Shown here: positions 1-41,981 of the stretch, one piece after another
Numbering within the stretch: position 1 is the first letter of the stretch
Layout of the letters: each line of letters begins with the position of its first letter
DNA from: a virus
Length of the DNA: 41,981 nucleotides
IMG/VR virus record: IMGVR_UViG_3300026097_000041
Coordinates: 1 to 41,981 of that record
Strand: one strand, 5' to 3'
Notes under the pieces: model-generated
Databases searched by the model: none
What the model saw: the letters and a program-made list of their open reading frames with translations, nothing else
What the model was told of the DNA's origin: nothing
Position numbers and translations under genes: made by a program

Positions 1-2
1 GT

Positions 3-299
3 GAATGGTTTATGCCTGATGAGTATAAAAAATACCCGATATTTGATTTCTGTAATAGTCAGTGTACGACTACAGAACAACGGGTTAGAGTTATGGAAGA
101 ATTTGAAGCCTTTGTCGAACGTGGAATGTTGCCGCTGTTATGCTACATGAAATATCTTGTAGACTTTATGCGTGAGAACAACATTGTGTGGGGAGTTGGT
201 AGAGGCAGCAGCGTTGCTAGTTATGTGCTGTATTTGATTGGTGTGCATCGTATTGATTCAATCCAATATGGACTCGACTGGCGCGAGTTCTTACGCTAA
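3..299 (+). CDS. DnaE-like (DNA polymerase III alpha) protein, 3'-terminal fragment
   Basis: The reading frame is open from the left edge, so the true start lies outside the window. The C-terminal stretch GVGRGSSVASYVLYLIG, then IDSIQYGL and EFLR, matches the part of the bacterial polymerase III alpha subunit just before the catalytic aspartates (GPGRGSAAGSLVAYALG...IDPL.Y.L.FERFL). The protein stops directly after EFLR. In DnaE the PDxDxD catalytic motif follows at this point, so those residues are absent. A polymerase activity is therefore unlikely. The missing N-terminus may carry a PHP-type domain, but this cannot be seen here. Such fragments are known in some large marine phages. Confidence 0.7.
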   Translation, partial: EWFMPDEYKKYPIFDFCNSQCTTTEQRVRVMEEFEAFVERGMLPLLCYMKYLVDFMRENNIVWGVGRGSSVASYVLYLIGVHRIDSIQYGLDWREFLR

Positions 300-326
300 A
301 TATACGTAGTTAATAAGGAGACTATT

Positions 327-749
327 ATGTCAAAGAATACTACAATGAGAAAACAGCATACTAGTATGCGAGGAAAAAAAGTAGATATGGATTTGTTACG
401 CAAACGTAATGAACTAACACCAGCAGTCGGAAATGCTCGTGTAAATGCCCGTGGCGACGAACTAGGCGCAGGCGGACAAATTATTAAAAAGCGTGAAGAA
501 ATTATAAAAGAGTATTATAACCAAGCTGGTGCAGTAAGAGGCGATTCTGGTCGTGCTAAACCAAAAGCAGCAGATGAAGTTATTGCTGCTGAACAGACTG
601 AGACTAAAACTAAGACTAAGACTACTCGTTCGACAAAGAAAACAGAAACAGAACTTACTCCTGAAGAAAAAGCAATGTTTGAAGAAGCTGAAGCAGAAGA
701 TGAGTGGATCGAAGACGATAGCGGAAATTTTGTAAAAAAAGGTGAATAA
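327..749 (+). CDS. Hypothetical charged phage protein
   Basis: A 140-residue protein of unknown function. A good Shine-Dalgarno (AAGGAG, about 315-320) precedes the ATG. The N-terminal half is basic. The middle holds a low-complexity run of alternating Lys and Thr (about residues 90-105), and the C-terminus is very acidic (EEAEAEDEWIEDD). No catalytic motif is visible. Its stop codon shares one base with the start of the co-chaperonin gene, so the two are probably translated together. It could be a disordered adaptor, but no role can be assigned. Confidence 0.8.
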   Translation: MSKNTTMRKQHTSMRGKKVDMDLLRKRNELTPAVGNARVNARGDELGAGGQIIKKREEIIKEYYNQAGAVRGDSGRAKPKAADEVIAAEQTETKTKTKTTRSTKKTETELTPEEKAMFEEAEAEDEWIEDDSGNFVKKGE

Positions 750-1153
750 TGGCTATAAATTTAAACACTATTAACGGATCACTAAAAGCAATTGGTAATC
801 GTGTAATTGTAAGTGATATGTATTTTGGTGAACAAAAAACTAAAAGCGGATTGATTCTCAGAAACGATGACGGCGAAACTCGTGGTATCTATCCTCGTTG
901 GGGCAAGGTGCATAGTAAAGGACCTAACAACGAAGACGCATACGAGATCGGAGAATGGGTATTAGTAGAACACGGTCGTTGGACTCGTGGAATTAAAATT
1001 GACGAAGGCAACGGCGAAATAGAGCTACGTATGGTTGAAGCTGAGTCAATTTTAGCATACTCAAAAGAGAAACCAGAAGGCGTCAGCATCGGTGCAGAAT
1101 ATGCAGACGGCGAACATGCAACTATAGACCCATCAGCATTTATTAATACATAA
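749..1153 (+). CDS. GroES-like co-chaperonin (T4 gp31 type)
   Basis: A 134-residue protein with a GroES pattern. Residues 13-35 give LKAIGNRVIV and KTKSGLIL, matching the first strands and the mobile loop of GroES (RPLxDRVIV...TxGGIVL). WGKVHSKGPN and EIGEWVLVEHG match GxVxAVGxG and VGDxVLF. It probably caps the host GroEL so that phage head proteins can fold, as gp31 does for gp23 in T4. The C-terminus is longer than in GroES. The ATG overlaps the upstream stop by one base. Confidence 0.8.
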   Translation: MAINLNTINGSLKAIGNRVIVSDMYFGEQKTKSGLILRNDDGETRGIYPRWGKVHSKGPNNEDAYEIGEWVLVEHGRWTRGIKIDEGNGEIELRMVEAESILAYSKEKPEGVSIGAEYADGEHATIDPSAFINT

Positions 1154-1162
1154 GAGGCAAAA

Positions 1163-1465
1163 ATGACAACAGCAGATAAAATTATTGCTTGGCACTACGA
1201 TAGAAATCTCATCGAAGGCAGCACTGACAAAGATCAGTATATGAAACTGATCCAGGAAATGGGTGAACTAAGTGACAGCATTTGCAAAGGCAAAGACATT
1301 AGAGACGATTGTGGAGATATCATGGTTGTACTGCTAAACATCATGGAACGCAACGGTTTAACTATGGAAGAATGTTTAGAAGTTGCATACAACGATATCA
1401 AAGATCGTAAAGGTAAAATGATTGATGGTGTGTTTGTAAAAGAAGCAGATTTACAAGATATGTGA
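1163..1465 (+). CDS. MazG-like nucleotide pyrophosphohydrolase
   Basis: A 100-residue all-alpha protein. It shows the MazG metal-binding pattern: E32-M-G-E35, then D49-x-x-D52 in an IRDDCGDIMVVLLNI helix. The family hydrolyses NTPs or dNTPs to monophosphates; phage versions are thought to remodel nucleotide pools or lower the alarmone signal. The start is preceded by AAGAGGCAAAA, a usable ribosome site. A second and different MazG-like gene lies at 3446-3742. Confidence 0.8.
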   Translation: MTTADKIIAWHYDRNLIEGSTDKDQYMKLIQEMGELSDSICKGKDIRDDCGDIMVVLLNIMERNGLTMEECLEVAYNDIKDRKGKMIDGVFVKEADLQDM

Positions 1466-2205
1466 ATAATCAAGTGTTATATGTATTTGGAGATAGTTTT
1501 AGTCATACGTTTAATGATGTTAACGATGCTAATGAATTAAGAAAATCTGAAAATTTTTATCCACAATTTATTCATATGGAAAATAATTGGGTTGATCTTG
1601 TAGCTGAGAAACTAACAGGTAAAACAGATCAAATTAATGACTCTATGGCCGGTGCAGCAAATGAATTTATTTTTCATCGATTTATGGATCAAATGAATGA
1701 ATACAAAGAAGGTGACTACATTATTGTTTGTCTTACTAGTGAAAATAGAAGATGGCTAATTGAGCAATCTCCGCATCTTTCAAATTTTGCAAATGCTAAT
1801 ATCAGAGACGGTATTACTAAACAAGAATATAAGGCAGTACAGCAGTACGTAAAGTATCTCTATTCGGACATGGCTTCGAGAGCAATATACGATTCAGTTC
1901 TTTGGGCAACTATTCATGCAGCTATAAACCTAGAACCATTAGGAGTAAAAATGTTGATATTACCTGGATTCCACCCGATTAACGGAGTTAAAGGAACGTT
2001 AACAGAAGTTTCAAACGCAGAATTTGATAGCATTAAGACTCGTGATGTATTTTATAAAAAAACAAATGATACAAGATGGAATCATTTTTCAGAAGAAAAT
2101 CACAAAATATTAGCCGATAAAGTGTGTGATTTTTTTACAGACTTTAAAATAGTAGATTTAACAACTGGATTTAAATCCAATATCTACACTAAAGATAATA
2201 TCTAA
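1462..2205 (+). CDS. SGNH/GDSL-type hydrolase-like protein
   Basis: A 247-residue protein with a GDSF motif at residues 10-13 (candidate nucleophile Ser12). A C-terminal NDTRWNHFS segment could carry the catalytic His of SGNH hydrolases. The family includes esterases, lipases and acyl or acetyl hydrolases; the substrate is unknown. The start is a GTG that overlaps the mazG stop (GTGA); a second in-frame GTG at 1474 is possible. No signal peptide is seen. The protein at 6367-7089 shares both motifs in the same order (GDSF and NDxRxxHxS), so the two are likely distant paralogues. Confidence 0.65.
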   Translation: MNNQVLYVFGDSFSHTFNDVNDANELRKSENFYPQFIHMENNWVDLVAEKLTGKTDQINDSMAGAANEFIFHRFMDQMNEYKEGDYIIVCLTSENRRWLIEQSPHLSNFANANIRDGITKQEYKAVQQYVKYLYSDMASRAIYDSVLWATIHAAINLEPLGVKMLILPGFHPINGVKGTLTEVSNAEFDSIKTRDVFYKKTNDTRWNHFSEENHKILADKVCDFFTDFKIVDLTTGFKSNIYTKDNI

Positions 2206-2213
2206 ATTAACAC

Positions 2214-2242
2214 TTGACTCCTAGCAGTTTATACGCTATAAT
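2214..2242 (+). promoter_or_regulatory. Host-type promoter, TTGACT-17-TATAAT
   Basis: TTGACT at 2214-2219, a 17-bp spacer and TATAAT at 2237-2242, in the intergenic gap before the small membrane gene. The context AACACTTGAC recurs at the promoters at 26298 and 39722. Confidence 0.85.
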
Positions 2243-2261
2243 GTATATAAATTGTTAGGAG
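2218..2261 (+). promoter_or_regulatory. RNA hairpin burying the Shine-Dalgarno, promoter -10 in its loop
   Basis: Arms CTCCTAGCAGTTTATA (2218-2233) and TATAAATTGTTAGGAG (2246-2261) form a 16-bp RNA stem: 14 Watson-Crick pairs and 2 G-U pairs, with a 12-base loop. The 3' arm ends in UAGGAG, the ribosome site of the ATG at 2269. The loop contains the TATAAT of the local promoter. Read-through RNA would hide the ribosome site; RNA started at the local promoter would lack the 5' arm. Confidence 0.75.
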
Positions 2262-2268
2262 TTTTCTT

Positions 2269-2433
2269 ATGAAATTACCAGTACCACAAACTAGTGGCAT
2301 AGGTACTACAGGTGCAACTGGCATTGCACTAATGATACTACATATCACAGGATTCTTAACAGGATGGGCTTGGCCTATTCTTTATGTATTCCTTATCGTC
2401 TCAGGCATCGGACAGGAGAATAGAAAACGATGA
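2269..2433 (+). CDS. Small membrane protein
   Basis: A 54-residue protein with two hydrophobic stretches (about residues 17-32 and 34-47, containing GWAWPILYVFLIVSG) and a charged tail ENRKR. It is the first gene behind the promoter at 2214 and the switch-like hairpin. The ribosome site TAGGAG sits 7 bases before the ATG. Its stop overlaps the start of the exonuclease gene (ATGA). The family is not recognised. Small early membrane proteins of this kind are common in T4-like phages and usually have unknown host targets. Confidence 0.75.
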   Translation: MKLPVPQTSGIGTTGATGIALMILHITGFLTGWAWPILYVFLIVSGIGQENRKR

Positions 2434-2969
2434 CTACTCATGCAATGATTGACTTAGAAACACTCGATACTCGTCCGCAATGTACGGTATTAAGTTTGGG
2501 CGCTGTAAAGTTTGATCCCTTCTCAGACGCCGAACCACATTCTGAATTGTATCTTAAAATTTGTGTAGACGATCAAAATCGTTTAGGACGTACTACTAGC
2601 GACGATACTATTGCTTGGTGGGCAAAACAAGAACCTAAGGTCATGGAAGAAGCGTTTGATCAAACAGGCGCAGTGACCGTAGAACAAGCACTAGAACAAC
2701 TTACTAAGTGGATCTGGGGCGCAGATAAAATTTGGGGACATGGCTACGGCTTTGACCTTACTATTATCGAAGATATGTATCGTAGTGCAGGAAAATCCAT
2801 TCCATATAACTTTTGGCAAGTGATGGATAGCCGCACATTGTTTAGTGTTCTTCCTAACGGAGATCCTCGTAAAACAATGCAAACAGATTTACACAATGCA
2901 CTAGCTGACGCATACTTTCAAGCAAAATCAGTACAAATAGCATACAAAGAACTAGGAGTTAAGCGATAA
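2430..2969 (+). CDS. dexA: 3'-5' exonuclease, DexA-like (DEDDh fold)
   Basis: A 179-residue nuclease of the RNase T/DexA class. Motif I is MIDLETLDTRP near the N-terminus (Asp and Glu metal ligands). An Asp-bearing WGHGYGFDLTII is motif II. HNALADAYFQA near the C-terminus is motif III with the H-x4-D pattern. T4 DexA is a single-strand DNA 3'-5' exonuclease; close bacterial relatives act on RNA, so the substrate remains open. It follows the small membrane gene with a 4-base overlap. Confidence 0.75.
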   Translation: MTTHAMIDLETLDTRPQCTVLSLGAVKFDPFSDAEPHSELYLKICVDDQNRLGRTTSDDTIAWWAKQEPKVMEEAFDQTGAVTVEQALEQLTKWIWGADKIWGHGYGFDLTIIEDMYRSAGKSIPYNFWQVMDSRTLFSVLPNGDPRKTMQTDLHNALADAYFQAKSVQIAYKELGVKR

Positions 2970-3127
2970 TGGGTAAACATATCAAAACACAAATGGACTA
3001 TGACATGATTGAGCAACTAGCTCAACAAGTGTTTCAGCTAGATCCAACTAATGCAGTATTGCAAAAGTTTTTAAAGATGGATAACTTTGAAGGAAACGAA
3101 CTGAGAAAGGCTATCAAAGATGAGTGA
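2969..3127 (+). CDS. Small hypothetical protein
   Basis: A 52-residue, probably helical protein (MGKHIKTQMDYDMIEQLAQQ...). The ATG shares one base with the dexA stop and its stop overlaps the next start, so it sits in a tight operon. No motif is recognised. The frame is supported by the chain of junctions and by similar codon use to its neighbours rather than by homology. Confidence 0.6.
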   Translation: MGKHIKTQMDYDMIEQLAQQVFQLDPTNAVLQKFLKMDNFEGNELRKAIKDE

Positions 3128-3299
3128 ACAAACAAACTATTGCACATTAAAAGGTCTTGGTTGGGCTATGCTAATCATTACATTTTTTATGGTTGGTGTG
3201 CCTTTGCTGATGAACATTGCTATTATGGGCCCAGAGGAGTATGGTCGAAAATGCAATATGTCACTTGCTACGCCTTGCTTTGGGTTGGGTAATGATTAG
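3120..3299 (+). CDS. Small membrane protein
   Basis: A 59-residue protein with one strong membrane segment (residues 13-36, GLGWAMLIITFFMVGVPLLM). A short polar C-terminus contains two cysteines. It overlaps the gene before it by 8 bases and the gene after it by 8 bases. The function is unknown. Confidence 0.6.
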   Translation: MSEQTNYCTLKGLGWAMLIITFFMVGVPLLMNIAIMGPEEYGRKCNMSLATPCFGLGND

Positions 3300-3456
3300 A
3301 TGGTATGATTATCCAGTAGCATTTCTAGCCGCAGACTTTATGACTGGATTTATATTCAGTGGTAGCATCTTTGGCGGCGTGGCAGCATATGCTGTATACT
3401 ACATCTGGGACGATGTATATTGTTCGTATAGACTGGAGCAAGAACATGGTAAGTAA
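3292..3456 (+). CDS. Small membrane protein
   Basis: A 54-residue protein beginning MIRWYDYPVAFLAADFMTG, with one or two membrane helices (about residues 8-38) and a charged end (EQEHGK). A longer frame opens at 3217. I prefer the ATG at 3292 because the upstream part overlaps a convincing gene in another frame, and because an 8-base overlap fits the local style. No family is recognised. Confidence 0.55.
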   Translation: MIRWYDYPVAFLAADFMTGFIFSGSIFGGVAAYAVYYIWDDVYCSYRLEQEHGK

Positions 3457-3742
3457 CACAGAACTAGAAACGCCAATCAACGACTTTCAACAGTTGATGG
3501 CTATTACATCAGAAGAGAGCAGCGAGCTTACACAAGTTTGTATGAAACTGCTACGCAAGTATGAATCGTTAGACGCTGCGTCAGGGGATAAACATCTCGA
3601 GTTACTTAATGAAGAAGCAGGCGATGTTTATGCAATGATTGATTTACTTTGTGAACATGGTGTGTTACAATGGAAACATATTTACGCTAGAAGTAGTTAT
3701 AAAAAAGAAAAACTCAAACAGTGGAGTACGCTAATTAAATGA
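3446..3742 (+). CDS. MazG-like nucleotide pyrophosphohydrolase (second copy)
   Basis: 98 residues when started at the ATG at 3446; the upstream in-frame extension covers another gene and is not protein-like. The metal-binding pattern is E24-x-x-E27 (EESSEL) and E57-x-x-D60 (NEEAGDVYAMIDLL). The spacing between the two halves is longer than in the enzyme at 1163, and the sequences are otherwise unlike. These are two members of the MazG-like superfamily, not a recent duplication. The stop TGA overlaps the next ATG. Confidence 0.7.
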   Translation: MVSNTELETPINDFQQLMAITSEESSELTQVCMKLLRKYESLDAASGDKHLELLNEEAGDVYAMIDLLCEHGVLQWKHIYARSSYKKEKLKQWSTLIK

Positions 3743-3906
3743 TGGATAGACAATCAAAAGACGAAAATACATCAAAAGAACAAATCGACGAATTCTTAGC
3801 AAAAGGTGGTACCATTACTAAGTGTCCTCCAGGAGCACGTACAGAAAACATCGAAGTTAAGGGCGGCTTCTACGGCCGTAAAAAGAAAAAGGACGATGAT
3901 GAATGA
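3739..3906 (+). CDS. Small protein with FLAKGG motif
   Basis: A 55-residue hydrophilic protein. Its core EQIDEFLAKGGTIT resembles EMIDAFLKKGGAVT in the protein at 38174-38356, and its C-terminus is strongly charged (RKKKKDDDE). The two genes are probably members of one small phage family. The role is unknown; the basic patch could bind nucleic acid. The start overlaps the mazG-like stop and the stop overlaps the protease start (ATGA). Confidence 0.6.
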   Translation: MMDRQSKDENTSKEQIDEFLAKGGTITKCPPGARTENIEVKGGFYGRKKKKDDDE

Positions 3907-5111
3907 AGACGTTAGCAGTACAAAAATACAAGGCTAAGAAAGCAGAAAAAGTTATTCCTGTTGCAGCATTGCCATTATTGGCAGGATGTTATAATAGCAG
4001 CAATGAACAACACACGGTACAGACGCCTATTAACGAAATAAACAACAAGACTGACAATGAACCAGTTGTTGTAATACTTGATTTTTTTCAAACAAACACA
4101 TACCACGGACCGCAGGTGCTAAAAAACTTCTACGGTGAATTTCTCAGTGACAGTAAAGAAGTAACTGTAATTGCAGAGGATGTTGATCCTGAAAAATCTC
4201 CTGGTGTGGTACTGAGAGTGTTTGAAGACTTTGATCCAGATGTAGTAAATGTCAGTTGGGGATGGGACATAGATACGTTTTATCCTTATATCGGCGAATA
4301 TAAAGATCATGATCCTGGTTTTACTGGATACATCAATCACCTGCAAGACATTCAGACATTATACGAAAATGGAGTTACTATAACCGCAAGTGCCGGTAAT
4401 GATGGTATAGACGGCGCAACCAATGCTACATTTGCCAATAGTATATTTCCTATTATGGTAGGTGCTTACAGTCAATATAATGGCGAAATTTATGACTGGA
4501 GCGACCAAGGCAGTGCAGTTGTCCATTACTATGAATCAGGCGATGGCTGGGGAATAGAAGGAACAAGTTATGCTGCGCCTAGAGTTGCTGCACATGTTGC
4601 TACTATCAAAAGTGAGTATCCGGATATTAGTGAAAGTTCAGTAAGAACACTGCTAGAAAAGAATAGTATGTATGATTTTGACAGCGGAAAATATGTTCAA
4701 AAATTAGACGAACTAGACAAAACAATGGATCCAAGTATTGATACTCAAGTTAAGGTAGAGTCTGTTTTTGAAATCTTCGAAGGCAGAAATCCTAGTCAAG
4801 TAGAACTTGACAGATGGATCGAGTTAGTAGACAGTGGAAATGAAACACTAGGTTCGATGGCTATGCAGTTTGCTATAAATGGTATTCAAACTGATGATGT
4901 TCCGCCTATTGAACGTATGCAAGCATTTTACCATTTTTGGTTAGGTAGAGAATCTAAGGATACAGAGATTGTGGATATGTTCAGTGATTTAGTTGATACG
5001 CAAGATTGGAACAAAACATTTGATAACTTTATTGAAACAGAAAACATTGACACAGACTATAGTTTTGTGTATAATAATTACGATGCATTAACAACAGAGG
5101 CAATAGTATAA
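3903..5111 (+). CDS. Subtilisin-like (S8) serine protease lipoprotein
   Basis: A 402-residue protein. It has a basic N-terminus, a hydrophobic stretch and a lipobox L26-A-G-C29, so it should be exported and lipid-anchored at Cys29. The catalytic residues fit a compact subtilase: Asp60 (VVVILD), His68 (HGPQV), oxyanion Asn166 (SAGND) and Ser222 in GTSYAAPRVAAHVA. Only seven residues separate Asp60 from His68, which is short but seen in some S8 proteases. Residues about 285-400 hold two repeats resembling DUF4214 (VFEIFEGRNPSQVELDRW; FYHFWLGRES). The target is unknown. It directly precedes the clamp-loader gene, whose start it overlaps by one base. An exported protease in a replication operon is unusual. 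Confidence 0.75.
   Translation: MKTLAVQKYKAKKAEKVIPVAALPLLAGCYNSSNEQHTVQTPINEINNKTDNEPVVVILDFFQTNTYHGPQVLKNFYGEFLSDSKEVTVIAEDVDPEKSPGVVLRVFEDFDPDVVNVSWGWDIDTFYPYIGEYKDHDPGFTGYINHLQDIQTLYENGVTITASAGNDGIDGATNATFANSIFPIMVGAYSQYNGEIYDWSDQGSAVVHYYESGDGWGIEGTSYAAPRVAAHVATIKSEYPDISESSVRTLLEKNSMYDFDSGKYVQKLDELDKTMDPSIDTQVKVESVFEIFEGRNPSQVELDRWIELVDSGNETLGSMAMQFAINGIQTDDVPPIERMQAFYHFWLGRESKDTEIVDMFSDLVDTQDWNKTFDNFIETENIDTDYSFVYNNYDALTTEAIV
5047..5075 (+). promoter_or_regulatory. Host-type promoter TTGACA-17-TATAAT inside the protease gene
   Basis: TTGACA at 5047-5052, a 17-bp spacer and TATAAT at 5070-5075: a perfect sigma-70 consensus. It lies in the last codons of the protease gene, 36 bases before the clamp-loader ATG. 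Confidence 0.75.
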
Positions 5112-6025
5112 TGAAAGAACTTTGGGTAGAAAAGTATCGTCCTAAAACAGTAGACGGTTATGTGTTTCGTGATGATGCACAACGTAACCAAGTAAACACT
5201 TGGATTAAAGATAAGACTATTCCGCACTTGCTGTTTAGTGGTAATGCAGGCATTGGTAAGACTACACTTGCTAAACTATTGTTTAACGAACTTGATATTA
5301 ATGATCTAGACATACTAGAAATTAACGCATCGCGAACAAACTCAGTAGATGATGTACGTGATAAGATTGTAAACTTCGTACAAATGATTCCATTTGGCGA
5401 CTTTAAGGTTGTGTTACTAGATGAGGCTGATTACTTATCGCCCAACGCACAAGCAGCACTACGTGGAGTGATGGAAGAGTATCATACTACAGCACGTTTT
5501 ATTCTTACTTGCAATTATCCCAACAGAATTATTCCTGCGCTACACAGTCGTTGTCAAGGCTTCCATATTGCTAAGATTGACCAGACTGAGTTTACAGCAC
5601 GAGTTGCGGAAATCCTTATCACAGAAGGTGTTACTCCAGACTTGGATACACTTGATACATATGTAAAAGCAACGTATCCAGACTTGCGTAAGTGTATTAA
5701 CATGGTGCAGATGAACTCAGTAGACGGTTTATTAGTTGCTCCGCAGCAAGGAGACACAGGTGAAAGTGATTGGAAGCTTGAAATGGTTGAGTTGTTCAAA
5801 GCAGGCAAGATTCAAGAAGCACGTAAACTACTCTGCGGCGCAATTCGTCCAGAAGAAATGGAAGAAGTGTATCGTTGGCTGTACGACAACATTGAACTAT
5901 TCGGAAATGAAGAGCAACAAGATACAGCAGTGCTAACTATTAAGCAAGGGATGGTGGATCATACATTGGTTGTTGATCCTGAGATAAATTTAGCGGCAAC
6001 GCTCATACGATTAGCGAGAATTTAA
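5111..6025 (+). CDS. Clamp-loader ATPase subunit (T4 gp44 type)
   Basis: A 304-residue AAA+ protein of the RFC small-subunit class. It begins WVEKYRPKTVDGYV. Walker A is GNAGIGKT (44-51), Walker B is LLDEAD (102-107), sensor 1 is LTCNYPNRI and the arginine-finger motif is SRC. It loads the sliding clamp (gene at 32251) onto DNA for the polymerase at 27207. In T4 the gp62 partner gene follows directly; here ferredoxin follows instead and no gp62-like protein is recognised in the window. Its own promoter lies at 5047. Confidence 0.93.
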   Translation: MKELWVEKYRPKTVDGYVFRDDAQRNQVNTWIKDKTIPHLLFSGNAGIGKTTLAKLLFNELDINDLDILEINASRTNSVDDVRDKIVNFVQMIPFGDFKVVLLDEADYLSPNAQAALRGVMEEYHTTARFILTCNYPNRIIPALHSRCQGFHIAKIDQTEFTARVAEILITEGVTPDLDTLDTYVKATYPDLRKCINMVQMNSVDGLLVAPQQGDTGESDWKLEMVELFKAGKIQEARKLLCGAIRPEEMEEVYRWLYDNIELFGNEEQQDTAVLTIKQGMVDHTLVVDPEINLAATLIRLARI

Positions 6026-6367
6026 ATGACATATATTGTAAATGATGCATGTATCAAATGTAAACATATGGATTGTGTAGAAGTATGTCCAGTAGACTGC
6101 TTTTATGAAGGTGAGAACATGTTGGTTATTAATCCAACAGAATGTATTGATTGCGGAGTATGCGAACCTGAGTGTCCTGCAAACGCTATTTTGCCTGATA
6201 CAGACGATACTGCAAAATCATGGATAGACTTTAATCAGAAGTACTCAGATTTGTGGCCTAATATTACAGAAATGCGTCCTGAAGATGTACCTGCTGATGC
6301 TGAACAATGGCACGGTGTAGAAAACAAAATAGAATACTTTAGTGAAGCCCCAGGAAAAGGCGACTAA
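6026..6367 (+). CDS. fdxA: 7Fe-8S/4Fe-4S ferredoxin, FdxA type
   Basis: A 113-residue ferredoxin. The cluster ligands are C9, C17, C21 and C25, and C40, C43, C46 and C50 ([11 protein letters not shown]), with the [10 protein letters not shown] segment typical of FdxA. The C-terminal extension YSDLWPNIT and the terminal APGKGD are hallmarks of alphaproteobacterial FdxA, so the gene looks host-acquired and intact. It could supply low-potential electrons to iron-sulphur enzymes such as QueE (40491) or to the host's reductive metabolism; that is inference. It sits flush against the clamp loader, and its stop overlaps the next ATG. Confidence 0.93.
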
Positions 6368-7089
6368 TGTTACTTAATGAAGATTTAAAAAATAAACGTG
6401 TATTGGTCATAGGCGATAGCTTTACTGATATTCTCAGCACTTCTCACTCTTGGCTTAATAGATTAAGAATACACTATAGTTGGAATGTTGACAATAGATC
6501 AATACCTGGATCAGGTAGTGATTATGCATTTTATGAATTTATGCATAATACACAAGATTTTGATATATGTATATTTGCCTGGAGTGAGCCGGATAGATTT
6601 TTTATTCCCGGTATTCCGCATTTAAATAGTTCTGAAGTAAAATTAAAAAAATTTATGGAACCGTGGCAAAAAGACATTTATAGAGCAGCACAGCATTATT
6701 ATATGCATCTAAGAAATGAAGAAATGATAATTTATAAAAATGTTGCCTTATTGCATTGGTTAGACGACCATTTGTCAAAAAAATATAAAGATAAAATATT
6801 TTTACACTTTCATTCTTTTCCAAAGCCTGATATTAGAGATAATGTTTATACATCAGTTAAAGACATGGACGAACCCAATTTATATCATACATTTAAAACC
6901 GGTATAAATATTACTCCTAGTTTGTTAAAAATAAGTGTTACAGATCCTGATGCACCAGAAGATTTTGGAAATGATCATCGTTCCGGACATCTAAGTAAGC
7001 AACTACATGAAAGATTGTTTTATGGACTTATTAAGCATTTTAAAAGTCATACATATACAGATAATAATATAATAGATTTAGGAAGATAA
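6367..7089 (+). CDS. SGNH/GDSL-type hydrolase-like protein (second copy)
   Basis: A 240-residue protein with VLVIGDSFTD (residues 13-22; Ser18 the candidate nucleophile). A C-terminal NDHRSGHLS carries the probable catalytic His. The overall order matches the gene at 1462, but most of the sequence has diverged. No signal peptide is seen, so it probably acts in the cytoplasm or on virion or host glycans during assembly. The substrate is unknown. It is notably AT-rich. It lies between ferredoxin and DHFR with one-base junctions. Confidence 0.65.
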   Translation: MLLNEDLKNKRVLVIGDSFTDILSTSHSWLNRLRIHYSWNVDNRSIPGSGSDYAFYEFMHNTQDFDICIFAWSEPDRFFIPGIPHLNSSEVKLKKFMEPWQKDIYRAAQHYYMHLRNEEMIIYKNVALLHWLDDHLSKKYKDKIFLHFHSFPKPDIRDNVYTSVKDMDEPNLYHTFKTGINITPSLLKISVTDPDAPEDFGNDHRSGHLSKQLHERLFYGLIKHFKSHTYTDNNIIDLGR

Positions 7090-7090
7090 T

Positions 7091-7573
7091 ATGATTAGAG
7101 CAATACTCGCCTGCGACGAAGAATGGGGTATCGGTAAAGCCGGAACACTTCCGTGGCCGCATAATCCTGCTGACCAGAAATGGTTTAGAGATTGTACATT
7201 AAATAGCACGGTTGTTATGGGACGAGCAACCTGGGAAGATCCTGATATGCCTAAGCCTATGCCCAAGCGACACAATGTAATTGTATCAAGCACAATGAAA
7301 GAAAACAGCCACGAACGCATTGAAGTAGTGCGCCCTGACATTTACAAGTCTCGCTGTGTTACTATGAACATGACGGACGATGTTTGGATTATTGGTGGAG
7401 CAAAATTAGTTGCTGATAGCCTTGACATTATTGACGAAATTTGGCTAAGCCGTATTAGTGGAAAATATAACTGCGATACATTTTTACCTAGAGAATTAAT
7501 TGAAACAACATTTAACCTTATAAGCAGCGAGCGCGAAGGCGATGTATATATAGATAAGTGGAGAGCATATTGA
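7091..7573 (+). CDS. Dihydrofolate reductase
   Basis: A 160-residue enzyme that regenerates tetrahydrofolate consumed by thymidylate synthase. Visible motifs are the N-terminal IRAILACDEEWGIGKAGTLPW (Trp22-loop equivalent), VVMGRATWED, HNVIVSS, and the NADPH-binding DVWIIGGAKLV. The length is that of a normal DHFR (T4 Frd is slightly longer). It overlaps thymidylate synthase at a TTGA junction, the classic phage pairing. Confidence 0.92.
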   Translation: MIRAILACDEEWGIGKAGTLPWPHNPADQKWFRDCTLNSTVVMGRATWEDPDMPKPMPKRHNVIVSSTMKENSHERIEVVRPDIYKSRCVTMNMTDDVWIIGGAKLVADSLDIIDEIWLSRISGKYNCDTFLPRELIETTFNLISSEREGDVYIDKWRAY

Positions 7574-8436
7574 GACAATATTTAGACGCATTAGAATATA
7601 TTTTAGCTAACGGCAAAGACCGCAGCGACAGAACTGGAGTAGGCACACGTGGTGTATTTGGTTATCAAATGCGTTTTGATTTGCGAGACGAGTTTCCTGC
7701 TGTTACTACAAAAAAGCTTGCTTGGAAAAGTGTAGTAAGTGAGCTACTATGGTTCTTAGAAGGTTCTAGTGACGAACGTAGACTAGCTGAGATACATTAC
7801 GGCAAGCCGCGTGAAGAACTAGTAGGCAAGAACACTATTTGGACTGCTAATGCTGACAAACAAGCTAAAGACTTAGGATATGTCAATACGGATACAATAA
7901 AGGATCTAGGACCAGTTTATGGACATCAATGGCGCACTTGGGATGCTGCACTAGGCTTTGTAGATCAAATTGCAGATGTATTAGAAAATTTATATCATGA
8001 TCCAGATAGTCGCAGACATATTGTAAGTGCATGGAACGCTGACAGAGTAAACGTAATGGCGCTGCCGCCGTGTCATACACTATTTCAATTCCATGTACAA
8101 GATGGAGAACTAAGTTGCCAACTCTATCAACGTTCAGCAGATATGTTCTTAGGTGTCCCGTTTAATGTTGCAAGTTATAGTTTGCTTACACACATGTTTG
8201 CTCAGTTGCTTGATCTAAAAGTAGGAGATTTTGTATGGACTGGTGGTGATTGTCACATTTATCAAAATCATATGGAACAAGTTAAAGAACAAATTACTAG
8301 AGAACCACGTAAAGGTCCAATATTGGAAATACCAGCCTTTAAGGACTTAGAAGAATTAGTAAATACTAGACCGAGTGATTACAAATTACTTAATTACAAT
8401 CCTATGGATTCGATTAAGGCTCCTATGGCAGTATGA
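7570..8436 (+). CDS. thyA: Thymidylate synthase (ThyA)
   Basis: A 288-residue enzyme that converts dUMP to dTMP using methylene-tetrahydrofolate. The catalytic Cys168 is in LPPCHTLFQFHV. RSDRTGVGT, GPVYGHQWR, YQRSADMFLGVPFN and CHIYQNH are all standard. I chose the TTG at 7570: the protein then begins MRQYLDALEYIL like other ThyA, a GGAG lies 6 bases upstream, and it overlaps the DHFR stop as TTGA. A GTG at 7558 is the alternative. Confidence 0.93.
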   Translation: MRQYLDALEYILANGKDRSDRTGVGTRGVFGYQMRFDLRDEFPAVTTKKLAWKSVVSELLWFLEGSSDERRLAEIHYGKPREELVGKNTIWTANADKQAKDLGYVNTDTIKDLGPVYGHQWRTWDAALGFVDQIADVLENLYHDPDSRRHIVSAWNADRVNVMALPPCHTLFQFHVQDGELSCQLYQRSADMFLGVPFNVASYSLLTHMFAQLLDLKVGDFVWTGGDCHIYQNHMEQVKEQITREPRKGPILEIPAFKDLEELVNTRPSDYKLLNYNPMDSIKAPMAV

Positions 8437-8600
8437 AAAAACTTTGGCGCATATGGGCCAAAAGTTTAGGCGAGAAAGTTGGCGAAACTGATAAGCAAGC
8501 CGATGCAGTTGCTATGATCAGAACGTTTTGGTGGGTAGTGCATATCATAACTTGTTTTATGATTATTATACATAATGGCGCAAAATTAGGATGGTGGTAA
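8433..8600 (+). CDS. Small membrane protein
   Basis: A 55-residue protein: a basic amphipathic N-terminus (MKKLWRIWAKSLGEKVG), then one membrane helix (about residues 30-46, TFWWVVHIITCFMIII). The start overlaps the thyA stop (ATGA). The family and role are not recognised. Confidence 0.65.
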   Translation: MKKLWRIWAKSLGEKVGETDKQADAVAMIRTFWWVVHIITCFMIIIHNGAKLGWW

Positions 8601-8601
8601 T

Positions 8602-8841
8602 ATGTTTGGACATGGTTACTACGGTAATAAGTTAGACGATCAAGAGCGACATGAAGAACGATTTGCTTGGTTGCCTGTGCGTAGTACTTTTAATAAAAAA
8701 CGTATATGGTTGAAAAAATATTATATTGTGCATATACTATATGATCATAACGGACGTCCGCCTATAAAAGGATGGAGTTGGCCGTTGATATATTCTAAGA
8801 ACGAATACTTGGTAATGCTGTTGAAAAGGGAATTTGAATGA
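8602..8841 (+). CDS. Hypothetical protein
   Basis: A 79-residue basic, aromatic-rich protein (MFGHGYYGNKLDDQERHEE...). TAGGA upstream of the ATG is a usable ribosome site. The stop overlaps the dCMP deaminase start by four bases. No known domain is seen. Confidence 0.65.
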   Translation: MFGHGYYGNKLDDQERHEERFAWLPVRSTFNKKRIWLKKYYIVHILYDHNGRPPIKGWSWPLIYSKNEYLVMLLKREFE

Positions 8842-9269
8842 AACCTAAGTTTATTGAAGCTTACATGGACGTTGCTGAACGTTTCGCACAATTAAGTAGT
8901 GCAACACGACTACAAGTTGGTGCTATTGTTGTTAAGGATGATCGTATTATTAGTATTGGTTACAACGGCATGCCTGCTGGTTGGGATAATTGCTGTGAAG
9001 ATGTTATAAGACAGGACGAAGTAGGTCACTCTATACTAAAATCAAAGCCAGAGGTCCTTCACGCAGAGTCGAACGCAATCGCTAAACTAGCAAAGTCTCC
9101 TGAGAGTGGAGATGGTGCAAGTATTTTTATTACACACAGCCCTTGTATGGATTGTGCTAAACTAATATATCAAAGTGGAATAGCCACTGTGTACTACAAA
9201 GAAAGTTATCGTAGTACACAGGGCATTGACTTTTTAGAAAAGTCAGATATTGAAGTAATTAAAGTTTAA
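8838..9269 (+). CDS. dCMP deaminase
   Basis: A 143-residue zinc deaminase that makes dUMP for thymidylate synthase. H75-A-E77 gives the zinc ligand and catalytic Glu; HSPCMDC supplies Cys103 and Cys106. The N-terminal part (ATRLQVGAIVVKDDRIISIGYNG) is typical of the family. Together with DHFR and ThyA it forms a complete dTMP route. The stop is directly adjacent to the convergent phoH stop, with no terminator between them. Confidence 0.92.
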   Translation: MKPKFIEAYMDVAERFAQLSSATRLQVGAIVVKDDRIISIGYNGMPAGWDNCCEDVIRQDEVGHSILKSKPEVLHAESNAIAKLAKSPESGDGASIFITHSPCMDCAKLIYQSGIATVYYKESYRSTQGIDFLEKSDIEVIKV

Positions 9270-9995
9270 TTAAGTATCTCCGTATATTCGAAGGACTTCT
9301 TTTACTGCTTCATGACGTTCAATGTCCTTCGATTCAAAACGTACTAGATTGAGTCTAGAACTTTCAGTTGTATCTAAATGATTAACAAAATCTATTAGAC
9401 CGTTATCTTTTAGACGATCTGCTTGTGCTAAATCACCTGTTACACACATTTTAGAGCCTGCGCCCAAACGTGTTAGTAACATCTTCATTTGATTTGGTGT
9501 TGCGTTTTGCATTTCGTCTGCAATAATATAAGCATCTTTGAATGTTCGACCACGCATATATGCAAGTGGAGCAATTTCAATTATACCTTCAGCGATCATC
9601 CCTTCTATTTCTCTAGCATTAAAATATTCTCTCAACACATCAAATATAGGGCGTGTCCATGGAGCCATTTTTTCTTCCATAGTGCCCGGCAAGAAACCTA
9701 GATCTTCATCAACTGACACTGCTGGTCTTGTGACAATTATCTTGTCTACTTCACCTTCTTTGAATTTTTTTACTGCAACTTGTACAGCCAACAGAGTTTT
9801 ACCTGTTCCTGCTGGACCGATTCCAAAGACTATATCTTTTGTTTCGTCAAGCAGTGCTAACACATAGGTTTCTTGATTTCTATTGCGTGGAAGGATTTGT
9901 ACTTGTTTCTTTTTTTGATAAGTATTGATTTCAACAACGTTTCCGTTGTTTGCGACTGAGTTATTACGCTTCTTAGAAGCACGTTTTGCACCCAT
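9270..9995 (-). CDS. phoH: PhoH-like P-loop ATPase
   Basis: A 241-residue protein, the only convincing minus-strand gene of the window. Walker A is GIGPAGTGKTLLA, Walker B is YIIADEMQNATPNQ, and further PhoH motifs are VTRPAVSVDEDLGFLPG and GAGSKMCVTGD. PhoH is common in marine phages. It is linked to phosphate starvation and possibly RNA metabolism, but its role in phages is unproven. The N-terminal 30 residues are basic. A strong ribosome site (AAGGAGG) precedes the start, and the leader contains an imperfect hairpin. Confidence 0.92.
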   Translation of the reverse strand: MGAKRASKKRNNSVANNGNVVEINTYQKKKQVQILPRNRNQETYVLALLDETKDIVFGIGPAGTGKTLLAVQVAVKKFKEGEVDKIIVTRPAVSVDEDLGFLPGTMEEKMAPWTRPIFDVLREYFNAREIEGMIAEGIIEIAPLAYMRGRTFKDAYIIADEMQNATPNQMKMLLTRLGAGSKMCVTGDLAQADRLKDNGLIDFVNHLDTTESSRLNLVRFESKDIERHEAVKEVLRIYGDT

Positions 9996-10019
9996 TAAGT
10001 GTCCTCCTTAGGGGTTATG

Positions 10020-10054
10020 GTAGGACCATTTGCTCGCAGGAGCATTTGCCCTAC
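10020..10054 (-). promoter_or_regulatory. Imperfect hairpin in the phoH leader
   Basis: Two nested stems: GTAGG (10020-10024) with CCTAC (10050-10054), and TGCTC (10031-10035) with GAGCA (10040-10044), separated by an internal loop. It lies about 25 bases upstream of the phoH start in a 149-base gap between divergent genes. Neither direction has a T-run, so a terminator is not indicated. Confidence 0.4.
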
Positions 10055-10110
10055 AAAAGTATTTACCATCAAGATAGCAAAGATAAAATAATATATAACT
10101 CTTTAGATAC

Positions 10111-10118
10111 GATAAATA
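10111..10118 (+). promoter_or_regulatory. T4-like late promoter box GATAAATA
   Basis: GATAAATA matches the NATAAATA late box of T4-like marine phages. It lies 26 bases before the ATG at 10145, at the head of the late block. It is the only clear plus-strand signal in the gap after the divergent phoH gene. Confidence 0.6.
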
Positions 10119-10144
10119 AGTATAGTTAAACAACGGATTACACC

Positions 10145-10654
10145 ATGCATGATGTACTAGATATTATTAAAAATATAGACACGATTTATAATTCAAATAC
10201 AGCCCTTCAAGTTCTTAAAGACTTTGAAAGAGTTCTCGACGAACTTGATGTGTATGTATATGCTAATTGGGAAGATGGCGAACTTGCAGAAGGTCCAAAG
10301 ATAGACCGTCATTGGGTTACATGTTCATTTATGTGGCCAAAAGATAAAATGCCAGATCCAATGGGCGGAAAACGTCTATTAGATTATGACTGCAAAGTTA
10401 GTTATAAAAAAAGTCATATAGTTGAGCCACGTAAAATTGAAAAGCCTGATGACATTCGTCCTGGCACTAAAAAAGGCAAACTAGACAGATCTCCTATTTG
10501 GATCGTTGAAATTCAAATGCCTAAAAAATTAATAGCAGATATCTATACAGGTTATATGCAAGAAATAGTGGAGCCTGCAAATGATCAGTCGCCTACTCCA
10601 GAGCCACAACAGGCTGATGATATTGTAGATAACGACGAAGGACTAGCACAATGA
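10145..10654 (+). CDS. Hypothetical late protein
   Basis: A 169-residue protein. A compact N-terminal two-thirds (helical start LDIIKNIDTIYNSNTALQVLKDFERVL, then strand-rich parts) is followed by an acidic Pro-rich tail (about residues 142-169). A late box precedes it and the next gene overlaps its stop (ATGA). Position and promoter suggest a virion or assembly protein. No family is recognised. Confidence 0.75.
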   Translation: MHDVLDIIKNIDTIYNSNTALQVLKDFERVLDELDVYVYANWEDGELAEGPKIDRHWVTCSFMWPKDKMPDPMGGKRLLDYDCKVSYKKSHIVEPRKIEKPDDIRPGTKKGKLDRSPIWIVEIQMPKKLIADIYTGYMQEIVEPANDQSPTPEPQQADDIVDNDEGLAQ

Positions 10655-11370
10655 CACTAAGACAAAACGATTTAAGAGATTTAGTTGATCATATACTAGA
10701 AATTGATTCGTACAAAAGTAAAATGGGCTCTGACGAAGATATTATAACGGTTGCATTTTCTACAAAAACTAAAGAAGCAGCAACGGACCTTTCTAACTTT
10801 ATTGAAAAAGGATATACATTTGTACTAGATGCTGATGCTACTCCTGGAGAACAAAGTGACGGCACTTATAAAGTGTTTGTTGAAATTGAAAGAGATAAAG
10901 CTGCTAGTAGTCAGATAGTAGAACTAGCCGACGGTGTTAGTAAACTAGCACAACTTGATGATATTAAATTTAGATATTATAAAAACTTTCGTAGTATGAA
11001 TTTAGATCAAGAAACTTTAGAAAGTAATATACCTACAAGTTCAGACGATTACGGAATTAAAGTAAACGAGTCGAATTTAGAAAATTATAAAAACTTTTTT
11101 AATAAAAGCTTCGTAGAAAGCGTTGATATGTGGGACGATGTATTACGTATTAAAAAGTCATATGCAGATCCTGTGTTTTTTAAATTTGTAGACTTTGGTG
11201 ATACAGTTGAAACTGTAGAAGCAATTAACGAAAGTTTTAATCCTTGGGATTTCTCAGAGATCATTTTTTTAAGTAAGTATGTGGGCGATTATAATATAAC
11301 CAAATACGGTGATAAATTAACGTTTGAAAATGGGGCAAAAACGTTAGTAGTAGAACGTATATTAACATAA
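10651..11370 (+). CDS. Hypothetical late protein
   Basis: A 239-residue acidic protein with no recognised domain. The N-terminal half contains alternating strands and helices, with a segment reminiscent of ferredoxin-like folds (VFVEIERDKAASSQIVELAD). It is coupled to the upstream gene by ATGA and lies directly before the endolysin, so it is expected to be expressed late. A structural role is only a guess from position. Confidence 0.75.
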   Translation: MTLRQNDLRDLVDHILEIDSYKSKMGSDEDIITVAFSTKTKEAATDLSNFIEKGYTFVLDADATPGEQSDGTYKVFVEIERDKAASSQIVELADGVSKLAQLDDIKFRYYKNFRSMNLDQETLESNIPTSSDDYGIKVNESNLENYKNFFNKSFVESVDMWDDVLRIKKSYADPVFFKFVDFGDTVETVEAINESFNPWDFSEIIFLSKYVGDYNITKYGDKLTFENGAKTLVVERILT

Positions 11371-11380
11371 GGAAACTACA

Positions 11381-12229
11381 ATGAGTGCTGAACATTTTGA
11401 ATTTGAATTCACAGAAGATCAAGTTATCGAGTTACTAAGAGGTAACGAAGAAGCAGAAGATTGGTATGACGCAATGTGCGAAATACTCCCGCTTTGGGAA
11501 ATCAATACTATTCCTAGAGTAGCAGGGTTTATTGCACAATGCGGGCACGAATCAATGAATTTTAAAGTTATTAGTGAGAATCTAAACTATAGTGCAAAAG
11601 CACTAAATGCAATTTTCCCAAAATACTTTGAAAGAGCAGGGAGAGATGCAAGTGAATATCATAGACAACCTCGCAAAATTGCGAACGTTATTTACGCAAA
11701 CAGAATGGACAACGGAGACACAGACAGCGGTGACGGCTGGCGCTTCCGTGGAGGTGGCCTTATTCAGCTTACAGGACGTTATAACTATACAAAATTTGCA
11801 GAAGCAGTAGAAATGACTCCGGAAGAAGCAATCGACTATGTACGCACTAAAAAAGGCGCACTAGATAGTGCTTGCTGGTTCTGGGATGAAAATAATATCA
11901 ACAGATATTGTGATAATGCAGACATTGTTGGAATGACCAAACGTATCAACGGCGGCACAATCGGCCTAGAAGATCGTAAAAAACACTGGCAACACGCACT
12001 AGAAGTTTTCGGTGGTGATTGGGAGCCAGGAAAAGTTGCCTACGAAACCGTGAAGCTAGGTTCAAGAGGCCCAACCGTTACAGCAGTACAAGAAGAATTA
12101 GAAATTAGTGCAGACGGTATCTTTGGACGTGGCACAGAAGCACATGTTAAGGCATGGCAAGAAGAAAACGGTCTTGTAGCAGACGGTATTATGGGCCCTG
12201 CGAGTCTTGCTATGATGTTTGGAGATTAA
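11381..12229 (+). CDS. GH19-type endolysin with C-terminal peptidoglycan-binding domain
   Basis: A 282-residue muramidase/chitinase-fold lysin. The catalytic domain (about 10-200) has E57 in CGHESMNF and GWRFRGGGLIQLTGRYNY, both typical of glycoside hydrolase family 19. Residues about 215-280 form a PG_binding_1 domain (VKLGSRGPTVTAVQ, DGIFGRGTEAHVKAWQ, DGIMGPASL). There is no signal peptide, so release needs a holin. Directly downstream are the spanins, a membrane protein, a lipase and an EF-hand membrane protein. A ribosome site, AAGGA, precedes the ATG. Confidence 0.9.
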   Translation: MSAEHFEFEFTEDQVIELLRGNEEAEDWYDAMCEILPLWEINTIPRVAGFIAQCGHESMNFKVISENLNYSAKALNAIFPKYFERAGRDASEYHRQPRKIANVIYANRMDNGDTDSGDGWRFRGGGLIQLTGRYNYTKFAEAVEMTPEEAIDYVRTKKGALDSACWFWDENNINRYCDNADIVGMTKRINGGTIGLEDRKKHWQHALEVFGGDWEPGKVAYETVKLGSRGPTVTAVQEELEISADGIFGRGTEAHVKAWQEENGLVADGIMGPASLAMMFGD

Positions 12230-12230
12230 T

Positions 12231-12698
12231 ATGAGACTTTCAGCTATACTATTTGTTATAATTTTAGTAATGGGAGGAATCGGTTACTGGTATTACAACG
12301 ATACACAAGCGACTATTTCAACACTAACTGAAAATAATGCTAAGTTAGGTATGGCAGTTGAAACTCAAGAAGTAGCAATAGAAAGTTTACAACAAGACTA
12401 TGCTTCTATGGCTGCTGAAAATCAACGCATCAATGAAGCATATGCTGATATACGTAGACAAAATAATAGATTGTCAGAAAAACTTAGCGACATTGATTTA
12501 GGTCTACTAGCAGCAGAAAAACCAGATAGTATCGAACGTGCTGTAAATAGAGGTACAGTAAATGCGGGCAGGTGTTTTGAAATACTATCAGGTTCGCCAC
12601 TAACAGAGGATGAATTAAATGCAAAAGACGGTGAGAGTTTTAACAAAGAGTGCCCTTGGCTTTGGCCTGGTCCTAGCACTAACGGCGTGCTCGAGTAA
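12231..12698 (+). CDS. Inner-membrane spanin (Rz-like)
   Basis: A 155-residue protein: an N-terminal membrane anchor (residues 2-22, LSAILFVIILVMGGIGYWYY), then a long coiled coil (about 30-95) and a globular end. This is the standard i-spanin plan. I start it at the ATG at 12231, which has a GGAG 6 bases upstream; a TTG at 12219 would add four residues. The o-spanin gene begins inside its 3' end in another frame, as in Rz/Rz1. Confidence 0.8.
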   Translation: MRLSAILFVIILVMGGIGYWYYNDTQATISTLTENNAKLGMAVETQEVAIESLQQDYASMAAENQRINEAYADIRRQNNRLSEKLSDIDLGLLAAEKPDSIERAVNRGTVNAGRCFEILSGSPLTEDELNAKDGESFNKECPWLWPGPSTNGVLE

Positions 12699-13020
12699 TC
12701 CACTTCAGAGAATTGAAGTAAGTGCTAAACCTATAGACAAACCTGAGCTTACATTACCTCCTGTTGACGAACTTCGTTTACGTAATATTGACTGGGTAGT
12801 TATTAATGCAGAAAATATGGAAGAAAAAATAGCAGAATTAACTGCTAACGGTCAACCTTATGGGCTGTTTGTTCTTACTGGTGAAGGTTATGAAAATCTT
12901 GGGCTAAATTTTTCAGATATCCGTGCGCTAGTACAACAACAAAAACAAATTATTTTAGCTTATGAGCGTTATTACAAAGAAGCAGAACAGGCACTAGACG
13001 GCGCAGTTCAAGCCGAATAG
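12619..13020 (+). CDS. Outer-membrane spanin lipoprotein (Rz1-like)
   Basis: A 133-residue lipoprotein. Signal KSALGFGLVLALTAC ends in a lipobox with Cys24. A Pro-rich region (ELTLPPVDELRL) follows, and the C-terminus is helical. The first 80 bases overlap the i-spanin gene out of frame, which strongly supports a two-component spanin that fuses inner and outer membranes at lysis. It is longer than classical Rz1, with an extra C-terminal domain of about 80 residues. Confidence 0.8.
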   Translation: MQKTVRVLTKSALGFGLVLALTACSSNPLQRIEVSAKPIDKPELTLPPVDELRLRNIDWVVINAENMEEKIAELTANGQPYGLFVLTGEGYENLGLNFSDIRALVQQQKQIILAYERYYKEAEQALDGAVQAE

Positions 13021-13021
13021 T

Positions 13022-13029
13022 TATAAATA
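13022..13029 (+). promoter_or_regulatory. T4 late promoter box TATAAATA
   Basis: An exact TATAAATA just after the o-spanin stop, 27 bases before the ATG at 13057, which also has a strong AAGGAG ribosome site. Confidence 0.7.
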
Positions 13030-13056
13030 GTTTATTAATAAAAAGGAGATCCAAAT

Positions 13057-13365
13057 ATGGCAATAATACAAAAACTTATTTTTGAAAAAGCTGGTGATAG
13101 CACGTTTAATGCACAATCATTGAAGACAATAATAGAAAGTGCTGCTCACTATGTAGCAGTTGGTCACGGACTACGTGAGGTATCGAATAGTTTTACTCAA
13201 GCAGTGAAAGAAGAATTTGGAAAAGTAACATATACTAGAAATTGGAAAAGTGAAACTGCATATAAAGCTTATAAAGTAAAAATGTCTGCATTAAATGATC
13301 AACATAGAGCAGATATTAGAGCAAAAGGTGTTGATGTTACAGTAACAGAAGATGTAATGCCGTAA
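13057..13365 (+). CDS. Hypothetical late protein
   Basis: A 102-residue basic, helical protein (MAIIQKLIFEKAGDSTFNAQSL...) with its own late box and an AAGGAG ribosome site, so strong late expression is expected. It sits between the spanins and the lysis-related membrane genes. No domain is recognised; a small abundant virion protein is one possibility. Confidence 0.75.
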   Translation: MAIIQKLIFEKAGDSTFNAQSLKTIIESAAHYVAVGHGLREVSNSFTQAVKEEFGKVTYTRNWKSETAYKAYKVKMSALNDQHRADIRAKGVDVTVTEDVMP

Positions 13366-13388
13366 CAATTATCTGAGGGCATTAACTA

Positions 13389-13670
13389 ATGGGCGAGTTA
13401 TTAAACAAATTACTAGATGATACCTTATGGATCTATACCAGTATTCTAGGCGCACTTTTGGGCGCAGCATTTTTAGCATATTTTAAAGATACTAGAGCAG
13501 GCATTTGGTGCTATGCTCGTCTAGATCAGTTCCTTGATTATCTAGTAGAGCGCTGGGGTCTTACTTGGTTAGAACAACCAGAAGATGCCTGGCGTAAAAA
13601 ATACCCTAAAATTACCAAAAAAATAGACGATCTAGAAAGTCGTCTCAAAAAACTTGAGGGCAAAGAATGA
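13389..13670 (+). CDS. Membrane protein with C-terminal coiled coil, holin candidate
   Basis: A 93-residue protein. One membrane helix (about residues 12-32, TLWIYTSILGALLGAAFLAY) follows an acidic N-terminus. The C-terminus has a short coiled coil (KKIDDLESRLKKLEGKE). It lies within the lysis block, so a holin or antiholin role is plausible but unproven. The lipase gene overlaps its stop (ATGA). Confidence 0.7.
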   Translation: MGELLNKLLDDTLWIYTSILGALLGAAFLAYFKDTRAGIWCYARLDQFLDYLVERWGLTWLEQPEDAWRKKYPKITKKIDDLESRLKKLEGKE

Positions 13671-14434
13671 TAGCAGATTTAACATTCTACGAACAAAGTC
13701 TATTATTTGCTAAACTAAGTCAAATAGCATATATGGACAAAAAAGAAGCAAAGAAAGCAGTAAAACCACTAGGGTTTAATGACGTAGAATTTTACGAACT
13801 AGGTGGCGCACAGGCTTATCGTTTTCAAAACACTACAGATATAGTAATTGCTTGTAGAGGAACACAACCTAACGAATTTAACGATGTAAAAGCAGATCTA
13901 AAGGCTGCTCCTGTGCTAGCTGAAACCGTAGGACGAGTACACGTAGGATTCAAAACAGAAGTAGACGAACTTTGGCCTATGGTATTAGAAGATTTAAAAG
14001 CACCTGGGGTTAAAAATCTAGATGTTTGGTTTACAGGTCATAGTCTCGGCGCAGCAATGACTACTATTATGGCCAGTCGCTGTAATCACGATGCTACTAT
14101 GCCCGATATTGATGCAGTATTTACATTTGGATCACCTAGAGTAGGATGGAGAAAGTATTGCAAATCATTAGATGTGCCTCACGCACGTTGGGTTAATAAC
14201 AATGATATTGTTGCACGAGTACCTTTGGCAATAATGGGGTATGTGCATCACGGTAAAGAACACTATATGAATGCACACGGACTAGAAAGAAAAATGACAG
14301 GTTGGCAAAGAACAAAAGACCGTTGGCGTGGTATTAAGATGGGTTGGAAAACTGGAAGTATAGATAGTTTTTCAGATCACTCAATGGTAAACTACATTGC
14401 TAATTTAGAAAAAATAATAGAGGAGGGCAAATAA
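13667..14434 (+). CDS. Class 3 lipase (alpha/beta hydrolase)
   Basis: A 255-residue enzyme of the fungal-type class 3 lipase family. GHSLGAA gives the nucleophile Ser126; Asp180 (NNNDIVARVP) and His238 (SDHSMVNY) complete the triad, and IACRGTQP is the usual oxyanion-strand motif. No signal peptide is present. Its position in the lysis block, between two membrane proteins and after endolysin and spanins, suggests it attacks host phospholipids at lysis. Nutrient recovery from lipids is an alternative. Coupling to both neighbours is tight. Confidence 0.88.
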   Translation: MIADLTFYEQSLLFAKLSQIAYMDKKEAKKAVKPLGFNDVEFYELGGAQAYRFQNTTDIVIACRGTQPNEFNDVKADLKAAPVLAETVGRVHVGFKTEVDELWPMVLEDLKAPGVKNLDVWFTGHSLGAAMTTIMASRCNHDATMPDIDAVFTFGSPRVGWRKYCKSLDVPHARWVNNNDIVARVPLAIMGYVHHGKEHYMNAHGLERKMTGWQRTKDRWRGIKMGWKTGSIDSFSDHSMVNYIANLEKIIEEGK

Positions 14435-14435
14435 T

Positions 14436-14876
14436 ATGCCAAGAAAGAAGCCAGACGAGCTAAAAAGTACCAAAGCAGCGCCTGCAACATCAGCAGCAGC
14501 TCCGGCAGCAAAGAAACCAGCTCCGGCAGCGCCGGCTGTAGCAACACCAGCTGTAGCAACACAACCTTCTACAGGTTATCATACTGCTGATATAAACGGT
14601 GACGGAGTTATTGACGACGAAGAAAAGGCAATGGAATTAGAGTTTAGACGCAAAGCACTAGAAGATCAAGATGCTATGCGAGATGCACAGCGTTCGATGA
14701 CTTGGTTTGCATTGTTTGGACTATTACTATATCCACTGGCAGTTGTAGGTGCTAGCTTGGCGGGCTTGAGCGAAGCACAAAAAACTCTAGGTTCAATGGC
14801 ACCAACATATTTTGTTGCTGTTGCTGGTATTGTTGCAGCATTTTTTGGAGCACAAGCATATACTAAAAAGAAATAA
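14436..14876 (+). CDS. Two-helix membrane protein with an EF-hand loop, holin candidate
   Basis: A 146-residue protein. Residues 1-45 are a basic, Ala/Pro-rich flexible region. Residues 52-63 form a full EF-hand calcium loop, DINGDGVIDDEE (ligands D52, N54, D56, D60 and E63). Residues 64-87 are a charged helix. Two membrane helices follow (about 88-112 and 119-142), with a KKK end. Two helices, small size and a lysis-block position fit a holin. The EF-hand would make it calcium-responsive; that is inference. Confidence 0.75.
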   Translation: MPRKKPDELKSTKAAPATSAAAPAAKKPAPAAPAVATPAVATQPSTGYHTADINGDGVIDDEEKAMELEFRRKALEDQDAMRDAQRSMTWFALFGLLLYPLAVVGASLAGLSEAQKTLGSMAPTYFVAVAGIVAAFFGAQAYTKKK

Positions 14877-14894
14877 TCATAGTTAAACAAAAGC

Positions 14895-14929
14895 AATAGT
14901 CCATACGATAAGTAAATGTATGGACTATT
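14895..14929 (+). promoter_or_regulatory. Perfect 12-bp hairpin burying the dnaJ start codon
   Basis: AATAGTCCATAC (14895-14906) and GTATGGACTATT (14918-14929) are perfect inverted repeats with an 11-base loop. The dnaJ ATG (14920-14922) lies inside the 3' arm. The loop begins GATAAGTA, one base off the late box GATAAATA. The stem would block initiation on read-through RNA. Confidence 0.75.
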
Positions 14930-15732
14930 ATTCTATCCTAGGCATTCCTAGAACAGCATCAACAGATGAAATAAAAAAAGCATACCGTAAAAAGGCAATG
15001 CAAAACCACCCTGACAGAGGCGGTGATGCTGAAGTGTTTAAGCGTATCAACGAAGCTTATGATACACTAAAAGACCCCCAGAAAAAAACTCAATACGATA
15101 ATCCACACGACCCAGGTTTTAGTTTTAGATCAGATAATTTTCAAAACGGTAATCCGTTTGCAGGATCACCTTTTGAGCATATGTTTCGGCAGCCAAGTCA
15201 TACTCCGAGAAATCGAGATATTGTATTAGAAGCAGTTATTGAATTAAAGGATGTATTGTTAGGCAAAGTCCTTGTTATGCAATACAGATTACAAACAGGT
15301 GAAATAGAAACCGTGACGGTAGAAGTGCCGCCTGGTGCAAAGACAGGTGACACAATTAATTATCAAGGGTTAGGTGACAAAGGACATCCGCGACTTCCTC
15401 GAGGCGATTTAAAAATAAGAATTAGAGTTAAGAAACATAAGATCTGGGCTCGAGAGGACAACAATTTAATTTTTAAAAAACATATAAATGTGTTTGACTT
15501 AATGCTAGGTTGTGTTATAATAATACAGACACTAGACAGCAAAAGCATAAGGCTAACTATACCCAAAGGCACAAAGCCAGGCGTAACATTCAGTATAAGT
15601 GGTTATGGAATTCCAGATCTACACACAAAACAACGAGGTAATGTATATGTTAAAATCGAAGCAGATATACCTTTAGTTGAAGATGAAGAAATAATAACCC
15701 AAATTCAAAACATAAGAAATAATCTATATTAA
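14920..15732 (+). CDS. dnaJ: DnaJ/CbpA-like J-domain co-chaperone
   Basis: A 270-residue class B J protein. The J domain (1-65) has the HPD motif in NHPDRGG and starts [16 protein letters not shown] short Gly/Phe-rich linker (about 66-95) follows, then the two C-terminal substrate-binding barrels ([29 protein letters not shown]). There is no zinc-finger region. It would deliver substrates to the host DnaK. No strong ribosome site is seen, and the start codon sits in a 12-bp stem, so translation is likely conditional. clpA follows. Confidence 0.9.
15494..15521 (+). promoter_or_regulatory. Host-type promoter TTGACT-16-TATAAT inside dnaJ
   Basis: TTGACT at 15494-15499, a 16-bp spacer and TATAAT at 15516-15521. 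It lies about 225 bases before clpA, inside dnaJ. It could express clpA independently of dnaJ. Confidence 0.55.
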
Positions 15733-15745
15733 AAAAGGATAAGAT

Positions 15746-17992
15746 ATGGTAGAACCATCAAAAGAACTACAACTAGTATTTGACAAAGCAATCAATGATG
15801 CAAAAAAATTGCAGCATGAGTATGTAACTGTCGAACATCTGGTGTATGCTATGCTTTGTGAAGAAAACTTCATTAACACAATGGGCGTGTTTGGAGCAGA
15901 CGTAGACTATATTAAAAATAATATTGAACATCATCTAAAAAATAATTGTGATGAAATTACCATTTCTGAAACAAAGTTCAAACCTCGTAAAACACAAACG
16001 GTAGAACGTGTACTTAATCGTGCATTTACACAAGTTCTCTTTGCAGGACGTCAACATATCGACTTGCCTGATGTTTTACTAAGTGTGTTAGGTGAAAAGA
16101 AAAGTATTGCTGTATACTATCTTGAAAAAGGCGGAATAGCAAAGGCCAAGTTTGCTGAATTTGTTAATGAAGAACTTGATGATGATCACATTCACGAAGA
16201 AGAAATTTCGACTGAAGCAAAGAAAGCACTACGTGCATTTACCGTTGATCTAAATGATCAAGTAAAACGAGGCAAAGTTGATCCTATTATTGGACGCTCA
16301 GAAGAATTAGAACGTGTTGCACTTGCTCTAGGACGGCGCTCAAAGAACAACGTGTTGCTAGTAGGTGATCCTGGTGTAGGTAAAACTGCTATTGCAGAAG
16401 GTCTTGCTTTTAATATCGAACAAGGACATGTCCCTGACTTCCTTAAAGAATACAAAGTATACAACTTAGACATCGGTAGTATGCTTGCTGGATCGAAATA
16501 TCGAGGCGACTTTGAAGAACGCTTTAAACTAGTACTACAGGCGCTTACAAAGCAAGGCAAAACAATTATGTTTGTTGATGAAGCACATATGATGAATGGT
16601 GCTGGCGCAGGCGGTAGTGGAAACTCAAACGATCTTGCTAACATGCTCAAGCCTGCACTTACCAAAGGTGATTTGAAAGTTGTTGCATCAACTACTTGGG
16701 AAGAATATCGTAAGTACTTTGAAAAGGATCGTGCTCTTATGCGTCGATTCCAACGTGTAACGGTAAGCGAACCTACACCAGAAGTAACTAAAGATATTTT
16801 ACGTGGTCTTAAAAAGTACTATGAAGATTATCATGGTACGGAAATTACAGAAGATGCTATCGAAGCGGCTGTAAAGCTTAGTGTAAAATATCAATCGGAC
16901 AAGAAACTTCCTGATAAAGCAATTGATTTGATTGATGTAGCATGTGCTCGTTTTAAACTTAAAGATGATCACGAAGGTGATAAGATTGTTGGTGAGGCAC
17001 AAGTTCAATTTGAACTTGCCAAAATGGTTAATATGCCTGCTGAACAAGTTGCTGAAAAAGAAAGCGAGAATTTAGCCAATCTTGAGAAGAATATTAAAAG
17101 TTCAGTATTCGGACAAGACGATGCTATTGAATCAATTGTTGACAAAATTCTCGTGTCGCAAGCAGGTCTTAAACCGGATGATAAGCCTATCGGTGCATTT
17201 GTGTTTATGGGCCCAACAGGTACCGGTAAAACAGAAACAGCTAAAGCACTTGCAAATAATCTAGGCGTAAAATTAGTAAGATTTGACATGTCAGAGTATA
17301 TGGAAAAGCATAGTGTTGCTAAACTAATTGGTTCGCCTCCGGGTTATGTAGGACATGAAGACAATGGCGGACAATTAATTACTAAACTACAAGAAAATCC
17401 AAACTGCGTATTGTTACTTGACGAGATCGAGAAAGCACACCCAGATGTTTCACAAATTTTATTGCAACTTATGGACAATGGTAAAGTAACAGGGTCTAAT
17501 GGTAAGGAAGCAGACGCTCGTAATTGTACACTAATCCTTACAACTAACTTAGGTGCTGCACAGGCAGAAAAAAGTTCAATTGGATTTAGTACAGAAGAAG
17601 ATAATACCTACGAAGATACTGAATTTAAGAAATTCTTTGCTCCAGAGTTCCGCAACAGACTTGATGGTGTAATTACGTTTGCTAAACTTGGTAAAGAAGT
17701 AATGATGAAAATTGTTGGTAAATTCTTGCTCGAGCTTAAAACAATGGTCAAAGACAAAAACATTGCTATCGATATTACTGACGAAGCACTTGACTACTTG
17801 GTAGATAAAGGATTTGATCCTAAAAATGGTGCTCGTCCGCTACAGCGTGTAATTGATAAAGAAATCAAGCGTCCATTAAGTCGTCAAATTTTGTTTGGAA
17901 CTCTTAAAGGCGGAGGTAGCGTAACTATTGATTTCCGAAACGAAGAAATTAAATTAGATGTAGTAACCGATGATCAAACTGAAACAGTTTGA
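15746..17992 (+). CDS. clpA: ClpA-type AAA+ unfoldase
   Basis: A 748-residue, full-length class I Clp/Hsp100 protein. An N-terminal double Clp repeat (about 1-145) is followed by two AAA modules with Walker A at 207-214 (GDPGVGKT) and 489-496 (GPTGTGKT). The long middle domain of ClpB is absent. The loop SIGF with I612-G613-F614 matches the tripeptide that docks ClpA on ClpP, so it can probably partner the host protease. No phage clpP was seen. It could redirect host proteolysis or unfold assembly intermediates. The next gene starts 23 bases before its stop. Confidence 0.92.
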   Translation: MVEPSKELQLVFDKAINDAKKLQHEYVTVEHLVYAMLCEENFINTMGVFGADVDYIKNNIEHHLKNNCDEITISETKFKPRKTQTVERVLNRAFTQVLFAGRQHIDLPDVLLSVLGEKKSIAVYYLEKGGIAKAKFAEFVNEELDDDHIHEEEISTEAKKALRAFTVDLNDQVKRGKVDPIIGRSEELERVALALGRRSKNNVLLVGDPGVGKTAIAEGLAFNIEQGHVPDFLKEYKVYNLDIGSMLAGSKYRGDFEERFKLVLQALTKQGKTIMFVDEAHMMNGAGAGGSGNSNDLANMLKPALTKGDLKVVASTTWEEYRKYFEKDRALMRRFQRVTVSEPTPEVTKDILRGLKKYYEDYHGTEITEDAIEAAVKLSVKYQSDKKLPDKAIDLIDVACARFKLKDDHEGDKIVGEAQVQFELAKMVNMPAEQVAEKESENLANLEKNIKSSVFGQDDAIESIVDKILVSQAGLKPDDKPIGAFVFMGPTGTGKTETAKALANNLGVKLVRFDMSEYMEKHSVAKLIGSPPGYVGHEDNGGQLITKLQENPNCVLLLDEIEKAHPDVSQILLQLMDNGKVTGSNGKEADARNCTLILTTNLGAAQAEKSSIGFSTEEDNTYEDTEFKKFFAPEFRNRLDGVITFAKLGKEVMMKIVGKFLLELKTMVKDKNIAIDITDEALDYLVDKGFDPKNGARPLQRVIDKEIKRPLSRQILFGTLKGGGSVTIDFRNEEIKLDVVTDDQTETV

Positions 17993-18668
17993 AACTAAGA
18001 AATTACATTATGGCAAGTACCTGTATAAACTGGCGCTTGCTAATCCATTTGCTCCTTGGTTCAGAACCGAGTTTCAAAAAGGCGGTGATTTAAAATTTCT
18101 TAAAACAAAAATTGATAATTATCAACTACTCTACGACCTAGGTAAGCCTTTGTATAAATCAGTGTACAGAACCGAATTACCTATTTCTGATAATGAGTTT
18201 TTAGATGCTAAAGATTTATACAAAGAGCTACTTAATGTATCTGATTATAAAATAAGAGTTGAGCGATGGTCAGGATTTTGCATTTATTCTAATGATAAAG
18301 ATTTTTTGTTAAACATAGCAAAATTAATGAGAGTAAGTGCAAGAGAGCTTTGGGAGCCAAAAACAGACACTATTGATCTTTTATTAAATGAAAAGAATAT
18401 TTTATTAGTAGATAAAATTCCTGAACATCCTATTAAGGTAACATTTAACTATAAAAAGATTGATCCTGCATTTAGTTCTTGGCTTTTGGCAAATAAAGAT
18501 AAAAGCACTGCTGGTGAAGTAACTATTTCAAACATATCTCACGGTTATGCTAGTGGAAATTATGTCTTTGTAAGAGACGAACGTGTGTTAACTATGATAC
18601 AAATGATTGTTGGACATAATATACAAAGAATAGAACGACTGGTCTACTCAGGTATTATTGATAAATAG
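17970..18668 (+). CDS. Hypothetical protein
   Basis: A 232-residue basic protein (MIKLKQFETKKLHYGKYLYKL...) rich in Lys, Leu and aromatics. No domain is recognised. It overlaps the end of clpA by 23 bases, so it is translationally coupled to it. Its last codons and stop (ATTGATAAATAG) contain the late box GATAAATA used, or at least available, for the following gene. Confidence 0.75.
   Translation: MIKLKQFETKKLHYGKYLYKLALANPFAPWFRTEFQKGGDLKFLKTKIDNYQLLYDLGKPLYKSVYRTELPISDNEFLDAKDLYKELLNVSDYKIRVERWSGFCIYSNDKDFLLNIAKLMRVSARELWEPKTDTIDLLLNEKNILLVDKIPEHPIKVTFNYKKIDPAFSSWLLANKDKSTAGEVTISNISHGYASGNYVFVRDERVLTMIQMIVGHNIQRIERLVYSGIIDK
18660..18667 (+). promoter_or_regulatory. Late-box-like GATAAATA overlapping a stop codon
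   Basis: GATAAATA lies in the final codons of the upstream gene and ends only 5 bases before the ATG at 18673. A transcript starting at the usual distance would be leaderless or nearly so. The match may be coincidental. Confidence 0.4.
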
Positions 18669-18672
18669 TTGT

Positions 18673-19014
18673 ATGCCAGCGAATAGTGAAATAATTTTAT
18701 CAAATCAACAACATCCAGGAGACAGCACCACTGAGGCTGTCACTGGAGAGAAGTTTAAAGGCGACGGCTACTACGGTCGCTCAGACGGTTTACATACTGT
18801 ACAATATTCCTACGACGGAGTAACAGGTACAATCAACATACAAGGAACACTAGCAATAGATCCTACAGAAGATGATTGGTTTGACGTACATACATATTCT
18901 GCAATAGAAGAAACTGCTAGTAAAATTGCAAGCTTTACAGGCAATTATGTTTGGATTAGAGCACAAGTAGTTTATACAGACGGCACAATAAATTCAGTCG
19001 TATTAAATCATTAA
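18673..19014 (+). CDS. Hypothetical, probable virion-associated protein
   Basis: A 113-residue protein, beta-rich (DGLHTVQYSYDGVTGTINIQ; NYVWIRAQVVYTDGTI), resembling small beta-sandwich structural proteins of phage particles. The ATG at 18673 is chosen; an upstream TTG at 18658 lies in the previous gene. It opens the head-type cluster. The function is unproven. Confidence 0.7.
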   Translation: MPANSEIILSNQQHPGDSTTEAVTGEKFKGDGYYGRSDGLHTVQYSYDGVTGTINIQGTLAIDPTEDDWFDVHTYSAIEETASKIASFTGNYVWIRAQVVYTDGTINSVVLNH

Positions 19015-19023
19015 GGTAGTACT

Positions 19024-19590
19024 ATGGAACACTTTGTAAGAATAGTAATGGAAAAACAAGAAGGCGCTCAGTTGTTAGACGAGAGTGTTTTTGCAGAACA
19101 AGAAATTTATGAAACTGAGCAGGGCGGCACGGTATTTCAAATACCTCTATCTCGTCAACTAGACGAATCTGAAGCAGACGAATATGCTCAACGTCTAGCA
19201 AATTATATGTTTGAACAAGGTTATGAAGACTTCGACATTGAAATTTCAACAGACGAGGACGTTGCTGAAGATGAAATTACTTACGAAGACGACGATGAAT
19301 TTTTTGAAGACTACGGTGTTATGTGGTTCAACGAGGATGATGATTTAGACGAAGCAGAGTATCAAGGACGTAAAGTTAAACTAGGCAAGCCTACACGCGG
19401 TGATGTTAAAAAGTTTAAAGTATATGTAAAGAATCCAAAGGGTAATGTAGTTAAAGTTAACTTCGGTGATCCTAATAGTAAGATTAAAAAATCTAATCCA
19501 GCACGTAGACGTTCATTCCGTGCTAGACACAACTGCGACAATCCTGGACCTCGTCATAAGGCAAGATTTTGGAGTTGTAGAAAATGGTGA
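19024..19590 (+). CDS. Probable head-cluster protein, acidic middle and basic Cys tail
   Basis: A 188-residue protein. The first 110 residues are strongly acidic (residues 73-115 are rich in Asp and Glu). The last 75 are basic (KLGKPTRGDVKKFKVYV...) and end in a tail with two cysteines, RRRSFRARHNC to RFWSCRKW. I recall this tail as a recurring module of head-associated proteins in T4-like marine phages. A scaffold or packaged role is inferred from that and from its neighbours. Confidence 0.7.
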   Translation: MEHFVRIVMEKQEGAQLLDESVFAEQEIYETEQGGTVFQIPLSRQLDESEADEYAQRLANYMFEQGYEDFDIEISTDEDVAEDEITYEDDDEFFEDYGVMWFNEDDDLDEAEYQGRKVKLGKPTRGDVKKFKVYVKNPKGNVVKVNFGDPNSKIKKSNPARRRSFRARHNCDNPGPRHKARFWSCRKW

Positions 19591-19907
19591 GATTAGTAGA
19601 ATTTGAAACAAAAGAAATGCCATTTGATGTAGTAGACGATGTTGCTATCTATATGCGCAACGATCCTATGATATACCGCAAGCAATTGTTTCCTGCTATT
19701 ATGCGTATGAAAAGTTCATACGATAAAGGCAAATCTCCAGATCCTGAAAAGTGTTTAGGCGAAGCATGTAATGCTGCAATGGAAAGTTATTGCGAAAAGT
19801 TTCAATTAGGTTCTCCACAAAATGTCTTTAAAAAAGGCGACAGAGAGTCTATAATAGATAAACTATTTGCAGAAGAATTAACACAGATTCGTAACGGAGC
19901 ATATTAA
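19584..19907 (+). CDS. Hypothetical protein
   Basis: A 107-residue helical protein (FETKEMPFDVVDDVAIYMRND...) with three cysteines. It overlaps both neighbours (7 bases upstream, 1 base downstream). No recognised domain. The position in the head-type cluster suggests an assembly role only. Confidence 0.7.
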   Translation: MVRLVEFETKEMPFDVVDDVAIYMRNDPMIYRKQLFPAIMRMKSSYDKGKSPDPEKCLGEACNAAMESYCEKFQLGSPQNVFKKGDRESIIDKLFAEELTQIRNGAY

Positions 19908-20998
19908 TGCGTTTTGGAGAGTTTCGTCAAGTATTAACAGAAGCAGCACAAAAAGGTCGTGAATACAATCACTTAGAAGACCTAGTATTTTTTCACGGTT
20001 CAGAAGGCGCTAATAAAGCGGCAGACGAACTAGAACGTCTAGGAACAGACACTAGCGATGTTGCTATTAAGTGGGATGGATATCCTACTATGTACTGGGG
20101 ACGCGAACCTAACGGACAATTTGTTCTTGTAGGCAAGAACGGATGGGGACGCAACAAGTCAACTAGTGCAAAAGACTTATATAAGTTTATTACAAGTACA
20201 GGCAAAGGCGAGGAATGGCGAGATCGTTTTGGAAAAGAAATGGCTGCTATTTTTAATCTTATGGAAGCAGCAACTCCTTCAGATTTCCGCGGCTATGTCT
20301 ACGGCGATCTACTATATCATCCTGGCAAACCATTTACAAGTTCAGGTGATAGTGTAGAGTTTACTCCAAATCTCGTCACATACACAGTCAAGAAGGAAAG
20401 CCAACTTGGCGGGCGCATAGCAGATTCAAAAGTTGGTGTAGTAGTTCATACAAAATATGACGAGTTTGGTAGTAAATCTGGTACACCTATAAGCGATGTA
20501 GAAGAATTAAATTCTAAAGATGTAGTCGTACTAGGACAAACTTATGTTGCACATCAACCTAAGGTTGATACGGCAGAAGTTAAAGAAATACGTGCATTAA
20601 ATTCAAAAGTTGGTCCTGCTATAGACAAGTTTTTAGCACCTGTTAAAGGTCTAAGCGACATGCACAACATTATATACACATACGTTAATCAAACAAGTCG
20701 AGCAAAACAGCTAGATAATTTAGAAAACGGGTTTTTTGACTGGCTAAGTAATAGTAAAGTAAGTGTAAACAAGCAAGCAAAGATCAAAGCAATGCACGAC
20801 GAAAATCCTCAAGCACTACCTGGAATATTTGCTCTTGTTAAAAAGATTATGACGGTTAAAGACCATATCATTGCACAATTAGATGATGCTGATGCAGATG
20901 TAAAACAATCAACATCGGGCGAAAAAGGCGGAGAAGGGTATGTTGCCCTTGGTAGTAAAACTAAACTAGTACCAAGAAGCAGATGGCAACCTAATTAG
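19907..20998 (+). CDS. Ligase-like covalent nucleotidyltransferase-fold protein, possible packaged protein
   Basis: A 363-residue protein of a family I recall as DUF6267-like in T4-type phages. AIKWDGYPTMYWG places K55-W-D-G58 like motif I (KxDG) of DNA and RNA ligases. GYVYGDLLY (129-137) resembles motif III and VGVVVHTKY (176-184) resembles motif IV. The N-terminus MRFGEFRQVLTEAA matches a T4 capsid-targeting peptide with a predicted gp21-type cut after LTE (residue 12). It may be carried in the head and injected. Ligase activity is not established. Confidence 0.7.
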   Translation: MRFGEFRQVLTEAAQKGREYNHLEDLVFFHGSEGANKAADELERLGTDTSDVAIKWDGYPTMYWGREPNGQFVLVGKNGWGRNKSTSAKDLYKFITSTGKGEEWRDRFGKEMAAIFNLMEAATPSDFRGYVYGDLLYHPGKPFTSSGDSVEFTPNLVTYTVKKESQLGGRIADSKVGVVVHTKYDEFGSKSGTPISDVEELNSKDVVVLGQTYVAHQPKVDTAEVKEIRALNSKVGPAIDKFLAPVKGLSDMHNIIYTYVNQTSRAKQLDNLENGFFDWLSNSKVSVNKQAKIKAMHDENPQALPGIFALVKKIMTVKDHIIAQLDDADADVKQSTSGEKGGEGYVALGSKTKLVPRSRWQPN

Positions 20999-21006
20999 GA
21001 TTAACG

Positions 21007-21825
21007 ATGTTTTTAAGAGAATTATTTGAAGCACCTGGAAAAACAGCAGTATTAGCATTTGGTAGATTAAATCCGCCAACTGTAGGACACGCAAAGCTAG
21101 TAGATAAACTTACTAGCATTAAAGGCGATCATTATCTCTTTTTATCACACACACAAAAGCCTAAAACTGATCCATTGGACTTTGCTACTAAAGCTAAGTT
21201 TGCAAAACAATTCTTTCCAAATGTTACCGTAGGCCATCAAGCAGTTCGTACCCCTGTGCAAGCATTAGAATTTTTACAATCACAAGGTTATACTGACGTT
21301 ATCTTTATTGCTGGTAGTGACAGAGTAGATGGTTTCCAAAAACTATTCGATACATACAACGGTAAAGCCGACAAAACAGGTAAAGTACCATTTAAATTTA
21401 ACTCGATTCGTGTAGTAAGTGCAGGCGAACGTGATCCAGACGCTGATGACGTAAGTGGAATGAGTGCATCAAAGATGCGAGCACTAGCAGCACAAGGCGA
21501 ATTAGAATCGTTTGCACAAGGTGTTCCAGACAAGAAACTAGCACAAACTATGTACGATGCTGTACGCAAAGGTATGGGTGTTAAAGATAATGTCGCAGCA
21601 GAAGATGCTAGTGGTGAAGAAGAAGATGAATTTCACCGTAAGCTAGATAAACTTGTACACAAAACTTTTGGTCACAGCAGTGATGAAAAGAAAAAGAAAA
21701 AAGCAAATGAAAAGGCTCCTCCAGGCAGAGAGAAGCAAGTCAAAGCACTAAAGAAAAAGTTTGATGATCCCAGTGCACCGTATGCTATTGCGTGGGCACA
21801 GCACAACAAGAAGAAAAAGAAGTAA
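21007..21825 (+). CDS. Cytidylyltransferase-fold nucleotidyltransferase with basic tail, possible packaged protein
   Basis: A 272-residue protein. The domain at 13-190 is NadD/PPAT-like: TVGH (25-28) is the nucleotide-binding (H/T)xGH motif and GMSASKMR (151-158) matches ISSTxxR. An acidic linker follows, then a very basic tail with EKQVKALKKKFDDPSAPYAI and a final KKKKK. The N-terminus MFLRELFEAPG resembles a capsid-targeting peptide cut after LFE. The substrate could be NMN, nicotinate mononucleotide or another nucleotide. It may act on pyridine nucleotides after injection; inference. Confidence 0.75.
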   Translation: MFLRELFEAPGKTAVLAFGRLNPPTVGHAKLVDKLTSIKGDHYLFLSHTQKPKTDPLDFATKAKFAKQFFPNVTVGHQAVRTPVQALEFLQSQGYTDVIFIAGSDRVDGFQKLFDTYNGKADKTGKVPFKFNSIRVVSAGERDPDADDVSGMSASKMRALAAQGELESFAQGVPDKKLAQTMYDAVRKGMGVKDNVAAEDASGEEEDEFHRKLDKLVHKTFGHSSDEKKKKKANEKAPPGREKQVKALKKKFDDPSAPYAIAWAQHNKKKKK

Positions 21826-22040
21826 TGGACGAACTTGAGTATATCAAAAAACTAGCAGGTGTAAACGAATTTAAAGGTTACACAGAGTATACTCTTGAAA
21901 ACATGAGTCAGACTGCTGACGCTATAAAGAAAAAAGAAAAAGCAAACAATATCAAGCCCGGTGATCCAGAATGGTTTGAACTATGGTTTAGTAAACCATA
22001 CATGACAGGGCATACTTTTAGAGGGCGTGGGAAAAAATAA
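21825..22040 (+). CDS. Small basic protein of the head-type cluster
   Basis: 71 residues from the ATG at 21825, which overlaps the upstream stop (TAATG). The segment KPGDPEWFELWFSKPYMTG looks like a conserved core, followed by FRGRGKK. The function is unknown. Confidence 0.7.
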   Translation: MDELEYIKKLAGVNEFKGYTEYTLENMSQTADAIKKKEKANNIKPGDPEWFELWFSKPYMTGHTFRGRGKK

Positions 22041-22249
22041 TGTTTAAACGTTTGAGAAGGGCATTAAATCCGTGGTATATCTTAGAAGTTACACATCGTG
22101 GATTAGAAAGACGCATAATTGTAAAAAATTTTAAAAAGAAAACACCTAAACTATTAAGTGGATACGATAGCGACGGTAATTGGTTTGAATTAAAATCTGA
22201 CACACCCATGGACTATTATATAGCAGAATACAAAGACGATCTAAAATGA
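22040..22249 (+). CDS. Small hypothetical protein
   Basis: A 69-residue protein, basic at the N-terminus (MFKRLRRALNPWYILEVTHRG). A predicted small beta-rich fold follows and the end is acidic. It shares overlaps with both neighbours (TAATG and ATGA). No family is recognised. Confidence 0.65.
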   Translation: MFKRLRRALNPWYILEVTHRGLERRIIVKNFKKKTPKLLSGYDSDGNWFELKSDTPMDYYIAEYKDDLK

Positions 22250-23301
22250 GAATTAGAGAAATAACAGAAGCTGTTGGACGTATTACTAAACAGAACCAAA
22301 CCGTTGATGTAGGACCTGACGAAATCAAAACACAGGCTAAAAAGTTTGGTAATAGTGTAGACCGAGATGGGCGCCCGCCTACACTAAGCAAGAAAGTAAA
22401 AGGCAAATCAACTAATGTGTTGTACAACCTAGGACTTGCTGAAGGTTACAAACTACAACTAGAGCGTGACCGAGAACTATTGGTATTAAACATTACTGAT
22501 ACAAAGACAGGCAAGCGTACAGAAGTGCGTGGCAAACCAGGTTACGAAACCAATTACGATCCCAACGATAGTTTGCACATACTATTAGACAAAGTAGGCA
22601 AGAGTGCTAATATTAGTGAACTAATGAACGGCGAAGTTGTAACTATTAATCCTAAACATCCAGATGCTGATCGTGCAAAAGCAGCAACAGACAAGGCTTA
22701 TAGCGAAGCATTTGATACTGATGTAGAATGGATCAAGGGTGCTGCACCACAGGGCGCTAGTGTGTTTGCTGCGAAGGTCGATGACGCTTATATTGAGATA
22801 ACTTACAAGCCAATGAACAAAGGCGTTTATATAAGTTTTACTCGTGGTGCAAGAATGAGTGTAACTGGCGAAGGTGGTCAGAACAAAATATTCGGTGCTG
22901 TTATCAATCATATTAAAAAATGGGTTGATGCTAACAACCCACAAGAAATATACTTTAGTGCATTTAAGCCTCGCACTGGAGCATTTGGATCTCAAGACAA
23001 TACAAGAAGCGGACTATATCGCAAAATGGTACAACGCTTTGCCAGTCAAAACGGTTATAACTACGATGTAGAAGACACTGGCAATGAAGATACTTTTATT
23101 CTTAAAAGACAAGGCGTAGAAGAAAACTTTGCTGATGGTAAGAAAAAAGGCAAAAGCAGACCCGGACGTTTTAAAAAAGCAGGCGTTAGTTGTAAAGGCA
23201 GTGTGACTAGTCTTCGTAAAAAAGCAAAGAACGCTAGCGGCGAAAGACAAAAAGGTTACCACTTTTGCGCCAACATGAAATCAGGCAGAAAGAAAAAATA
23301 A
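22246..23301 (+). CDS. Probable packaged head protein with Cys-bearing basic tail
   Basis: A 351-residue protein. The N-terminus MRIREITEAVG resembles a capsid-targeting peptide cut after ITE. Residues 160-290 form a mixed domain (FAAKVDDAYIEITYKPM; RSGLYRKMVQRFASQNGY) that is faintly acetyltransferase-like; I do not assign it. The last 55 residues are basic with GKSRPGRFKKAGVSCKGS and a second Cys in YHFCANMKSGRKKK, a tail module I recall from other T4-like marine phages. An enzymatic role is not shown. Confidence 0.7.
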   Translation: MRIREITEAVGRITKQNQTVDVGPDEIKTQAKKFGNSVDRDGRPPTLSKKVKGKSTNVLYNLGLAEGYKLQLERDRELLVLNITDTKTGKRTEVRGKPGYETNYDPNDSLHILLDKVGKSANISELMNGEVVTINPKHPDADRAKAATDKAYSEAFDTDVEWIKGAAPQGASVFAAKVDDAYIEITYKPMNKGVYISFTRGARMSVTGEGGQNKIFGAVINHIKKWVDANNPQEIYFSAFKPRTGAFGSQDNTRSGLYRKMVQRFASQNGYNYDVEDTGNEDTFILKRQGVEENFADGKKKGKSRPGRFKKAGVSCKGSVTSLRKKAKNASGERQKGYHFCANMKSGRKKK

Positions 23302-23405
23302 TGGACATTGAGTATTACGTAGAAAAGTATAAAGAACACGAAGCACAAAGACTAAGTACTAACGAACGTAATGCATTTTGGAGACAATACAATGAAAATA
23401 AGTGA
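23301..23405 (+). CDS. Very small hypothetical protein
   Basis: A 34-residue charged protein (MDIEYYVEKYKEHEAQRLS...). Its start overlaps the upstream stop (TAATG) and its end overlaps the next gene. Supported only by the junction pattern and by the absence of another gene in this stretch. Confidence 0.45.
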   Translation: MDIEYYVEKYKEHEAQRLSTNERNAFWRQYNENK

Positions 23406-23565
23406 ACTATGCGAAACAACAGCAGGGGCAGTAGCAGCCGTTGCAACTCCAGTAGGCGGTAATAAAATGCAAAAACGTAATCCAGACGGTACTGCTAAAA
23501 ATGCTCTCGACGGCGACACACTAATGGCTGGCAAAAAATCTAAAGCAAAAAAGAAAAAGGCATAA
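23392..23565 (+). CDS. Small basic prohead-core-like protein
   Basis: 57 residues when begun at the ATG at 23392, which has a GGAG 9 bases upstream. MKISELCETTAG is of the same style as the capsid-targeting N-termini in this cluster. The middle (GGNKMQKRNPDGTAKNALD) and the end (KKSKAKKKKA) are typical of small T4-like prohead core proteins. It probably binds DNA or scaffold. Confidence 0.65.
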   Translation: MKISELCETTAGAVAAVATPVGGNKMQKRNPDGTAKNALDGDTLMAGKKSKAKKKKA

Positions 23566-23568
23566 ATA
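23561..23568 (+). promoter_or_regulatory. Late-box-like CATAAATA
   Basis: CATAAATA matches NATAAATA and spans the stop of the small core-like gene, 29 bases before the ATG at 23598. TATAAT also occurs at 23572, without a good -35. Confidence 0.5.
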
Positions 23569-23597
23569 CACTATAATACGTATTATGGAGTTAATCA

Positions 23598-24110
23598 ATG
23601 TCTAATAAAAAAGTTCAAGAAGGACTAGGCGAACTTGCCGATATGGCAGAACGTGATCATGAAGTACAAATGGCACGTGCCGACCTATATAAAATTGCCA
23701 AGTATGCAATTAAATTGCACGATATGTTAAAGCAGGTTACAGAAGCTGAAGGTATCGAAGGATGGCAACAATCAAAAATTACAAAAGCAGCTGACTATAT
23801 CGGTAGTGTATATCATTCACTAGACTATGATATGAAGTTTGGCGAAGCAGAAGTAACAGAAGCTCGCGATACACATTGTTCAGACAAATGCTGCGGATCA
23901 GATGTGAAAGCAGAAGATTGTACTTGCCCGCCAACTTGTAAGCATTGTAATTGTAACGCAAAAAATGTTGAAGAAGGTAAATCACCTCACAAAAAAGGTA
24001 CTAAAAAGTACAAAAAGCATATGGCAGCAATGCACGCCGAAAGCGCAAAAGACGAGTATAAGTCACATCTGCGTCATAAACTAGCTGAAAAAACCAATAA
24101 ACTAAAATGA
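23598..24110 (+). CDS. Head-cluster protein with cysteine-rich, probable metal-binding segment
   Basis: A 170-residue protein. The helical N-terminal domain (about 1-90, GELADMAERDHEVQMARADL) is followed by a dense cysteine cluster (about residues 94-116, ten Cys in a CxxxCC/CxC pattern with one His). That cluster could bind two metal ions. A basic tail follows with KSPHKKGTKKYKKHMAAMHA, another recurring phage tail module. A ribosome site GGAG precedes the ATG. A scaffold or packaged role is inferred from context. Confidence 0.7.
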   Translation: MSNKKVQEGLGELADMAERDHEVQMARADLYKIAKYAIKLHDMLKQVTEAEGIEGWQQSKITKAADYIGSVYHSLDYDMKFGEAEVTEARDTHCSDKCCGSDVKAEDCTCPPTCKHCNCNAKNVEEGKSPHKKGTKKYKKHMAAMHAESAKDEYKSHLRHKLAEKTNKLK

Positions 24111-24901
24111 AAAAGTTAAGTATAGAACAAGCCGAACCGATTCGCAAAAAGTTTACTCCAGACTGGGAGATTCGCAAGGGTAAATATCTATACAAGAAAG
24201 TAGCGTTTGATGATTATAATCAGGCGCTGCGTTTTTTCATGGTTATCGAAAAACCACAAGTTAAACTAGATCACTTTGCCGACATGGGTTTCTTTTATAA
24301 TGAAGTTACTATGATGGTTTACACACACGATGTAGGCGGACTTACACAACTAGACTTTGAACTTGCTCTATACATTGACGAAGCACTGAAGCAAATGGGT
24401 GCTAGACAACTAGAAGAGGCTATGCCGTATACAGGAAAAAGTCCTTTATACAAAGGTAAACGTATTCCAACAGACGACAAAGCAGATAGTAAAGATATTA
24501 CGAAGAAGTCTAAGAAGGTAGACTTACCTGATGAACCTACTGACTTTGATTTCGGAAATGTAGACAGAGAAAAGCTAAAGAAAGTAGTAGCTAAATTAAT
24601 TCCTACACTAGGTAACGAAAAAAATCAAAAAGTATTACAAGCACGATTTGGCCTACCACCTTTTGAAAAAGCATATACACTTGCTCAAATAGCAAAAGCA
24701 ATGGGGGTAACTCCTGAAGTTATTCGCCAAAGAGAAGCAAAGGCCTTGCGCCAATTAAGACATCCGGATAGAGCAAGAGAACTAAGACCGTTCTTAGATC
24801 ATATAGAAGAAAAATGGTCATCATCGTATAAGAAAAGTATCGATTGTTCAAACCCAAAAGGATTTAGTCAAAAGGCACACTGCGCTGGGAGAAAGAAATA
24901 A
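24107..24901 (+). CDS. Fusion: pterin-carbinolamine-dehydratase-like domain + sigma-70 region 4 + Cys tail
   Basis: A 264-residue protein with three parts. Residues 15-95 match the PCD/DCoH family: DHFADMGFFYNEVTMMVYTH, then GGLTQLDFELALYID. His56 and His74 are kept, but the second His of the usual HH pair is Phe57, so catalysis may be lost. Residues 153-235 match sigma-70 region 4: LQARFGL, TLAQIAKAMGVTPEVIRQRE as the helix-turn-helix, and ALRQLRHPDRARELRPFL. No region 2 is present. The end (SIDCSNPKGFSQKAHCAGRKK, 244-264) is a recurring phage tail module. It may bind the RNA polymerase flap or -35 DNA; inference. Confidence 0.8.
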   Translation: MKKLSIEQAEPIRKKFTPDWEIRKGKYLYKKVAFDDYNQALRFFMVIEKPQVKLDHFADMGFFYNEVTMMVYTHDVGGLTQLDFELALYIDEALKQMGARQLEEAMPYTGKSPLYKGKRIPTDDKADSKDITKKSKKVDLPDEPTDFDFGNVDREKLKKVVAKLIPTLGNEKNQKVLQARFGLPPFEKAYTLAQIAKAMGVTPEVIRQREAKALRQLRHPDRARELRPFLDHIEEKWSSSYKKSIDCSNPKGFSQKAHCAGRKK

Positions 24902-25680
24902 TGGATTTTAACGCACTACAACACAAACTATTTGAATTGGATCCTAGTGATCCAAAAGAAGACTTACGTAAACTAGCAGAAGCAGCAAGTGATAATGCGC
25001 AGAAAAGTGCTGAACCTGCTATAGATTACGTGCAGGAAAGTGCAGAAGTTGCTGAAGGCTCGCTTCAAATAGATCGTGATTATAGTGTTAATGACTTTGC
25101 TGCACTAGCAGGAGTACAAGTTAACGAAGGTGCAGCTGATTCTTTTAAAGCAGGGTTTAAGAACTATAATCAGCTAGATGCTCTCAAAAAAGGTGCAGAC
25201 GCAATGGATGATGGTAGTAGCAGTAGTACTGAAAAAACTCCTACGACATCTAAAACTAGTAAGCCTACTAGTATTGCCGATTTATCTAAAGGTGATAGTT
25301 TTAAAGATAGTACCGGCATGGTTTGGTATTATAACCCAAACGAAAGAAACTGGCGTTCTAAAGACAGAAAGAAAACAATATCAGTGCAACGAGGATTTAA
25401 GTTGTGGCAACAATCACAATCAAATCGTAAACGCAATGTTAAAGAAGATCAAATTGAAGCACTAGAATCAAGAGTTGCTTATTTAGAAAGTGTTATCGAA
25501 ACACTTATAGAAGGCAAACAAAAGACTGGTTCAGCAGGACAAGCAAAAGGTAAAGATCCTATGCCTAGTGCAAAGCCTGGTCGTACTAACCATCCTCTAA
25601 AGGATAAATTAGTAGGCGAAGAATATAAATCTATCAAAGAAGAACTTTGGGCAAAACTCAATGCAGCTAATAAATCTTAA
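24901..25680 (+). CDS. Prohead-core/scaffold-like protein
   Basis: A 259-residue hydrophilic protein. The N-terminus MDFNALQHKLFELDPSDPKE is of a type I associate with T4-like core proteins, with a possible gp21-type site LAE/A near residue 27. A Ser/Thr-rich linker (about 105-125), a small WYYNPNERNWRSKD domain and a leucine-rich coiled coil (EALESRVAYLESVIETLIEG) follow. It overlaps the gene before it by one base. Catalysis is not expected. Confidence 0.6.
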   Translation: MDFNALQHKLFELDPSDPKEDLRKLAEAASDNAQKSAEPAIDYVQESAEVAEGSLQIDRDYSVNDFAALAGVQVNEGAADSFKAGFKNYNQLDALKKGADAMDDGSSSSTEKTPTTSKTSKPTSIADLSKGDSFKDSTGMVWYYNPNERNWRSKDRKKTISVQRGFKLWQQSQSNRKRNVKEDQIEALESRVAYLESVIETLIEGKQKTGSAGQAKGKDPMPSAKPGRTNHPLKDKLVGEEYKSIKEELWAKLNAANKS

Positions 25681-26293
25681 ACCTGATTTTACTGCATATC
25701 CATATCTTACACACCCAATAGAACGATCTTTAGTTGAAACACTACCTTTTAAAGACTTTGACAAGGACGGTTACGAAGTTCCTACTCCACTAGAACACTT
25801 GCATTACGAAGCAAACGGTGTAGAACTAAATCGAGAAATACAATTTCACATAGCACCCGTACAAGAATGGTATCGTGACACGGATCAAAGCGAAGTTAAT
25901 CTAGTTCTTGACCATTGTATGCTGCTAACACGTTATGCATTTGCTGGAGAAGCAAGAGAGCAAATTGTAGAAGTTTGCCAGCAACGTCCTATACTACAAA
26001 AGCTATTAAACATTAAACCCAAATGGGGTATTGACTTTAGTCTAGACTTTGTGAGTCACGATCTAGTGATGGAAGTGATACATATCGAACAAGACTTTGA
26101 TAATGTAGAAGATGCATATGCTGCTAAAGAAAAACTAGAAAACATTATTGACAATACCGATTGGTACGAAGGCGCTATCAAACTATGGCAGCGCAAAGAC
26201 GAATGGATCAATCTATCATCAGACGACCATTCGGACTATAAGGCACAATTCTTTGGATGGGATCGTGCGTTCGACAACAAAAAAGTGTTTTAA
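25661..26293 (+). CDS. Hypothetical protein
   Basis: A 210-residue acidic protein (MQLINLKPDFTAYPYLTHPIE...) with no recognised motif. It overlaps the scaffold-like gene by 20 bases and its ribosome site is weak. It ends just before the promoter at 26298 and so closes the head-type cluster transcriptionally. Confidence 0.75.
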   Translation: MQLINLKPDFTAYPYLTHPIERSLVETLPFKDFDKDGYEVPTPLEHLHYEANGVELNREIQFHIAPVQEWYRDTDQSEVNLVLDHCMLLTRYAFAGEAREQIVEVCQQRPILQKLLNIKPKWGIDFSLDFVSHDLVMEVIHIEQDFDNVEDAYAAKEKLENIIDNTDWYEGAIKLWQRKDEWINLSSDDHSDYKAQFFGWDRAFDNKKVF

Positions 26294-26297
26294 ACAC

Positions 26298-26326
26298 TTG
26301 ACAATTATCTAAATATATCATATAAT
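26298..26326 (+). promoter_or_regulatory. Host-type promoter TTGACA-17-TATAAT
   Basis: Perfect consensus: TTGACA 26298-26303, 17-bp spacer, TATAAT 26321-26326, preceded by AACAC as at 2214 and 39722. The TATAAT also forms a 6-bp dyad with ATTATA at 26336-26341, but the region is so AT-rich that this may be chance. Confidence 0.9.
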
Positions 26327-26360
26327 TAATTTAATATTATAACTCACACAGGAGAATACT

Positions 26361-26621
26361 ATGAGTGACCGCGTCTACGGGCCAGAAGAAAAGGCAAAAT
26401 TAGAAAGACTTGTAAAAGAAGGCGTAAATGTTATGCAAGAAGTAGAAGATCTAAATGCAGGTCTTAAAGAAACTGTTAAAGCAGTAGCAGAAGAATTAAA
26501 CGTTAAACCCGCACTAATTAACAAAGCAATTAAAATTGCTAAGAATCGTGATTGGGAAAATCACGCAGATGCACACGAAGATCTCGAAACACTCATAGCA
26601 ACTTTAGGTTATGACAAGTGA
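26361..26621 (+). CDS. DsbA-like double-stranded DNA-binding protein
   Basis: An 86-residue helical protein resembling T4 DsbA (a small DNA-binding protein linked to late promoters) in size and general pattern: a charged N-terminal helix, KAVAEELNVKPALINKAIKIA as a helix-turn-helix-like middle, then an acidic C-terminus. A strong promoter and an AGGAG site precede it, so early or middle expression is likely. The match is from memory and modest. Confidence 0.55.
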   Translation: MSDRVYGPEEKAKLERLVKEGVNVMQEVEDLNAGLKETVKAVAEELNVKPALINKAIKIAKNRDWENHADAHEDLETLIATLGYDK

Positions 26622-26899
26622 TAGCTAAAATAACAGAATTTTTTAAGAACAGTTACAGAACTAGTCCTGTAGCTTTCTATGCTGAGATGCTAGAAGCTAC
26701 ATTACTAATCAGTGCTAGTGCTGTTCTTACATTTACTATCTTAGATCCTGCAACAAGGATATTTGTACCTATGTATCTTGCAGGCAGTATCTTGGGTGTA
26801 ATTAGTGCTGTGATTAGACAAGCAGCATTTGTTATCGTATTGTGCAGTTGGTTTGTGATGATGAACACTATTGCACTATATCAATTGTTTTTTATGTAG
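26618..26899 (+). CDS. Membrane protein
   Basis: A 93-residue protein with three hydrophobic helices (about 20-42, 48-66 and 70-92). It starts with GTG overlapping the upstream stop (GTGA). The family is unknown. Confidence 0.65.
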   Translation: MIAKITEFFKNSYRTSPVAFYAEMLEATLLISASAVLTFTILDPATRIFVPMYLAGSILGVISAVIRQAAFVIVLCSWFVMMNTIALYQLFFM

Positions 26900-26909
26900 A
26901 AAGTATCAA

Positions 26910-27140
26910 ATGACAGAAGTAGTACACCGAGATATTTTAGGTAACGTTCTTAAATTAGATGACAATGTAGTTTATCCTGATCACAATCGTATGAGGATTG
27001 GCAATGTAGTCAAACTAAATCCTAAAATGGTGAACGTTAAAGCTATTGGTAGAAGCAGTCCTGATCGCAAATACCCGCAAGAACTGTTGGTAGTTGACGA
27101 TCCAAAGCTCACCATGTATATTCTTAAGAATAGTAAATAG
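26910..27140 (+). CDS. Small hypothetical protein, KOW-like beta fold
   Basis: 76 residues from the ATG at 26910. DILGNVLKLDDNVVYPDHNR and MRIGNVVKLNPKMVNVKAIG suggest a small beta-barrel of SH3 or KOW kind, as found in nucleic-acid-binding proteins. No specific family is recognised. Confidence 0.65.
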   Translation: MTEVVHRDILGNVLKLDDNVVYPDHNRMRIGNVVKLNPKMVNVKAIGRSSPDRKYPQELLVVDDPKLTMYILKNSK

Positions 27141-27206
27141 TTTTAGAGTCGCTCACTTTACGAGCAGGTTGAAGGTTAGTTGGCCATAAACAACAAGGAG
27201 AAATAA

Positions 27207-29876
27207 ATGCCATACGTAGATGCGATGTTCGATCGCGATCAAGATATTATTCGTGTCGTTGAAAGACGTGACGGAAAGAGACACTATACTGAGTACAATG
27301 CAAAGTATACTTTCTACTACAAAGACCCTAAGGGCAAATACAAAAGCGTATACGGCGATCCGTTAAGTCGCATTGTGTGTAAGAACACAAAAGACTTTCG
27401 CAAAGAAGTTGCTATCAACAAAGATAAAACACTTTTCGAAAGCGATGTAAATCCAATCTTCCAGTGTCTGAGTGAGAACTATCTCAATCAAGATGCTCCT
27501 AAACTAAACATTGCTTTTTTCGATATTGAGACAGACTTTGATCCGGAACGAGGCTTTGCTGATCCTGCTGATCCGTTTATGCCTATTACATCGATAAGTG
27601 TATATTTGCAATGGCTAGAAACAATGGTGTGTCTTGCTGTTCCACCTAAGACTCTTACTATGGAGCAGGCAAAGGCAGAGCTTGAAGGCATTGACAATGT
27701 AATGCTGTTTGAGCGAGAAGGTGAGATGATTGACACCTTCTTGACACTGATTGAAGATGCTGATATCTTAAGTGGTTGGAACAGCGAAGGTTATGATATT
27801 CCATACACCGTAAACAGAACTTCTCGTGTGTTGAGTAAAGATGACACACGTAGATTCTGCTTGTGGGGACAATTGCCTAAGAAAAGAGAATATGAAAAAT
27901 ACGGGAAGCAAGCTGTTACATTTGATTTAATAGGTCGTGTACACTTGGATAGTTTGGAATTGTATCGCAAGTATACATATGAAGAACGACACACATATCG
28001 ACTGGATGCTATCGGTGAGATTGAAGTAGGCGAGAACAAGGTGCCATATGAAGGTACACTGGATCAATTGTACAACAACGACTTCCGCAAGTTCATTGAA
28101 TACAACATTCAAGATACTGCACTGCTAGACAAACTAGACAAGAAACTTCGCTTTATTGACTTGAGCAATTCAATTGCTCATGAAAACACGGTGTTGCTAC
28201 AAACGACAATGGGTGCTGTTGCTGTTACAGAGCAAGGTATTATCAACGAAGCACACAATCGAGGATTACAAGTGCCTAATCGCAAGCAACGTGATGAAGA
28301 AAACACACAAGCAGCAGGTGCATATGTTGCATTTCCTAAGAAAGGCTTGCATAAGTGGGTAGCATCAATGGACTTGAACTCACTTTATCCTAGTGTGATT
28401 CGTGCGCTGAACATGGCCCCAGAGACTATTGTAGGACAGATTCGAGCGGAGATTAGTGATGCCCGTGTACACGAAGACATGACACTAAAGAAAAAGAGCT
28501 TTGCAGGCAGTTGGGAAGGTAGATTTGCGACAGAAGAATACGAAGCAGTTATGGATCAACGCAAGGACATTGCACTTACTATTGATTGGGAAGATGGTAG
28601 GTCGGATGTACTTTCAGGTGCGGAGATTTATCAACTTATATTCGACTCAAATATGCCTTGGATGCTTAGTGCTAATGGTACTATATTTACAACAGAGTTT
28701 GAAGGTGTAATTCCAGGTATCCTAAAGCGTTGGTATGCTGAACGTAAAGACATGCAGAAGATGCTGAAAAAAGCAAAAGACGCTAAAAATGATGCTGAAA
28801 TTGAATACTGGGATAAACGACAGCTGGTTAAGAAGATTAACTTGAATAGTTTGTATGGTGCGATTCTTAACCCTGGTTGTAGGTTCTTCGATAAACGCAT
28901 TGGACAATCAACTACACTCACCGGTAGACAGATTGTTAAGCATATGAGTGCAGAAGCAAACAAAACTATTACAGGTGAATATGATCATGTGGGCAAGGCT
29001 GTAATTTATGGTGATACTGACTCTGTGTACTTTAGTGCTTGGCCTGTGCTTAAAGATGATATCGAAAGCGGCAAGTTAGAATGGTCGACTGAGAAAGCTA
29101 TTGCGCTATATGATCAAGTAGCAGATCAAGTGGACACAACGTTTATTGACTTTATGGGTCGTGCATTCCATTGTCCTAAGAGTCGTGCAGACGTAATTGC
29201 AGCAGGCAGAGAGATCGTTGCTCTGAGCGGTTTATATATTACTAAGAAGCGTTATGCAGCATTAGTAGTAGACAACGAAGGCTTTAGAACAGATGTAGAC
29301 GGTAAGCCAGGTAAAGTAAAAGCAATGGGTTTGGACTTGAGACGTTCAGATACTCCGGTGTTTATGCAAGACTTCTTAAAAGAACTACTGCTAATGGTAC
29401 TTACTGATGTGCCACAAAAAGAAGTACTAGATCGTATTACAGAGTTTCGCAAGGAGTTCGGTGCAAGACCTGGTTGGGAGAAAGGATCTCCCAAACGTGC
29501 AAACAAAGTTGGTCACTATCAGCGTCTTGAAGAAAAACAAGGCAAAGCAAACATGCCCGGACACGTTCGAGCAAGCATCAACTGGAATACGCTCAAGCGT
29601 ATGAACGGTGACAAATACTCGCAAGAAGTTGTAGATGGCATGAAAGTTATTGTTTGCAAGCTCAAACAGAATCCATTGGGTTATACCTCTGTAGCATATC
29701 CTACAGATGAGTTGCGTTTGCCAGAGTGGTTTAAAGAGTTGCCCTTTGATGATGCAGCAATGGCAGAAACTATTATTGATAACAAACTAGACAACTTGAT
29801 TGGTGTGTTAGACTATCCATTAGAAGATACTAAATCACACACTACATTTTCTAGTTTGTTTGATTTCGGAGATTGA
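27207..29876 (+). CDS. Family B DNA polymerase (T4 gp43 type)
   Basis: An 889-residue replicative polymerase, near the T4 length. Proofreading exonuclease: Asp106 and Glu108 in FFDIETDFDP, GWNSEGYDIPY, and YNIQDTALL. Polymerase: motif A DLNSLYPSVIR (from Asp389), motif B KINLNSLYG, motif C YGDTDSVY (601-608, Asp603 and Asp605). It acts with the clamp loader (5111) and clamp (32251). The 66-base leader has an AAGGAG site and a short GCTC/GAGC inverted repeat (27152-27166). No consensus promoter was found directly upstream; the nearest is at 26298. Confidence 0.96.
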   Translation: MPYVDAMFDRDQDIIRVVERRDGKRHYTEYNAKYTFYYKDPKGKYKSVYGDPLSRIVCKNTKDFRKEVAINKDKTLFESDVNPIFQCLSENYLNQDAPKLNIAFFDIETDFDPERGFADPADPFMPITSISVYLQWLETMVCLAVPPKTLTMEQAKAELEGIDNVMLFEREGEMIDTFLTLIEDADILSGWNSEGYDIPYTVNRTSRVLSKDDTRRFCLWGQLPKKREYEKYGKQAVTFDLIGRVHLDSLELYRKYTYEERHTYRLDAIGEIEVGENKVPYEGTLDQLYNNDFRKFIEYNIQDTALLDKLDKKLRFIDLSNSIAHENTVLLQTTMGAVAVTEQGIINEAHNRGLQVPNRKQRDEENTQAAGAYVAFPKKGLHKWVASMDLNSLYPSVIRALNMAPETIVGQIRAEISDARVHEDMTLKKKSFAGSWEGRFATEEYEAVMDQRKDIALTIDWEDGRSDVLSGAEIYQLIFDSNMPWMLSANGTIFTTEFEGVIPGILKRWYAERKDMQKMLKKAKDAKNDAEIEYWDKRQLVKKINLNSLYGAILNPGCRFFDKRIGQSTTLTGRQIVKHMSAEANKTITGEYDHVGKAVIYGDTDSVYFSAWPVLKDDIESGKLEWSTEKAIALYDQVADQVDTTFIDFMGRAFHCPKSRADVIAAGREIVALSGLYITKKRYAALVVDNEGFRTDVDGKPGKVKAMGLDLRRSDTPVFMQDFLKELLLMVLTDVPQKEVLDRITEFRKEFGARPGWEKGSPKRANKVGHYQRLEEKQGKANMPGHVRASINWNTLKRMNGDKYSQEVVDGMKVIVCKLKQNPLGYTSVAYPTDELRLPEWFKELPFDDAAMAETIIDNKLDNLIGVLDYPLEDTKSHTTFSSLFDFGD

Positions 29877-29877
29877 T

Positions 29878-30294
29878 ATGCGAGTAGGATTTGTATGTAG
29901 TAGTTTTGATTTGCTTCATGCCGGACATGTGCAAATGTTGCGTGAAGCAAAAGAACAATGTGACTATTTGATTTGCGGATTACAGACTGATCCTACATTA
30001 GATAGGCCAGAAAAAAATCAGCCTGTACAAACTATTGTAGAGCGTTATACCCAACTTAAAGGTGTTCGGTATGTGGATGAAATCATCCCCTATGCTACAG
30101 AAAAAGACCTAGAAGATATCTTGACAATGTATCATATTGATGTTAGAATACTAGGTGAAGAGTATCGTGAAAAGGATTTTACAGGCAAGGATATTTGCAA
30201 GAAGCGGGGTATCCAGCTACACTTTAATAAACGAGATCACCGCTTTTCATCAAGCGACTTAAGAAAACGTGTAGCAGAAAGAGAAAACAAATGA
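29878..30294 (+). CDS. Cytidylyltransferase-like protein (TagD-type)
   Basis: A 138-residue protein of the small HxGH nucleotidyltransferase type. LLHAGHVQML carries the HAGH motif, RILGEEYREKDFTGK follows, and RFSSSDLRKR is the C-terminal ISSTxLR-type motif. Glycerol-3-phosphate cytidylyltransferase is the closest guess; the substrate may be a sugar phosphate. I start at the ATG at 29878 with GGAG upstream. An upstream frame to 29860 overlaps the polymerase end. Confidence 0.8.
   Translation: MRVGFVCSSFDLLHAGHVQMLREAKEQCDYLICGLQTDPTLDRPEKNQPVQTIVERYTQLKGVRYVDEIIPYATEKDLEDILTMYHIDVRILGEEYREKDFTGKDICKKRGIQLHFNKRDHRFSSSDLRKRVAERENK
30121..30149 (+). promoter_or_regulatory. Candidate promoter TTGACA-17-TAGAAT inside a coding sequence
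   Basis: TTGACA 30121-30126, 17-bp spacer, TAGAAT 30144-30149 (one mismatch). It would serve the small genes from 30291 and the HAD/epimerase pair. Confidence 0.45.
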
Positions 30295-30482
30295 GCAAAG
30301 CATTTTGGCGAGGATTTCGAGAAGGATTTACACAAACCAGCAAATATGGTATTCCTATTGCTGTAGCATTTGTTGTAGGACTTACATTAGGATCTTGGAG
30401 TCATCCTTACGAACATTGTAAGCGTATGTATGACACAGCGGAAGACTTTGCAGAATGTATGTGGATCAAGGAGAATCCGTGA
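30291..30482 (+). CDS. Small membrane protein
   Basis: A 63-residue protein: a basic amphipathic start, one membrane helix (about residues 18-36, YGIPIAVAFVVGLTLGSW), then a short loop with two cysteines (HCKRMYDTAEDFAECMW). That loop is probably exposed outside the cytoplasm. It overlaps the cytidylyltransferase stop (ATGA). The function is unknown. Confidence 0.65.
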   Translation: MSKAFWRGFREGFTQTSKYGIPIAVAFVVGLTLGSWSHPYEHCKRMYDTAEDFAECMWIKENP

Positions 30483-30643
30483 TGTGGGTGGTTTGGATTG
30501 TTAGCACAGTTATTGGGTTGGATGAACCTCGTTGGACACGCTACGCAGAAGTAAACCATTTTGAAACTTGTGAACATGTTGCACGTCAACTAGAAGCAGA
30601 ATTTACACAAGGTGAATATGTGGTGTGCGACAATGGCAGTTGA
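30482..30643 (+). CDS. Small hypothetical protein
   Basis: A 53-residue protein with an N-terminal hydrophobic stretch (MWVVWIVSTVIG) and a polar body containing two cysteines (FETCEHVARQLEAEF; YVVCDNGS). It may be a short signal-anchored protein. Its start shares one base with the upstream stop and its end overlaps the next gene by 11 bases. Confidence 0.55.
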   Translation: MWVVWIVSTVIGLDEPRWTRYAEVNHFETCEHVARQLEAEFTQGEYVVCDNGS

Positions 30644-30803
30644 AGAATACGACATTGAATGGTTGCAGGAACAGATTTACGAGTTACAAGATGCAATCCG
30701 CGAACTCCAAATGGAGAACACTCTGCTACACAACGATCTAAATACCATTAAGAACGAAGGCTGTTGGCGTTTTATAGAGGATAAAAATCATAAACATGAA
30801 TAA
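30633..30803 (+). CDS. Small coiled-coil protein
   Basis: 56 residues from the ATG at 30633. Residues 8-40 form a clear heptad pattern (WLQEQIYELQDAIRELQME). Probably an oligomerising protein; no function is recognised. Confidence 0.6.
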   Translation: MAVEEYDIEWLQEQIYELQDAIRELQMENTLLHNDLNTIKNEGCWRFIEDKNHKHE

Positions 30804-31506
30804 ATTCGTATTTGATGTAGACGGAACATTAACACCGAGCCGTCAAAGCATAGATCCAGAGTTTAAAGAGTTCTTTAAAACTTTTATTCAAGATAACAAG
30901 GTGTGGCTGGTAACTGGCAGCGATTATCCAAAGACTGTAGAACAGCTTGGTGCAGACATTACAGAGTCAGTTGTTACTTGTTATAATTGTAGTGGAAGTG
31001 ATGTTTGGTTCAAGGGCAAGCGGGTAAATTCTAAAACATTTGACGCACCAAAAGAACTATATGACTTAATGAATGGTTGGTTACAGGCTAGTCCTTTTCC
31101 AGTAAGAACAGGGCGGCATATTGAAGAACGTCCAGGAATGATTAATTTTAGTATTGTAGGCAGAGGTGCTTCTTTAGAAGAACGCAAGATGTATATAGAT
31201 TACGATACTGCTAATAGAGAACGTGAAAGTATTGCTTACGAAATCAACAGCAAGTTCGAAAATATTACTGCTACATTAGGTGGCGAAACCGGCATTGACA
31301 TTGCTTATACAGGTGCGGACAAAAGTCAAATACTACAAGATTTTGAGGATGATGATTTTATTGTATTCTTTGGCGATCGAATGGAAGAAGGCGGCAATGA
31401 TTGGCCTTTAGCATTAGCCAACTATAATGGTGAAAATTATCATGTAAAAGATTGGAAACATACTTGGGAGATTCTAAAGAATGAATATTCTACTAACAGG
31501 TCATAG
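30796..31506 (+). CDS. Phosphomannomutase-like HAD phosphatase/mutase
   Basis: A 236-residue HAD-superfamily protein. The nucleophile loop is D7-V-D9-G-T (FDVDGTLTPSR). GMINFSIVGRG and FFGDRMEEGGND match the eukaryotic-type phosphomannomutase (PMM) branch, in which mannose-6-phosphate and mannose-1-phosphate are interconverted. It lies between a cytidylyltransferase and an epimerase, suggesting a small sugar-nucleotide pathway. The true substrate is uncertain. Confidence 0.75.
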   Translation: MNKFVFDVDGTLTPSRQSIDPEFKEFFKTFIQDNKVWLVTGSDYPKTVEQLGADITESVVTCYNCSGSDVWFKGKRVNSKTFDAPKELYDLMNGWLQASPFPVRTGRHIEERPGMINFSIVGRGASLEERKMYIDYDTANRERESIAYEINSKFENITATLGGETGIDIAYTGADKSQILQDFEDDDFIVFFGDRMEEGGNDWPLALANYNGENYHVKDWKHTWEILKNEYSTNRS

Positions 31507-32254
31507 AGGATTTATCGGTAGTGCGTTATACAGACGCCTAACAACAAAGGGTCACGATGTACATGGAATTGACATTAAGCAAGGTCCGCAGTTTGACTTG
31601 CTACATTATACTGATTGGCCTGAGGTAGATCTTGTTGTACACCTAGCAGGCAAGAGCGGTGTACGTGAAAGTGCAGGCGATCCTGCCAGTTACTGGTTTA
31701 ATAACGTAGAAGCAAGCAGACGACTATTTGATCGTTACGAAGGTACACGTATACTATATGCGAGCAGTTCGAGTGCTTACGAGCCCGATTTGAACCCTTA
31801 TGCAGCAAGCAAGTATGTATTAGAAGAACTATCTGAACGTTATAGTCCATTAGATATGTTAGGTATGCGTTTTCATACAGTGTACTCGGATAGTTGCCCT
31901 AGAGAAAATATGTTTTTTAACAAACTGCGCAACGGTACACTAGAATATACAACTAGACACTATAGAGATTTTATACATCTAGAAGATGTGCTAGACGCAA
32001 TTGAAATATTAATCAGTAAACCTCACATAAAAGGTACTATTGATATTGGTACGGGGCATCCTGTTAGGATCCAAGACTTAGCACCAGATCTACCGGTTCG
32101 TCTAAATACCCCAGGAGAGAGGAGTTGGACTTGTGCTAACATGGAAAAAATGCGAGCACTGGGCTTTGAACCTAAATATACAGTAGAAAAATTCTTGACA
32201 GACAACAATATAGGCAATATAATAAACTTATTTAATGGAGAAAAGGTAACATGA
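31481..32254 (+). CDS. NAD-dependent sugar epimerase/dehydratase (extended SDR)
   Basis: A 257-residue Rossmann protein with G7-x-x-G10-x-x-G13 (TGHRGFIG), a Ser-rich YASSSSAYE segment and the catalytic Y-x3-K in NPYAASKY. This is the UDP-glucose-4-epimerase-like family. It overlaps the PMM-like gene by 26 bases. Together they could make a sugar nucleotide for the glycosyltransferase at 36337; inference. A perfect promoter for the next gene lies in its last codons. Confidence 0.85.
   Translation: MNILLTGHRGFIGSALYRRLTTKGHDVHGIDIKQGPQFDLLHYTDWPEVDLVVHLAGKSGVRESAGDPASYWFNNVEASRRLFDRYEGTRILYASSSSAYEPDLNPYAASKYVLEELSERYSPLDMLGMRFHTVYSDSCPRENMFFNKLRNGTLEYTTRHYRDFIHLEDVLDAIEILISKPHIKGTIDIGTGHPVRIQDLAPDLPVRLNTPGERSWTCANMEKMRALGFEPKYTVEKFLTDNNIGNIINLFNGEKVT
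32195..32223 (+). promoter_or_regulatory. Host-type promoter TTGACA-17-TATAAT inside the epimerase gene
   Basis: Perfect consensus: TTGACA 32195-32200, TATAAT 32218-32223. It lies 28 bases before the clamp ATG, which has its own GGAG site. Confidence 0.8.
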
Positions 32255-32991
32255 AAGACATCCTACAAGACATTGTAGCACATACACACTCGCTAGGCTT
32301 TTTGAGTATTGTAAAGGTTACAGCAGAAGACTCGACACAAATTGACTCAATGGCGGATGACCGTTCAGTTATTTTGAGTGCAGAAACACACAATACGGTT
32401 GGAGAATTTACAGGCACATTTGGTATGCCTAATCTAGACAAACTTAACCTACATCTAAAGAATCCAGAGTATCAAAAAGATGCTAAGATTGATGTGGTAC
32501 AAGCAGAACGCAACGGCGAAACAATTCCTACACACATTCATTTTGAAAATGAAGCTGGAGACTTTCAAAACGATTATCGCTTTATGAACAAAGCAATTAT
32601 CGAAGAAAAAATGAAAACGGTTAAATTTAAAGGCGCAAACTGGAATGTTGTGTTTAAACCCAGTATGGCAGCAATTTCTCGAATGAAACTACAAAGTGCA
32701 GCACATTCAGAAGAACCAACATTTAATGTAAGCACTAAAGACACAGGTGGTGTAACTGATCTAGTGTTTAGTTTTGGTGATGCTAGTACACACGCAGGTA
32801 GCTTTGTATTCGAATCAGGTGTAGAAGGTACACTACAACACACATGGAGTTGGCCTGTAGCGCAAGTACAAGCAATCTTAGGATTAAGCGGCGATATTAC
32901 TATGAGTATTTCAGATCAAGGCGCTATGATGATCTCAGTAGATAGCGGTATGGCCAAGTACGATTATATACTCCCAGCACAGAGCAAGTAA
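32251..32991 (+). CDS. DNA polymerase sliding clamp (T4 gp45 type)
   Basis: A 246-residue protein. The pattern of two similar beta/alpha halves with FGMPNLDKLNLHLKN and a C-terminal half ending MAKYDYILPAQSK matches marine T4-like sliding clamps. The clamp tethers the polymerase and, in T4, activates late transcription together with gp55 and gp33. Gene context supports this: a dedicated promoter, and placement after the polymerase block. Sequence identity to T4 itself is low. Confidence 0.8.
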   Translation: MKDILQDIVAHTHSLGFLSIVKVTAEDSTQIDSMADDRSVILSAETHNTVGEFTGTFGMPNLDKLNLHLKNPEYQKDAKIDVVQAERNGETIPTHIHFENEAGDFQNDYRFMNKAIIEEKMKTVKFKGANWNVVFKPSMAAISRMKLQSAAHSEEPTFNVSTKDTGGVTDLVFSFGDASTHAGSFVFESGVEGTLQHTWSWPVAQVQAILGLSGDITMSISDQGAMMISVDSGMAKYDYILPAQSK

Positions 32992-32993
32992 GA

Positions 32994-34625
32994 ATGAATA
33001 AAGACCTAACCGCAGCACAAAACGATTACGCACACTTCTTGCCTGCACTAAGTGGGTTTTATGCAACCTATGTGGGCAAGCAGCGTTATCCTGATCCTGT
33101 CAAAGGTCCTTATGTTCCTGACAATCGTATTCCTAGCAACTTCCAAAATAATGTTGAAAGTCTTAACTATCTTAATGCAAAAGAAGGTGCGTTCACTTAC
33201 AAGTGGACGCTCTACTCTGCAGGACACGCTGACTTAGATGTTAACAAGCATGTTCCTAAAGAAGATATGATTAGGAACAGAGATCGTGAAAATACTTGGT
33301 TGCTAGGCGACAGTGGTGGCTTCCAGATTGGTAAGGGTGTTTGGGAAGGTGATTGGAAAGATCCTAATTGCCCTAAGGCACAAAAGAAACGTGACGGTGT
33401 CCTACGTTGGATGGACGCTTACATGGACTATGGAATGATTCTTGATATTCCGGCGTGGGTTGCACGTAGCCCTGCAGGTGCAAAGGCAACAGGTATCAGC
33501 ACATATGACGAAGCTGTTGCTGCAACACGCATCAACAATGACTACTGGATGAAGCATAGAACAGGTGCTTGTAAGTTCCTAAACGTTCTACAGGGTGAGA
33601 ATCACGCAGATGCAGATGACTGGTACGAGCAAATGAAAGACTATTGCGATCCAGTCAAGTATCCAGACAATCACTTTAACGGGTGGTCAATGGGTGGTCA
33701 GAACATGTGTGACGTACACTTATTACTCAAGCGTATTGTAGCACTGCACTACGACGGATTACTACAAAGCGGTGTACACGATGTAATGCACTTCCTTGGC
33801 ACAAGTAAACTAGAGTGGGCTTGCTTGCTAACAGACGTACAACGGGCTGTACGCAAGTACTACAACCCAACGTTTATGGTTACCTTTGATTGTGCAAGTC
33901 CTTTCCTTGCAACAGCAAACGGACAAGTTTATACTTCTAACGAAACACCAGATAGAGGTAAATGGACCTATCGAATGTTGCCTAGTGTAGATGAACTAAA
34001 GTATGCTACTGACACACGAACATTTAAAGATGCTACTACACAAGATGGTATTTTTAAAGTATTTGAAGATAGTCCACTAACTGACGGATTGCTAGTAAGC
34101 GACATTTGTACATACAAAAAAGGTGATCGTAATAAAATTGGTGTGCCTAAAGTAAGTGCAGGCGAAGTTGAACTTGACAAGAACGATCAACCTGTACTAG
34201 ACAAAGACGGCAATCAAATCGTTCGCAAGAAAGACTCAACAAGCTGGGATAGCTTTAGTTATGCTATTCAGATGGGTCATAACGTATGGACGCACATCAA
34301 TGCTGTACAAGAAGCTAATAGACAATATGACGCAGGTGTTATCCCAAAGATGCTTGTACAAGAACAATTTGATAGAGTACTGGTTAGAGATGTAATGGAC
34401 GAAATCTTTAGTAAAACAACTAGAGAAGAGTCTTTAGAAGTCATTGAAAAGTATTCAAAACTATGGATGTCTATACCAGGCACACGAGGTGCTATTGGTA
34501 AAAAGACCGTAAACAGCTCAACATTCTTTGATGCGCTATTTGAAGTAGAACAAACTGAAGAAACAGATGAAGAAGAATTAGACGAGGCTAAATTGGAGGA
34601 ACTCGAGGATGAGCAACTATCCTGA
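32994..34625 (+). CDS. dpdA: DpdA-like DNA guanine/7-deazaguanine transglycosylase
   Basis: A 543-residue protein of the tRNA-guanine-transglycosylase fold. D106-S-G-G-F-Q111 is the substrate-binding DSGGFQ motif. D151 in LDIPAW is the candidate nucleophile. GWSMGGQ supplies the GG loop. Phage DpdA enzymes swap guanine in DNA for 7-deazaguanine bases. FolE, QueE and a QueD-like protein lie in the same block, which supports DNA modification rather than tRNA modification. The C-terminal about 35 residues are very acidic. It overlaps the YdcH-like gene by 17 bases. Confidence 0.85.
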   Translation: MNKDLTAAQNDYAHFLPALSGFYATYVGKQRYPDPVKGPYVPDNRIPSNFQNNVESLNYLNAKEGAFTYKWTLYSAGHADLDVNKHVPKEDMIRNRDRENTWLLGDSGGFQIGKGVWEGDWKDPNCPKAQKKRDGVLRWMDAYMDYGMILDIPAWVARSPAGAKATGISTYDEAVAATRINNDYWMKHRTGACKFLNVLQGENHADADDWYEQMKDYCDPVKYPDNHFNGWSMGGQNMCDVHLLLKRIVALHYDGLLQSGVHDVMHFLGTSKLEWACLLTDVQRAVRKYYNPTFMVTFDCASPFLATANGQVYTSNETPDRGKWTYRMLPSVDELKYATDTRTFKDATTQDGIFKVFEDSPLTDGLLVSDICTYKKGDRNKIGVPKVSAGEVELDKNDQPVLDKDGNQIVRKKDSTSWDSFSYAIQMGHNVWTHINAVQEANRQYDAGVIPKMLVQEQFDRVLVRDVMDEIFSKTTREESLEVIEKYSKLWMSIPGTRGAIGKKTVNSSTFFDALFEVEQTEETDEEELDEAKLEELEDEQLS

Positions 34626-34818
34626 AGAAGCTGATAAGTTAAAATCACACTTAGAAGAGCTTACTCGGAAGCATAGAGAACTTGACACAGAGCTTGAAGT
34701 AAAGTATAATAATATGACTATAACAGCAGAAGTCCGACGATTAAAAACTATGAAACTCTATCTCAAAGATGAAATTCACCGTATTAATACTAGACTTACA
34801 CAAATAGGCTTAGAATGA
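34609..34818 (+). CDS. YdcH/DUF465-like small coiled-coil protein
   Basis: A 69-residue protein matching the DUF465/YdcH pattern: LKSHLEELTRKHRELDTELE, then AEVRRLKTMKLYLKDEIHRI. This family is common in proteobacteria and of unknown function. The gene starts inside the dpdA end and contains the promoter at 34682. Confidence 0.7.
   Translation: MSNYPEEADKLKSHLEELTRKHRELDTELEVKYNNMTITAEVRRLKTMKLYLKDEIHRINTRLTQIGLE
34682..34710 (+). promoter_or_regulatory. Host-type promoter TTGACA-17-TATAAT inside the YdcH-like gene
   Basis: Perfect consensus: TTGACA 34682-34687, TATAAT 34705-34710. The start-point region TAATAATATGA is identical to that of the folE promoter (39750-39761). It would serve the genes from 34815 onward. 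Confidence 0.75.
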
Positions 34819-34946
34819 AAGAACATACCTTTAACGAACTTCTAAAAGTATTTAGAGATGCAGGTCTTGAATACTACGTTAAAAAGAACAAAGATGGTAT
34901 TGTTAAAGTCCACTTCTTAGTTAAGGAAGAAATAAATGAAGCGTGA
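34815..34946 (+). CDS. Small HicA-sized hypothetical protein
   Basis: A 43-residue basic protein (MKEHTFNELLKVFRDAGLEY...). A helix followed by strands gives a faint HicA or double-stranded-RNA-binding look, too short for a call. It overlaps both neighbours (ATGA; 11 bases). Confidence 0.5.
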   Translation: MKEHTFNELLKVFRDAGLEYYVKKNKDGIVKVHFLVKEEINEA

Positions 34947-35454
34947 GTACAAAACAGGCACAGCAGATAGTATTACATTCTTTACGGGTGTAGAAGTTGA
35001 AAAGACTCCTGCGTTCGGAATGAAGACACTATTTGTTACAGGTGTGCAGGATGTGGAAACTATTTTAAACTACGCAGCAGGACAGGGCTGCGAACACATC
35101 TTCTTTGGTGCCAATCATTCATACAATCCTGTTGTAAACGATGACTGGGAAGCGTGGGAAGATATGATCGAACACTTCCTTAAGAAAGACTTCCTTTGTA
35201 CTCTAGATATTCCATTAGATGCTTGTCGCGAGTTTCACGACGGCGGACTTGCCGAGTACGATAACTTTATTCCGCAAATTCGTGTTCCATTGCCTTACAC
35301 GAAACTTTGGAACTACAACACAATGGTTAAGATTGATGATGTAGATTTTAAGGCAACTAATCCCGGCGTCTGGTGCCATAGTTTGCACGATCTAATGGAT
35401 AGAGAAAAATTCACAGATTGGAATGAGTATAAAAATGACACAATCATCAAATGA
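34936..35454 (+). CDS. Conserved-looking protein of unknown function in the deazaguanine block
   Basis: A 172-residue protein of alternating strands and helices (MKTLFVTGVQDVETILNYAA; CEHIFFGANHSY; DFLCTLDIPLDACREF), suggestive of a TIM-barrel-like half. DFKATNPGVWCHSLHDL looks like a conserved end. No cofactor motif is visible. Its place between dpdA and the QueD-like gene makes it a candidate accessory for base modification; inference only. A ribosome site GGAAGAAAT precedes the ATG. Confidence 0.75.
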   Translation: MKREYKTGTADSITFFTGVEVEKTPAFGMKTLFVTGVQDVETILNYAAGQGCEHIFFGANHSYNPVVNDDWEAWEDMIEHFLKKDFLCTLDIPLDACREFHDGGLAEYDNFIPQIRVPLPYTKLWNYNTMVKIDDVDFKATNPGVWCHSLHDLMDREKFTDWNEYKNDTIIK

Positions 35455-35656
35455 CAGAGATAGAGAACTTGTAGGTATATTAGATTCTATTGAGAGTCAT
35501 ATAAAAGAACTTGTAAAGATTACAAAAGAAAATAACGAAGTTTTAAAAACTATGGACTGGAAACTTTGGGAACAAATGAAAGTATTAAAATCGCAAGCAT
35601 ATGCAGATAATCTTGAAATATTTGAGCCACAAGAGCTTGACAAAGACAACAAATGA
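35435..35656 (+). CDS. Small coiled-coil protein
   Basis: 73 residues from the ATG at 35435; an ATG at 35423 would add four residues. A heptad-rich helix (ILDSIESHIKELVKITKENN) is followed by an acidic end. It overlaps the previous gene. The function is unknown. Confidence 0.6.
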   Translation: MTQSSNDRDRELVGILDSIESHIKELVKITKENNEVLKTMDWKLWEQMKVLKSQAYADNLEIFEPQELDKDNK

Positions 35657-35671
35657 GTATAGTATTAAACA

Positions 35672-36115
35672 ATGCAAGAACGCTATCACGATTACATATT
35701 ACGTAGAATGAGAGAAGAAAACAACAATATGCAAAACGCAGAACGTAGTATTTGGGTAACCTTTGCTAAAGAAGGTGTACACATGTACCCAGGCGCAGAT
35801 ACTGATCCTAAACTAGCAACTGGCGATTGGGATGACGTAAGTTTCCTTGGTATTCCACATCGTCATATCTTCCATTTCCGTGTGCGCATCGAAGTATTCC
35901 ACAACGATCGCGACATTGAATTCATTCAGTTTAAACGCTGGATGCAACGACTCTATGACGTCGAAGGCGTACTAGAGTTAAACCACAAGTCATGTGAGAT
36001 GATCGCAGATGACTTGTATCAAGAAATCGCTGCAAAGTATCCCGGCCGCTTTGTAGAGATTAGTGTCGCTGAAGACAACGAAAACGGCTGTTCTATTTTT
36101 TACCCTAAGTCATAA
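35672..36115 (+). CDS. QueD/PTPS-like T-fold protein
   Basis: A 147-residue protein aligning by eye with QueD (6-carboxy-tetrahydropterin synthase). VTFAKEGVHMYPG and IPHRHIFHFRVRIEV supply three His like the zinc ligands, IEFIQFKRWM matches the DFxxLK region, and SCEMIADDLYQEI plus ISVAEDNENGCSIFY match the C-terminal Glu region. The catalytic Cys four residues before HxH is Leu here, and the DH pair is not kept. The chemistry may therefore differ. The start is uncertain: no ribosome site precedes 35672, and ATGs at 35708 or 35729 keep the whole domain. Confidence 0.65.
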   Translation: MQERYHDYILRRMREENNNMQNAERSIWVTFAKEGVHMYPGADTDPKLATGDWDDVSFLGIPHRHIFHFRVRIEVFHNDRDIEFIQFKRWMQRLYDVEGVLELNHKSCEMIADDLYQEIAAKYPGRFVEISVAEDNENGCSIFYPKS

Positions 36116-36130
36116 CAAGAGGAATATATT

Positions 36131-36334
36131 ATGACAATTGCTAACCCAGCAGTGAATAAAGTGTTTAACGATCTTGAAGCATACAAAGACTGGTGTCGTT
36201 TTGAAGGTAAGGTGTTTGACGAAAAAGCACTTTATAAGAAAAATGATCCAAATTGGATTGCGTATCAAAAGTATCAAGGCTGGCTTCGATCTAAAGCACG
36301 TAATACTGAACGTAATAACACTCGGAGAAATTAA
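36131..36334 (+). CDS. Small hypothetical protein
   Basis: A 67-residue basic protein. The core AYKDWCRFEGKVFDEKALYK and PNWIAYQKYQGW looks conserved and aromatic-rich, with an Arg/Asn tail. A good AGAGGA ribosome site is present. The function is unknown. Confidence 0.7.
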   Translation: MTIANPAVNKVFNDLEAYKDWCRFEGKVFDEKALYKKNDPNWIAYQKYQGWLRSKARNTERNNTRRN

Positions 36335-36336
36335 TT

Positions 36337-37413
36337 ATGACCATCTACATTGTAGACATTGAAGCTGTAGACACACGCTATACTAAGCAATGGAAAGAAT
36401 ATCTTCCAAAGCAACTTCAACATGCTACAAATGTAGATGTTCGAGTGATTAGCGGTGGGGAAACGCCTCAGGCAACTACGCCTGGGGCTTTCCTTAACTT
36501 CGGTGGTACTAACGTTTATAAATCGAAACAGCTCGAACAGATTGGCGAGATGTTTTGCAACGGAGAAATTAAAGATGGAGATTATTTCCTATATACGGAT
36601 GCGTGGAACCCTACTGTTATCCAGTTGCGCTACATGGCTGAACTCCTTGGGGTCGACATTGGAATCGGTGGCCTTTGGCATGCTGGTAGCTATGATCCTC
36701 ATGATTTCCTTGGTAGGCTGATAGGAGACGCACCTTGGGTACGTAATGCAGAAGCAAGTATGTTTCATGTGTACGACGACAACTTTTTTGCTACAGACTT
36801 TCATATAGACTTGTTTGCACAAGGCTTGTTTGACGAAGACGACTCAGATGAACTACGTGAATACTATCCTAGTATCAAGCGTGTAGGCTGGCCTATGGAG
36901 TATTTGAAAGATAGTCTTACACAATATAAAGGAATGGAAAAGCGAAATCTTATCTTGTTTCCACATCGTGTAGCATCAGAGAAACAAGTAGATATATTTC
37001 GTGACCTAGCAGAACAATTACCTGAATATGAGTTTGTTGTGTGTCAAGAGCGTGAACTTACTAAGAATGAGTATCACAATTTGTTAGGTGAAGCAAAGAT
37101 GGTATTCTCTGCTAACTTGCAAGAAACACTCGGAATCAGTTGGTACGAAGGTGCTATTACTAATGCTATTCCCATGGTTCCTGATAGACTCAGCTACACA
37201 GAAATGGCACTACCTGAGTTTAAATATCCAAGTGCGTGGACTGAAGATTTTGCAGCCTATAGACAGCACAGAGGCGAGGTTGTTGATCGCGTAAGAGAAT
37301 ATATGGAAAATTACAATGACTATTTGGTCAGCCTTAACAAACAGGTTACAAAACTTAATAAAGAGTTCTTCTCAGGAAAAGAACTCTACGGAGCAATTGC
37401 AGATGGACGATGA
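36337..37413 (+). CDS. GT-B-type glycosyltransferase
   Basis: A 358-residue protein with the GT4-like C-terminal half: RNLILFPHRVASEKQVDIFR, then EYEFVVCQE, GEAKMVFSANLQETLGISWYEGAITNAIPMVP (a donor-binding EX-type region) and DRLSYTEM. The N-terminal half is a second Rossmann-like domain. The acceptor may be phage DNA, given the neighbouring deazaguanine genes, or a surface glycan. An unusual G+C-rich hairpin lies in codons about 41-53. A ribosome site, CGGAG, precedes the ATG. Confidence 0.8.
   Translation: MTIYIVDIEAVDTRYTKQWKEYLPKQLQHATNVDVRVISGGETPQATTPGAFLNFGGTNVYKSKQLEQIGEMFCNGEIKDGDYFLYTDAWNPTVIQLRYMAELLGVDIGIGGLWHAGSYDPHDFLGRLIGDAPWVRNAEASMFHVYDDNFFATDFHIDLFAQGLFDEDDSDELREYYPSIKRVGWPMEYLKDSLTQYKGMEKRNLILFPHRVASEKQVDIFRDLAEQLPEYEFVVCQERELTKNEYHNLLGEAKMVFSANLQETLGISWYEGAITNAIPMVPDRLSYTEMALPEFKYPSAWTEDFAAYRQHRGEVVDRVREYMENYNDYLVSLNKQVTKLNKEFFSGKELYGAIADGR
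36459..36493 (+). repeat. Strong 14-bp hairpin inside the glycosyltransferase gene
   Basis: Left arm 36459-36473 and right arm 36480-36493 pair over 14 bp with one G-U pair and one bulged C; the loop is AACTAC. It is a G+C-rich patch in an AT-rich genome. No T-run follows, so it is not a classical terminator. Confidence 0.7.
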
Positions 37414-37741
37414 CGAGTATACTATAGATATATCGACTATGGACGGAACTACTAGTACTATTACTTTAACTGCTCCTGTAGATGCTAATGTAGGCGACGT
37501 ATGGCTTGATACAAATGTGTATTCTATAGATAATTCTTGGATTACAATAGATGACACTATTGATATAAGTGGTATTACTTTAACTGAGCCTGTTGAGTTT
37601 GAAGATACTATGCCTAGTGTTGCCAAAGTAGAAGATATGTGCAATGATTATCCAGCATTAGAGAAAGCCTATGAAAACTTTAAAACAATTTACAAAATGG
37701 TTCACCAAGACTGGCAAGGAAGACAAGACGAAGAATCTTGA
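37403..37741 (+). CDS. Beta-rich hypothetical protein with YPALxKAYENF tail
   Basis: 112 residues from the ATG at 37403, which has a GGAG upstream and overlaps the glycosyltransferase stop. Residues 1-70 are acidic and strand-rich (MDGTTSTITLTAPVDANVGD). The C-terminus DYPALEKAYENFKTIYKMV resembles the ends of the next proteins at 37764 and 38353. A virion accessory role is possible; unproven. Confidence 0.65.
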   Translation: MDDDEYTIDISTMDGTTSTITLTAPVDANVGDVWLDTNVYSIDNSWITIDDTIDISGITLTEPVEFEDTMPSVAKVEDMCNDYPALEKAYENFKTIYKMVHQDWQGRQDEES

Positions 37742-37763
37742 TTATAATCCAGGACAGGATTAT

Positions 37764-38174
37764 ATGAAGCGCATACGCGAACGAAAACAGGCAGAAAAGA
37801 AGCGGTTAGAGAAATGGCGAAAAGAAATGAAAACAACATTTAATTCTACATACAATACAAACTCTTCTATTGGACACTTGCCGGGATCTGTTACTGCTAA
37901 AAACACTAGTACTATTACTAGAAATAATATTAGCAACAGTGCTATTATTATGAACGGTGATCCTACTAATGGTAGTATGCAAGTCAACGTTCCGCTGATG
38001 GTAGATGGCAGAGACGTTATGAAAGAACTTGACGAGATGCGTGATAGTCTGTTATTATTAAAGCGAGACGTAGACATGGAAGAGAAGTATCCTAGACTAC
38101 GAGAAATAAAAGACGAATACGAACGTGCTCTTGAAAAATATAAAACATTTGATGCAATAAAGGAATCTAAGTAA
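37764..38174 (+). CDS. Hypothetical protein with beta-roll-like middle and coiled end
   Basis: 136 residues from the ATG at 37764 (AGGACAGGA upstream). An ATG at 37671 would add 31 residues but overlap the previous gene by 71 bases. A basic helix (RIRERKQAEKKRLEKWRKEM) is followed by Asn/Thr/Ser-rich repeats (NTSTITRNNISNSAIIMNGD) and then a helical end with EEKYPRLREIKDEYERAL. No family is recognised. Confidence 0.6.
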   Translation: MKRIRERKQAEKKRLEKWRKEMKTTFNSTYNTNSSIGHLPGSVTAKNTSTITRNNISNSAIIMNGDPTNGSMQVNVPLMVDGRDVMKELDEMRDSLLLLKRDVDMEEKYPRLREIKDEYERALEKYKTFDAIKESK

Positions 38175-38356
38175 TGGCAATGAATCATCAACCTAAAAAG
38201 AATACCGATCAAGAAATGATCGATGCGTTTCTTAAAAAGGGCGGTGCTGTTACTGTAGGAAAAACTAAACCTATGCCTAGTGAACTTGGCATTAGTAACA
38301 ATCAATGGAACAACAAACTATCCAAAGCAGAAAAAAACGCAAAGGACGGCAAGTGA
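38174..38356 (+). CDS. Small protein with FLKKGG motif
   Basis: A 60-residue basic protein. EMIDAFLKKGGAVTVGK parallels the protein at 3739-3906. The C-terminal half (LGISNNQWNNKLSKAEKNAK) differs. A short nucleic-acid-binding role is possible. The start overlaps the upstream stop (TAATG). Confidence 0.65.
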   Translation: MAMNHQPKKNTDQEMIDAFLKKGGAVTVGKTKPMPSELGISNNQWNNKLSKAEKNAKDGK

Positions 38357-38655
38357 TACCAGTTCATACAGATTTTCAAATTCCATACACTTGTAACGGT
38401 GAGGAGCGTGGCGTTGAAGGCGAAGTTCGGGCAATCAACGGTCAGTTAAAAGTTTTTAACGGCAGCATGTGGGAACAAGTACACAATGATGCTTGGGTGG
38501 ATAGTATTGATCTAGGAACTGTTGTAGAATGGGCTAAACAAAAAATGGAGCAAGAACTGCGTGAACAGGCGTTGGCAGAACAGTTTCCCGCATTTGCTAA
38601 AGCAAAAGAAAACTACGAGTTAATAAAGAGGTTAGTAGAAAATGAAGTGGCTTAA
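38353..38655 (+). CDS. Hypothetical protein
   Basis: 100 residues from the GTG at 38353, overlapping the upstream stop as GTGA, with an AGGA nearby. A longer frame from 38305 would cover the previous gene. An N-terminal beta domain (VRAINGQLKVFNGSMWEQV) is followed by a helical end, EQFPAFAKAKENYELIKRL, like the tails of the genes at 37403 and 37764. Confidence 0.65.
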   Translation: MIPVHTDFQIPYTCNGEERGVEGEVRAINGQLKVFNGSMWEQVHNDAWVDSIDLGTVVEWAKQKMEQELREQALAEQFPAFAKAKENYELIKRLVENEVA

Positions 38656-38926
38656 GAGCAAAGTAATCAAATGGGTCCGCGAAGATTGGGACGCACAATA
38701 CGAGAAGAATGCTGTATCAGGCATTCGATTAGATGAAAGTGTTCGTATGGATGCAGAACCTACTCTAAACTTCCGTGTATTCCCAGCAGTAGGTGGACAG
38801 GTTGTAGAGTTTAGACGCTATGATCGCGTAAAAGATCATAGCGATGTTACTACATACATCATCAACAAAGATGATGACTTTGGCGAAAAGATTAGTAAGA
38901 TTGCAAACTTGGAGTTGCTCAAATGA
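38642..38926 (+). CDS. Hypothetical protein
   Basis: A 94-residue protein: a basic Trp-rich start (MKWLKSKVIKWVREDWD), then a beta-rich part (TLNFRVFPAVGGQVVEFRRYD). It overlaps both neighbours. No domain is recognised. Confidence 0.7.
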   Translation: MKWLKSKVIKWVREDWDAQYEKNAVSGIRLDESVRMDAEPTLNFRVFPAVGGQVVEFRRYDRVKDHSDVTTYIINKDDDFGEKISKIANLELLK

Positions 38927-39486
38927 TTAAAAAACATTATTACAGCTGGCAAGACGTTGAAGACGCTTGTGTAAACATTGCACTACAGATGTACAAAGAC
39001 AACTGGCGTCCTGACTATATTGTAGGCATTACTAGAGGTGGCAACGTACCTGCTACTATTTTATCTAACATGCTAGATGTTCGTTGCGAAGCACTAAAGG
39101 TTAGTTTGCGTGATGACGAAATGGGTCCAGAAAGCAATCTTTGGATGGCAGAAGATGCATTTGGTTATGTAGACGCAGAAGAACAAAAAGATGTCGGATG
39201 TCGCTGGGATAATAAGAAACGTAAAAACATTCTTGTTGTAGATGACATCAACGACACTGGTGCTACGTTTAACTGGATCAAACAAGACTGGCAGAGCAGT
39301 TGTTTGCCAAACGAAGACACCGCTTGGAATAGTGTTTGGAATGGCGACATAGCAAATGTAAGATTTGCAACTATTACAGAAAACCTGTCAAGTGAGTTTG
39401 GTGGTGTGCGCTACAGCGCACACGAAGTTAACAAAGCAGAAGACCCCTGCTGGTTGGTATTCCCCTGGGAAAACGTCGGACAATAA
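38923..39486 (+). CDS. Purine-type phosphoribosyltransferase
   Basis: A 187-residue type I phosphoribosyltransferase. The PRPP-binding loop is NILVVDDINDTGATF. YIVGITRGGNVPATILSNML is the usual first loop. The closest look is to xanthine/hypoxanthine/guanine enzymes (Gpt type). It could salvage the guanine released by DpdA, or load a deazaguanine base onto ribose; both are inference from context. It is coupled to the previous gene by ATGA. Confidence 0.85.
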   Translation: MIKKHYYSWQDVEDACVNIALQMYKDNWRPDYIVGITRGGNVPATILSNMLDVRCEALKVSLRDDEMGPESNLWMAEDAFGYVDAEEQKDVGCRWDNKKRKNILVVDDINDTGATFNWIKQDWQSSCLPNEDTAWNSVWNGDIANVRFATITENLSSEFGGVRYSAHEVNKAEDPCWLVFPWENVGQ

Positions 39487-39510
39487 CAAATCATAACATA
39501 GGAAAGGAAT

Positions 39511-39717
39511 ATGGATTTGAAAGAACAATTAGTAAAGGCAGCACGTATGCATGCTGAAGGAGAGCTCGAAAGAGCAAAGACTAACATTATGGTATATATG
39601 AATCAAAGTGTAGGTATTGGCGAACACAGCGATATTGTAGAAGCTATTCAACACGAACTTGATACTATGGCAACTGCCAATGATCGTATTGAAATGCTTG
39701 ACAAGTTTTTTACATAA
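39511..39717 (+). CDS. Small helical hypothetical protein
   Basis: A 68-residue helical protein (LKEQLVKAARMHAEGELERA; HSDIVEAIQHELD) with a good AAAGGA ribosome site. No recognised family. It is followed by the folE promoter. Confidence 0.7.
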   Translation: MDLKEQLVKAARMHAEGELERAKTNIMVYMNQSVGIGEHSDIVEAIQHELDTMATANDRIEMLDKFFT

Positions 39718-39721
39718 ACAC

Positions 39722-39750
39722 TTGACAAAAACCTAAATATATGGTATACT
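39722..39750 (+). promoter_or_regulatory. Host-type promoter TTGACA-17-TATACT upstream of folE
   Basis: TTGACA 39722-39727, 17-bp spacer, TATACT 39745-39750, preceded by AACAC. It drives folE, queE and probably metK. Confidence 0.85.
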
Positions 39751-39770
39751 TAATAATATGAGTGTACCAT
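39741..39770 (+). promoter_or_regulatory. Operator-like dyad over the folE -10 box
   Basis: ATGGTATACT (39741-39750) and AGTGTACCAT (39761-39770) are inverted repeats with 9 of 10 positions matching and a 10-base spacer. The left arm contains the -10 box and the start point lies in the spacer. As RNA it gives a 10-bp stem with one G-U pair. Confidence 0.65.
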
Positions 39771-39807
39771 ATTTTATGACATCCTCGTCTTTAACTCGGA
39801 GAAACAA

Positions 39808-40494
39808 ATGAAGAAATACGAAGAAATTATCGAACGCTGCAAAGCCGCAGACAAACGCTATTGGGCAGGCGACAACATTGCTCGCTTGCTACAAAGCGGC
39901 GACAAAGAAAAATTGATTGACGAAGCTACAGAAGCATTTGAAACTGTACTAGACACACTAGTAATTGATAGGCATACAGATCCTAACAGCAAGGGTACAG
40001 CAAGACGTCTTGCTAAGATGTACTTTAATGAGATTATGGCAGGACGCTATGACTATCGTCCAGATGCAACTGCATTTCCTAATGATTCAGAAGATCGCTA
40101 CGAAGGTATGCTTGTGGTGCGTTCAGAGCTAAAGAGCATGTGTAGTCACCATCACCAGCCAGTAAGCGGTGTTGCATACATTGGTATTATTGCCGCAGAC
40201 AAACTTATTGGACTATCTAAGTACACACGTATTGCACAATGGTGTGCAAGACGCGGGACACTGCAAGAAGAACTTGCAAATGATATTGCACGTGAGATTG
40301 CATACTCAACAGGTGCAACTAACTTAGGTGTTTATATTCAGGCGGTGCACGGATGCTGTGAGAATCGTGGCATTATGGCACATAGCAGTCTCACACAGAC
40401 AACCGTGCTAAAGGGTTCATTCAAAGACGATCCTGCTACAAAGAAAGAGTTTTTTGACAACATTAAACTACAGCAGGAGTTTGCACCAAGATGA
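39808..40494 (+). CDS. folE: GTP cyclohydrolase I (FolE)
   Basis: A 228-residue enzyme that turns GTP into dihydroneopterin triphosphate, the first step of both folate and 7-deazaguanine synthesis. Zinc ligands are Cys112 and His115 in MCSHHHQPVSG and Cys183 in HGCCENRG. GLSKYTRIAQWCARRGTLQE is the family signature. It heads the folE-queE-metK unit with its own promoter and dyad. A CGGAG site precedes the ATG. Confidence 0.93.
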   Translation: MKKYEEIIERCKAADKRYWAGDNIARLLQSGDKEKLIDEATEAFETVLDTLVIDRHTDPNSKGTARRLAKMYFNEIMAGRYDYRPDATAFPNDSEDRYEGMLVVRSELKSMCSHHHQPVSGVAYIGIIAADKLIGLSKYTRIAQWCARRGTLQEELANDIAREIAYSTGATNLGVYIQAVHGCCENRGIMAHSSLTQTTVLKGSFKDDPATKKEFFDNIKLQQEFAPR

Positions 40495-41387
40495 AACTAC
40501 GATATTCAGAAGCGTTTTATAGTGTGCAAGGCGAAGGCAAGTTTGTAGGAGTGCCCAGTGTATTCCTACGCACATTCGGTTGTAACTTTCGTTGTATGAA
40601 CTTTGGTGTTGATAAAAGTGTTGGCGATCGTTGGGAGCAACATGCTCGCGGTGAACGCTATAATGCAGAAGTAAAAGCATTGCTAGATGCAGGTGTGCAT
40701 GAAACAACTGAGAAGTTTGAAGATTTACCTATCATTCATACAGGTTGTGATACATATGCTAGTATCTACCCTGAGTTCAAAGACTTTAACAAACTTGCAA
40801 CTATCGACGAAGTAGTTGAACACTTGCTTAGTTTGCTGCCAGAAGGCAAGTGGACTATGGATAACGGACAAGATGTACATCTTATCCTTACAGGTGGCGA
40901 GCCACTGCTTGCTTGGCAACGACTATATGTCGAACTATTTGAACATCCTAAAATGGCGGACCTAAAAAATGTCACAATCGAAACCAACACTACGCAGTCT
41001 TTACACGAAGACTTCCTCAATTATCTCAACAGCACTGGACGAATTCGAGTTACTTTTAGTTGCTCACCGAAGCTATCCGTTTCAGGCGAGTCTTGGGATG
41101 ATGCTATTAAGCCTGATGTCGCTAGTCAGTATGCTAGTATTACTGGTAGTGACATTTACTTCAAGTTTGTTGTTGCTGACAGAGACGATGTTGATGAAGT
41201 TACTCGGGCTGTTCAGCAGTACAGGGATGCCGGGGTGGAATGTCCAGTATATCTTATGCCAATGGGCGGACGCAGTGAAGAATATACCCTCAATGTTCAA
41301 GAAGTCGCAGAACTCTGTATGCAACGAGGATGGCGATTCTCACCAAGACTCCACATATCGCTATTCGGAAATGCCTGGGGGACTTAG
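40491..41387 (+). CDS. queE: QueE-like radical SAM 7-carboxy-7-deazaguanine synthase
   Basis: A 298-residue protein, longer than bacterial QueE (about 210-225). YSVQGEGKFVGVPSVFLRTFGCN is the QueE start. Cluster cysteines are C31 and C35 (GCNFRC). The third, C86 in HTGCDTYAS, is displaced by a 50-residue insertion that splits the usual CX3CX2C. LILTGGEPLL is the SAM-binding GGE motif. The product feeds 7-cyano-deazaguanine synthesis; no QueC was seen in the window. The start overlaps folE (ATGA). Confidence 0.88.
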   Translation: MKLRYSEAFYSVQGEGKFVGVPSVFLRTFGCNFRCMNFGVDKSVGDRWEQHARGERYNAEVKALLDAGVHETTEKFEDLPIIHTGCDTYASIYPEFKDFNKLATIDEVVEHLLSLLPEGKWTMDNGQDVHLILTGGEPLLAWQRLYVELFEHPKMADLKNVTIETNTTQSLHEDFLNYLNSTGRIRVTFSCSPKLSVSGESWDDAIKPDVASQYASITGSDIYFKFVVADRDDVDEVTRAVQQYRDAGVECPVYLMPMGGRSEEYTLNVQEVAELCMQRGWRFSPRLHISLFGNAWGT

Positions 41388-41463
41388 TAAAGAACATCTT
41401 GACTTAATACAAGGCAAGAAGATTACCGAAGAACAATACGACAAAATAAGGAAACAGATTTGA
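41371..41463 (+). CDS. Very short protein between queE and metK
   Basis: A 30-residue frame (MPGGLSKEHLDLIQGKKITE...) that fills the 72-base gap between queE and metK, overlapping both (17 bases; TTGA). It resembles the short C-terminal SHOCT-like helices (LxxGxITxEEY). It may be real or a leader controlling metK. Confidence 0.45.
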   Translation: MPGGLSKEHLDLIQGKKITEEQYDKIRKQI

Positions 41464-41981
41464 ACAACTATATTTTTACCAGCGAAAGTGTCAGCGACGG
41501 ACACCCAGACAAAGTAGCAGACCAAATCTCTGATGCACTAGTTGATGCTGGATTAGCAGCAGGCGATACTACAACTCGTGTTGCTGTTGAAACACTTGTA
41601 ACCACCAATCATGTAACATTAGCAGGCGAAGTTAAAAACTTCAACGTAAGCAACGAAGAAGTTAAAGAAATTGTCCGCAATAAAGTTCGTGAGATTGGGT
41701 ATGAACAAGATGGCTTCCATTGGGACAAACTAAACATCTATAATGAAATTCACGCACAGAGTGGAGACATTGCACTAGGCACAGATGATTTTGGTGCCGG
41801 GGACCAAGGCATTATGTTTGGTTATGCTTGCAACGACAACGACGCATACTTGCCAGCACCTATTTACTACAGCCACGAAATACTCAAAGAACTAAAGTCT
41901 ATGCGACTGGACGGGTATGATTACATGCTGCCAGATGCTAAGTCACAGGTTAGTATAGAGTACGAAGGCGGTAAAGTAAAA
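41460..41981 (+). CDS. metK: S-adenosylmethionine synthetase (MetK), N-terminal part
   Basis: The first 174 residues are visible; the gene runs off the right edge. FTSESVSDGHPDKVADQISDA is the metK signature and GAGDQGIMFGYA is the ATP-binding loop. The enzyme makes SAM from Met and ATP. SAM is the cofactor of QueE and the donor of methyltransferases, so its place behind queE is logical. The start is a TTG at 41460 with AAGGA upstream, overlapping the small frame's stop (TTGA). Confidence 0.92.
   Translation, partial: MNNYIFTSESVSDGHPDKVADQISDALVDAGLAAGDTTTRVAVETLVTTNHVTLAGEVKNFNVSNEEVKEIVRNKVREIGYEQDGFHWDKLNIYNEIHAQSGDIALGTDDFGAGDQGIMFGYACNDNDAYLPAPIYYSHEILKELKSMRLDGYDYMLPDAKSQVSIEYEGGKVK

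Follow-up and report, generated by a model that had tools for sequence, protein, structure and literature searches.

Why should a phage carry, amid genes for replication and nucleotides, a gene whose predicted product is a protease exported to the cell envelope? The question is raised by an ORF of a linear virus record of 41,981 bases, the whole of which was analysed and is called the window here. A preliminary description had taken the product of this ORF for an exported subtilase lipoprotein with DUF4214-like repeats. We examine below the gene and its neighbours, the domains of the protein and its relatives, and the places at which such a protease might act.

Gene, neighbours and promoter-like sites

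The gene and the elements next to it are the following:

2214..2242, plus strand, promoter-like TTGACT-N17-TATAAT upstream of the exonuclease gene (consensus match)
3742..3906, plus strand, small upstream ORF of 54 aa, its stop overlapping the subtilase start (ATGA)
3903..5111, plus strand, compact subtilase lipoprotein gene, 402 aa (Peptidase_S8 match, five close relatives, purifying selection)
5047..5075, plus strand, sigma-70-type consensus TTGACA-N17-TATAAT inside the 3' end of the subtilase ORF (consensus match)
5111..6025, plus strand, gp44-like DNA polymerase sliding-clamp loader (phrog_168, E=3.6e-76)

The subtilase ORF begins with an ATG at 3903 and its stop codon ends at 5111, the last base of this codon being the first base of the clamp-loader gene. 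At the other end, the ATGA overlap with the 54-aa ORF suggests that translation of the two may be coupled. The neighbours comprise a DNA-polymerase-like fragment, a GroES/head-morphogenesis-like gene, a MazG-like gene, the exonuclease gene, an NTP-pyrophosphohydrolase-like gene and the small ORF, together with the clamp loader, a ferredoxin-like gene and a thymidylate synthase gene; the putative place of the subtilase in a replication operon is read from these neighbours alone. Among named phages, those closest in the polymerase and the clamp loader are of the jumbo type, e.g. Sinorhizobium phage Phosso, Atu_ph07 and PA5oct (all <60% identity), which we take to be members of the T4 superfamily. 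The gene just upstream of the subtilase varies, being GAPDH-like in the relative L006 (7030-7995) and dihydroorotate-dehydrogenase-like in the relative L007 (32-718), both by eye. Since this gene differs between relatives, the subtilase position looks like a cargo site ahead of the clamp loader. Elsewhere, the window encodes a ClpA-like ATPase (15746-17992; phrog_4871, E=5e-252). No matches to a prohead protease or a major capsid protein (Pfam S77, Gp23) were obtained in 13 records, and the controls likewise gave none.

A promoter for the clamp loader had been claimed to lie within the subtilase gene, and a promoter-like site is found there: the exact TTGACA-N17-TATAAT at 5047-5075 ends 35 bases ahead of the clamp-loader start and is also present in three relatives. 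Four such exact sites occur in the window, all on the plus strand, as against 0.03 expected over both strands under a Markov model. The other three are located at 26298-26326, 32195-32223 and 34682-34710; that at 32195 falls within the terminal part of the ORF ahead of it (31481-32254), a layout like that at 5047. With up to two mismatches allowed, 18 sites were found in the window vs 9.6 expected, and a looser promoter scan of positions 1-10200 yielded no more sites than shuffled sequence would give (37 vs 38.3 expected).

In the window and in L003, L006 and L007, the 5047 site is identical at each of its 12 hexamer positions and in its 17-base spacing, the clamp loader following directly in L003 and L006 and after about 190 bases in L007. 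The site is absent from L004. L002, in which the next gene is MazG-like (by eye) instead of a clamp loader, keeps 11 of the 12 hexamer positions, and the contrast between clamp-loader-linked sites and others is therefore not clean. In a synonymous-site test at the internal site, the longest run of identical codons was ordinary (permutation P=0.84), so that constraint beyond that on the protein is not demonstrated. We regard the conserved internal site as good pattern evidence for a putative clamp-loader promoter, not as proof of constraint. The site at 2214-2242 is a candidate promoter for the gene run that includes the subtilase. Given the replication/nucleotide gene block and the host-type promoter sites, the subtilase should appear early or midway in infection.

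Domains and relatives of the predicted protein

Five close relatives, L002 (70% identity to the window protein), L003 (58%), L004 (43%), L006 (66%) and L007 (65%), form with the window the close set (n=6). Distant relatives of like architecture (L018, L019/L021 and L022) were found by a block scan for the Ser motif, and L027 and L028 were added; the complete aligned set has 12 members, across which identity to the window protein drops to 23%. Kept outside the counts were duplicates (L005, with the gene sequence of L006; L020/L030, with the protein of L018; L019/L021, with the contigs of L024/L025), repeated contigs (L008, L009, L013-L017, L026, L029, L036-L039 and L041-L046) and partial copies at contig ends (L031-L033 and L040), while L011, L012 and L023 are other subtilases and served as outgroups. 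The dN/dS values of 0.06-0.20 in 6 pairs indicate purifying selection; because dS is near saturation (1.6-2.0) in three pairs that include the window, the closer pairs (dN/dS 0.06-0.14) are the better guide. The protein can be divided as follows:

3903..3989, plus strand, predicted lipoprotein signal peptide and lipobox, residues 1-29 (lipobox rule passed throughout the close set)
3990..4055, plus strand, linker, residues 30-51, of variable length and sequence among relatives (alignment)
4056..4694, plus strand, subtilase domain (invariant catalytic residues in the aligned members; AlphaFold2 model and structural matches)
4080-4082, 4104-4106, 4398-4400 and 4566-4568, plus strand, codons of Asp60, His68, Asn166 and Ser222, respectively
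4704..5108, plus strand, C-terminal helical region with two DUF4214-like repeats (hhalign to distant-clade C-termini; helices in the model)

Peptidase_S8 scores 57.3 bits in the window protein against a cut-off of 21.8 (Pfam, E=2e-15), is matched in all six close members and exceeds the cut-off in the three distant members scanned. The catalytic motifs named in the preliminary description hold throughout, as Asp60, His68, the oxyanion Asn166 and Ser222 are invariant in 12/12 complete members and stand in the order Asp-His-Asn-Ser. By Pfam score and this order, the predicted protein is confirmed as a subtilase of family S8. The Asp-His distance of 8 residues in the window protein, which had been called atypical, is real and a trait of the family, since it amounts to 6-12 in all 12 members vs 30-47 in five other subtilases; in subtilisin BPN' it is about 32. 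No I9-type propeptide was found in the window protein or its close relatives, for which the Pfam scans list no propeptide family. About 25 variable residues separate Cys29 from the first strand, and the linker of residues 30-51 is too short to hold such a propeptide. With neither a propeptide nor the long Asp-His segment, the predicted protein would fall outside the classical propeptide-dependent secreted subtilisins. The Pro behind the Ser motif is missing from L004, as is the SWG-motif Gly, which L018, L024, L025, L027 and L028 lack too. The partial member L040, outside the 12-member alignment, apparently has Glu for the catalytic Asp (by eye).

An AlphaFold2 model built from 12 sequences reached a pLDDT of 78.2 and a pTM of 0.84; a model from 6 sequences was poor (pLDDT 48), and our conclusions rest on the former. 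Foldseek ranked subtilisins first (E=3.3e-07, TM 0.45/0.57), and VIA-align gave a Z of 18.2 for Apa1 (rmsd 2.7, 205 aligned residues) and of 17-18 for subtilisins, the structural comparison covering model residues 1-229 well and the C-terminal part barely. In subtilisin, the Asp ends the first strand, the His starts the first helix and the Ser opens the central helix. The model shows the same arrangement for Asp60, His68 and Ser222, which stand at the end of the first strand, the start of the first helix and the start of the central helix, respectively, and a subtilisin fold is present as far as the model goes. Together with the Peptidase_S8 matches and the purifying selection, this fold bears out, at a level well above chance, the earlier claim of a subtilase gene at 3903-5111.

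The lipobox that had been claimed ends at Cys29, the predicted lipidated residue, which is followed by Tyr. The rule applied, a PROSITE-like pattern, is passed by 6/6 close members, compared with 0.2-0.8% of the shuffled N-termini of these members, and by 0/6 distant members. Among 107 ATG ORFs of at least 50 aa in the window, two pass it, i.e. the subtilase and an o-spanin-like gene. The signal sequences of the close members vary widely in length and letters and keep the end L-[AS]-[AG]-C. Cys29 is the sole Cys of the window protein, and the lipobox Cys is the sole one in four of the six close members, the window included. In E. coli, an Asp after the lipobox Cys retains lipoproteins in the inner membrane; since no close member (0/6) has Asp directly after the Cys, the outer membrane is likelier than the inner membrane for the window protein. 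The distant members L018, L022, L024, L025, L027 and L028, which fail the rule, start at most 11 residues from the catalytic Asp, too near for a signal peptide to fit, indicating that the family as a whole is not tied to the envelope.

The DUF4214-like repeats span approximately residues 279-325 and 334-380, with limits set by eye. The claim that such repeats are present holds through intermediates: two of three distant relatives match Pfam DUF4214 (PF13946), P0010 with 41.3 bits and P0011 with 32.6 bits (cut-off 23.2), and the C-termini of the window clade and the distant clade align by hhalign with 99.2% probability (E=2e-19). The claim does not extend to a direct match, as the window protein itself (P0001) gave none to this Pfam family at E up to 10. 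The third distant relative, P0009, had no DUF4214 match at E 0.1, and one of the six close members had one at E=0.14. In segmented filamentous bacteria, DUF4214 has been described as probably serving to anchor proteins at the surface (PMC12780176), and for a DUF4214 protein of Halomonas anchorage at the outer membrane has been hypothesised (PMC11970703).

Searches of 50,697 phage records (tblastn of P0001, P0010 and P0011) gave no relative among named phages at E 0.01. With P0003 and E up to 10, four weak matches were obtained in phage records, namely two gut contigs (best E 0.01) and two Atu_ph07 records, all of them subtilases with long Asp-His spacing. P0003 had no match in plasmids; P0010 matched six plasmid records, all across the DUF4214 region. 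Pattern scans of bacterial genome contigs, made with short peptide patterns which can miss members, gave no relative. As judged from the contigs, the family extends to other phage types, in which its predicted members have no lipobox and some adjoin lysis genes, suggesting that it is not bound to a lipoprotein lifestyle. In L040, at 3233-4521, two proteins that look exported, of which one carries a lipobox by eye, are encoded immediately upstream of the partial subtilase and overlap it.

Possible sites of action of the protease

Both the lipobox and the early character of the gene neighbourhood speak for a protease that acts in the envelope of the infected cell. Our best reading, with a probability of roughly 0.45, is that the gene encodes a protease tethered to the host envelope and made early, for which superinfection exclusion would be a plausible role. 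Of the parts of this reading, an active, envelope-tethered protease is likely from the sequence, and superinfection exclusion as the main role is possible but doubtful. After export by the Sec/lipoprotein pathway, the subtilase would be attached through Cys29 to the envelope of the infected cell, where the catalytic domain would follow a flexible linker and the two DUF4214-like repeats may dock the protease to a surface structure. It would then cut envelope proteins or proteins of an incoming phage. The likeliest benefit would be that a second phage is kept from the infected cell (superinfection exclusion), and the next likeliest, conditioning of the envelope before lysis. The sequence itself shows the gene and its order among its neighbours, the class of fold, the conserved active site and lipobox, the promoter-like sites and the purifying selection. 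We infer export, lipidation, timing and activity from the predicted features of the gene and its product, and consider substrate and benefit speculative. The preliminary description is thus supported in part, in its structural features, whereas the functions it offered (shedding of receptors for superinfection exclusion, attack on competitor structures and processing of envelope proteins) are speculative. That so short an Asp-His link would have to serve in a working triad is counted against this reading, as are the distant members without a lipobox, the residues missing from L004 and others, the seeming Glu of L040 and the loose promoter scan without an excess.

A T4-type phage can hold a superinfection-exclusion function among its early genes, as the precedent of T4 Spackle indicates; Spackle, a periplasmic protein made early, acts in superinfection exclusion (PMC7677548). 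A related reading is that minimal, propeptide-free phage proteases would sit on one or the other face of the envelope and destroy receptors or incoming injection proteins, i.e. bring about a catalytic superinfection exclusion. Members without a signal would then arrive at the envelope by lysis or by another export route. We hold this reading to be rather doubtful.

The rival readings are weighed against the lysis genes of the window:

11381-12229, endolysin gene
12219-12698 and 12619-13020, overlapping spanin-like genes

This set (11381-13020) is of the Gram-negative type, with an endolysin, an Rz-like i-spanin and an overlapping spanin-like lipoprotein that has a lipobox. The subtilase was considered as a spanin and rejected: the spanin pair is that beside the endolysin, about 6 kb from the subtilase gene, and with its own endolysin and spanin pair encoded elsewhere in the window the phage does not need the subtilase in this capacity.

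A helper of lysis or egress is another matter. Such a protease would weaken outer-membrane or surface proteins late in infection, or destroy receptors on debris and so spare the progeny. L022 is flanked on one side by a tail-assembly chaperone gene (PF16778) and a small membrane-protein gene (by eye), and on the other by a gene that resembles a holin only weakly (GTA_holin_3TM, E=0.05, under the cut-off) and one for a phage lysozyme (PF00959, E=8.5e-31). The neighbours of L019/L024 are convergent genes for a GTA_holin_3TM protein (31.5 bits, over the cut-off) and a GH108 endolysin. The positions of L022 and L024 beside putative lysis genes fit a role in lysis at least as well as they fit the envelope-tethered early protease, and DUF4214 is consistent with surface binding. 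However, the window gene lies in the replication/nucleotide block, away from the endolysin and the spanin pair, and the lysis set of the window looks complete without it. We therefore consider a lysis helper unlikely, though with a real share of the probability.

The tail-assembly chaperone gene after which L022 comes could also point to a virion-associated protease that cuts surface proteins at entry. Atu_ph07, a distantly related jumbo phage, has its subtilase gene one gene from an annotated tail-fibre gene. The Atu_ph07 domain, however, has the canonical Asp-His spacing and is matched by P0003 only at E=10, a lipoprotein signal is unusual on virion proteins, and the nearest downstream virion-protein matches in the window are about 5 kb off (10145-11370). 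The C-terminus of the Atu_ph07 subtilase fusion (L010, 4864-8619) resembles, by eye, a large L003 protein (226-3750), but the latter has no PHROG match at E 0.001, and thus no subtilase domain is apparent in it. On this evidence a virion protease is improbable for the window.

Alternatively, the subtilase domain may have been kept as a scaffold by a catalytically dead binding protein which, for example, blocks receptors stoichiometrically. The loss of most of the Asp-His stretch, the missing propeptide and the partial L040 seemingly without its Asp would all suit a dead enzyme. Invariance of Asp, His, Asn and Ser in every complete member, despite identities as low as 23%, speaks against it, as does the subtilisin-like placing of Asp60, His68 and Ser222 in the model, and this explanation is improbable too. 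The weakest, a cytoplasmic host-takeover or anti-defence protease, would suit the six complete members that have neither a lipobox nor room for a signal peptide and the L018 clade, which lies between nuclease-like and dUTPase-like genes (names by eye), but it is improbable for the window protein, which shares its lipobox with all five close relatives, and the PADLOC matches were weak (best E 1e-06 in five proteins scanned) and fell over the subtilase core.

Comparison with known systems

The window subtilase is one of a family of virus proteases about which little is known, and its compact active site, without a propeptide and most of the Asp-His stretch, is of interest to enzymologists. Should its true role lie in lysis or entry, it would still add an uncharacterised protease family to phage biology. 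With the subtilisins of family S8 (BPN', Carlsberg, KP-43 and Apa1), the window protein has in common the fold, the Asp-His-Asn-Ser order, and the AGN and GTS-x-x-A motifs. It differs from them in its Asp-His distance of 8, the absence of a propeptide, the lipobox tether and the DUF4214-like tail.

Phage subtilases are already known from Atu_ph07 and from several uncultured phage entries in BFVD, and a paper on phages of a Bacillus contains the word subtilase (PMC13118943). The serine proteinase of Atu_ph07 (phrog_3677, a profile that hits the window protein at 7.6e-09) is likewise a phage subtilase, but it has 1251 aa and an Asp-His spacing of 47, and is fused to a long structural-looking C-terminal part. 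By text search, subtilisin is not mentioned in the Atu_ph07 paper (PMC6102473), and subtilisin, lipoprotein and DUF4214 have 0 mentions in a survey of jumbo phages (PMC7824862). Among the literature matches listed, as represented by titles and the beginnings of abstracts, there is no phage lipoprotein subtilase, and a compact, propeptide-free lipoprotein subtilase with a DUF4214-like tail appears to be new with respect to these. On the Roseobacter plasmid of Pseudosulfitobacter (NZ_CP054603), a subtilase is found beside DUF4214 repeats in one locus, as in the window protein, but with an Asp-His spacing of 34, and with RTX-like repeats and several DUF4214-like units by eye. This locus (L035, 1887-4686) is annotated as two overlapping ORFs.

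T4 Spackle, Ltp of TP-J34 and Llp of T5 resemble the window protein in being small phage proteins of the infected-cell envelope. They bind or block, whereas the window protein is a predicted protease. To our knowledge, none of the three is a protease, and the cases of superinfection exclusion that we know of all use proteins that bind or block. If the role in exclusion proposed for the envelope-tethered subtilase is true, a membrane-tethered phage protease would represent a catalytic route to excluding other phages.

Follow-up and report, generated by a model that had tools for sequence, protein, structure and literature searches.

Lysis cassettes and the gene block

The lambda cassette S-R-Rz-Rz1 combines small membrane proteins, an endolysin without signal sequence and overlapping spanins of the Rz/Rz1 type, all encoded in the same orientation. 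These features recur at positions 11381-14876 of the window, the 41,981-nucleotide stretch of virus DNA analysed here (Table 1). Unlike the lambda cassette, the block shows no annotated holin match and carries two uncharacterised membrane proteins and a lipase after the spanins. Class II holins such as lambdoid S21 share with the EF-loop hairpin protein (EF) a place in the lysis block, two helices, a predicted N-in/C-in orientation and a basic tail. The likeness is one of predicted topology; EF has no sequence match to them and carries an additional calcium-type loop and a charged helix before its first transmembrane (TM) helix. XhlA of the PBSX haemolysin family (PF10779) resembles the membrane protein XHLA in being small, with one helix, a predicted coiled coil and lysis neighbours. 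In XhlA, an N-terminal coiled coil is followed by a C-terminal helix. This order is reversed in XHLA, whose match covers the helix only and scores 23.7 bits against the Pfam cut-off of 34.7, and we rejected membership of this family.

Mycobacteriophage LysB is a lytic-cassette esterase against mycobacterial mycolyl-arabinogalactan (PMC5707550). Like the lipase of the window, it belongs to the lipolytic serine hydrolases and has its gene in a phage lytic cassette, alongside endolysin and holin; the window enzyme differs in being a Lipase_3 protein from phages with spanins. A Lipase_3 relative in marine T4-like phages is the 'lipase' of cyanophages P-SSM2 and P-SSM5. It shares 27-41% identity with the window enzyme but is encoded beside a tRNA ligase gene, with no XHLA, EF or spanin recognised nearby.

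Table 1. Genes of the block in the window and the basis of their assignment
Gene	Position	Strand	Basis
Endolysin	11381..12229	+	PHROG 181 'endolysin', PG_binding_1
i-spanin (Rz-like)	12231..12698	+	PHROG 739
o-spanin (Rz1-like lipoprotein)	12619..13020	+	PHROG 812, lipobox
H102, soluble, 102 aa	13057..13365	+	located between spanins and XHLA
XHLA, 93-aa one-helix membrane protein	13389..13670	+	hydrophobic segment and relatives
Class 3 lipase	13667..14434	+	Pfam Lipase_3, triad
EF-loop hairpin protein	14436..14876	+	loop D52-E63, two TM helices

A sequence-only reading had proposed that endolysin, spanins, a membrane protein, a lipase and an EF protein form a lysis block, and we located all of these genes at the positions it gave. 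It had omitted the gene for H102, which has no relatives among the fetched loci. A T4-type late promoter motif, TATAAATA, is found at 13022, 35 nt before H102. With two plus-strand copies in the window against 2.85 expected, and with unconvincing upstream frequencies in relatives, it was dropped as evidence.

The endolysin matches PHROG 181 (E 4.3e-72, profile search) and Pfam PG_binding_1 (E 3.2e-10), with a GH19-like catalytic domain followed by a C-terminal peptidoglycan-binding domain. We saw neither a signal nor a SAR sequence in it, and a hole in the inner membrane, the function of a holin, should therefore be required. The i-spanin (PHROG 739, Rz-like spanin, E 1e-11) has a single N-terminal TM helix at residues 3-21, an acidic remainder and a coiled-coil periplasmic part, and the o-spanin (PHROG 812, Rz-like spanin, E 6e-7) carries the lipobox LTAC. 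Together with the 80-nt gene overlap, TM helix, lipobox and profile matches identify an Rz/Rz1-type pair. The overlap is out of frame. The spanins had been described as nested, but the second gene is not wholly inside the first. Given the spanins, the hosts of these phages are probably Gram-negative. The three genes that end the block are closely packed, with an ATGA overlap between XHLA and lipase and a gap of 1 nt between lipase and EF.

The lipase and its partner XHLA

The lipase belongs to Pfam Lipase_3 (PF01764; E 2e-19, 70.4 bits against a gathering cut-off of 22), and its only other family match in Pfam and PHROG is PHROG 21992 (esterase/lipase). The catalytic triad previously read as intact is confirmed, with Ser126, Asp180 and His238 invariant in 58/58 non-redundant relatives. 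An AlphaFold2 model (pLDDT 91) predicts the alpha/beta-hydrolase fold of PF01764. Its structural matches are fungal class 3 lipases, among them 4tgl (Z 24.3, rmsd 2.8 over 225 residues) and 1tib (Z 23.1), and a feruloyl esterase (Z 24); LysB is absent from the matches listed. The modelled fold (Z 21-24), the GHSLG nucleophile motif, the Asp and the His are shared with the lipases of Rhizomucor miehei and Thermomyces lanuginosus and with plant phospholipase A1-II. Unlike these class 3 lipases, the window enzyme is encoded in a viral operon, has neither signal peptide nor TM segment in its sequence, and contains a basic Trp-rich segment of its own at about residues 212-230, between Asp and His. 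Judged from its sequence, it appears to be a soluble cytoplasmic class 3 lipase, possibly an optional helper that attacks the membrane.

XHLA had been described as a membrane protein with a coiled coil, and it has one hydrophobic segment followed by a charged, heptad-like C-terminus. Its conserved tail reads AWRKKYP-T-KID-LE, and W14, Y16, T17, G21, G25, W68, K70, Y72 and P73 are invariant. Relatives are encoded in 392 viral stretches, with none in the isolate-phage collection, and a PDB profile search gave no meaningful match. Charge topology predicts N-out/C-in in 35/35 relatives. Canonical lysis genes lie near XHLA in 11/19 cases; among the 28 members obtained from XHLA queries, a lipase is found within five genes in 19 and a spanin in 15. 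Some XHLA loci are entirely without EF. We regard XHLA as the partner to which the lipase is coupled and as a candidate holin.

Gene order was compared across several hundred IMG/VR loci. In 9 loci XHLA precedes the lipase with an overlap of 4 nt, and in 25 loci the lipase precedes XHLA with an overlap of 1 or 4 nt, so that the pair overlaps in both orders. Deeper in the lipase tree, nearly all members have XHLA no more than five genes away, on one side or the other and usually with overlapping ends. This argues against an ordinary holin-endolysin-spanin cassette with the lipase as an auxiliary metabolic or egress-related gene, for example for fatty acid release from host lipids, that stands there by chance and has no role in lysis. 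Such an explanation draws on the clade of the window lipase itself, where the gene is near lysis genes in only 2/17 members, switches position repeatedly on the tree and is mostly found outside lysis blocks, next to a pitA-like gene, often as a single gene, or a virion structural gene. It also draws on records in which a lysis block is present but no lipase was detected; these reach 84 kb and are all fragments. Several long records with the lipase elsewhere still encode XHLA (112,976, 134,166 and 236,751 bases), though others do not (133,132 and 108,479 bases). Weighing both sides, we consider a chance placement somewhat unlikely. The lipase is nevertheless the loosest part of the lysis block, and probably an optional one. 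The suggestion that it adds a fourth lysis activity keeps the conserved active site and the overlap with a membrane protein gene in its favour, but the lipase gene cannot count as a constant member of the block. The linkages of XHLA with lipase and of EF with lysis genes are recurrent.

The EF-loop protein

The loop of EF reads D52-I-N-G-D-G-V-I-D-D-E-E63, with ligands at positions 1, 3, 5, 9 and 12 of the 12-residue pattern and Gly at 6. Across 45 non-redundant members, D52, G55, G57 and E63 are found in 45/45, residue 54 is N or D in 45/45, residue 56 is D in 44/45 (N in one), and residue 60 is S, D or T in 45/45. Searched against the PDB, the family profile retrieves EF-hand calcium proteins, at best with E 4.6e-8. 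Considering this conservation and these profile matches, the sequence pattern is more than chance. The protein scores 14.2 bits with Pfam EF-hand_5, below the gathering cut-off of 25.9, and we therefore speak of an EF-hand-type loop and not of a full EF-hand domain. The sequence contains a single loop with no paired second hand, and ahead of residue 61 the model shows a helix at residues 6-9 only, in a part modelled with low confidence. With such a loop, as modelled, calcium binding may be weak. Of the EF-hand previously assigned to D52-E63, it is thus the conserved loop that stands, and not the Pfam match, the preceding helix or the second hand.

EF is predicted, as had been proposed, to be a two-helix membrane protein, its hydrophobic segments covering approximately residues 91-109 and 121-139. 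An Ala/Pro/Lys-rich N-terminus, the loop and a charged helix precede them and a KKK tail follows; the model has helices at 61-108 and 112-144 (pLDDT 73). A fold search of this model, whose confidence is modest, against viral structures gave no match. Charge topology predicts N-in/C-in in 45/45 members, and positive-inside counts place the loop in the cytoplasm. This is the location that a sensor of incoming seawater calcium needs; it agrees with the calcium idea and is no test of it.

Linkage was counted in members dereplicated at 80% from loci fetched by EF queries (n=35). In 21 of the 35, at least one canonical lysis gene (endolysin, holin or spanin) lies within four genes of EF. The EF-proximal lysis genes are on the EF strand in 36/36 cases, and lysis genes are denser near EF (0.13) than further off (0.03). 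The family is encoded in more than 500 stretches among the matches listed, and its members include proteins of phages that infect SAR11, OM43 and roseobacters. Cultured examples are annotated as hypothetical. EF adjoins a lysozyme gene in phage CRP-207, a GTA-type holin and a GH108 endolysin in the unrelated roseophage CRP-810, and a spanin-like gene followed by an M15 peptidase in Limnohabitans phage DC31. Among bacterial genomes, relatives occur only in metagenome-assembled bins, which are probably stray phage contigs.

A different neighbourhood is found in Pelagibacter phage HTVC008M, a pelagimyophage (AGE60355.1), and Methylophilales phage Melnitz-3 (QZI95058.1). Their proteins are 58-82% identical to window EF over loop and helices; unlike window EF, they are encoded between the gene for the gp51-like hub assembly catalyst and the tape measure gene. 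This arrangement, with the baseplate hub region (gp51-like, PHROG 634) on one side of EF and the tape measure gene on the other, is seen in 13 of 96 dereplicated loci. Since T4 assembles its baseplates at the membrane, EF could be a tail or baseplate assembly protein or a virion membrane protein that uses calcium for structural stability and not for lysis. Against this, lysis, lipase or XHLA genes lie within four genes of EF in 53 of the 96 loci, and in the window lineage EF closes the lysis block with no adjoining tail gene; we find a tail function quite improbable.

In some relatives (loci L228-L240 and L254), the EF slot is filled by a loop-less hairpin whose homology to EF is undetectable beyond the shared N-terminal 12 residues. 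Several roseophage-type loci encode a recognised GTA-type holin alongside EF, and EF there consequently adds to a holin. Both observations would suit an antiholin or holin regulator, with XHLA or an unrecognised protein as holin and calcium releasing or imposing inhibition instead of opening the pore. Other XHLA loci are without EF, which speaks against this, and the results are compatible with holin and antiholin alike; we hold a regulator role to be very unlikely.

Proposed lysis mechanism

Holins are expected as small membrane proteins beside a signal-less endolysin, and XHLA with one TM helix and EF with two correspond to this. Apart from the i-spanin they are the only membrane proteins of the block, and we infer that both make or regulate the hole. 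EF gave no holin match in Pfam, PHROG or NCBIfam and XHLA only the sub-threshold match to XhlA; as no described holin family is matched, both are holin-like by position and not as family members.

Building on directly read gene content, active-site and loop conservation, recurrent linkage and overlaps, and on the lipase fold as modelled, we propose that the block serves as the lysis operon in a large marine phage of the T4 type. XHLA and EF would act as holin-type membrane proteins, with the lipase as an optional, possibly membrane-attacking helper and a calcium trigger as a possibility; we give this proposal about an even chance. The lipase would be produced in step with XHLA and would most likely attack phospholipids at the inner membrane. 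Alternatively, once the hole has opened, its site of action could be the inner leaflet of the outer membrane, and it would optionally aid the spanins. The EF loop, predicted to be cytoplasmic, would most likely bind calcium. As long as the membrane holds, the loop would stay empty; a first leak that admits seawater calcium would fill it, and the filled loop may favour oligomerisation and thus abrupt opening.

Calcium control of the pore, which had been suggested for EF, agrees with the conserved and predicted cytoplasmic loop. Because an unrelated loop-less hairpin replaces EF in some relatives, such a trigger is not universally needed, and the position of EF between baseplate-hub and tape measure genes in pelagimyophages weakens calcium gating further. 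The stronger version, in which the EF family is a calcium-triggered holin or holin trigger, set off by seawater leaking onto the cytoplasmic loop, and a co-translated phospholipase dissolves the membrane in some lineages, we consider unlikely.

Holins respond to membrane energy. In the literature searched, with partial coverage, we found no paper that describes a phage lysis protein with an ion sensor and no system of EF-hand holins, calcium-timed holins or phage lipases or phospholipases in lysis. For Melnitz no holin has been named, and CsgG has been proposed as the pore (PMC9004378). EF is a concrete candidate for the lysis membrane protein of such phages, and since its loop is invariant, its role can be probed by altering single residues. 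XHLA and lipase form a second unit that recurs, and with this pair lipid hydrolysis would join the activities of Gram-negative lysis. Because EF recurs next to lysis genes in numerous unrelated marine phages, calcium-sensitive lysis is an idea that can be tested, though it is still hypothetical.

Composition of the lysis block

All parts proposed by the sequence-only reading (endolysin, spanins, membrane protein, lipase and a two-helix protein with an EF-hand-type loop, here EF) are present and co-oriented at 11381–14876 of this linear 41,981-base IMG/VR record. The block is flanked by two virion-structural-type genes (PHROG 12928, 13138) and by dnaJ-clp-like genes. These dnaJ-like and clp ATPase-like genes follow directly, a position kept in the lineage. 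The stop codon of XHLA, a one-helix membrane protein, overlaps the lipase start as ATGA, and a single base separates lipase and EF. Neither a signal nor a SAR sequence was seen in the endolysin, so the block would be expected to include a holin. Apart from the i-spanin and the o-spanin signal sequence, only XHLA and EF contain hydrophobic segments.

Features of the window and of two cultured relatives
Feature	Position	Remarks
Endolysin	11381-12229	co-oriented block
i-spanin (Rz)	12231-12698	co-oriented block
o-spanin (Rz1)	12619-13020	co-oriented block
H102, soluble protein	13057-13365	co-oriented block
XHLA	13389-13670	co-oriented block
Lipase	13667-14434	co-oriented block
EF	14436-14876	co-oriented block
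dnaJ-like, clp ATPase-like genes	14920-17992	
Subtilase-family protease	3903-5111	Peptidase_S8 E 2e-15; additional C-terminal region; unusual for phage
Bacterial-type ferredoxin (Fer4 + DUF3470)	6026-6367	amid clamp-loader-like and nucleotide-metabolism genes
543-aa protein	32994	reads like DpdA/TGT-type transferase; no Pfam or NCBIfam model matched
GTP cyclohydrolase I gene	39808	
QueE-like radical-SAM gene	40491	score under NCBIfam cut-offs
SAM synthetase gene	41460	
HTVC008M EF-loop protein AGE60355.1	L083:7968-8300	annotated as hypothetical; gp51-like gene on one side, tape measure gene on the other
Melnitz-3 EF-loop protein QZI95058.1	L082:7977-8306	annotated as hypothetical; gp51-like gene on one side, tape measure gene on the other

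The lipase scores well over the Pfam Lipase_3 cut-off and matches known structures by profile (E 4e-24). Its AlphaFold2 model, built from 49 aligned relatives (pLDDT 91), resembles Rhizomucor and Thermomyces lipases and plant phospholipase A1 in structure comparison (Z 21–24). The triad described as intact is indeed so, with GHSLG, Asp180 and His238 unchanged in 58 dereplicated members at identities down to 27%. Hydrophobic-segment analysis gave no TM helix, and no signal peptide was seen. Elsewhere in the window, 32994–41981 possibly encodes a 7-deazaguanine DNA modification pathway.

Linkage of the parts among relatives

Scans of viral contigs returned more than 500 EF-encoding stretches, 331 lipase and 392 XHLA relatives, and divergent queries were used to fetch further loci. 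From each scan the 80 loci with the best scores were used, so sampling was not random; gene calls were mechanical and labels came from BLAST or profiles, so labels are approximate. Conservation of gene order holds for the window's lineage (endolysin-Rz-Rz1-XHLA-(lipase)-EF-dnaJ), except that many members lack the lipase. In unrelated backgrounds the parts are reshuffled: Rz-Rz1-lipase-XHLA, XHLA-EF-lipase, lipase-XHLA-EF, gp41-like helicase-Rz-Rz1-EF and EF-holin-endolysin. In Limnohabitans phage DC31, a spanin-like, not holin-like, gene separates EF from the peptidase.

A canonical lysis gene (endolysin, holin or spanin) lies within four genes of EF in 21 of 35 dereplicated loci, near XHLA in 11 of 19, and near the lipase in 2 of 17 lipase-query loci, mostly of the window lipase's own clade. 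Lysis genes near EF share its strand (36/36), and their density is 0.13 close to EF versus 0.03 far from it. Among XHLA-query loci, 19 of 28 have a lipase and 15 of 28 a spanin within five genes. In the lipase tree, a quick tree with a few long branches, 20 rows have XHLA downstream and 10 have it upstream at a distance of up to five genes, and 25 rows carry the label "elsewhere". Nine changes of placement are needed in all, and on the starred branches the "elsewhere" label must change at least five times, mostly within the 32-row clade including the window's lipase. One 112,976-base record carries a lipase-free lysis block at ~10.5 kb and a lipase at 101.6 kb. From these counts, the tree and this record we conclude that EF and XHLA are lysis-linked parts, while the lipase is a mobile companion, often but not always attached to XHLA.

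Where the lipase lies away from lysis blocks, it often stands alone on its strand (e.g. L097:7001-8782), with a virion structural gene (PHROG 11854) on one side and, on the other, a gene reading like a phosphate permease (pitA; identified by eye, no Pfam match), followed by an apparent gene for a phosphate-binding protein. Several relatives encode a CHAP-domain lipoprotein, a second cell-wall hydrolase, between o-spanin and XHLA (L122:6158-6697; L251:521-1057), where the window has H102. A 52-aa one-helix protein (cluster k37; L217:7263-7421) occurs within four genes of XHLA 29 times and of the lipase 28 times, and is a candidate for another small membrane protein of these blocks.

The EF loop and calcium

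The loop that the sequence-only reading placed at D52–E63 is conserved and of EF-hand type. Loop positions 1, 3, 5, 6, 9 and 12 retain EF-type residues in 45 dereplicated members, and Asp52, Gly57 and Glu63 are present in every one. The family profile matched calcium-binding proteins in the PDB, 1jfj at the top (E 4.6e-8) and calmodulins next; single sequences score under the Pfam cut-off. In the model (pLDDT 73), a long helix (61–108) starts right behind the loop and a second spans 112–144. Positive charges lie beside the helices at both termini and are scarce in the connecting loop (45/45 members). By charge only, the predicted topology is N-in/C-in with the calcium-type loop in the cytoplasm.

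Two findings weaken the case for calcium control of the pore. In HTVC008M, a pelagimyophage, as well as in Melnitz and 13 of 96 dereplicated loci, EF is found between baseplate-hub genes, mostly with the gp51-like catalyst, and the tape measure gene. Cultured myophages of SAR11 (HTVC008M) and OM43 (Melnitz-3) carry the EF-loop protein. The Melnitz paper discusses lysis, names no holin and proposes CsgG instead (PMC9004378). In relative loci L228–L240 and L254, the EF slot is occupied by another hairpin without a calcium loop; it shares the MPRKK start with EF, no homology being detectable beyond, and hypothetical proteins encoded by Vibrio phages of the KVP40 type are related to it. The slot therefore does not depend on calcium binding.

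A proposed lysis mechanism

Beyond the observed gene content, overlaps, conservation and recurrent linkage and the modelled lipase fold, XHLA and EF would open or regulate a hole in the inner membrane, EF might sense calcium entering via the first leak, and the lipase may weaken phospholipid membranes. We regard the lysis reading as a whole as evenly balanced and calcium-triggered opening as improbable. Mycobacteriophage LysB sets a precedent for a lytic cassette that includes a lipolytic enzyme, but serves a different envelope (PMC5707550). Neither an EF-hand holin nor a lysis block for Gram-negative hosts that includes a lipase was found described in the literature searched, in which few subscription journals are represented. 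Among phage lysis cassettes, the block is a real and recurrent variant, undescribed as far as could be found.

What the first reader, a model, noticed from the sequence alone, without database searches (positions are those of the whole stretch)
19907..25680. Candidate packaged and injected protein set marked by capsid-targeting N-termini
Several neighbouring proteins begin with a short peptide followed by a T4 gp21-type cleavage pattern (L/I-x-E then A): LTE/A (19907), LFE/A (21007), ITE/A (22246), and weaker LCE/T (23392) and LAE/A (24901). T4 internal proteins IPI-III and Alt carry such cleaved targeting peptides and are injected with DNA. Here the cargo would include a ligase-like protein and a nucleotidyltransferase, meaning enzymes delivered at the moment of infection.
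Basis: partly seen in the sequence, partly recalled or inferred. Interest (0 to 1): 0.85.

Follow-up and report, generated by a model that had tools for sequence, protein, structure and literature searches.

The report
Cut-apart cargo proteins for phage heads
A marine giant-phage relative carries a cluster of enzymes that begin with, and are stitched together by, short peptide signals like those phage T4 uses to load proteins into its head and trim them there, which suggests a stock of ready-made enzymes travelling inside the virus particle.

Summary
Comparison makes the case for 19907 (DUF6267, ligase-like), 21007 (cytidyltransferase-like) and 22246, and adds 23598. Orthologues keep hydrophobic-x-E|small while the peptide before it changes in sequence and length. 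Some lack the peptide and start near where it would be cut. In cyanophage S-SM1 the 21007 family was reported in purified virions (PMC3037559, passages), and that copy begins MKKFSAFLNE|A, like T4 internal proteins. 24901 is not supported as a leader; 23392 is plausible.

The larger finding: 22246, 23598, 24107, 24901 and relatives are mosaics of swappable modules. Three modules follow E in 32 of 32 distinct contexts, with a hydrophobic P3 in 28 of 32 (background 2.1%). Relatives reach 1261 aa and include superoxide dismutase, nucleotidase and GNAT-like parts. A 197-kb contig, G044 (polymerase 63% identical to the window's), carries both a matching island and a gp21-type prohead protease. Best reading: head-targeted cargo, partly polyproteins, cut by the prohead protease. 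Packaging, cutting and injection are untested here.

The parts
19907..19942 (+). leader MRFGEFRQVLTE of protein A; predicted cut E12|A13
   Evidence: 37 of 37 IMG/VR loci found with this protein as query keep LxE before the domain while the leader varies; leaderless orthologues start nearby; AlphaFold2: residues 1-20 about pLDDT 33
19943..20998 (+). protein A body: DUF6267, invariant KWDG motif, ligase-like
   Evidence: Pfam 3e-30; K55 W56 D57 G58 invariant in 32 rows; Foldseek best E 0.06, mostly ligases; VIA Z up to 5.8, RNA ligases first
21007..21030 (+). leader MFLRELFE of protein B; predicted cut E8|A9
   Evidence: 80 IMG/VR loci, 40 distinct N-termini; strict motif in 0.82 of 40 distinct N-termini of the family
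21031..21825 (+). protein B body: cytidyltransferase-like nucleotidyltransferase with lysine-rich tail
   Evidence: phrog_3041 8e-55, phrog_395 1.2e-36; matches S-PM2 T4-GC190, the cluster of SSM1_190
22246..22269 (+). leader MRIREITE of protein E; predicted cut E8|A9
   Evidence: orthologue leaders differ but keep the site
22270..22443 (+). protein E module 1 (VGRITKQNQTVDVGPDE...), ends LAE|G
   Evidence: absent in L053 and L050, where a short leader is fused directly to module 2
22444..22707 (+). protein E module 2 (GYKLQLERD...KAYSE)
   Evidence: preceded by hydrophobic-x-E in 7 of 7 distinct contexts
22708..23124 (+). protein E module 3: GNAT-like domain
   Evidence: same domain in 11 other loci; joined after E|A in 9 and E|S in 1 of the 10 where the joint is visible; AlphaFold2 pLDDT 73; Foldseek best E 6e-4, acetyltransferases
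23125..23301 (+). protein E module 4: basic Cys/His tail (NFADG...SRPGR...CANMKSGRKKK)
   Evidence: preceded by E in 18 of 18 distinct contexts, hydrophobic P3 in 14
23392..23415 (+). probable leader MKISELCE of protein F; cut E8|T9 plausible
   Evidence: orthologues MKMKDIVKE|T, MKMNEIVKE|T, MKIKDVLKE|T, MKINEILKE|M; motif fraction only 0.24 without T
   Evidence: orthologues MRDKEISE|G, MRESEIRE|G, MREKDLTE|G, MNKTEIQE|G; 5 sites in G against 0.8 expected, 0 of 2000 shuffles
23862..23975 (+). Cys-rich module of G (CSDKCCGSDVKAEDCTCPPTCKHCNCN) with cut-like sites on both sides
   Evidence: followed by VxE[GSAD] in 10 of 10 distinct contexts, preceded by hydrophobic-x-E in 7 of 9 (lists, counted by eye); module moves between positions
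24107..24901 (+). protein H: pterin-dehydratase-like | sigma-70 region 4 | C-N-P-K-G-F tail; joints LEE|A (24418) and IEE|K (24811); no leader
   Evidence: Pfam Pterin_4a 1.2e-18, Sigma70_r4 9.6e-12; sigma part missing in L001 and L140
24901..25680 (+). protein I: no conserved leader; 6 cut-like sites; tail module after TLIE|G (25512)
   Evidence: 6 sites against 1.5 expected, P 0.004; LAE/A not conserved
19024..19590 (+). protein K: conserved LDE|S near N-terminus; Cys/basic tail; possible member
   Evidence: motif fraction 0.69 of 39; 6 sites against 1.6 expected, P 0.0035; the G044 copy aligns only from window residue 72, with DLDE|AEYQGRK (window) and DLFE|AEYQGRK (G044)

Best explanation
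The block is a cargo island of a marine jumbo T4-superfamily phage. SHOWN BY SEQUENCE: proteins A, B, E and G begin with a short variable peptide ending in hydrophobic-x-E|A/G/D, of the same form as T4's capsid-targeting propeptides. The island's mosaic proteins are built from interchangeable modules (enzymes and short basic or Cys-rich tails), and module boundaries carry the same E| signature. INFERRED: the leader binds the scaffold core, so the precursor is built into the prohead. The gp21-type protease then removes the leader and cuts at the joints, leaving free enzymes and basic pieces among the DNA. On infection at least some enter the cell with the genome, giving ligase-like, nucleotidyltransferase, acetyltransferase-like and, in relatives, superoxide dismutase and nucleotidase activities before any phage gene is expressed. 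The confidence below is for leader-directed packaging and trimming; cutting at the inner joints I put at 0.5.
For: (1) Leaders vary, cut site stays. (2) Leaderless orthologues start near where the cut would be; the leader is outside the predicted fold. (3) Different leaders sit directly on the same inner module (MKINEITMRE|GYKLQ, MKIFEVTKVIVE|GYKLQ, MQVREIITE|GYKLQ) where the window protein has an internal LAE|G. (4) Joints: P1=E in 32 of 32 distinct contexts, P3 hydrophobic in 28 of 32, background 0.021. (5) Codons at P3 and P1' vary at most joints, so the constraint looks protein-level. (6) T4 internal proteins show the same form. (7) The B family was reported in S-SM1 virions (PMC3037559 passages), and that copy has a leader. 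(8) gp21 in 5 of 5 cultured T4-like phages, in 4 of 4 cultured jumbo relatives, in 3 of 12 IMG/VR contigs with B, whose B copies all have leaders, and on G044, which has the matching island and a polymerase 63% identical to the window's. (9) gp23 of this lineage has LxE aligned near T4's maturation site.
Against: No virion of this phage or a close relative has been analysed. Neither the window nor its relatives G013 (126 kb) and G015 (111 kb) contain gp20-23 by Pfam, T4-type or jumbo-type profiles; gp21 in this lineage rests on G044. In the window alone the motif count is not significant. In HTVC008M the island held 4 of 19 CDS with the motif (Fisher P 0.078). Site density is raised in only 4 of 10 relatives' proteins and 3 of 9 block proteins tested, not in A, B or E. 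Not all joints have the T4 P3: YSE|A, YNE|N, HTE|A, QME|N and TTE|N occur. DUF6267 orthologues without a leader are common (14 of 32 rows), and B copies of HTVC008M, S-PM2 and Atu_ph07 have none. Protein H has no leader. No T4-type late promoter signal: TATAAATA 2 times against 4.8 expected.
Confidence: 0.72

Rival explanations
1. The leaders are real capsid-targeting signals, but the internal E| joints are only module starts fixed by descent. The mosaic proteins stay whole in the head.
For: Some joints lack a hydrophobic P3 (4 of 32); site density over whole proteins is not raised in 6 of 10 relatives' proteins; codons of the NFADG joint are fixed at E and the next residue (20 of 20 GAA AAC).
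Against: Leaders and joints are interchangeable on the same module; P1=E in 32 of 32 contexts from three unrelated modules; both flanks of the Cys-rich module carry the pattern.
Confidence: 0.22
2. These are prohead core (scaffold-like) proteins that are cut and mostly expelled, as T4 gp22 and gp67 are, not cargo.
For: T4 gp22 and gp67 also carry several such sites; G, I and K are site-rich.
Against: A, B, E and relatives carry enzyme-like domains; G044 has its own gp22-like gene next to gp21.
Confidence: 0.15
3. The N-termini are not packaging signals; the motif is an ordinary amphipathic start or regulatory peptide of replication enzymes encoded next to the polymerase.
For: The island lies between clpA and the DNA polymerase, not among head genes; the 26361 family shows that such a motif can be conserved for other reasons.
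Against: Nine of 51 near families (one of them 26361) against 0 of 25 others; match to T4 internal-protein leaders; virion detection of the S-SM1 orthologue.
Confidence: 0.1
4. The repeated E| joints are recombination sites at DNA level, with no protease involved.
For: Modules clearly shuffle; L200 against L204 differ by an insert flanked by a repeated EAFDTAVD; GAA is nearly fixed at the joints.
Against: Codons at P3 and P1' differ between most joints; leaders end in the same protein motif.
Confidence: 0.1

Closest known systems
T4 internal proteins IPI, IPII, IPIII and Alt (capsid targeting sequence plus gp21 cleavage)
   Same: short N-terminal peptide ending L/I-x-E or similar before A/G/D; unrelated cargos behind similar leaders; gp21-type protease in the lineage
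   Different: cargo includes ligase-like, nucleotidyltransferase and GNAT-like parts; leaders of B, E, F and G are only 8 residues; cut-like sites also join modules inside proteins; packaging not shown
T4-GC190 cytidylyltransferase of cyanophages (S-SM1)
   Same: same protein family as B; S-SM1 copy has a leader and was reported in purified virions (PMC3037559, passages)
   Different: in the passages seen it is called a structural protein, with no mention of a cleaved leader
phiKZ/SPN3US-type jumbo phage head proteins cut by a gp21-like protease
   Same: protease cuts after E in packaged proteins (PMC9026906 passages)
   Different: phiKZ cuts at S/A-x-E (same passages); a different phage group; no module swapping at cut sites known to me (recall)
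Polyvalent proteins (PMC5512222)
   Same: multi-domain, shuffled, proposed to be packaged and injected, compared there with polyproteins
   Different: there, embedded peptidase domains are proposed to release the parts; none was found here, where joints fit the phage's prohead protease

Membership tests
T4-type capsid-targeted internal proteins | short N-terminal propeptide ending in L/I-x-E (10-19 residues in T4) | tested here: met
   A, B, E and G by orthologue comparison; B, E and G are shorter (8) and G has V at P3; F plausible; I fails
T4-type capsid-targeted internal proteins | gp21-type protease in the same genome | tested here: inconclusive
   not in this 42-kb fragment; present on G044 with a matching island and in 4 of 4 cultured jumbo relatives; G013 and G015 carry no gp20-23 at all
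T4-type capsid-targeted internal proteins | protein present in the virion | not testable with these tools
   only for a relative of B, from PMC3037559 passages
T4-type capsid-targeted internal proteins | leader removed in the mature particle; protein ejected into the host | not testable with these tools
   needs virion and infection experiments
Polyvalent proteins (Iyer et al. 2017) | shuffled multi-domain proteins of mobile elements | tested here: met
Polyvalent proteins (Iyer et al. 2017) | an embedded peptidase that releases the parts (reported for part of that set) | tested here: not met
   no peptidase domain among Pfam hits (E up to 0.01) of 7 block proteins and 17 relatives' proteins scanned
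DUF6267 (PF19782) | profile match above curated cut-off | tested here: met
   106.3 bits against 27
ATP-dependent nucleic acid ligases | motif I KxDG and ligase fold | tested here: inconclusive
   KWDG invariant in 32 of 32; Foldseek E 0.06 at best, VIA Z at most 5.8
GNAT acetyltransferases | GNAT fold | tested here: inconclusive
   module 3 of E: Foldseek E 6e-4, VIA Z 8.8 but RNase E domains score equally

The most novel reading that the evidence does not exclude
Jumbo phages of this lineage make cargo polyproteins: a capsid-targeting leader followed by enzyme and basic or Cys-rich modules joined by prohead-protease sites. The maturing head cuts each one into several separate proteins. Because a module works wherever it lands between two sites, the phages can swap enzymes such as superoxide dismutase, nucleotidase, acetyltransferase and ligase in and out of the particle.
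Probability: 0.5. Interest if true: 0.9.

Novelty: new variant of a known kind. Interest (0 to 1): 0.78.

Why it matters
Capsid targeting with protease trimming is known in detail in T4, but mainly for four internal proteins. If this reading holds, marine phages and their giant relatives use the same grammar on a changing set of enzymes, and the prohead protease works as a polyprotein-processing enzyme. It gives a sequence rule for predicting which of many 'hypothetical' phage proteins travel in the particle, and makes testable the old question of what large phages bring into the cell before transcription starts.

Tried and rejected
Window-only statistics: not decisive. HTVC008M whole-genome scan: 18 of 198 CDS with the motif against 65 of 1368 internal stretches; island 4 of 19, Fisher P 0.078. 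24901 LAE/A: rejected as a leader. gp21 (PF03420) in the window (0 of 1), in 12 contigs with A (0 of 12), in 12 contigs with B (3 of 12; not G013, G014 or G015) and in 5 further lineage contigs (0 of 5). Home-made T4-type profiles (gp17, 18, 20-23) found nothing in G013, G015 or the window; jumbo-type profiles of gp20-23 likewise, while finding all four in the control locus L225. A ClpP-like protein of G013 hit 'head maturation protease' PHROGs; from recalled ClpP sequence I read it as ClpP, not the prohead protease. T4 late promoter octamer: no enrichment. tblastn of protein E in cultured phages: none. Cultured jumbo relatives' B homologues: matches in 4 of 4 at E 9e-23 to 1e-4; only the Atu_ph07 copy was read, and it has no leader. 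S-PM2 is leaderless and, by PMC3037559, was not detected in virions; with leader-bearing, detected S-SM1 this is a contrast of two only. VIA for A lists ligases first and cannot exclude other folds. The jumbo-phage survey PMC7824862 (passages) gives gp21-type peptidase to its groups 1 and 2 and, in the passages seen, no cargo of this kind. Paper searches: no listed title or abstract start described leader-bearing cargo in marine T4-like phages; several listings were capped and full texts were not read; supplements could not be opened.

Counting notes. Counts depend on my own start choice in a simple gene caller. Many loci are near-identical or come from the same contig (L050/L195, L058/L201), so distinct N-termini or contexts are counted. 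One search kept the best 80 of at least 600 gp21 loci, and the best 80 of at least 594. The Cys-rich module counts were made by eye from printed lists. After the report check the Cys-rich counts were corrected to 10 of 10 and 7 of 9, and the first rival's odds were lowered from 0.3 to 0.22 so that they add up with 0.72 and 0.5; one search was run for that check.
Full report
WHAT WAS CLAIMED. Five neighbouring proteins at 19907-25680 were said to begin with T4-like capsid-targeting peptides cut by a gp21-type protease, implying injected enzymes.

THE SEQUENCE. The ORFs and motifs are where stated. Protein A (19907, 363 aa) is DUF6267, Pfam 3e-30; B (21007, 272 aa) is cytidyltransferase-like, phrog_3041 8e-55; E (22246, 351 aa) has weak hits to families of unknown function; H (24107) joins a pterin-dehydratase-like domain to sigma-70 region 4. 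Within the window the motif is not significant by count: 3 of 72 genes against 0.99 expected, P 0.077, though all three lie in the block.

WHAT PHAGE IT IS. The window is a 42-kb virus record. Its DNA polymerase is closest, among cultured phages, to jumbo phages: Sinorhizobium phage Phosso (469 kb, 49% identity), Vibrio phage 2.275.O, Agrobacterium phage Atu_ph07. Phosso keeps the order clp ATPase, polymerase, clamp, folE, queE; Atu_ph07 dnaJ, clp, polymerase. The island lies between the clpA-like gene (15746) and the polymerase (27207).

LEADERS VARY, THE CUT SITE STAYS. In 37 of 37 IMG/VR loci found with protein A as query the leader changes in sequence and length (MRAWQILTE, MRANQFLTE, MRFTEFRTVLTE, MKATEFLTE, MRFSEFRILTE and longer) while LxE stays before the domain. 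Among 80 loci with protein B (the best 80 of at least 594) there are 40 distinct N-termini, many of the form MKTFKSFNE|A, MKKFSKFLTE|G, MKEFKSFISE|A, MLLRELFE|A; a few are truncated, lack an ATG or are mis-started, or have another residue after E (LFE|Q, FFE|Q, LRE|V). For E: MRLREITE|G, MKMRDLLE|D, MRAKDLEE|A, MKWRDIKE|D and others; for G: MRDKEISE|G, MRESEIRE|G, MREKDLTE|G and others. T4 controls read from its genome: ipI MKTFKEFTSTTTPVSTITE|A, ipII and ipIII MKTYQEFIAE|A, alt MELITELFDE|D.

CONTROL. Over 131 loci and 76 families with at least 5 distinct N-termini, the motif fraction averages 0.216 in 51 families within 6 kb of A or B and 0.093 in 25 others; internal stretches give 0.099 and 0.085; 9 of 51 against 0 of 25 reach 0.6 (Mann-Whitney P 0.028; Fisher at 0.5, 11 of 51 against 1 of 25, P 0.043). 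The 26361 family, one of the nine, scores 1.00 without an evident leader, which shows the limit of this test.

LEADERLESS ORTHOLOGUES. In the 32-row alignment of protein A, 14 rows (resembling the Kyanoviridae copies) have no leader and begin within a few residues of KNLHLEHLED, close to where the others would be cut. AlphaFold2 gives about pLDDT 33 for residues 1-20; later ten-residue blocks are mostly between 70 and 96, the last 45. The body is probably ligase-like: KWDG is invariant, and ligases dominate Foldseek (best E only 0.06) and VIA (Z at most 5.8).

VIRION EVIDENCE FROM A RELATIVE. PMC3037559 (passages only) reports 41 proteins in purified S-SM1 virions, among them 'a putative citidylyltransferase (T4-GC190)', and says it was not detected in S-PM2 virions. 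T4-GC190 is the protein B family. The S-SM1 copy begins MKKFSAFLNE|A; in S-PM2 the domain follows a DUF6267-like part with no leader. Two phages studied by different groups are only a hint.

PROTEASE. PF03420 finds gp21 in 5 of 5 cultured T4-like phages, in 4 of 4 cultured jumbo relatives and in 3 of 12 IMG/VR contigs with protein B; in those three B has a leader (MKSFRSFNE|A from a GTG or TTG start in two, MKTLQSFISE|A). It is absent from the window and from G013 and G015, which also lack gp20, gp22 and gp23 by jumbo-type profiles that find all four genes in a control locus, so their head module is not on those contigs. A scan with jumbo gp21 gave 80 loci, the best of at least 600. Of 15 long contigs among them, G044 (197 kb) also carries the island's tail module at 84% identity, and G042 (223 kb) a DUF6267 gene (Pfam 6.6e-38). 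G044 is the nearest lineage member found with head genes: polymerase 63%, clpA 52%, protein B 45%, protein C 40%, protein K 58% identical to the window's over the aligned part. Its order clpA, cytidyltransferase (MLLKELFLRE|D), C, K, tail-module proteins, polymerase resembles the window's, with a superoxide dismutase and an FMN reductase added and protein A not seen. gp21 lies beside gp22-like and gp23 genes. gp23 of G044, G042 and Vibrio 2.275.O has LSE|Q, LAE|S and LME|S in the stretch before the conserved body where T4 has LTE|A (that this is the T4 cut is recalled), so residues other than A/G after E are plausible in this lineage.

MOSAIC PROTEINS. Protein E aligns with relatives as a string of modules that come and go. 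Module YKLQLERD is preceded by LAE|G, LTE|G, LSE|G, MTE|G, INE|A, or directly by a leader (MRE|G in L050, IVE|G in L053). Tail module NFADG...CANMKSGRKK follows E in 18 of 18 distinct contexts, including a bare leader in L056; tail module WS..CNPKGFSQKAHCAGRKK follows E in 7 of 7, including a bare leader in L077; the YKLQLERD module in 7 of 7. Together P1=E is 32 of 32 and P3 in LIVMF 28 of 32; background in the same ORFs 0.066 for E and 0.021 for the pair. A Cys-rich module is followed by VxE[GSAD] in 10 of 10 and preceded by hydrophobic-x-E in 7 of 9 distinct contexts. Protein K repeats the theme: window DLDE|AEYQGRK and G044 DLFE|AEYQGRK, with different stretches before. Codons at P3 and P1' vary at most joints, so selection seems to act on the protein; GAA for E is nearly fixed and cannot be told from codon bias, and the NFADG joint is fixed at GAA AAC.

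LARGE RELATIVES. The E module 3 domain recurs in 11 loci, in proteins of up to 1261 aa. L197 starts MRIQQLTE|QPRRVAAVAFGRMNPPTIGH, a B-type enzyme fused to island modules. L204 (294 aa) and L200 (759 aa) share one leader and differ by an insert of about 465 residues flanked by a repeated EAFDTAVD. Pfam finds Cu/Zn superoxide dismutase (1.5e-45) in the G013 739-residue protein, nucleotidase NT5C (3.4e-9) in L052, and weak GNAT and ParB hits. G044 has a free dismutase behind a leader-like stretch, a cytidyltransferase joined to an NT5C-like part after VAE|N, and an FMN reductase ending in the same tail but with no leader. Module 3 of the window protein is GNAT-like (Foldseek E 6e-4; VIA Z 8.8, tied with RNase E domains). 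Whole-protein site density is raised in 4 of 10 relatives' proteins and 3 of 9 block proteins (G, I, K), and in 0 of 14 window controls at P below 0.05: evidence of mixed strength.

MECHANISM. Most likely the leader docks the precursor on the prohead core, the gp21-type protease removes leaders and cuts joints, and the freed enzymes and basic pieces stay with the DNA and enter the cell. Packaging is reported only for one relative of B, by others; cutting and injection are inferred.

NOVELTY. Leader-directed packaging with gp21 trimming is known (T4; PMC9026906 passages). Polyvalent injected proteins, some with their own peptidases, are known (PMC5512222 passages). Enzyme mosaics whose module joints fit the prohead protease did not turn up in seven paper searches (titles and abstract starts only, several listings capped).

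Noticed in passing
window 32994-34625, 39808-40494, 40491-41387: DpdA/TGT-like, FolE-like and QueE-like genes (names from my reading and from Phosso/Vibrio 2.275.O annotation): possibly part of a 7-deazaguanine DNA-modification pathway.
   Followed up: no
window 24107-24901: Fusion of a pterin-dehydratase-like domain with sigma-70 region 4; the sigma part is optional in relatives (missing in L001 and L140) and is bounded by LEE|A and IEE|K. If packaged, it would be an injected sigma fragment; no leader was seen.
   Followed up: partly
L200 against L204: Two near-identical phages differ by about 465 residues of modules inserted with a repeated EAFDTAVD: module shuffling caught in the act.
   Followed up: partly
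L161 (G013) and L291 (G044): Phage Cu/Zn superoxide dismutase following a Cys-rich stretch (CPRTKAS.C.CESVNK) and VTE|A or LTE|A.
   Followed up: partly
L027, L137, L002: Cys-rich peptide WVCGxCYxxPCxCES inserted inside leaders of two unrelated proteins, with LxE-like sites on both sides.
   Followed up: partly
window 26361-26621: 86-aa family with a conserved hydrophobic-x-E-G near the N-terminus but no evident leader: a natural false positive for motif-only searches.
   Followed up: partly
L164 (G013) 7657-8271: ClpP-like protease in the relative G013, whose window cousin encodes a ClpA-like ATPase (15746-17992).
   Followed up: no
L042 (S-PM2p141/p142): The DUF6267 and cytidyltransferase genes look like one fused gene broken by a frame change in the record.
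   Followed up: no

Follow-up and report, generated by a model that had tools for sequence, protein, structure and literature searches.

A sigma-70 region 4 module joined to a pterin-dehydratase-like domain in a shuffling gene cluster of a T4-like aquatic phage

One open reading frame of this virus joins a pterin-dehydratase-like (PCD/DCoH-like) domain, region 4 of a sigma-70 factor (sigma4) and a Cys-bearing basic tail, and the locus raises the question of whether these parts act together as a regulator or have been brought together for another reason. The window, meaning the whole stretch of DNA that was analysed, is a 42-kb viral record from a T4-like aquatic phage that infects bacteria, with genes for gp43, gp45, a gp44-like clamp loader, a DsbA-like protein and nucleotide metabolism. 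Sinorhizobium phage Phosso (49%) and jumbo phages related to it have the nearest gp43 proteins among named phages, and a tblastn search with gp43 at E <= 1e-3 gave no fewer than 554 matching viral stretches, the 80 best being retained. In the reading that we favor, at a probability of roughly 0.6, the composite protein is a precursor encoded in a cluster for cargo of the prohead core ("internal proteins") in a T4-superfamily phage, with cleavage, packaging and polymerase binding predicted.

Three domains in one open reading frame

An earlier note on this DNA, made from the sequence alone, had described three parts in the frame and had proposed structure prediction and a profile search as checks, both of which were run and bear out the description. 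In the Pfam search, Pterin_4a aligned to residues 4-92 (E=1.2e-18, 67.5 bits against a cut-off of 26) and Sigma70_r4 to residues 170-219 (E=9.6e-12, 44.7 bits against a cut-off of 24.1), and RpoD-type NCBIfam models aligned to residues ~152 to ~232. The AlphaFold2 model was built from 17 relatives, with alignments that mixed sigma4-only and PCD rows left out of the folding as these were misaligned. It placed a PCD fold at residues ~1-100 and a sigma4 fold at ~150-220, with block pLDDT mostly 71-94, and a disordered linker at 104-142 (pLDDT < 50). In Foldseek, the PCD part matched 2ebb with a TM(target) of 0.92 and an rmsd of 1.3 A, and E. coli sigma70 (6psq_L) was matched by the sigma4 part over 77 columns at 45% identity and 2.9 A. 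The first part thus has both the fold and the profile of PF01329, and the second has the region 4 helix-turn-helix of sigma-70 by profiles, AlphaFold2 and Foldseek. Only the C-terminal part of the Pfam and NCBIfam sigma models aligned, with no match to region 2 in the composite protein, in agreement with the earlier note. Taken with Phe57 of the PCD part, these matches mean that the three-part observation stands. As for the tail, its assignment to the head-cluster type is borne out by its recurrence in cyanophage head/neck-region proteins, but the frame itself is adjoined by dsbA and DNA polymerase and not by capsid/portal genes.

The fusion is present in independent assemblies (L001 and L002, 86%; L003, 72%), and an assembly chimera was ruled out on this basis. 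At 822-1641 of L003, directly after sigma4 and beside an A run, a different frame encodes the Cys tail, as the result of a frameshift, slippage or an assembly error. No orthologue of the PCD-sigma protein was found in the cellular genome contigs searched, and a literature search on PCD with phage sigma factors, or on prohead polyproteins, returned nothing relevant.

We take the catalytic PCD (EC 4.2.1.96) motif to be E-x3-H-H-P ... H, with His61, His62 and His79 in the human protein. The domain in the window shares with the PCD/DCoH family (PF01329, COG2154) its fold, H56 and H74, and differs in having Phe for the second His (DHF in place of DHH, as the earlier note had pointed out), Val for the motif Glu and Ala for the motif Pro, so that the active-site motif is not present. 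The Phe is invariant in 17 PCD relatives, and catalytic residues are lost in every relative. The domain is under purifying selection with a dN/dS of ~0.03, and conservation of this strength indicates that it does something; these features hint at a domain that most likely has no catalytic activity and serves in binding or as a structural part. In sequenced phages, PCD had a single weak match, in an unannotated faecal record. The same phage carries a GTP cyclohydrolase gene 16 kb from the composite frame, with GTP cyclohydrolase I, a radical-SAM protein and a phosphoribosyltransferase-like protein encoded at window positions 39808-41387 and 38923-39486.

Table 1. Features of the composite open reading frame and its surroundings in the window. 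A slash marks the putative cut after a protease motif.
Feature	Position	Strand	Basis or remark
Cluster protein; C-terminal module AEYQGRK... after LDE/	19024..19590	+	
DUF6267 cluster protein	19907..20998	+	Weak match to cyanophage S-SM1_189 (T4-GC71)
Nucleotidyltransferase-like cluster protein, N-terminus MFLRELFE/A	21007..21825	+	Homologue of S-SM1_190 (T4-GC190)
Modular cluster protein, N-terminus MRIREITE/A	22246..23301	+	
Small cluster protein, ...MKISELCE/T close to N-terminus	23371..23565	+	
Modular Cys-rich basic cluster protein directly upstream of composite ORF	23598..24110	+	
Composite 264-aa protein: PCD-like, sigma region 4 module, Cys-bearing basic tail	24107..24901	+	ORF, Pfam, NCBIfam, AlphaFold2, Foldseek
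PCD/DCoH-like domain, residues 1-101	24107..24409	+	H56, H74 kept; F57, V52 (motif E), A58 (motif P)
Prohead-protease motif L102-E103-E104/A105, PCD/sigma4-module junction	24410..24418	+	Predicted cleavage
Mobile sigma4 module, residues 105-235	24419..24811	+	Disordered linker (105-~150); sigma-70 region 4 core ~151-233, helix-turn-helix
Prohead-protease motif I233-E234-E235/K236, sigma4/Cys-tail junction	24803..24811	+	Predicted cleavage
Cys-bearing basic tail module KWSSSYKKSIDCSNPKGFSQKAHCAGRKK, residues 236-264	24812..24898	+	Similarity searches
Modular cluster protein directly downstream of composite ORF	24901..25680	+	
Conserved locus protein	25661..26293	+	No match in phage collection
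Perfect sigma70 consensus promoter TTGACA-17-TATAAT	26298..26326	+	Ahead of dsbA; conserved across most relatives
DsbA-like transcription regulator	26361..26621	+	phrog_639

Shuffling of the modules among relatives

Two viral searches recovered about 20 contigs with a PCD gene, most of which encode a stand-alone protein of 102 aa. Other PCD proteins end in an Ala/Gly-rich tail, the Cys tail alone, the Cys tail together with a neighbor's domain, or an unrelated domain, and in L085 and L044 the homologue of ORF 24901 has the PCD as its last part. Accompanied by the same linker, the sigma4 module ends or sits inside the nucleotidyltransferase-like protein at the position of ORF 21007 in L017, L022 and L033; in L036 it comes after an N-terminus that is unrelated. 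Comparison of L017 with its close relative L019 revealed a 219-aa block containing sigma4 that is absent from L019, leaving a clean module-absent site, and no sigma4 was found in the long related records G001 (275 kb) and G002 (200 kb). Among 16 loci spanning the cluster, a tally that takes in a few near-duplicate pairs, five carry PCD and sigma4, eight PCD only and three neither. The protein directly upstream of the composite frame also has its module order swapped in L006. Hits in P-TIM68 and S-SM2 that had looked like sigma4 turned out to be the Cys tail alone.

As the partners of PCD and of sigma4 differ across relatives, the fusion is one of several mosaic states, produced by module shuffling inside one gene cluster, and is not a dedicated PCD-sigma regulator; a single-purpose protein of that kind is rejected on the strength of the module swapping. 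The earlier note had drawn on the fact that animal DCoH is a transcription cofactor to suggest a regulatory role, as a flap binder that diverts the host polymerase and is possibly packaged in the virion. In a dedicated regulator of this type, PCD would dimerise or modulate sigma4 within one stable, polymerase-diverting protein. Both domains are real and both are under purifying selection (dN/dS of 0.10-0.32 for sigma4), which is in favor of such a regulator, but it is very improbable given that PCD and sigma4 are apart in most relatives, with PCD alone or bearing other tails and sigma4 on other proteins or absent, and that the linker between them is disordered, divergent and bounded by protease motifs at both ends.

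Prohead-protease motifs and a probable link to the virion

In T4, L/I-X-E is the motif after which the prohead protease gp21 cleaves, and the same cleavage removes the short capsid-targeting sequences (CTS) from the N-termini of internal proteins (PMC9026906). Both junctions of the composite protein carry L/I-X-E sites, as in T4-type internal proteins. In order to place module boundaries, 260 representative cluster proteins were aligned all against all, and [LIV]xE was found within 5 aa of 247 of the 523 supported boundaries, compared to 98.6+-9.0 at random positions. At the same 523 boundaries there was no enrichment of [LIV]xD, [LIV]xK or [KR]xE; Glu with a residue other than [LIV] at P3 was also mildly enriched at junctions. 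When the junctions were reduced to 205 non-redundant classes, 68 had [LIV]xE versus 37.1+-5.5 (0/1000 shuffles), with the offset peak at zero; because the boundaries are drawn from related proteins, these shuffle probabilities are approximate and the junction counts are not independent events.

The individual domains follow the same pattern. At PCD residues 102-104, [LI][DE]E is present in all 11 extended proteins (about seven distinct extensions) and in none of the 8 without a C-terminal extension, and the internal motif matches of PCD, VIE48 and IDE92, are both within the fold. A motif lies upstream of sigma4 in 7/7 modules, which is unsurprising with the wide search window used, and downstream in 5/7. 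The module begins just past a motif in unrelated contexts, reading LEE/AMPYTGKSPLYKG in the window and LDE/AIPYTGKSPQYKG in L036. Nine modular cyanophage proteins obey the same rule (36/121 versus 18.0+-3.9). The three domains are separate, their junctions carry a T4-type motif, and sigma4 and tail are swapped at this motif between cluster proteins that are otherwise unrelated. As protease motifs flank both domains, PCD and sigma4 are probably separated from each other.

The modular head/neck-region proteins of Kyanoviridae (S-SM2_109, Bellamy gp123 and relatives) share with the composite protein the Cys tail and the occurrence of the motif at junctions, and differ in that PCD and sigma4 were not seen in those examined. 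Several modular "hypothetical" cyanophage proteins (L008-L013, L149-L151) resemble strings of peptides split by [LIVM]xE.

The motif also marks N-termini. It occurs at position 5-15 in 170 of the 260 cluster proteins, and within the window in 7/8 cluster genes versus 5/40 others, with cluster starts such as MLLRELFE/A and MRIREITE/A resembling the T4 CTS. The composite protein has no capsid-targeting N-terminus, as its MKKLSIEQAE is an ordinary PCD start, and the Cys tail is a candidate for its means of entry into the core. The 200-kb record G002, related through its gp43, has genes for homologues of gp55, gp21 and gp23, and its gp23 reads YLSE/T at the position that we take to be equivalent to the T4 cut. 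The ORF 21007 protein matches S-SM1_190 (39%, E 1e-41), which has the T4 IPIII-like N-terminus MKKFSAFLNE/A. Sullivan et al. (PMC3037559) report S-SM1_190 (T4-GC190) among the proteins detected in purified S-SM1 virions. The idea of virion packaging, which the earlier note had raised, is indirectly supported.

A predicted route from capsid to host polymerase

These observations are consistent with a route in which the composite precursor would join the prohead core and be cut by a gp21-like protease into PCD (1-104), the sigma4 module (105-235) and the tail (236-264). The freed sigma4 fragment would then reach the next host inside the capsid and may there bind -35-type DNA and the beta flap of RNA polymerase, and so bias or block host sigma70 early in infection. 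T4 Alt, which is cleaved, packaged and modifies RNA polymerase, is the precedent for a cargo protein acting on polymerase. The cluster further resembles T4 IPI-III and Alt in its L/I-X-E motif, CTS-like N-termini and highly variable cargo; it differs in that T4 proteins consist of one cargo with terminal propeptides, whereas here several domains are swapped at the motif, and in that the composite frame has no CTS.

Of seven sigma4 modules, six retain the RFG motif together with the -35 contacts E585/R588/Q589 (E. coli numbering), the exception being that of L036, which differs at 585. Without region 2 the module is not a sigma factor by itself, and because these residues are retained a flap-binding role stays plausible; the natural prediction from its sequence is that sigma4 binds the beta flap, whether or not it also contacts -35 DNA. 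It resembles region 4 of group 1 sigma-70 (RpoD) locally at up to ~50% identity with the helix-turn-helix intact, and differs from RpoD in being a mobile module in a protein that lacks regions 1-3. The same residues bear on the idea that sigma4 is a mere DNA-binding module that condenses or anchors the genome in the head with no role at RNA polymerase. The neighboring modules are very basic, and T4 cargo proteins contact packaged DNA (PMC3012670), both in favor of this idea, but a plain basic domain would need neither the -35 contacts nor the RFG flap-side motif that are held here under purifying selection, and we consider it quite unlikely.

A further alternative is that of a late-transcription coactivator in the infected cell, in which sigma4 would be a gp33-type flap binder working with a gp55-like factor as a split sigma, with no packaging. 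We take dsbA to adjoin gene 33 in T4, and the composite gene is close to dsbA. In addition, gp33 is described as mimicking sigma4 at the flap, and gp55 with gp33 as a split sigma (PMC2988020), and G002 encodes a gp55 homologue. The composite protein resembles gp33 in having a sigma4 equivalent with no region 2, in a T4-superfamily phage, and with beta-flap binding predicted; it differs in that gp33 has no DNA recognition, whereas the module is a true RpoD-type sigma4 with -35 contacts. At its C-terminus the gp33 type has a sliding-clamp-binding motif; the composite protein ends in the Cys-bearing basic tail. Sigma4 is moreover dispensable, as it was not found in G001 and G002 and is missing from the module site of L019, and for this reason an accessory role in early infection fits better than an essential role in late transcription. 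Promoters of the form CTTGACA-TATA are enriched in the window (5 versus 0.27 expected), but the dsbA promoter with its -35 element is equally kept in relatives without sigma4, which rules out a requirement of sigma4 for -35 promoters and speaks against the coactivator. This alternative also leaves the shuffling and the protease-motif junctions unexplained, and is unlikely overall.

If the packaged-precursor reading holds, modules bounded by protease sites would be a plug-in system for injected effectors. More tentatively, and with a good deal less confidence than in the precursor itself, we suggest that T4-superfamily aquatic phages have interchangeable cargo polyproteins, in which a pure sigma region 4 plug-in would capture host polymerase at DNA entry, before phage expression. 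Under the rule that a junction is a prohead-protease site, the "hypothetical, modular" proteins of marine T4-like phages would become predicted lists of injected peptides, and sigma4 would be a testable candidate for an injected transcription effector in a phage group known from metagenomes only.

Other features of the window were also recorded. The gp43 leader (27142-27206) contains a conserved element, AGAAGGTTAAGTTGGCCATAAGCAAC, with a short hairpin ahead of it whose sequence varies with apparent compensation in ~20 relatives; the element had no Rfam match and may act as a translational operator for DNA polymerase. A subtilase-family peptidase is encoded at 3903-5111, and genes of sugar-nucleotide type (cytidylyltransferase-like, phosphomannomutase-like and NAD-dependent epimerase) are found at 29860-32254.
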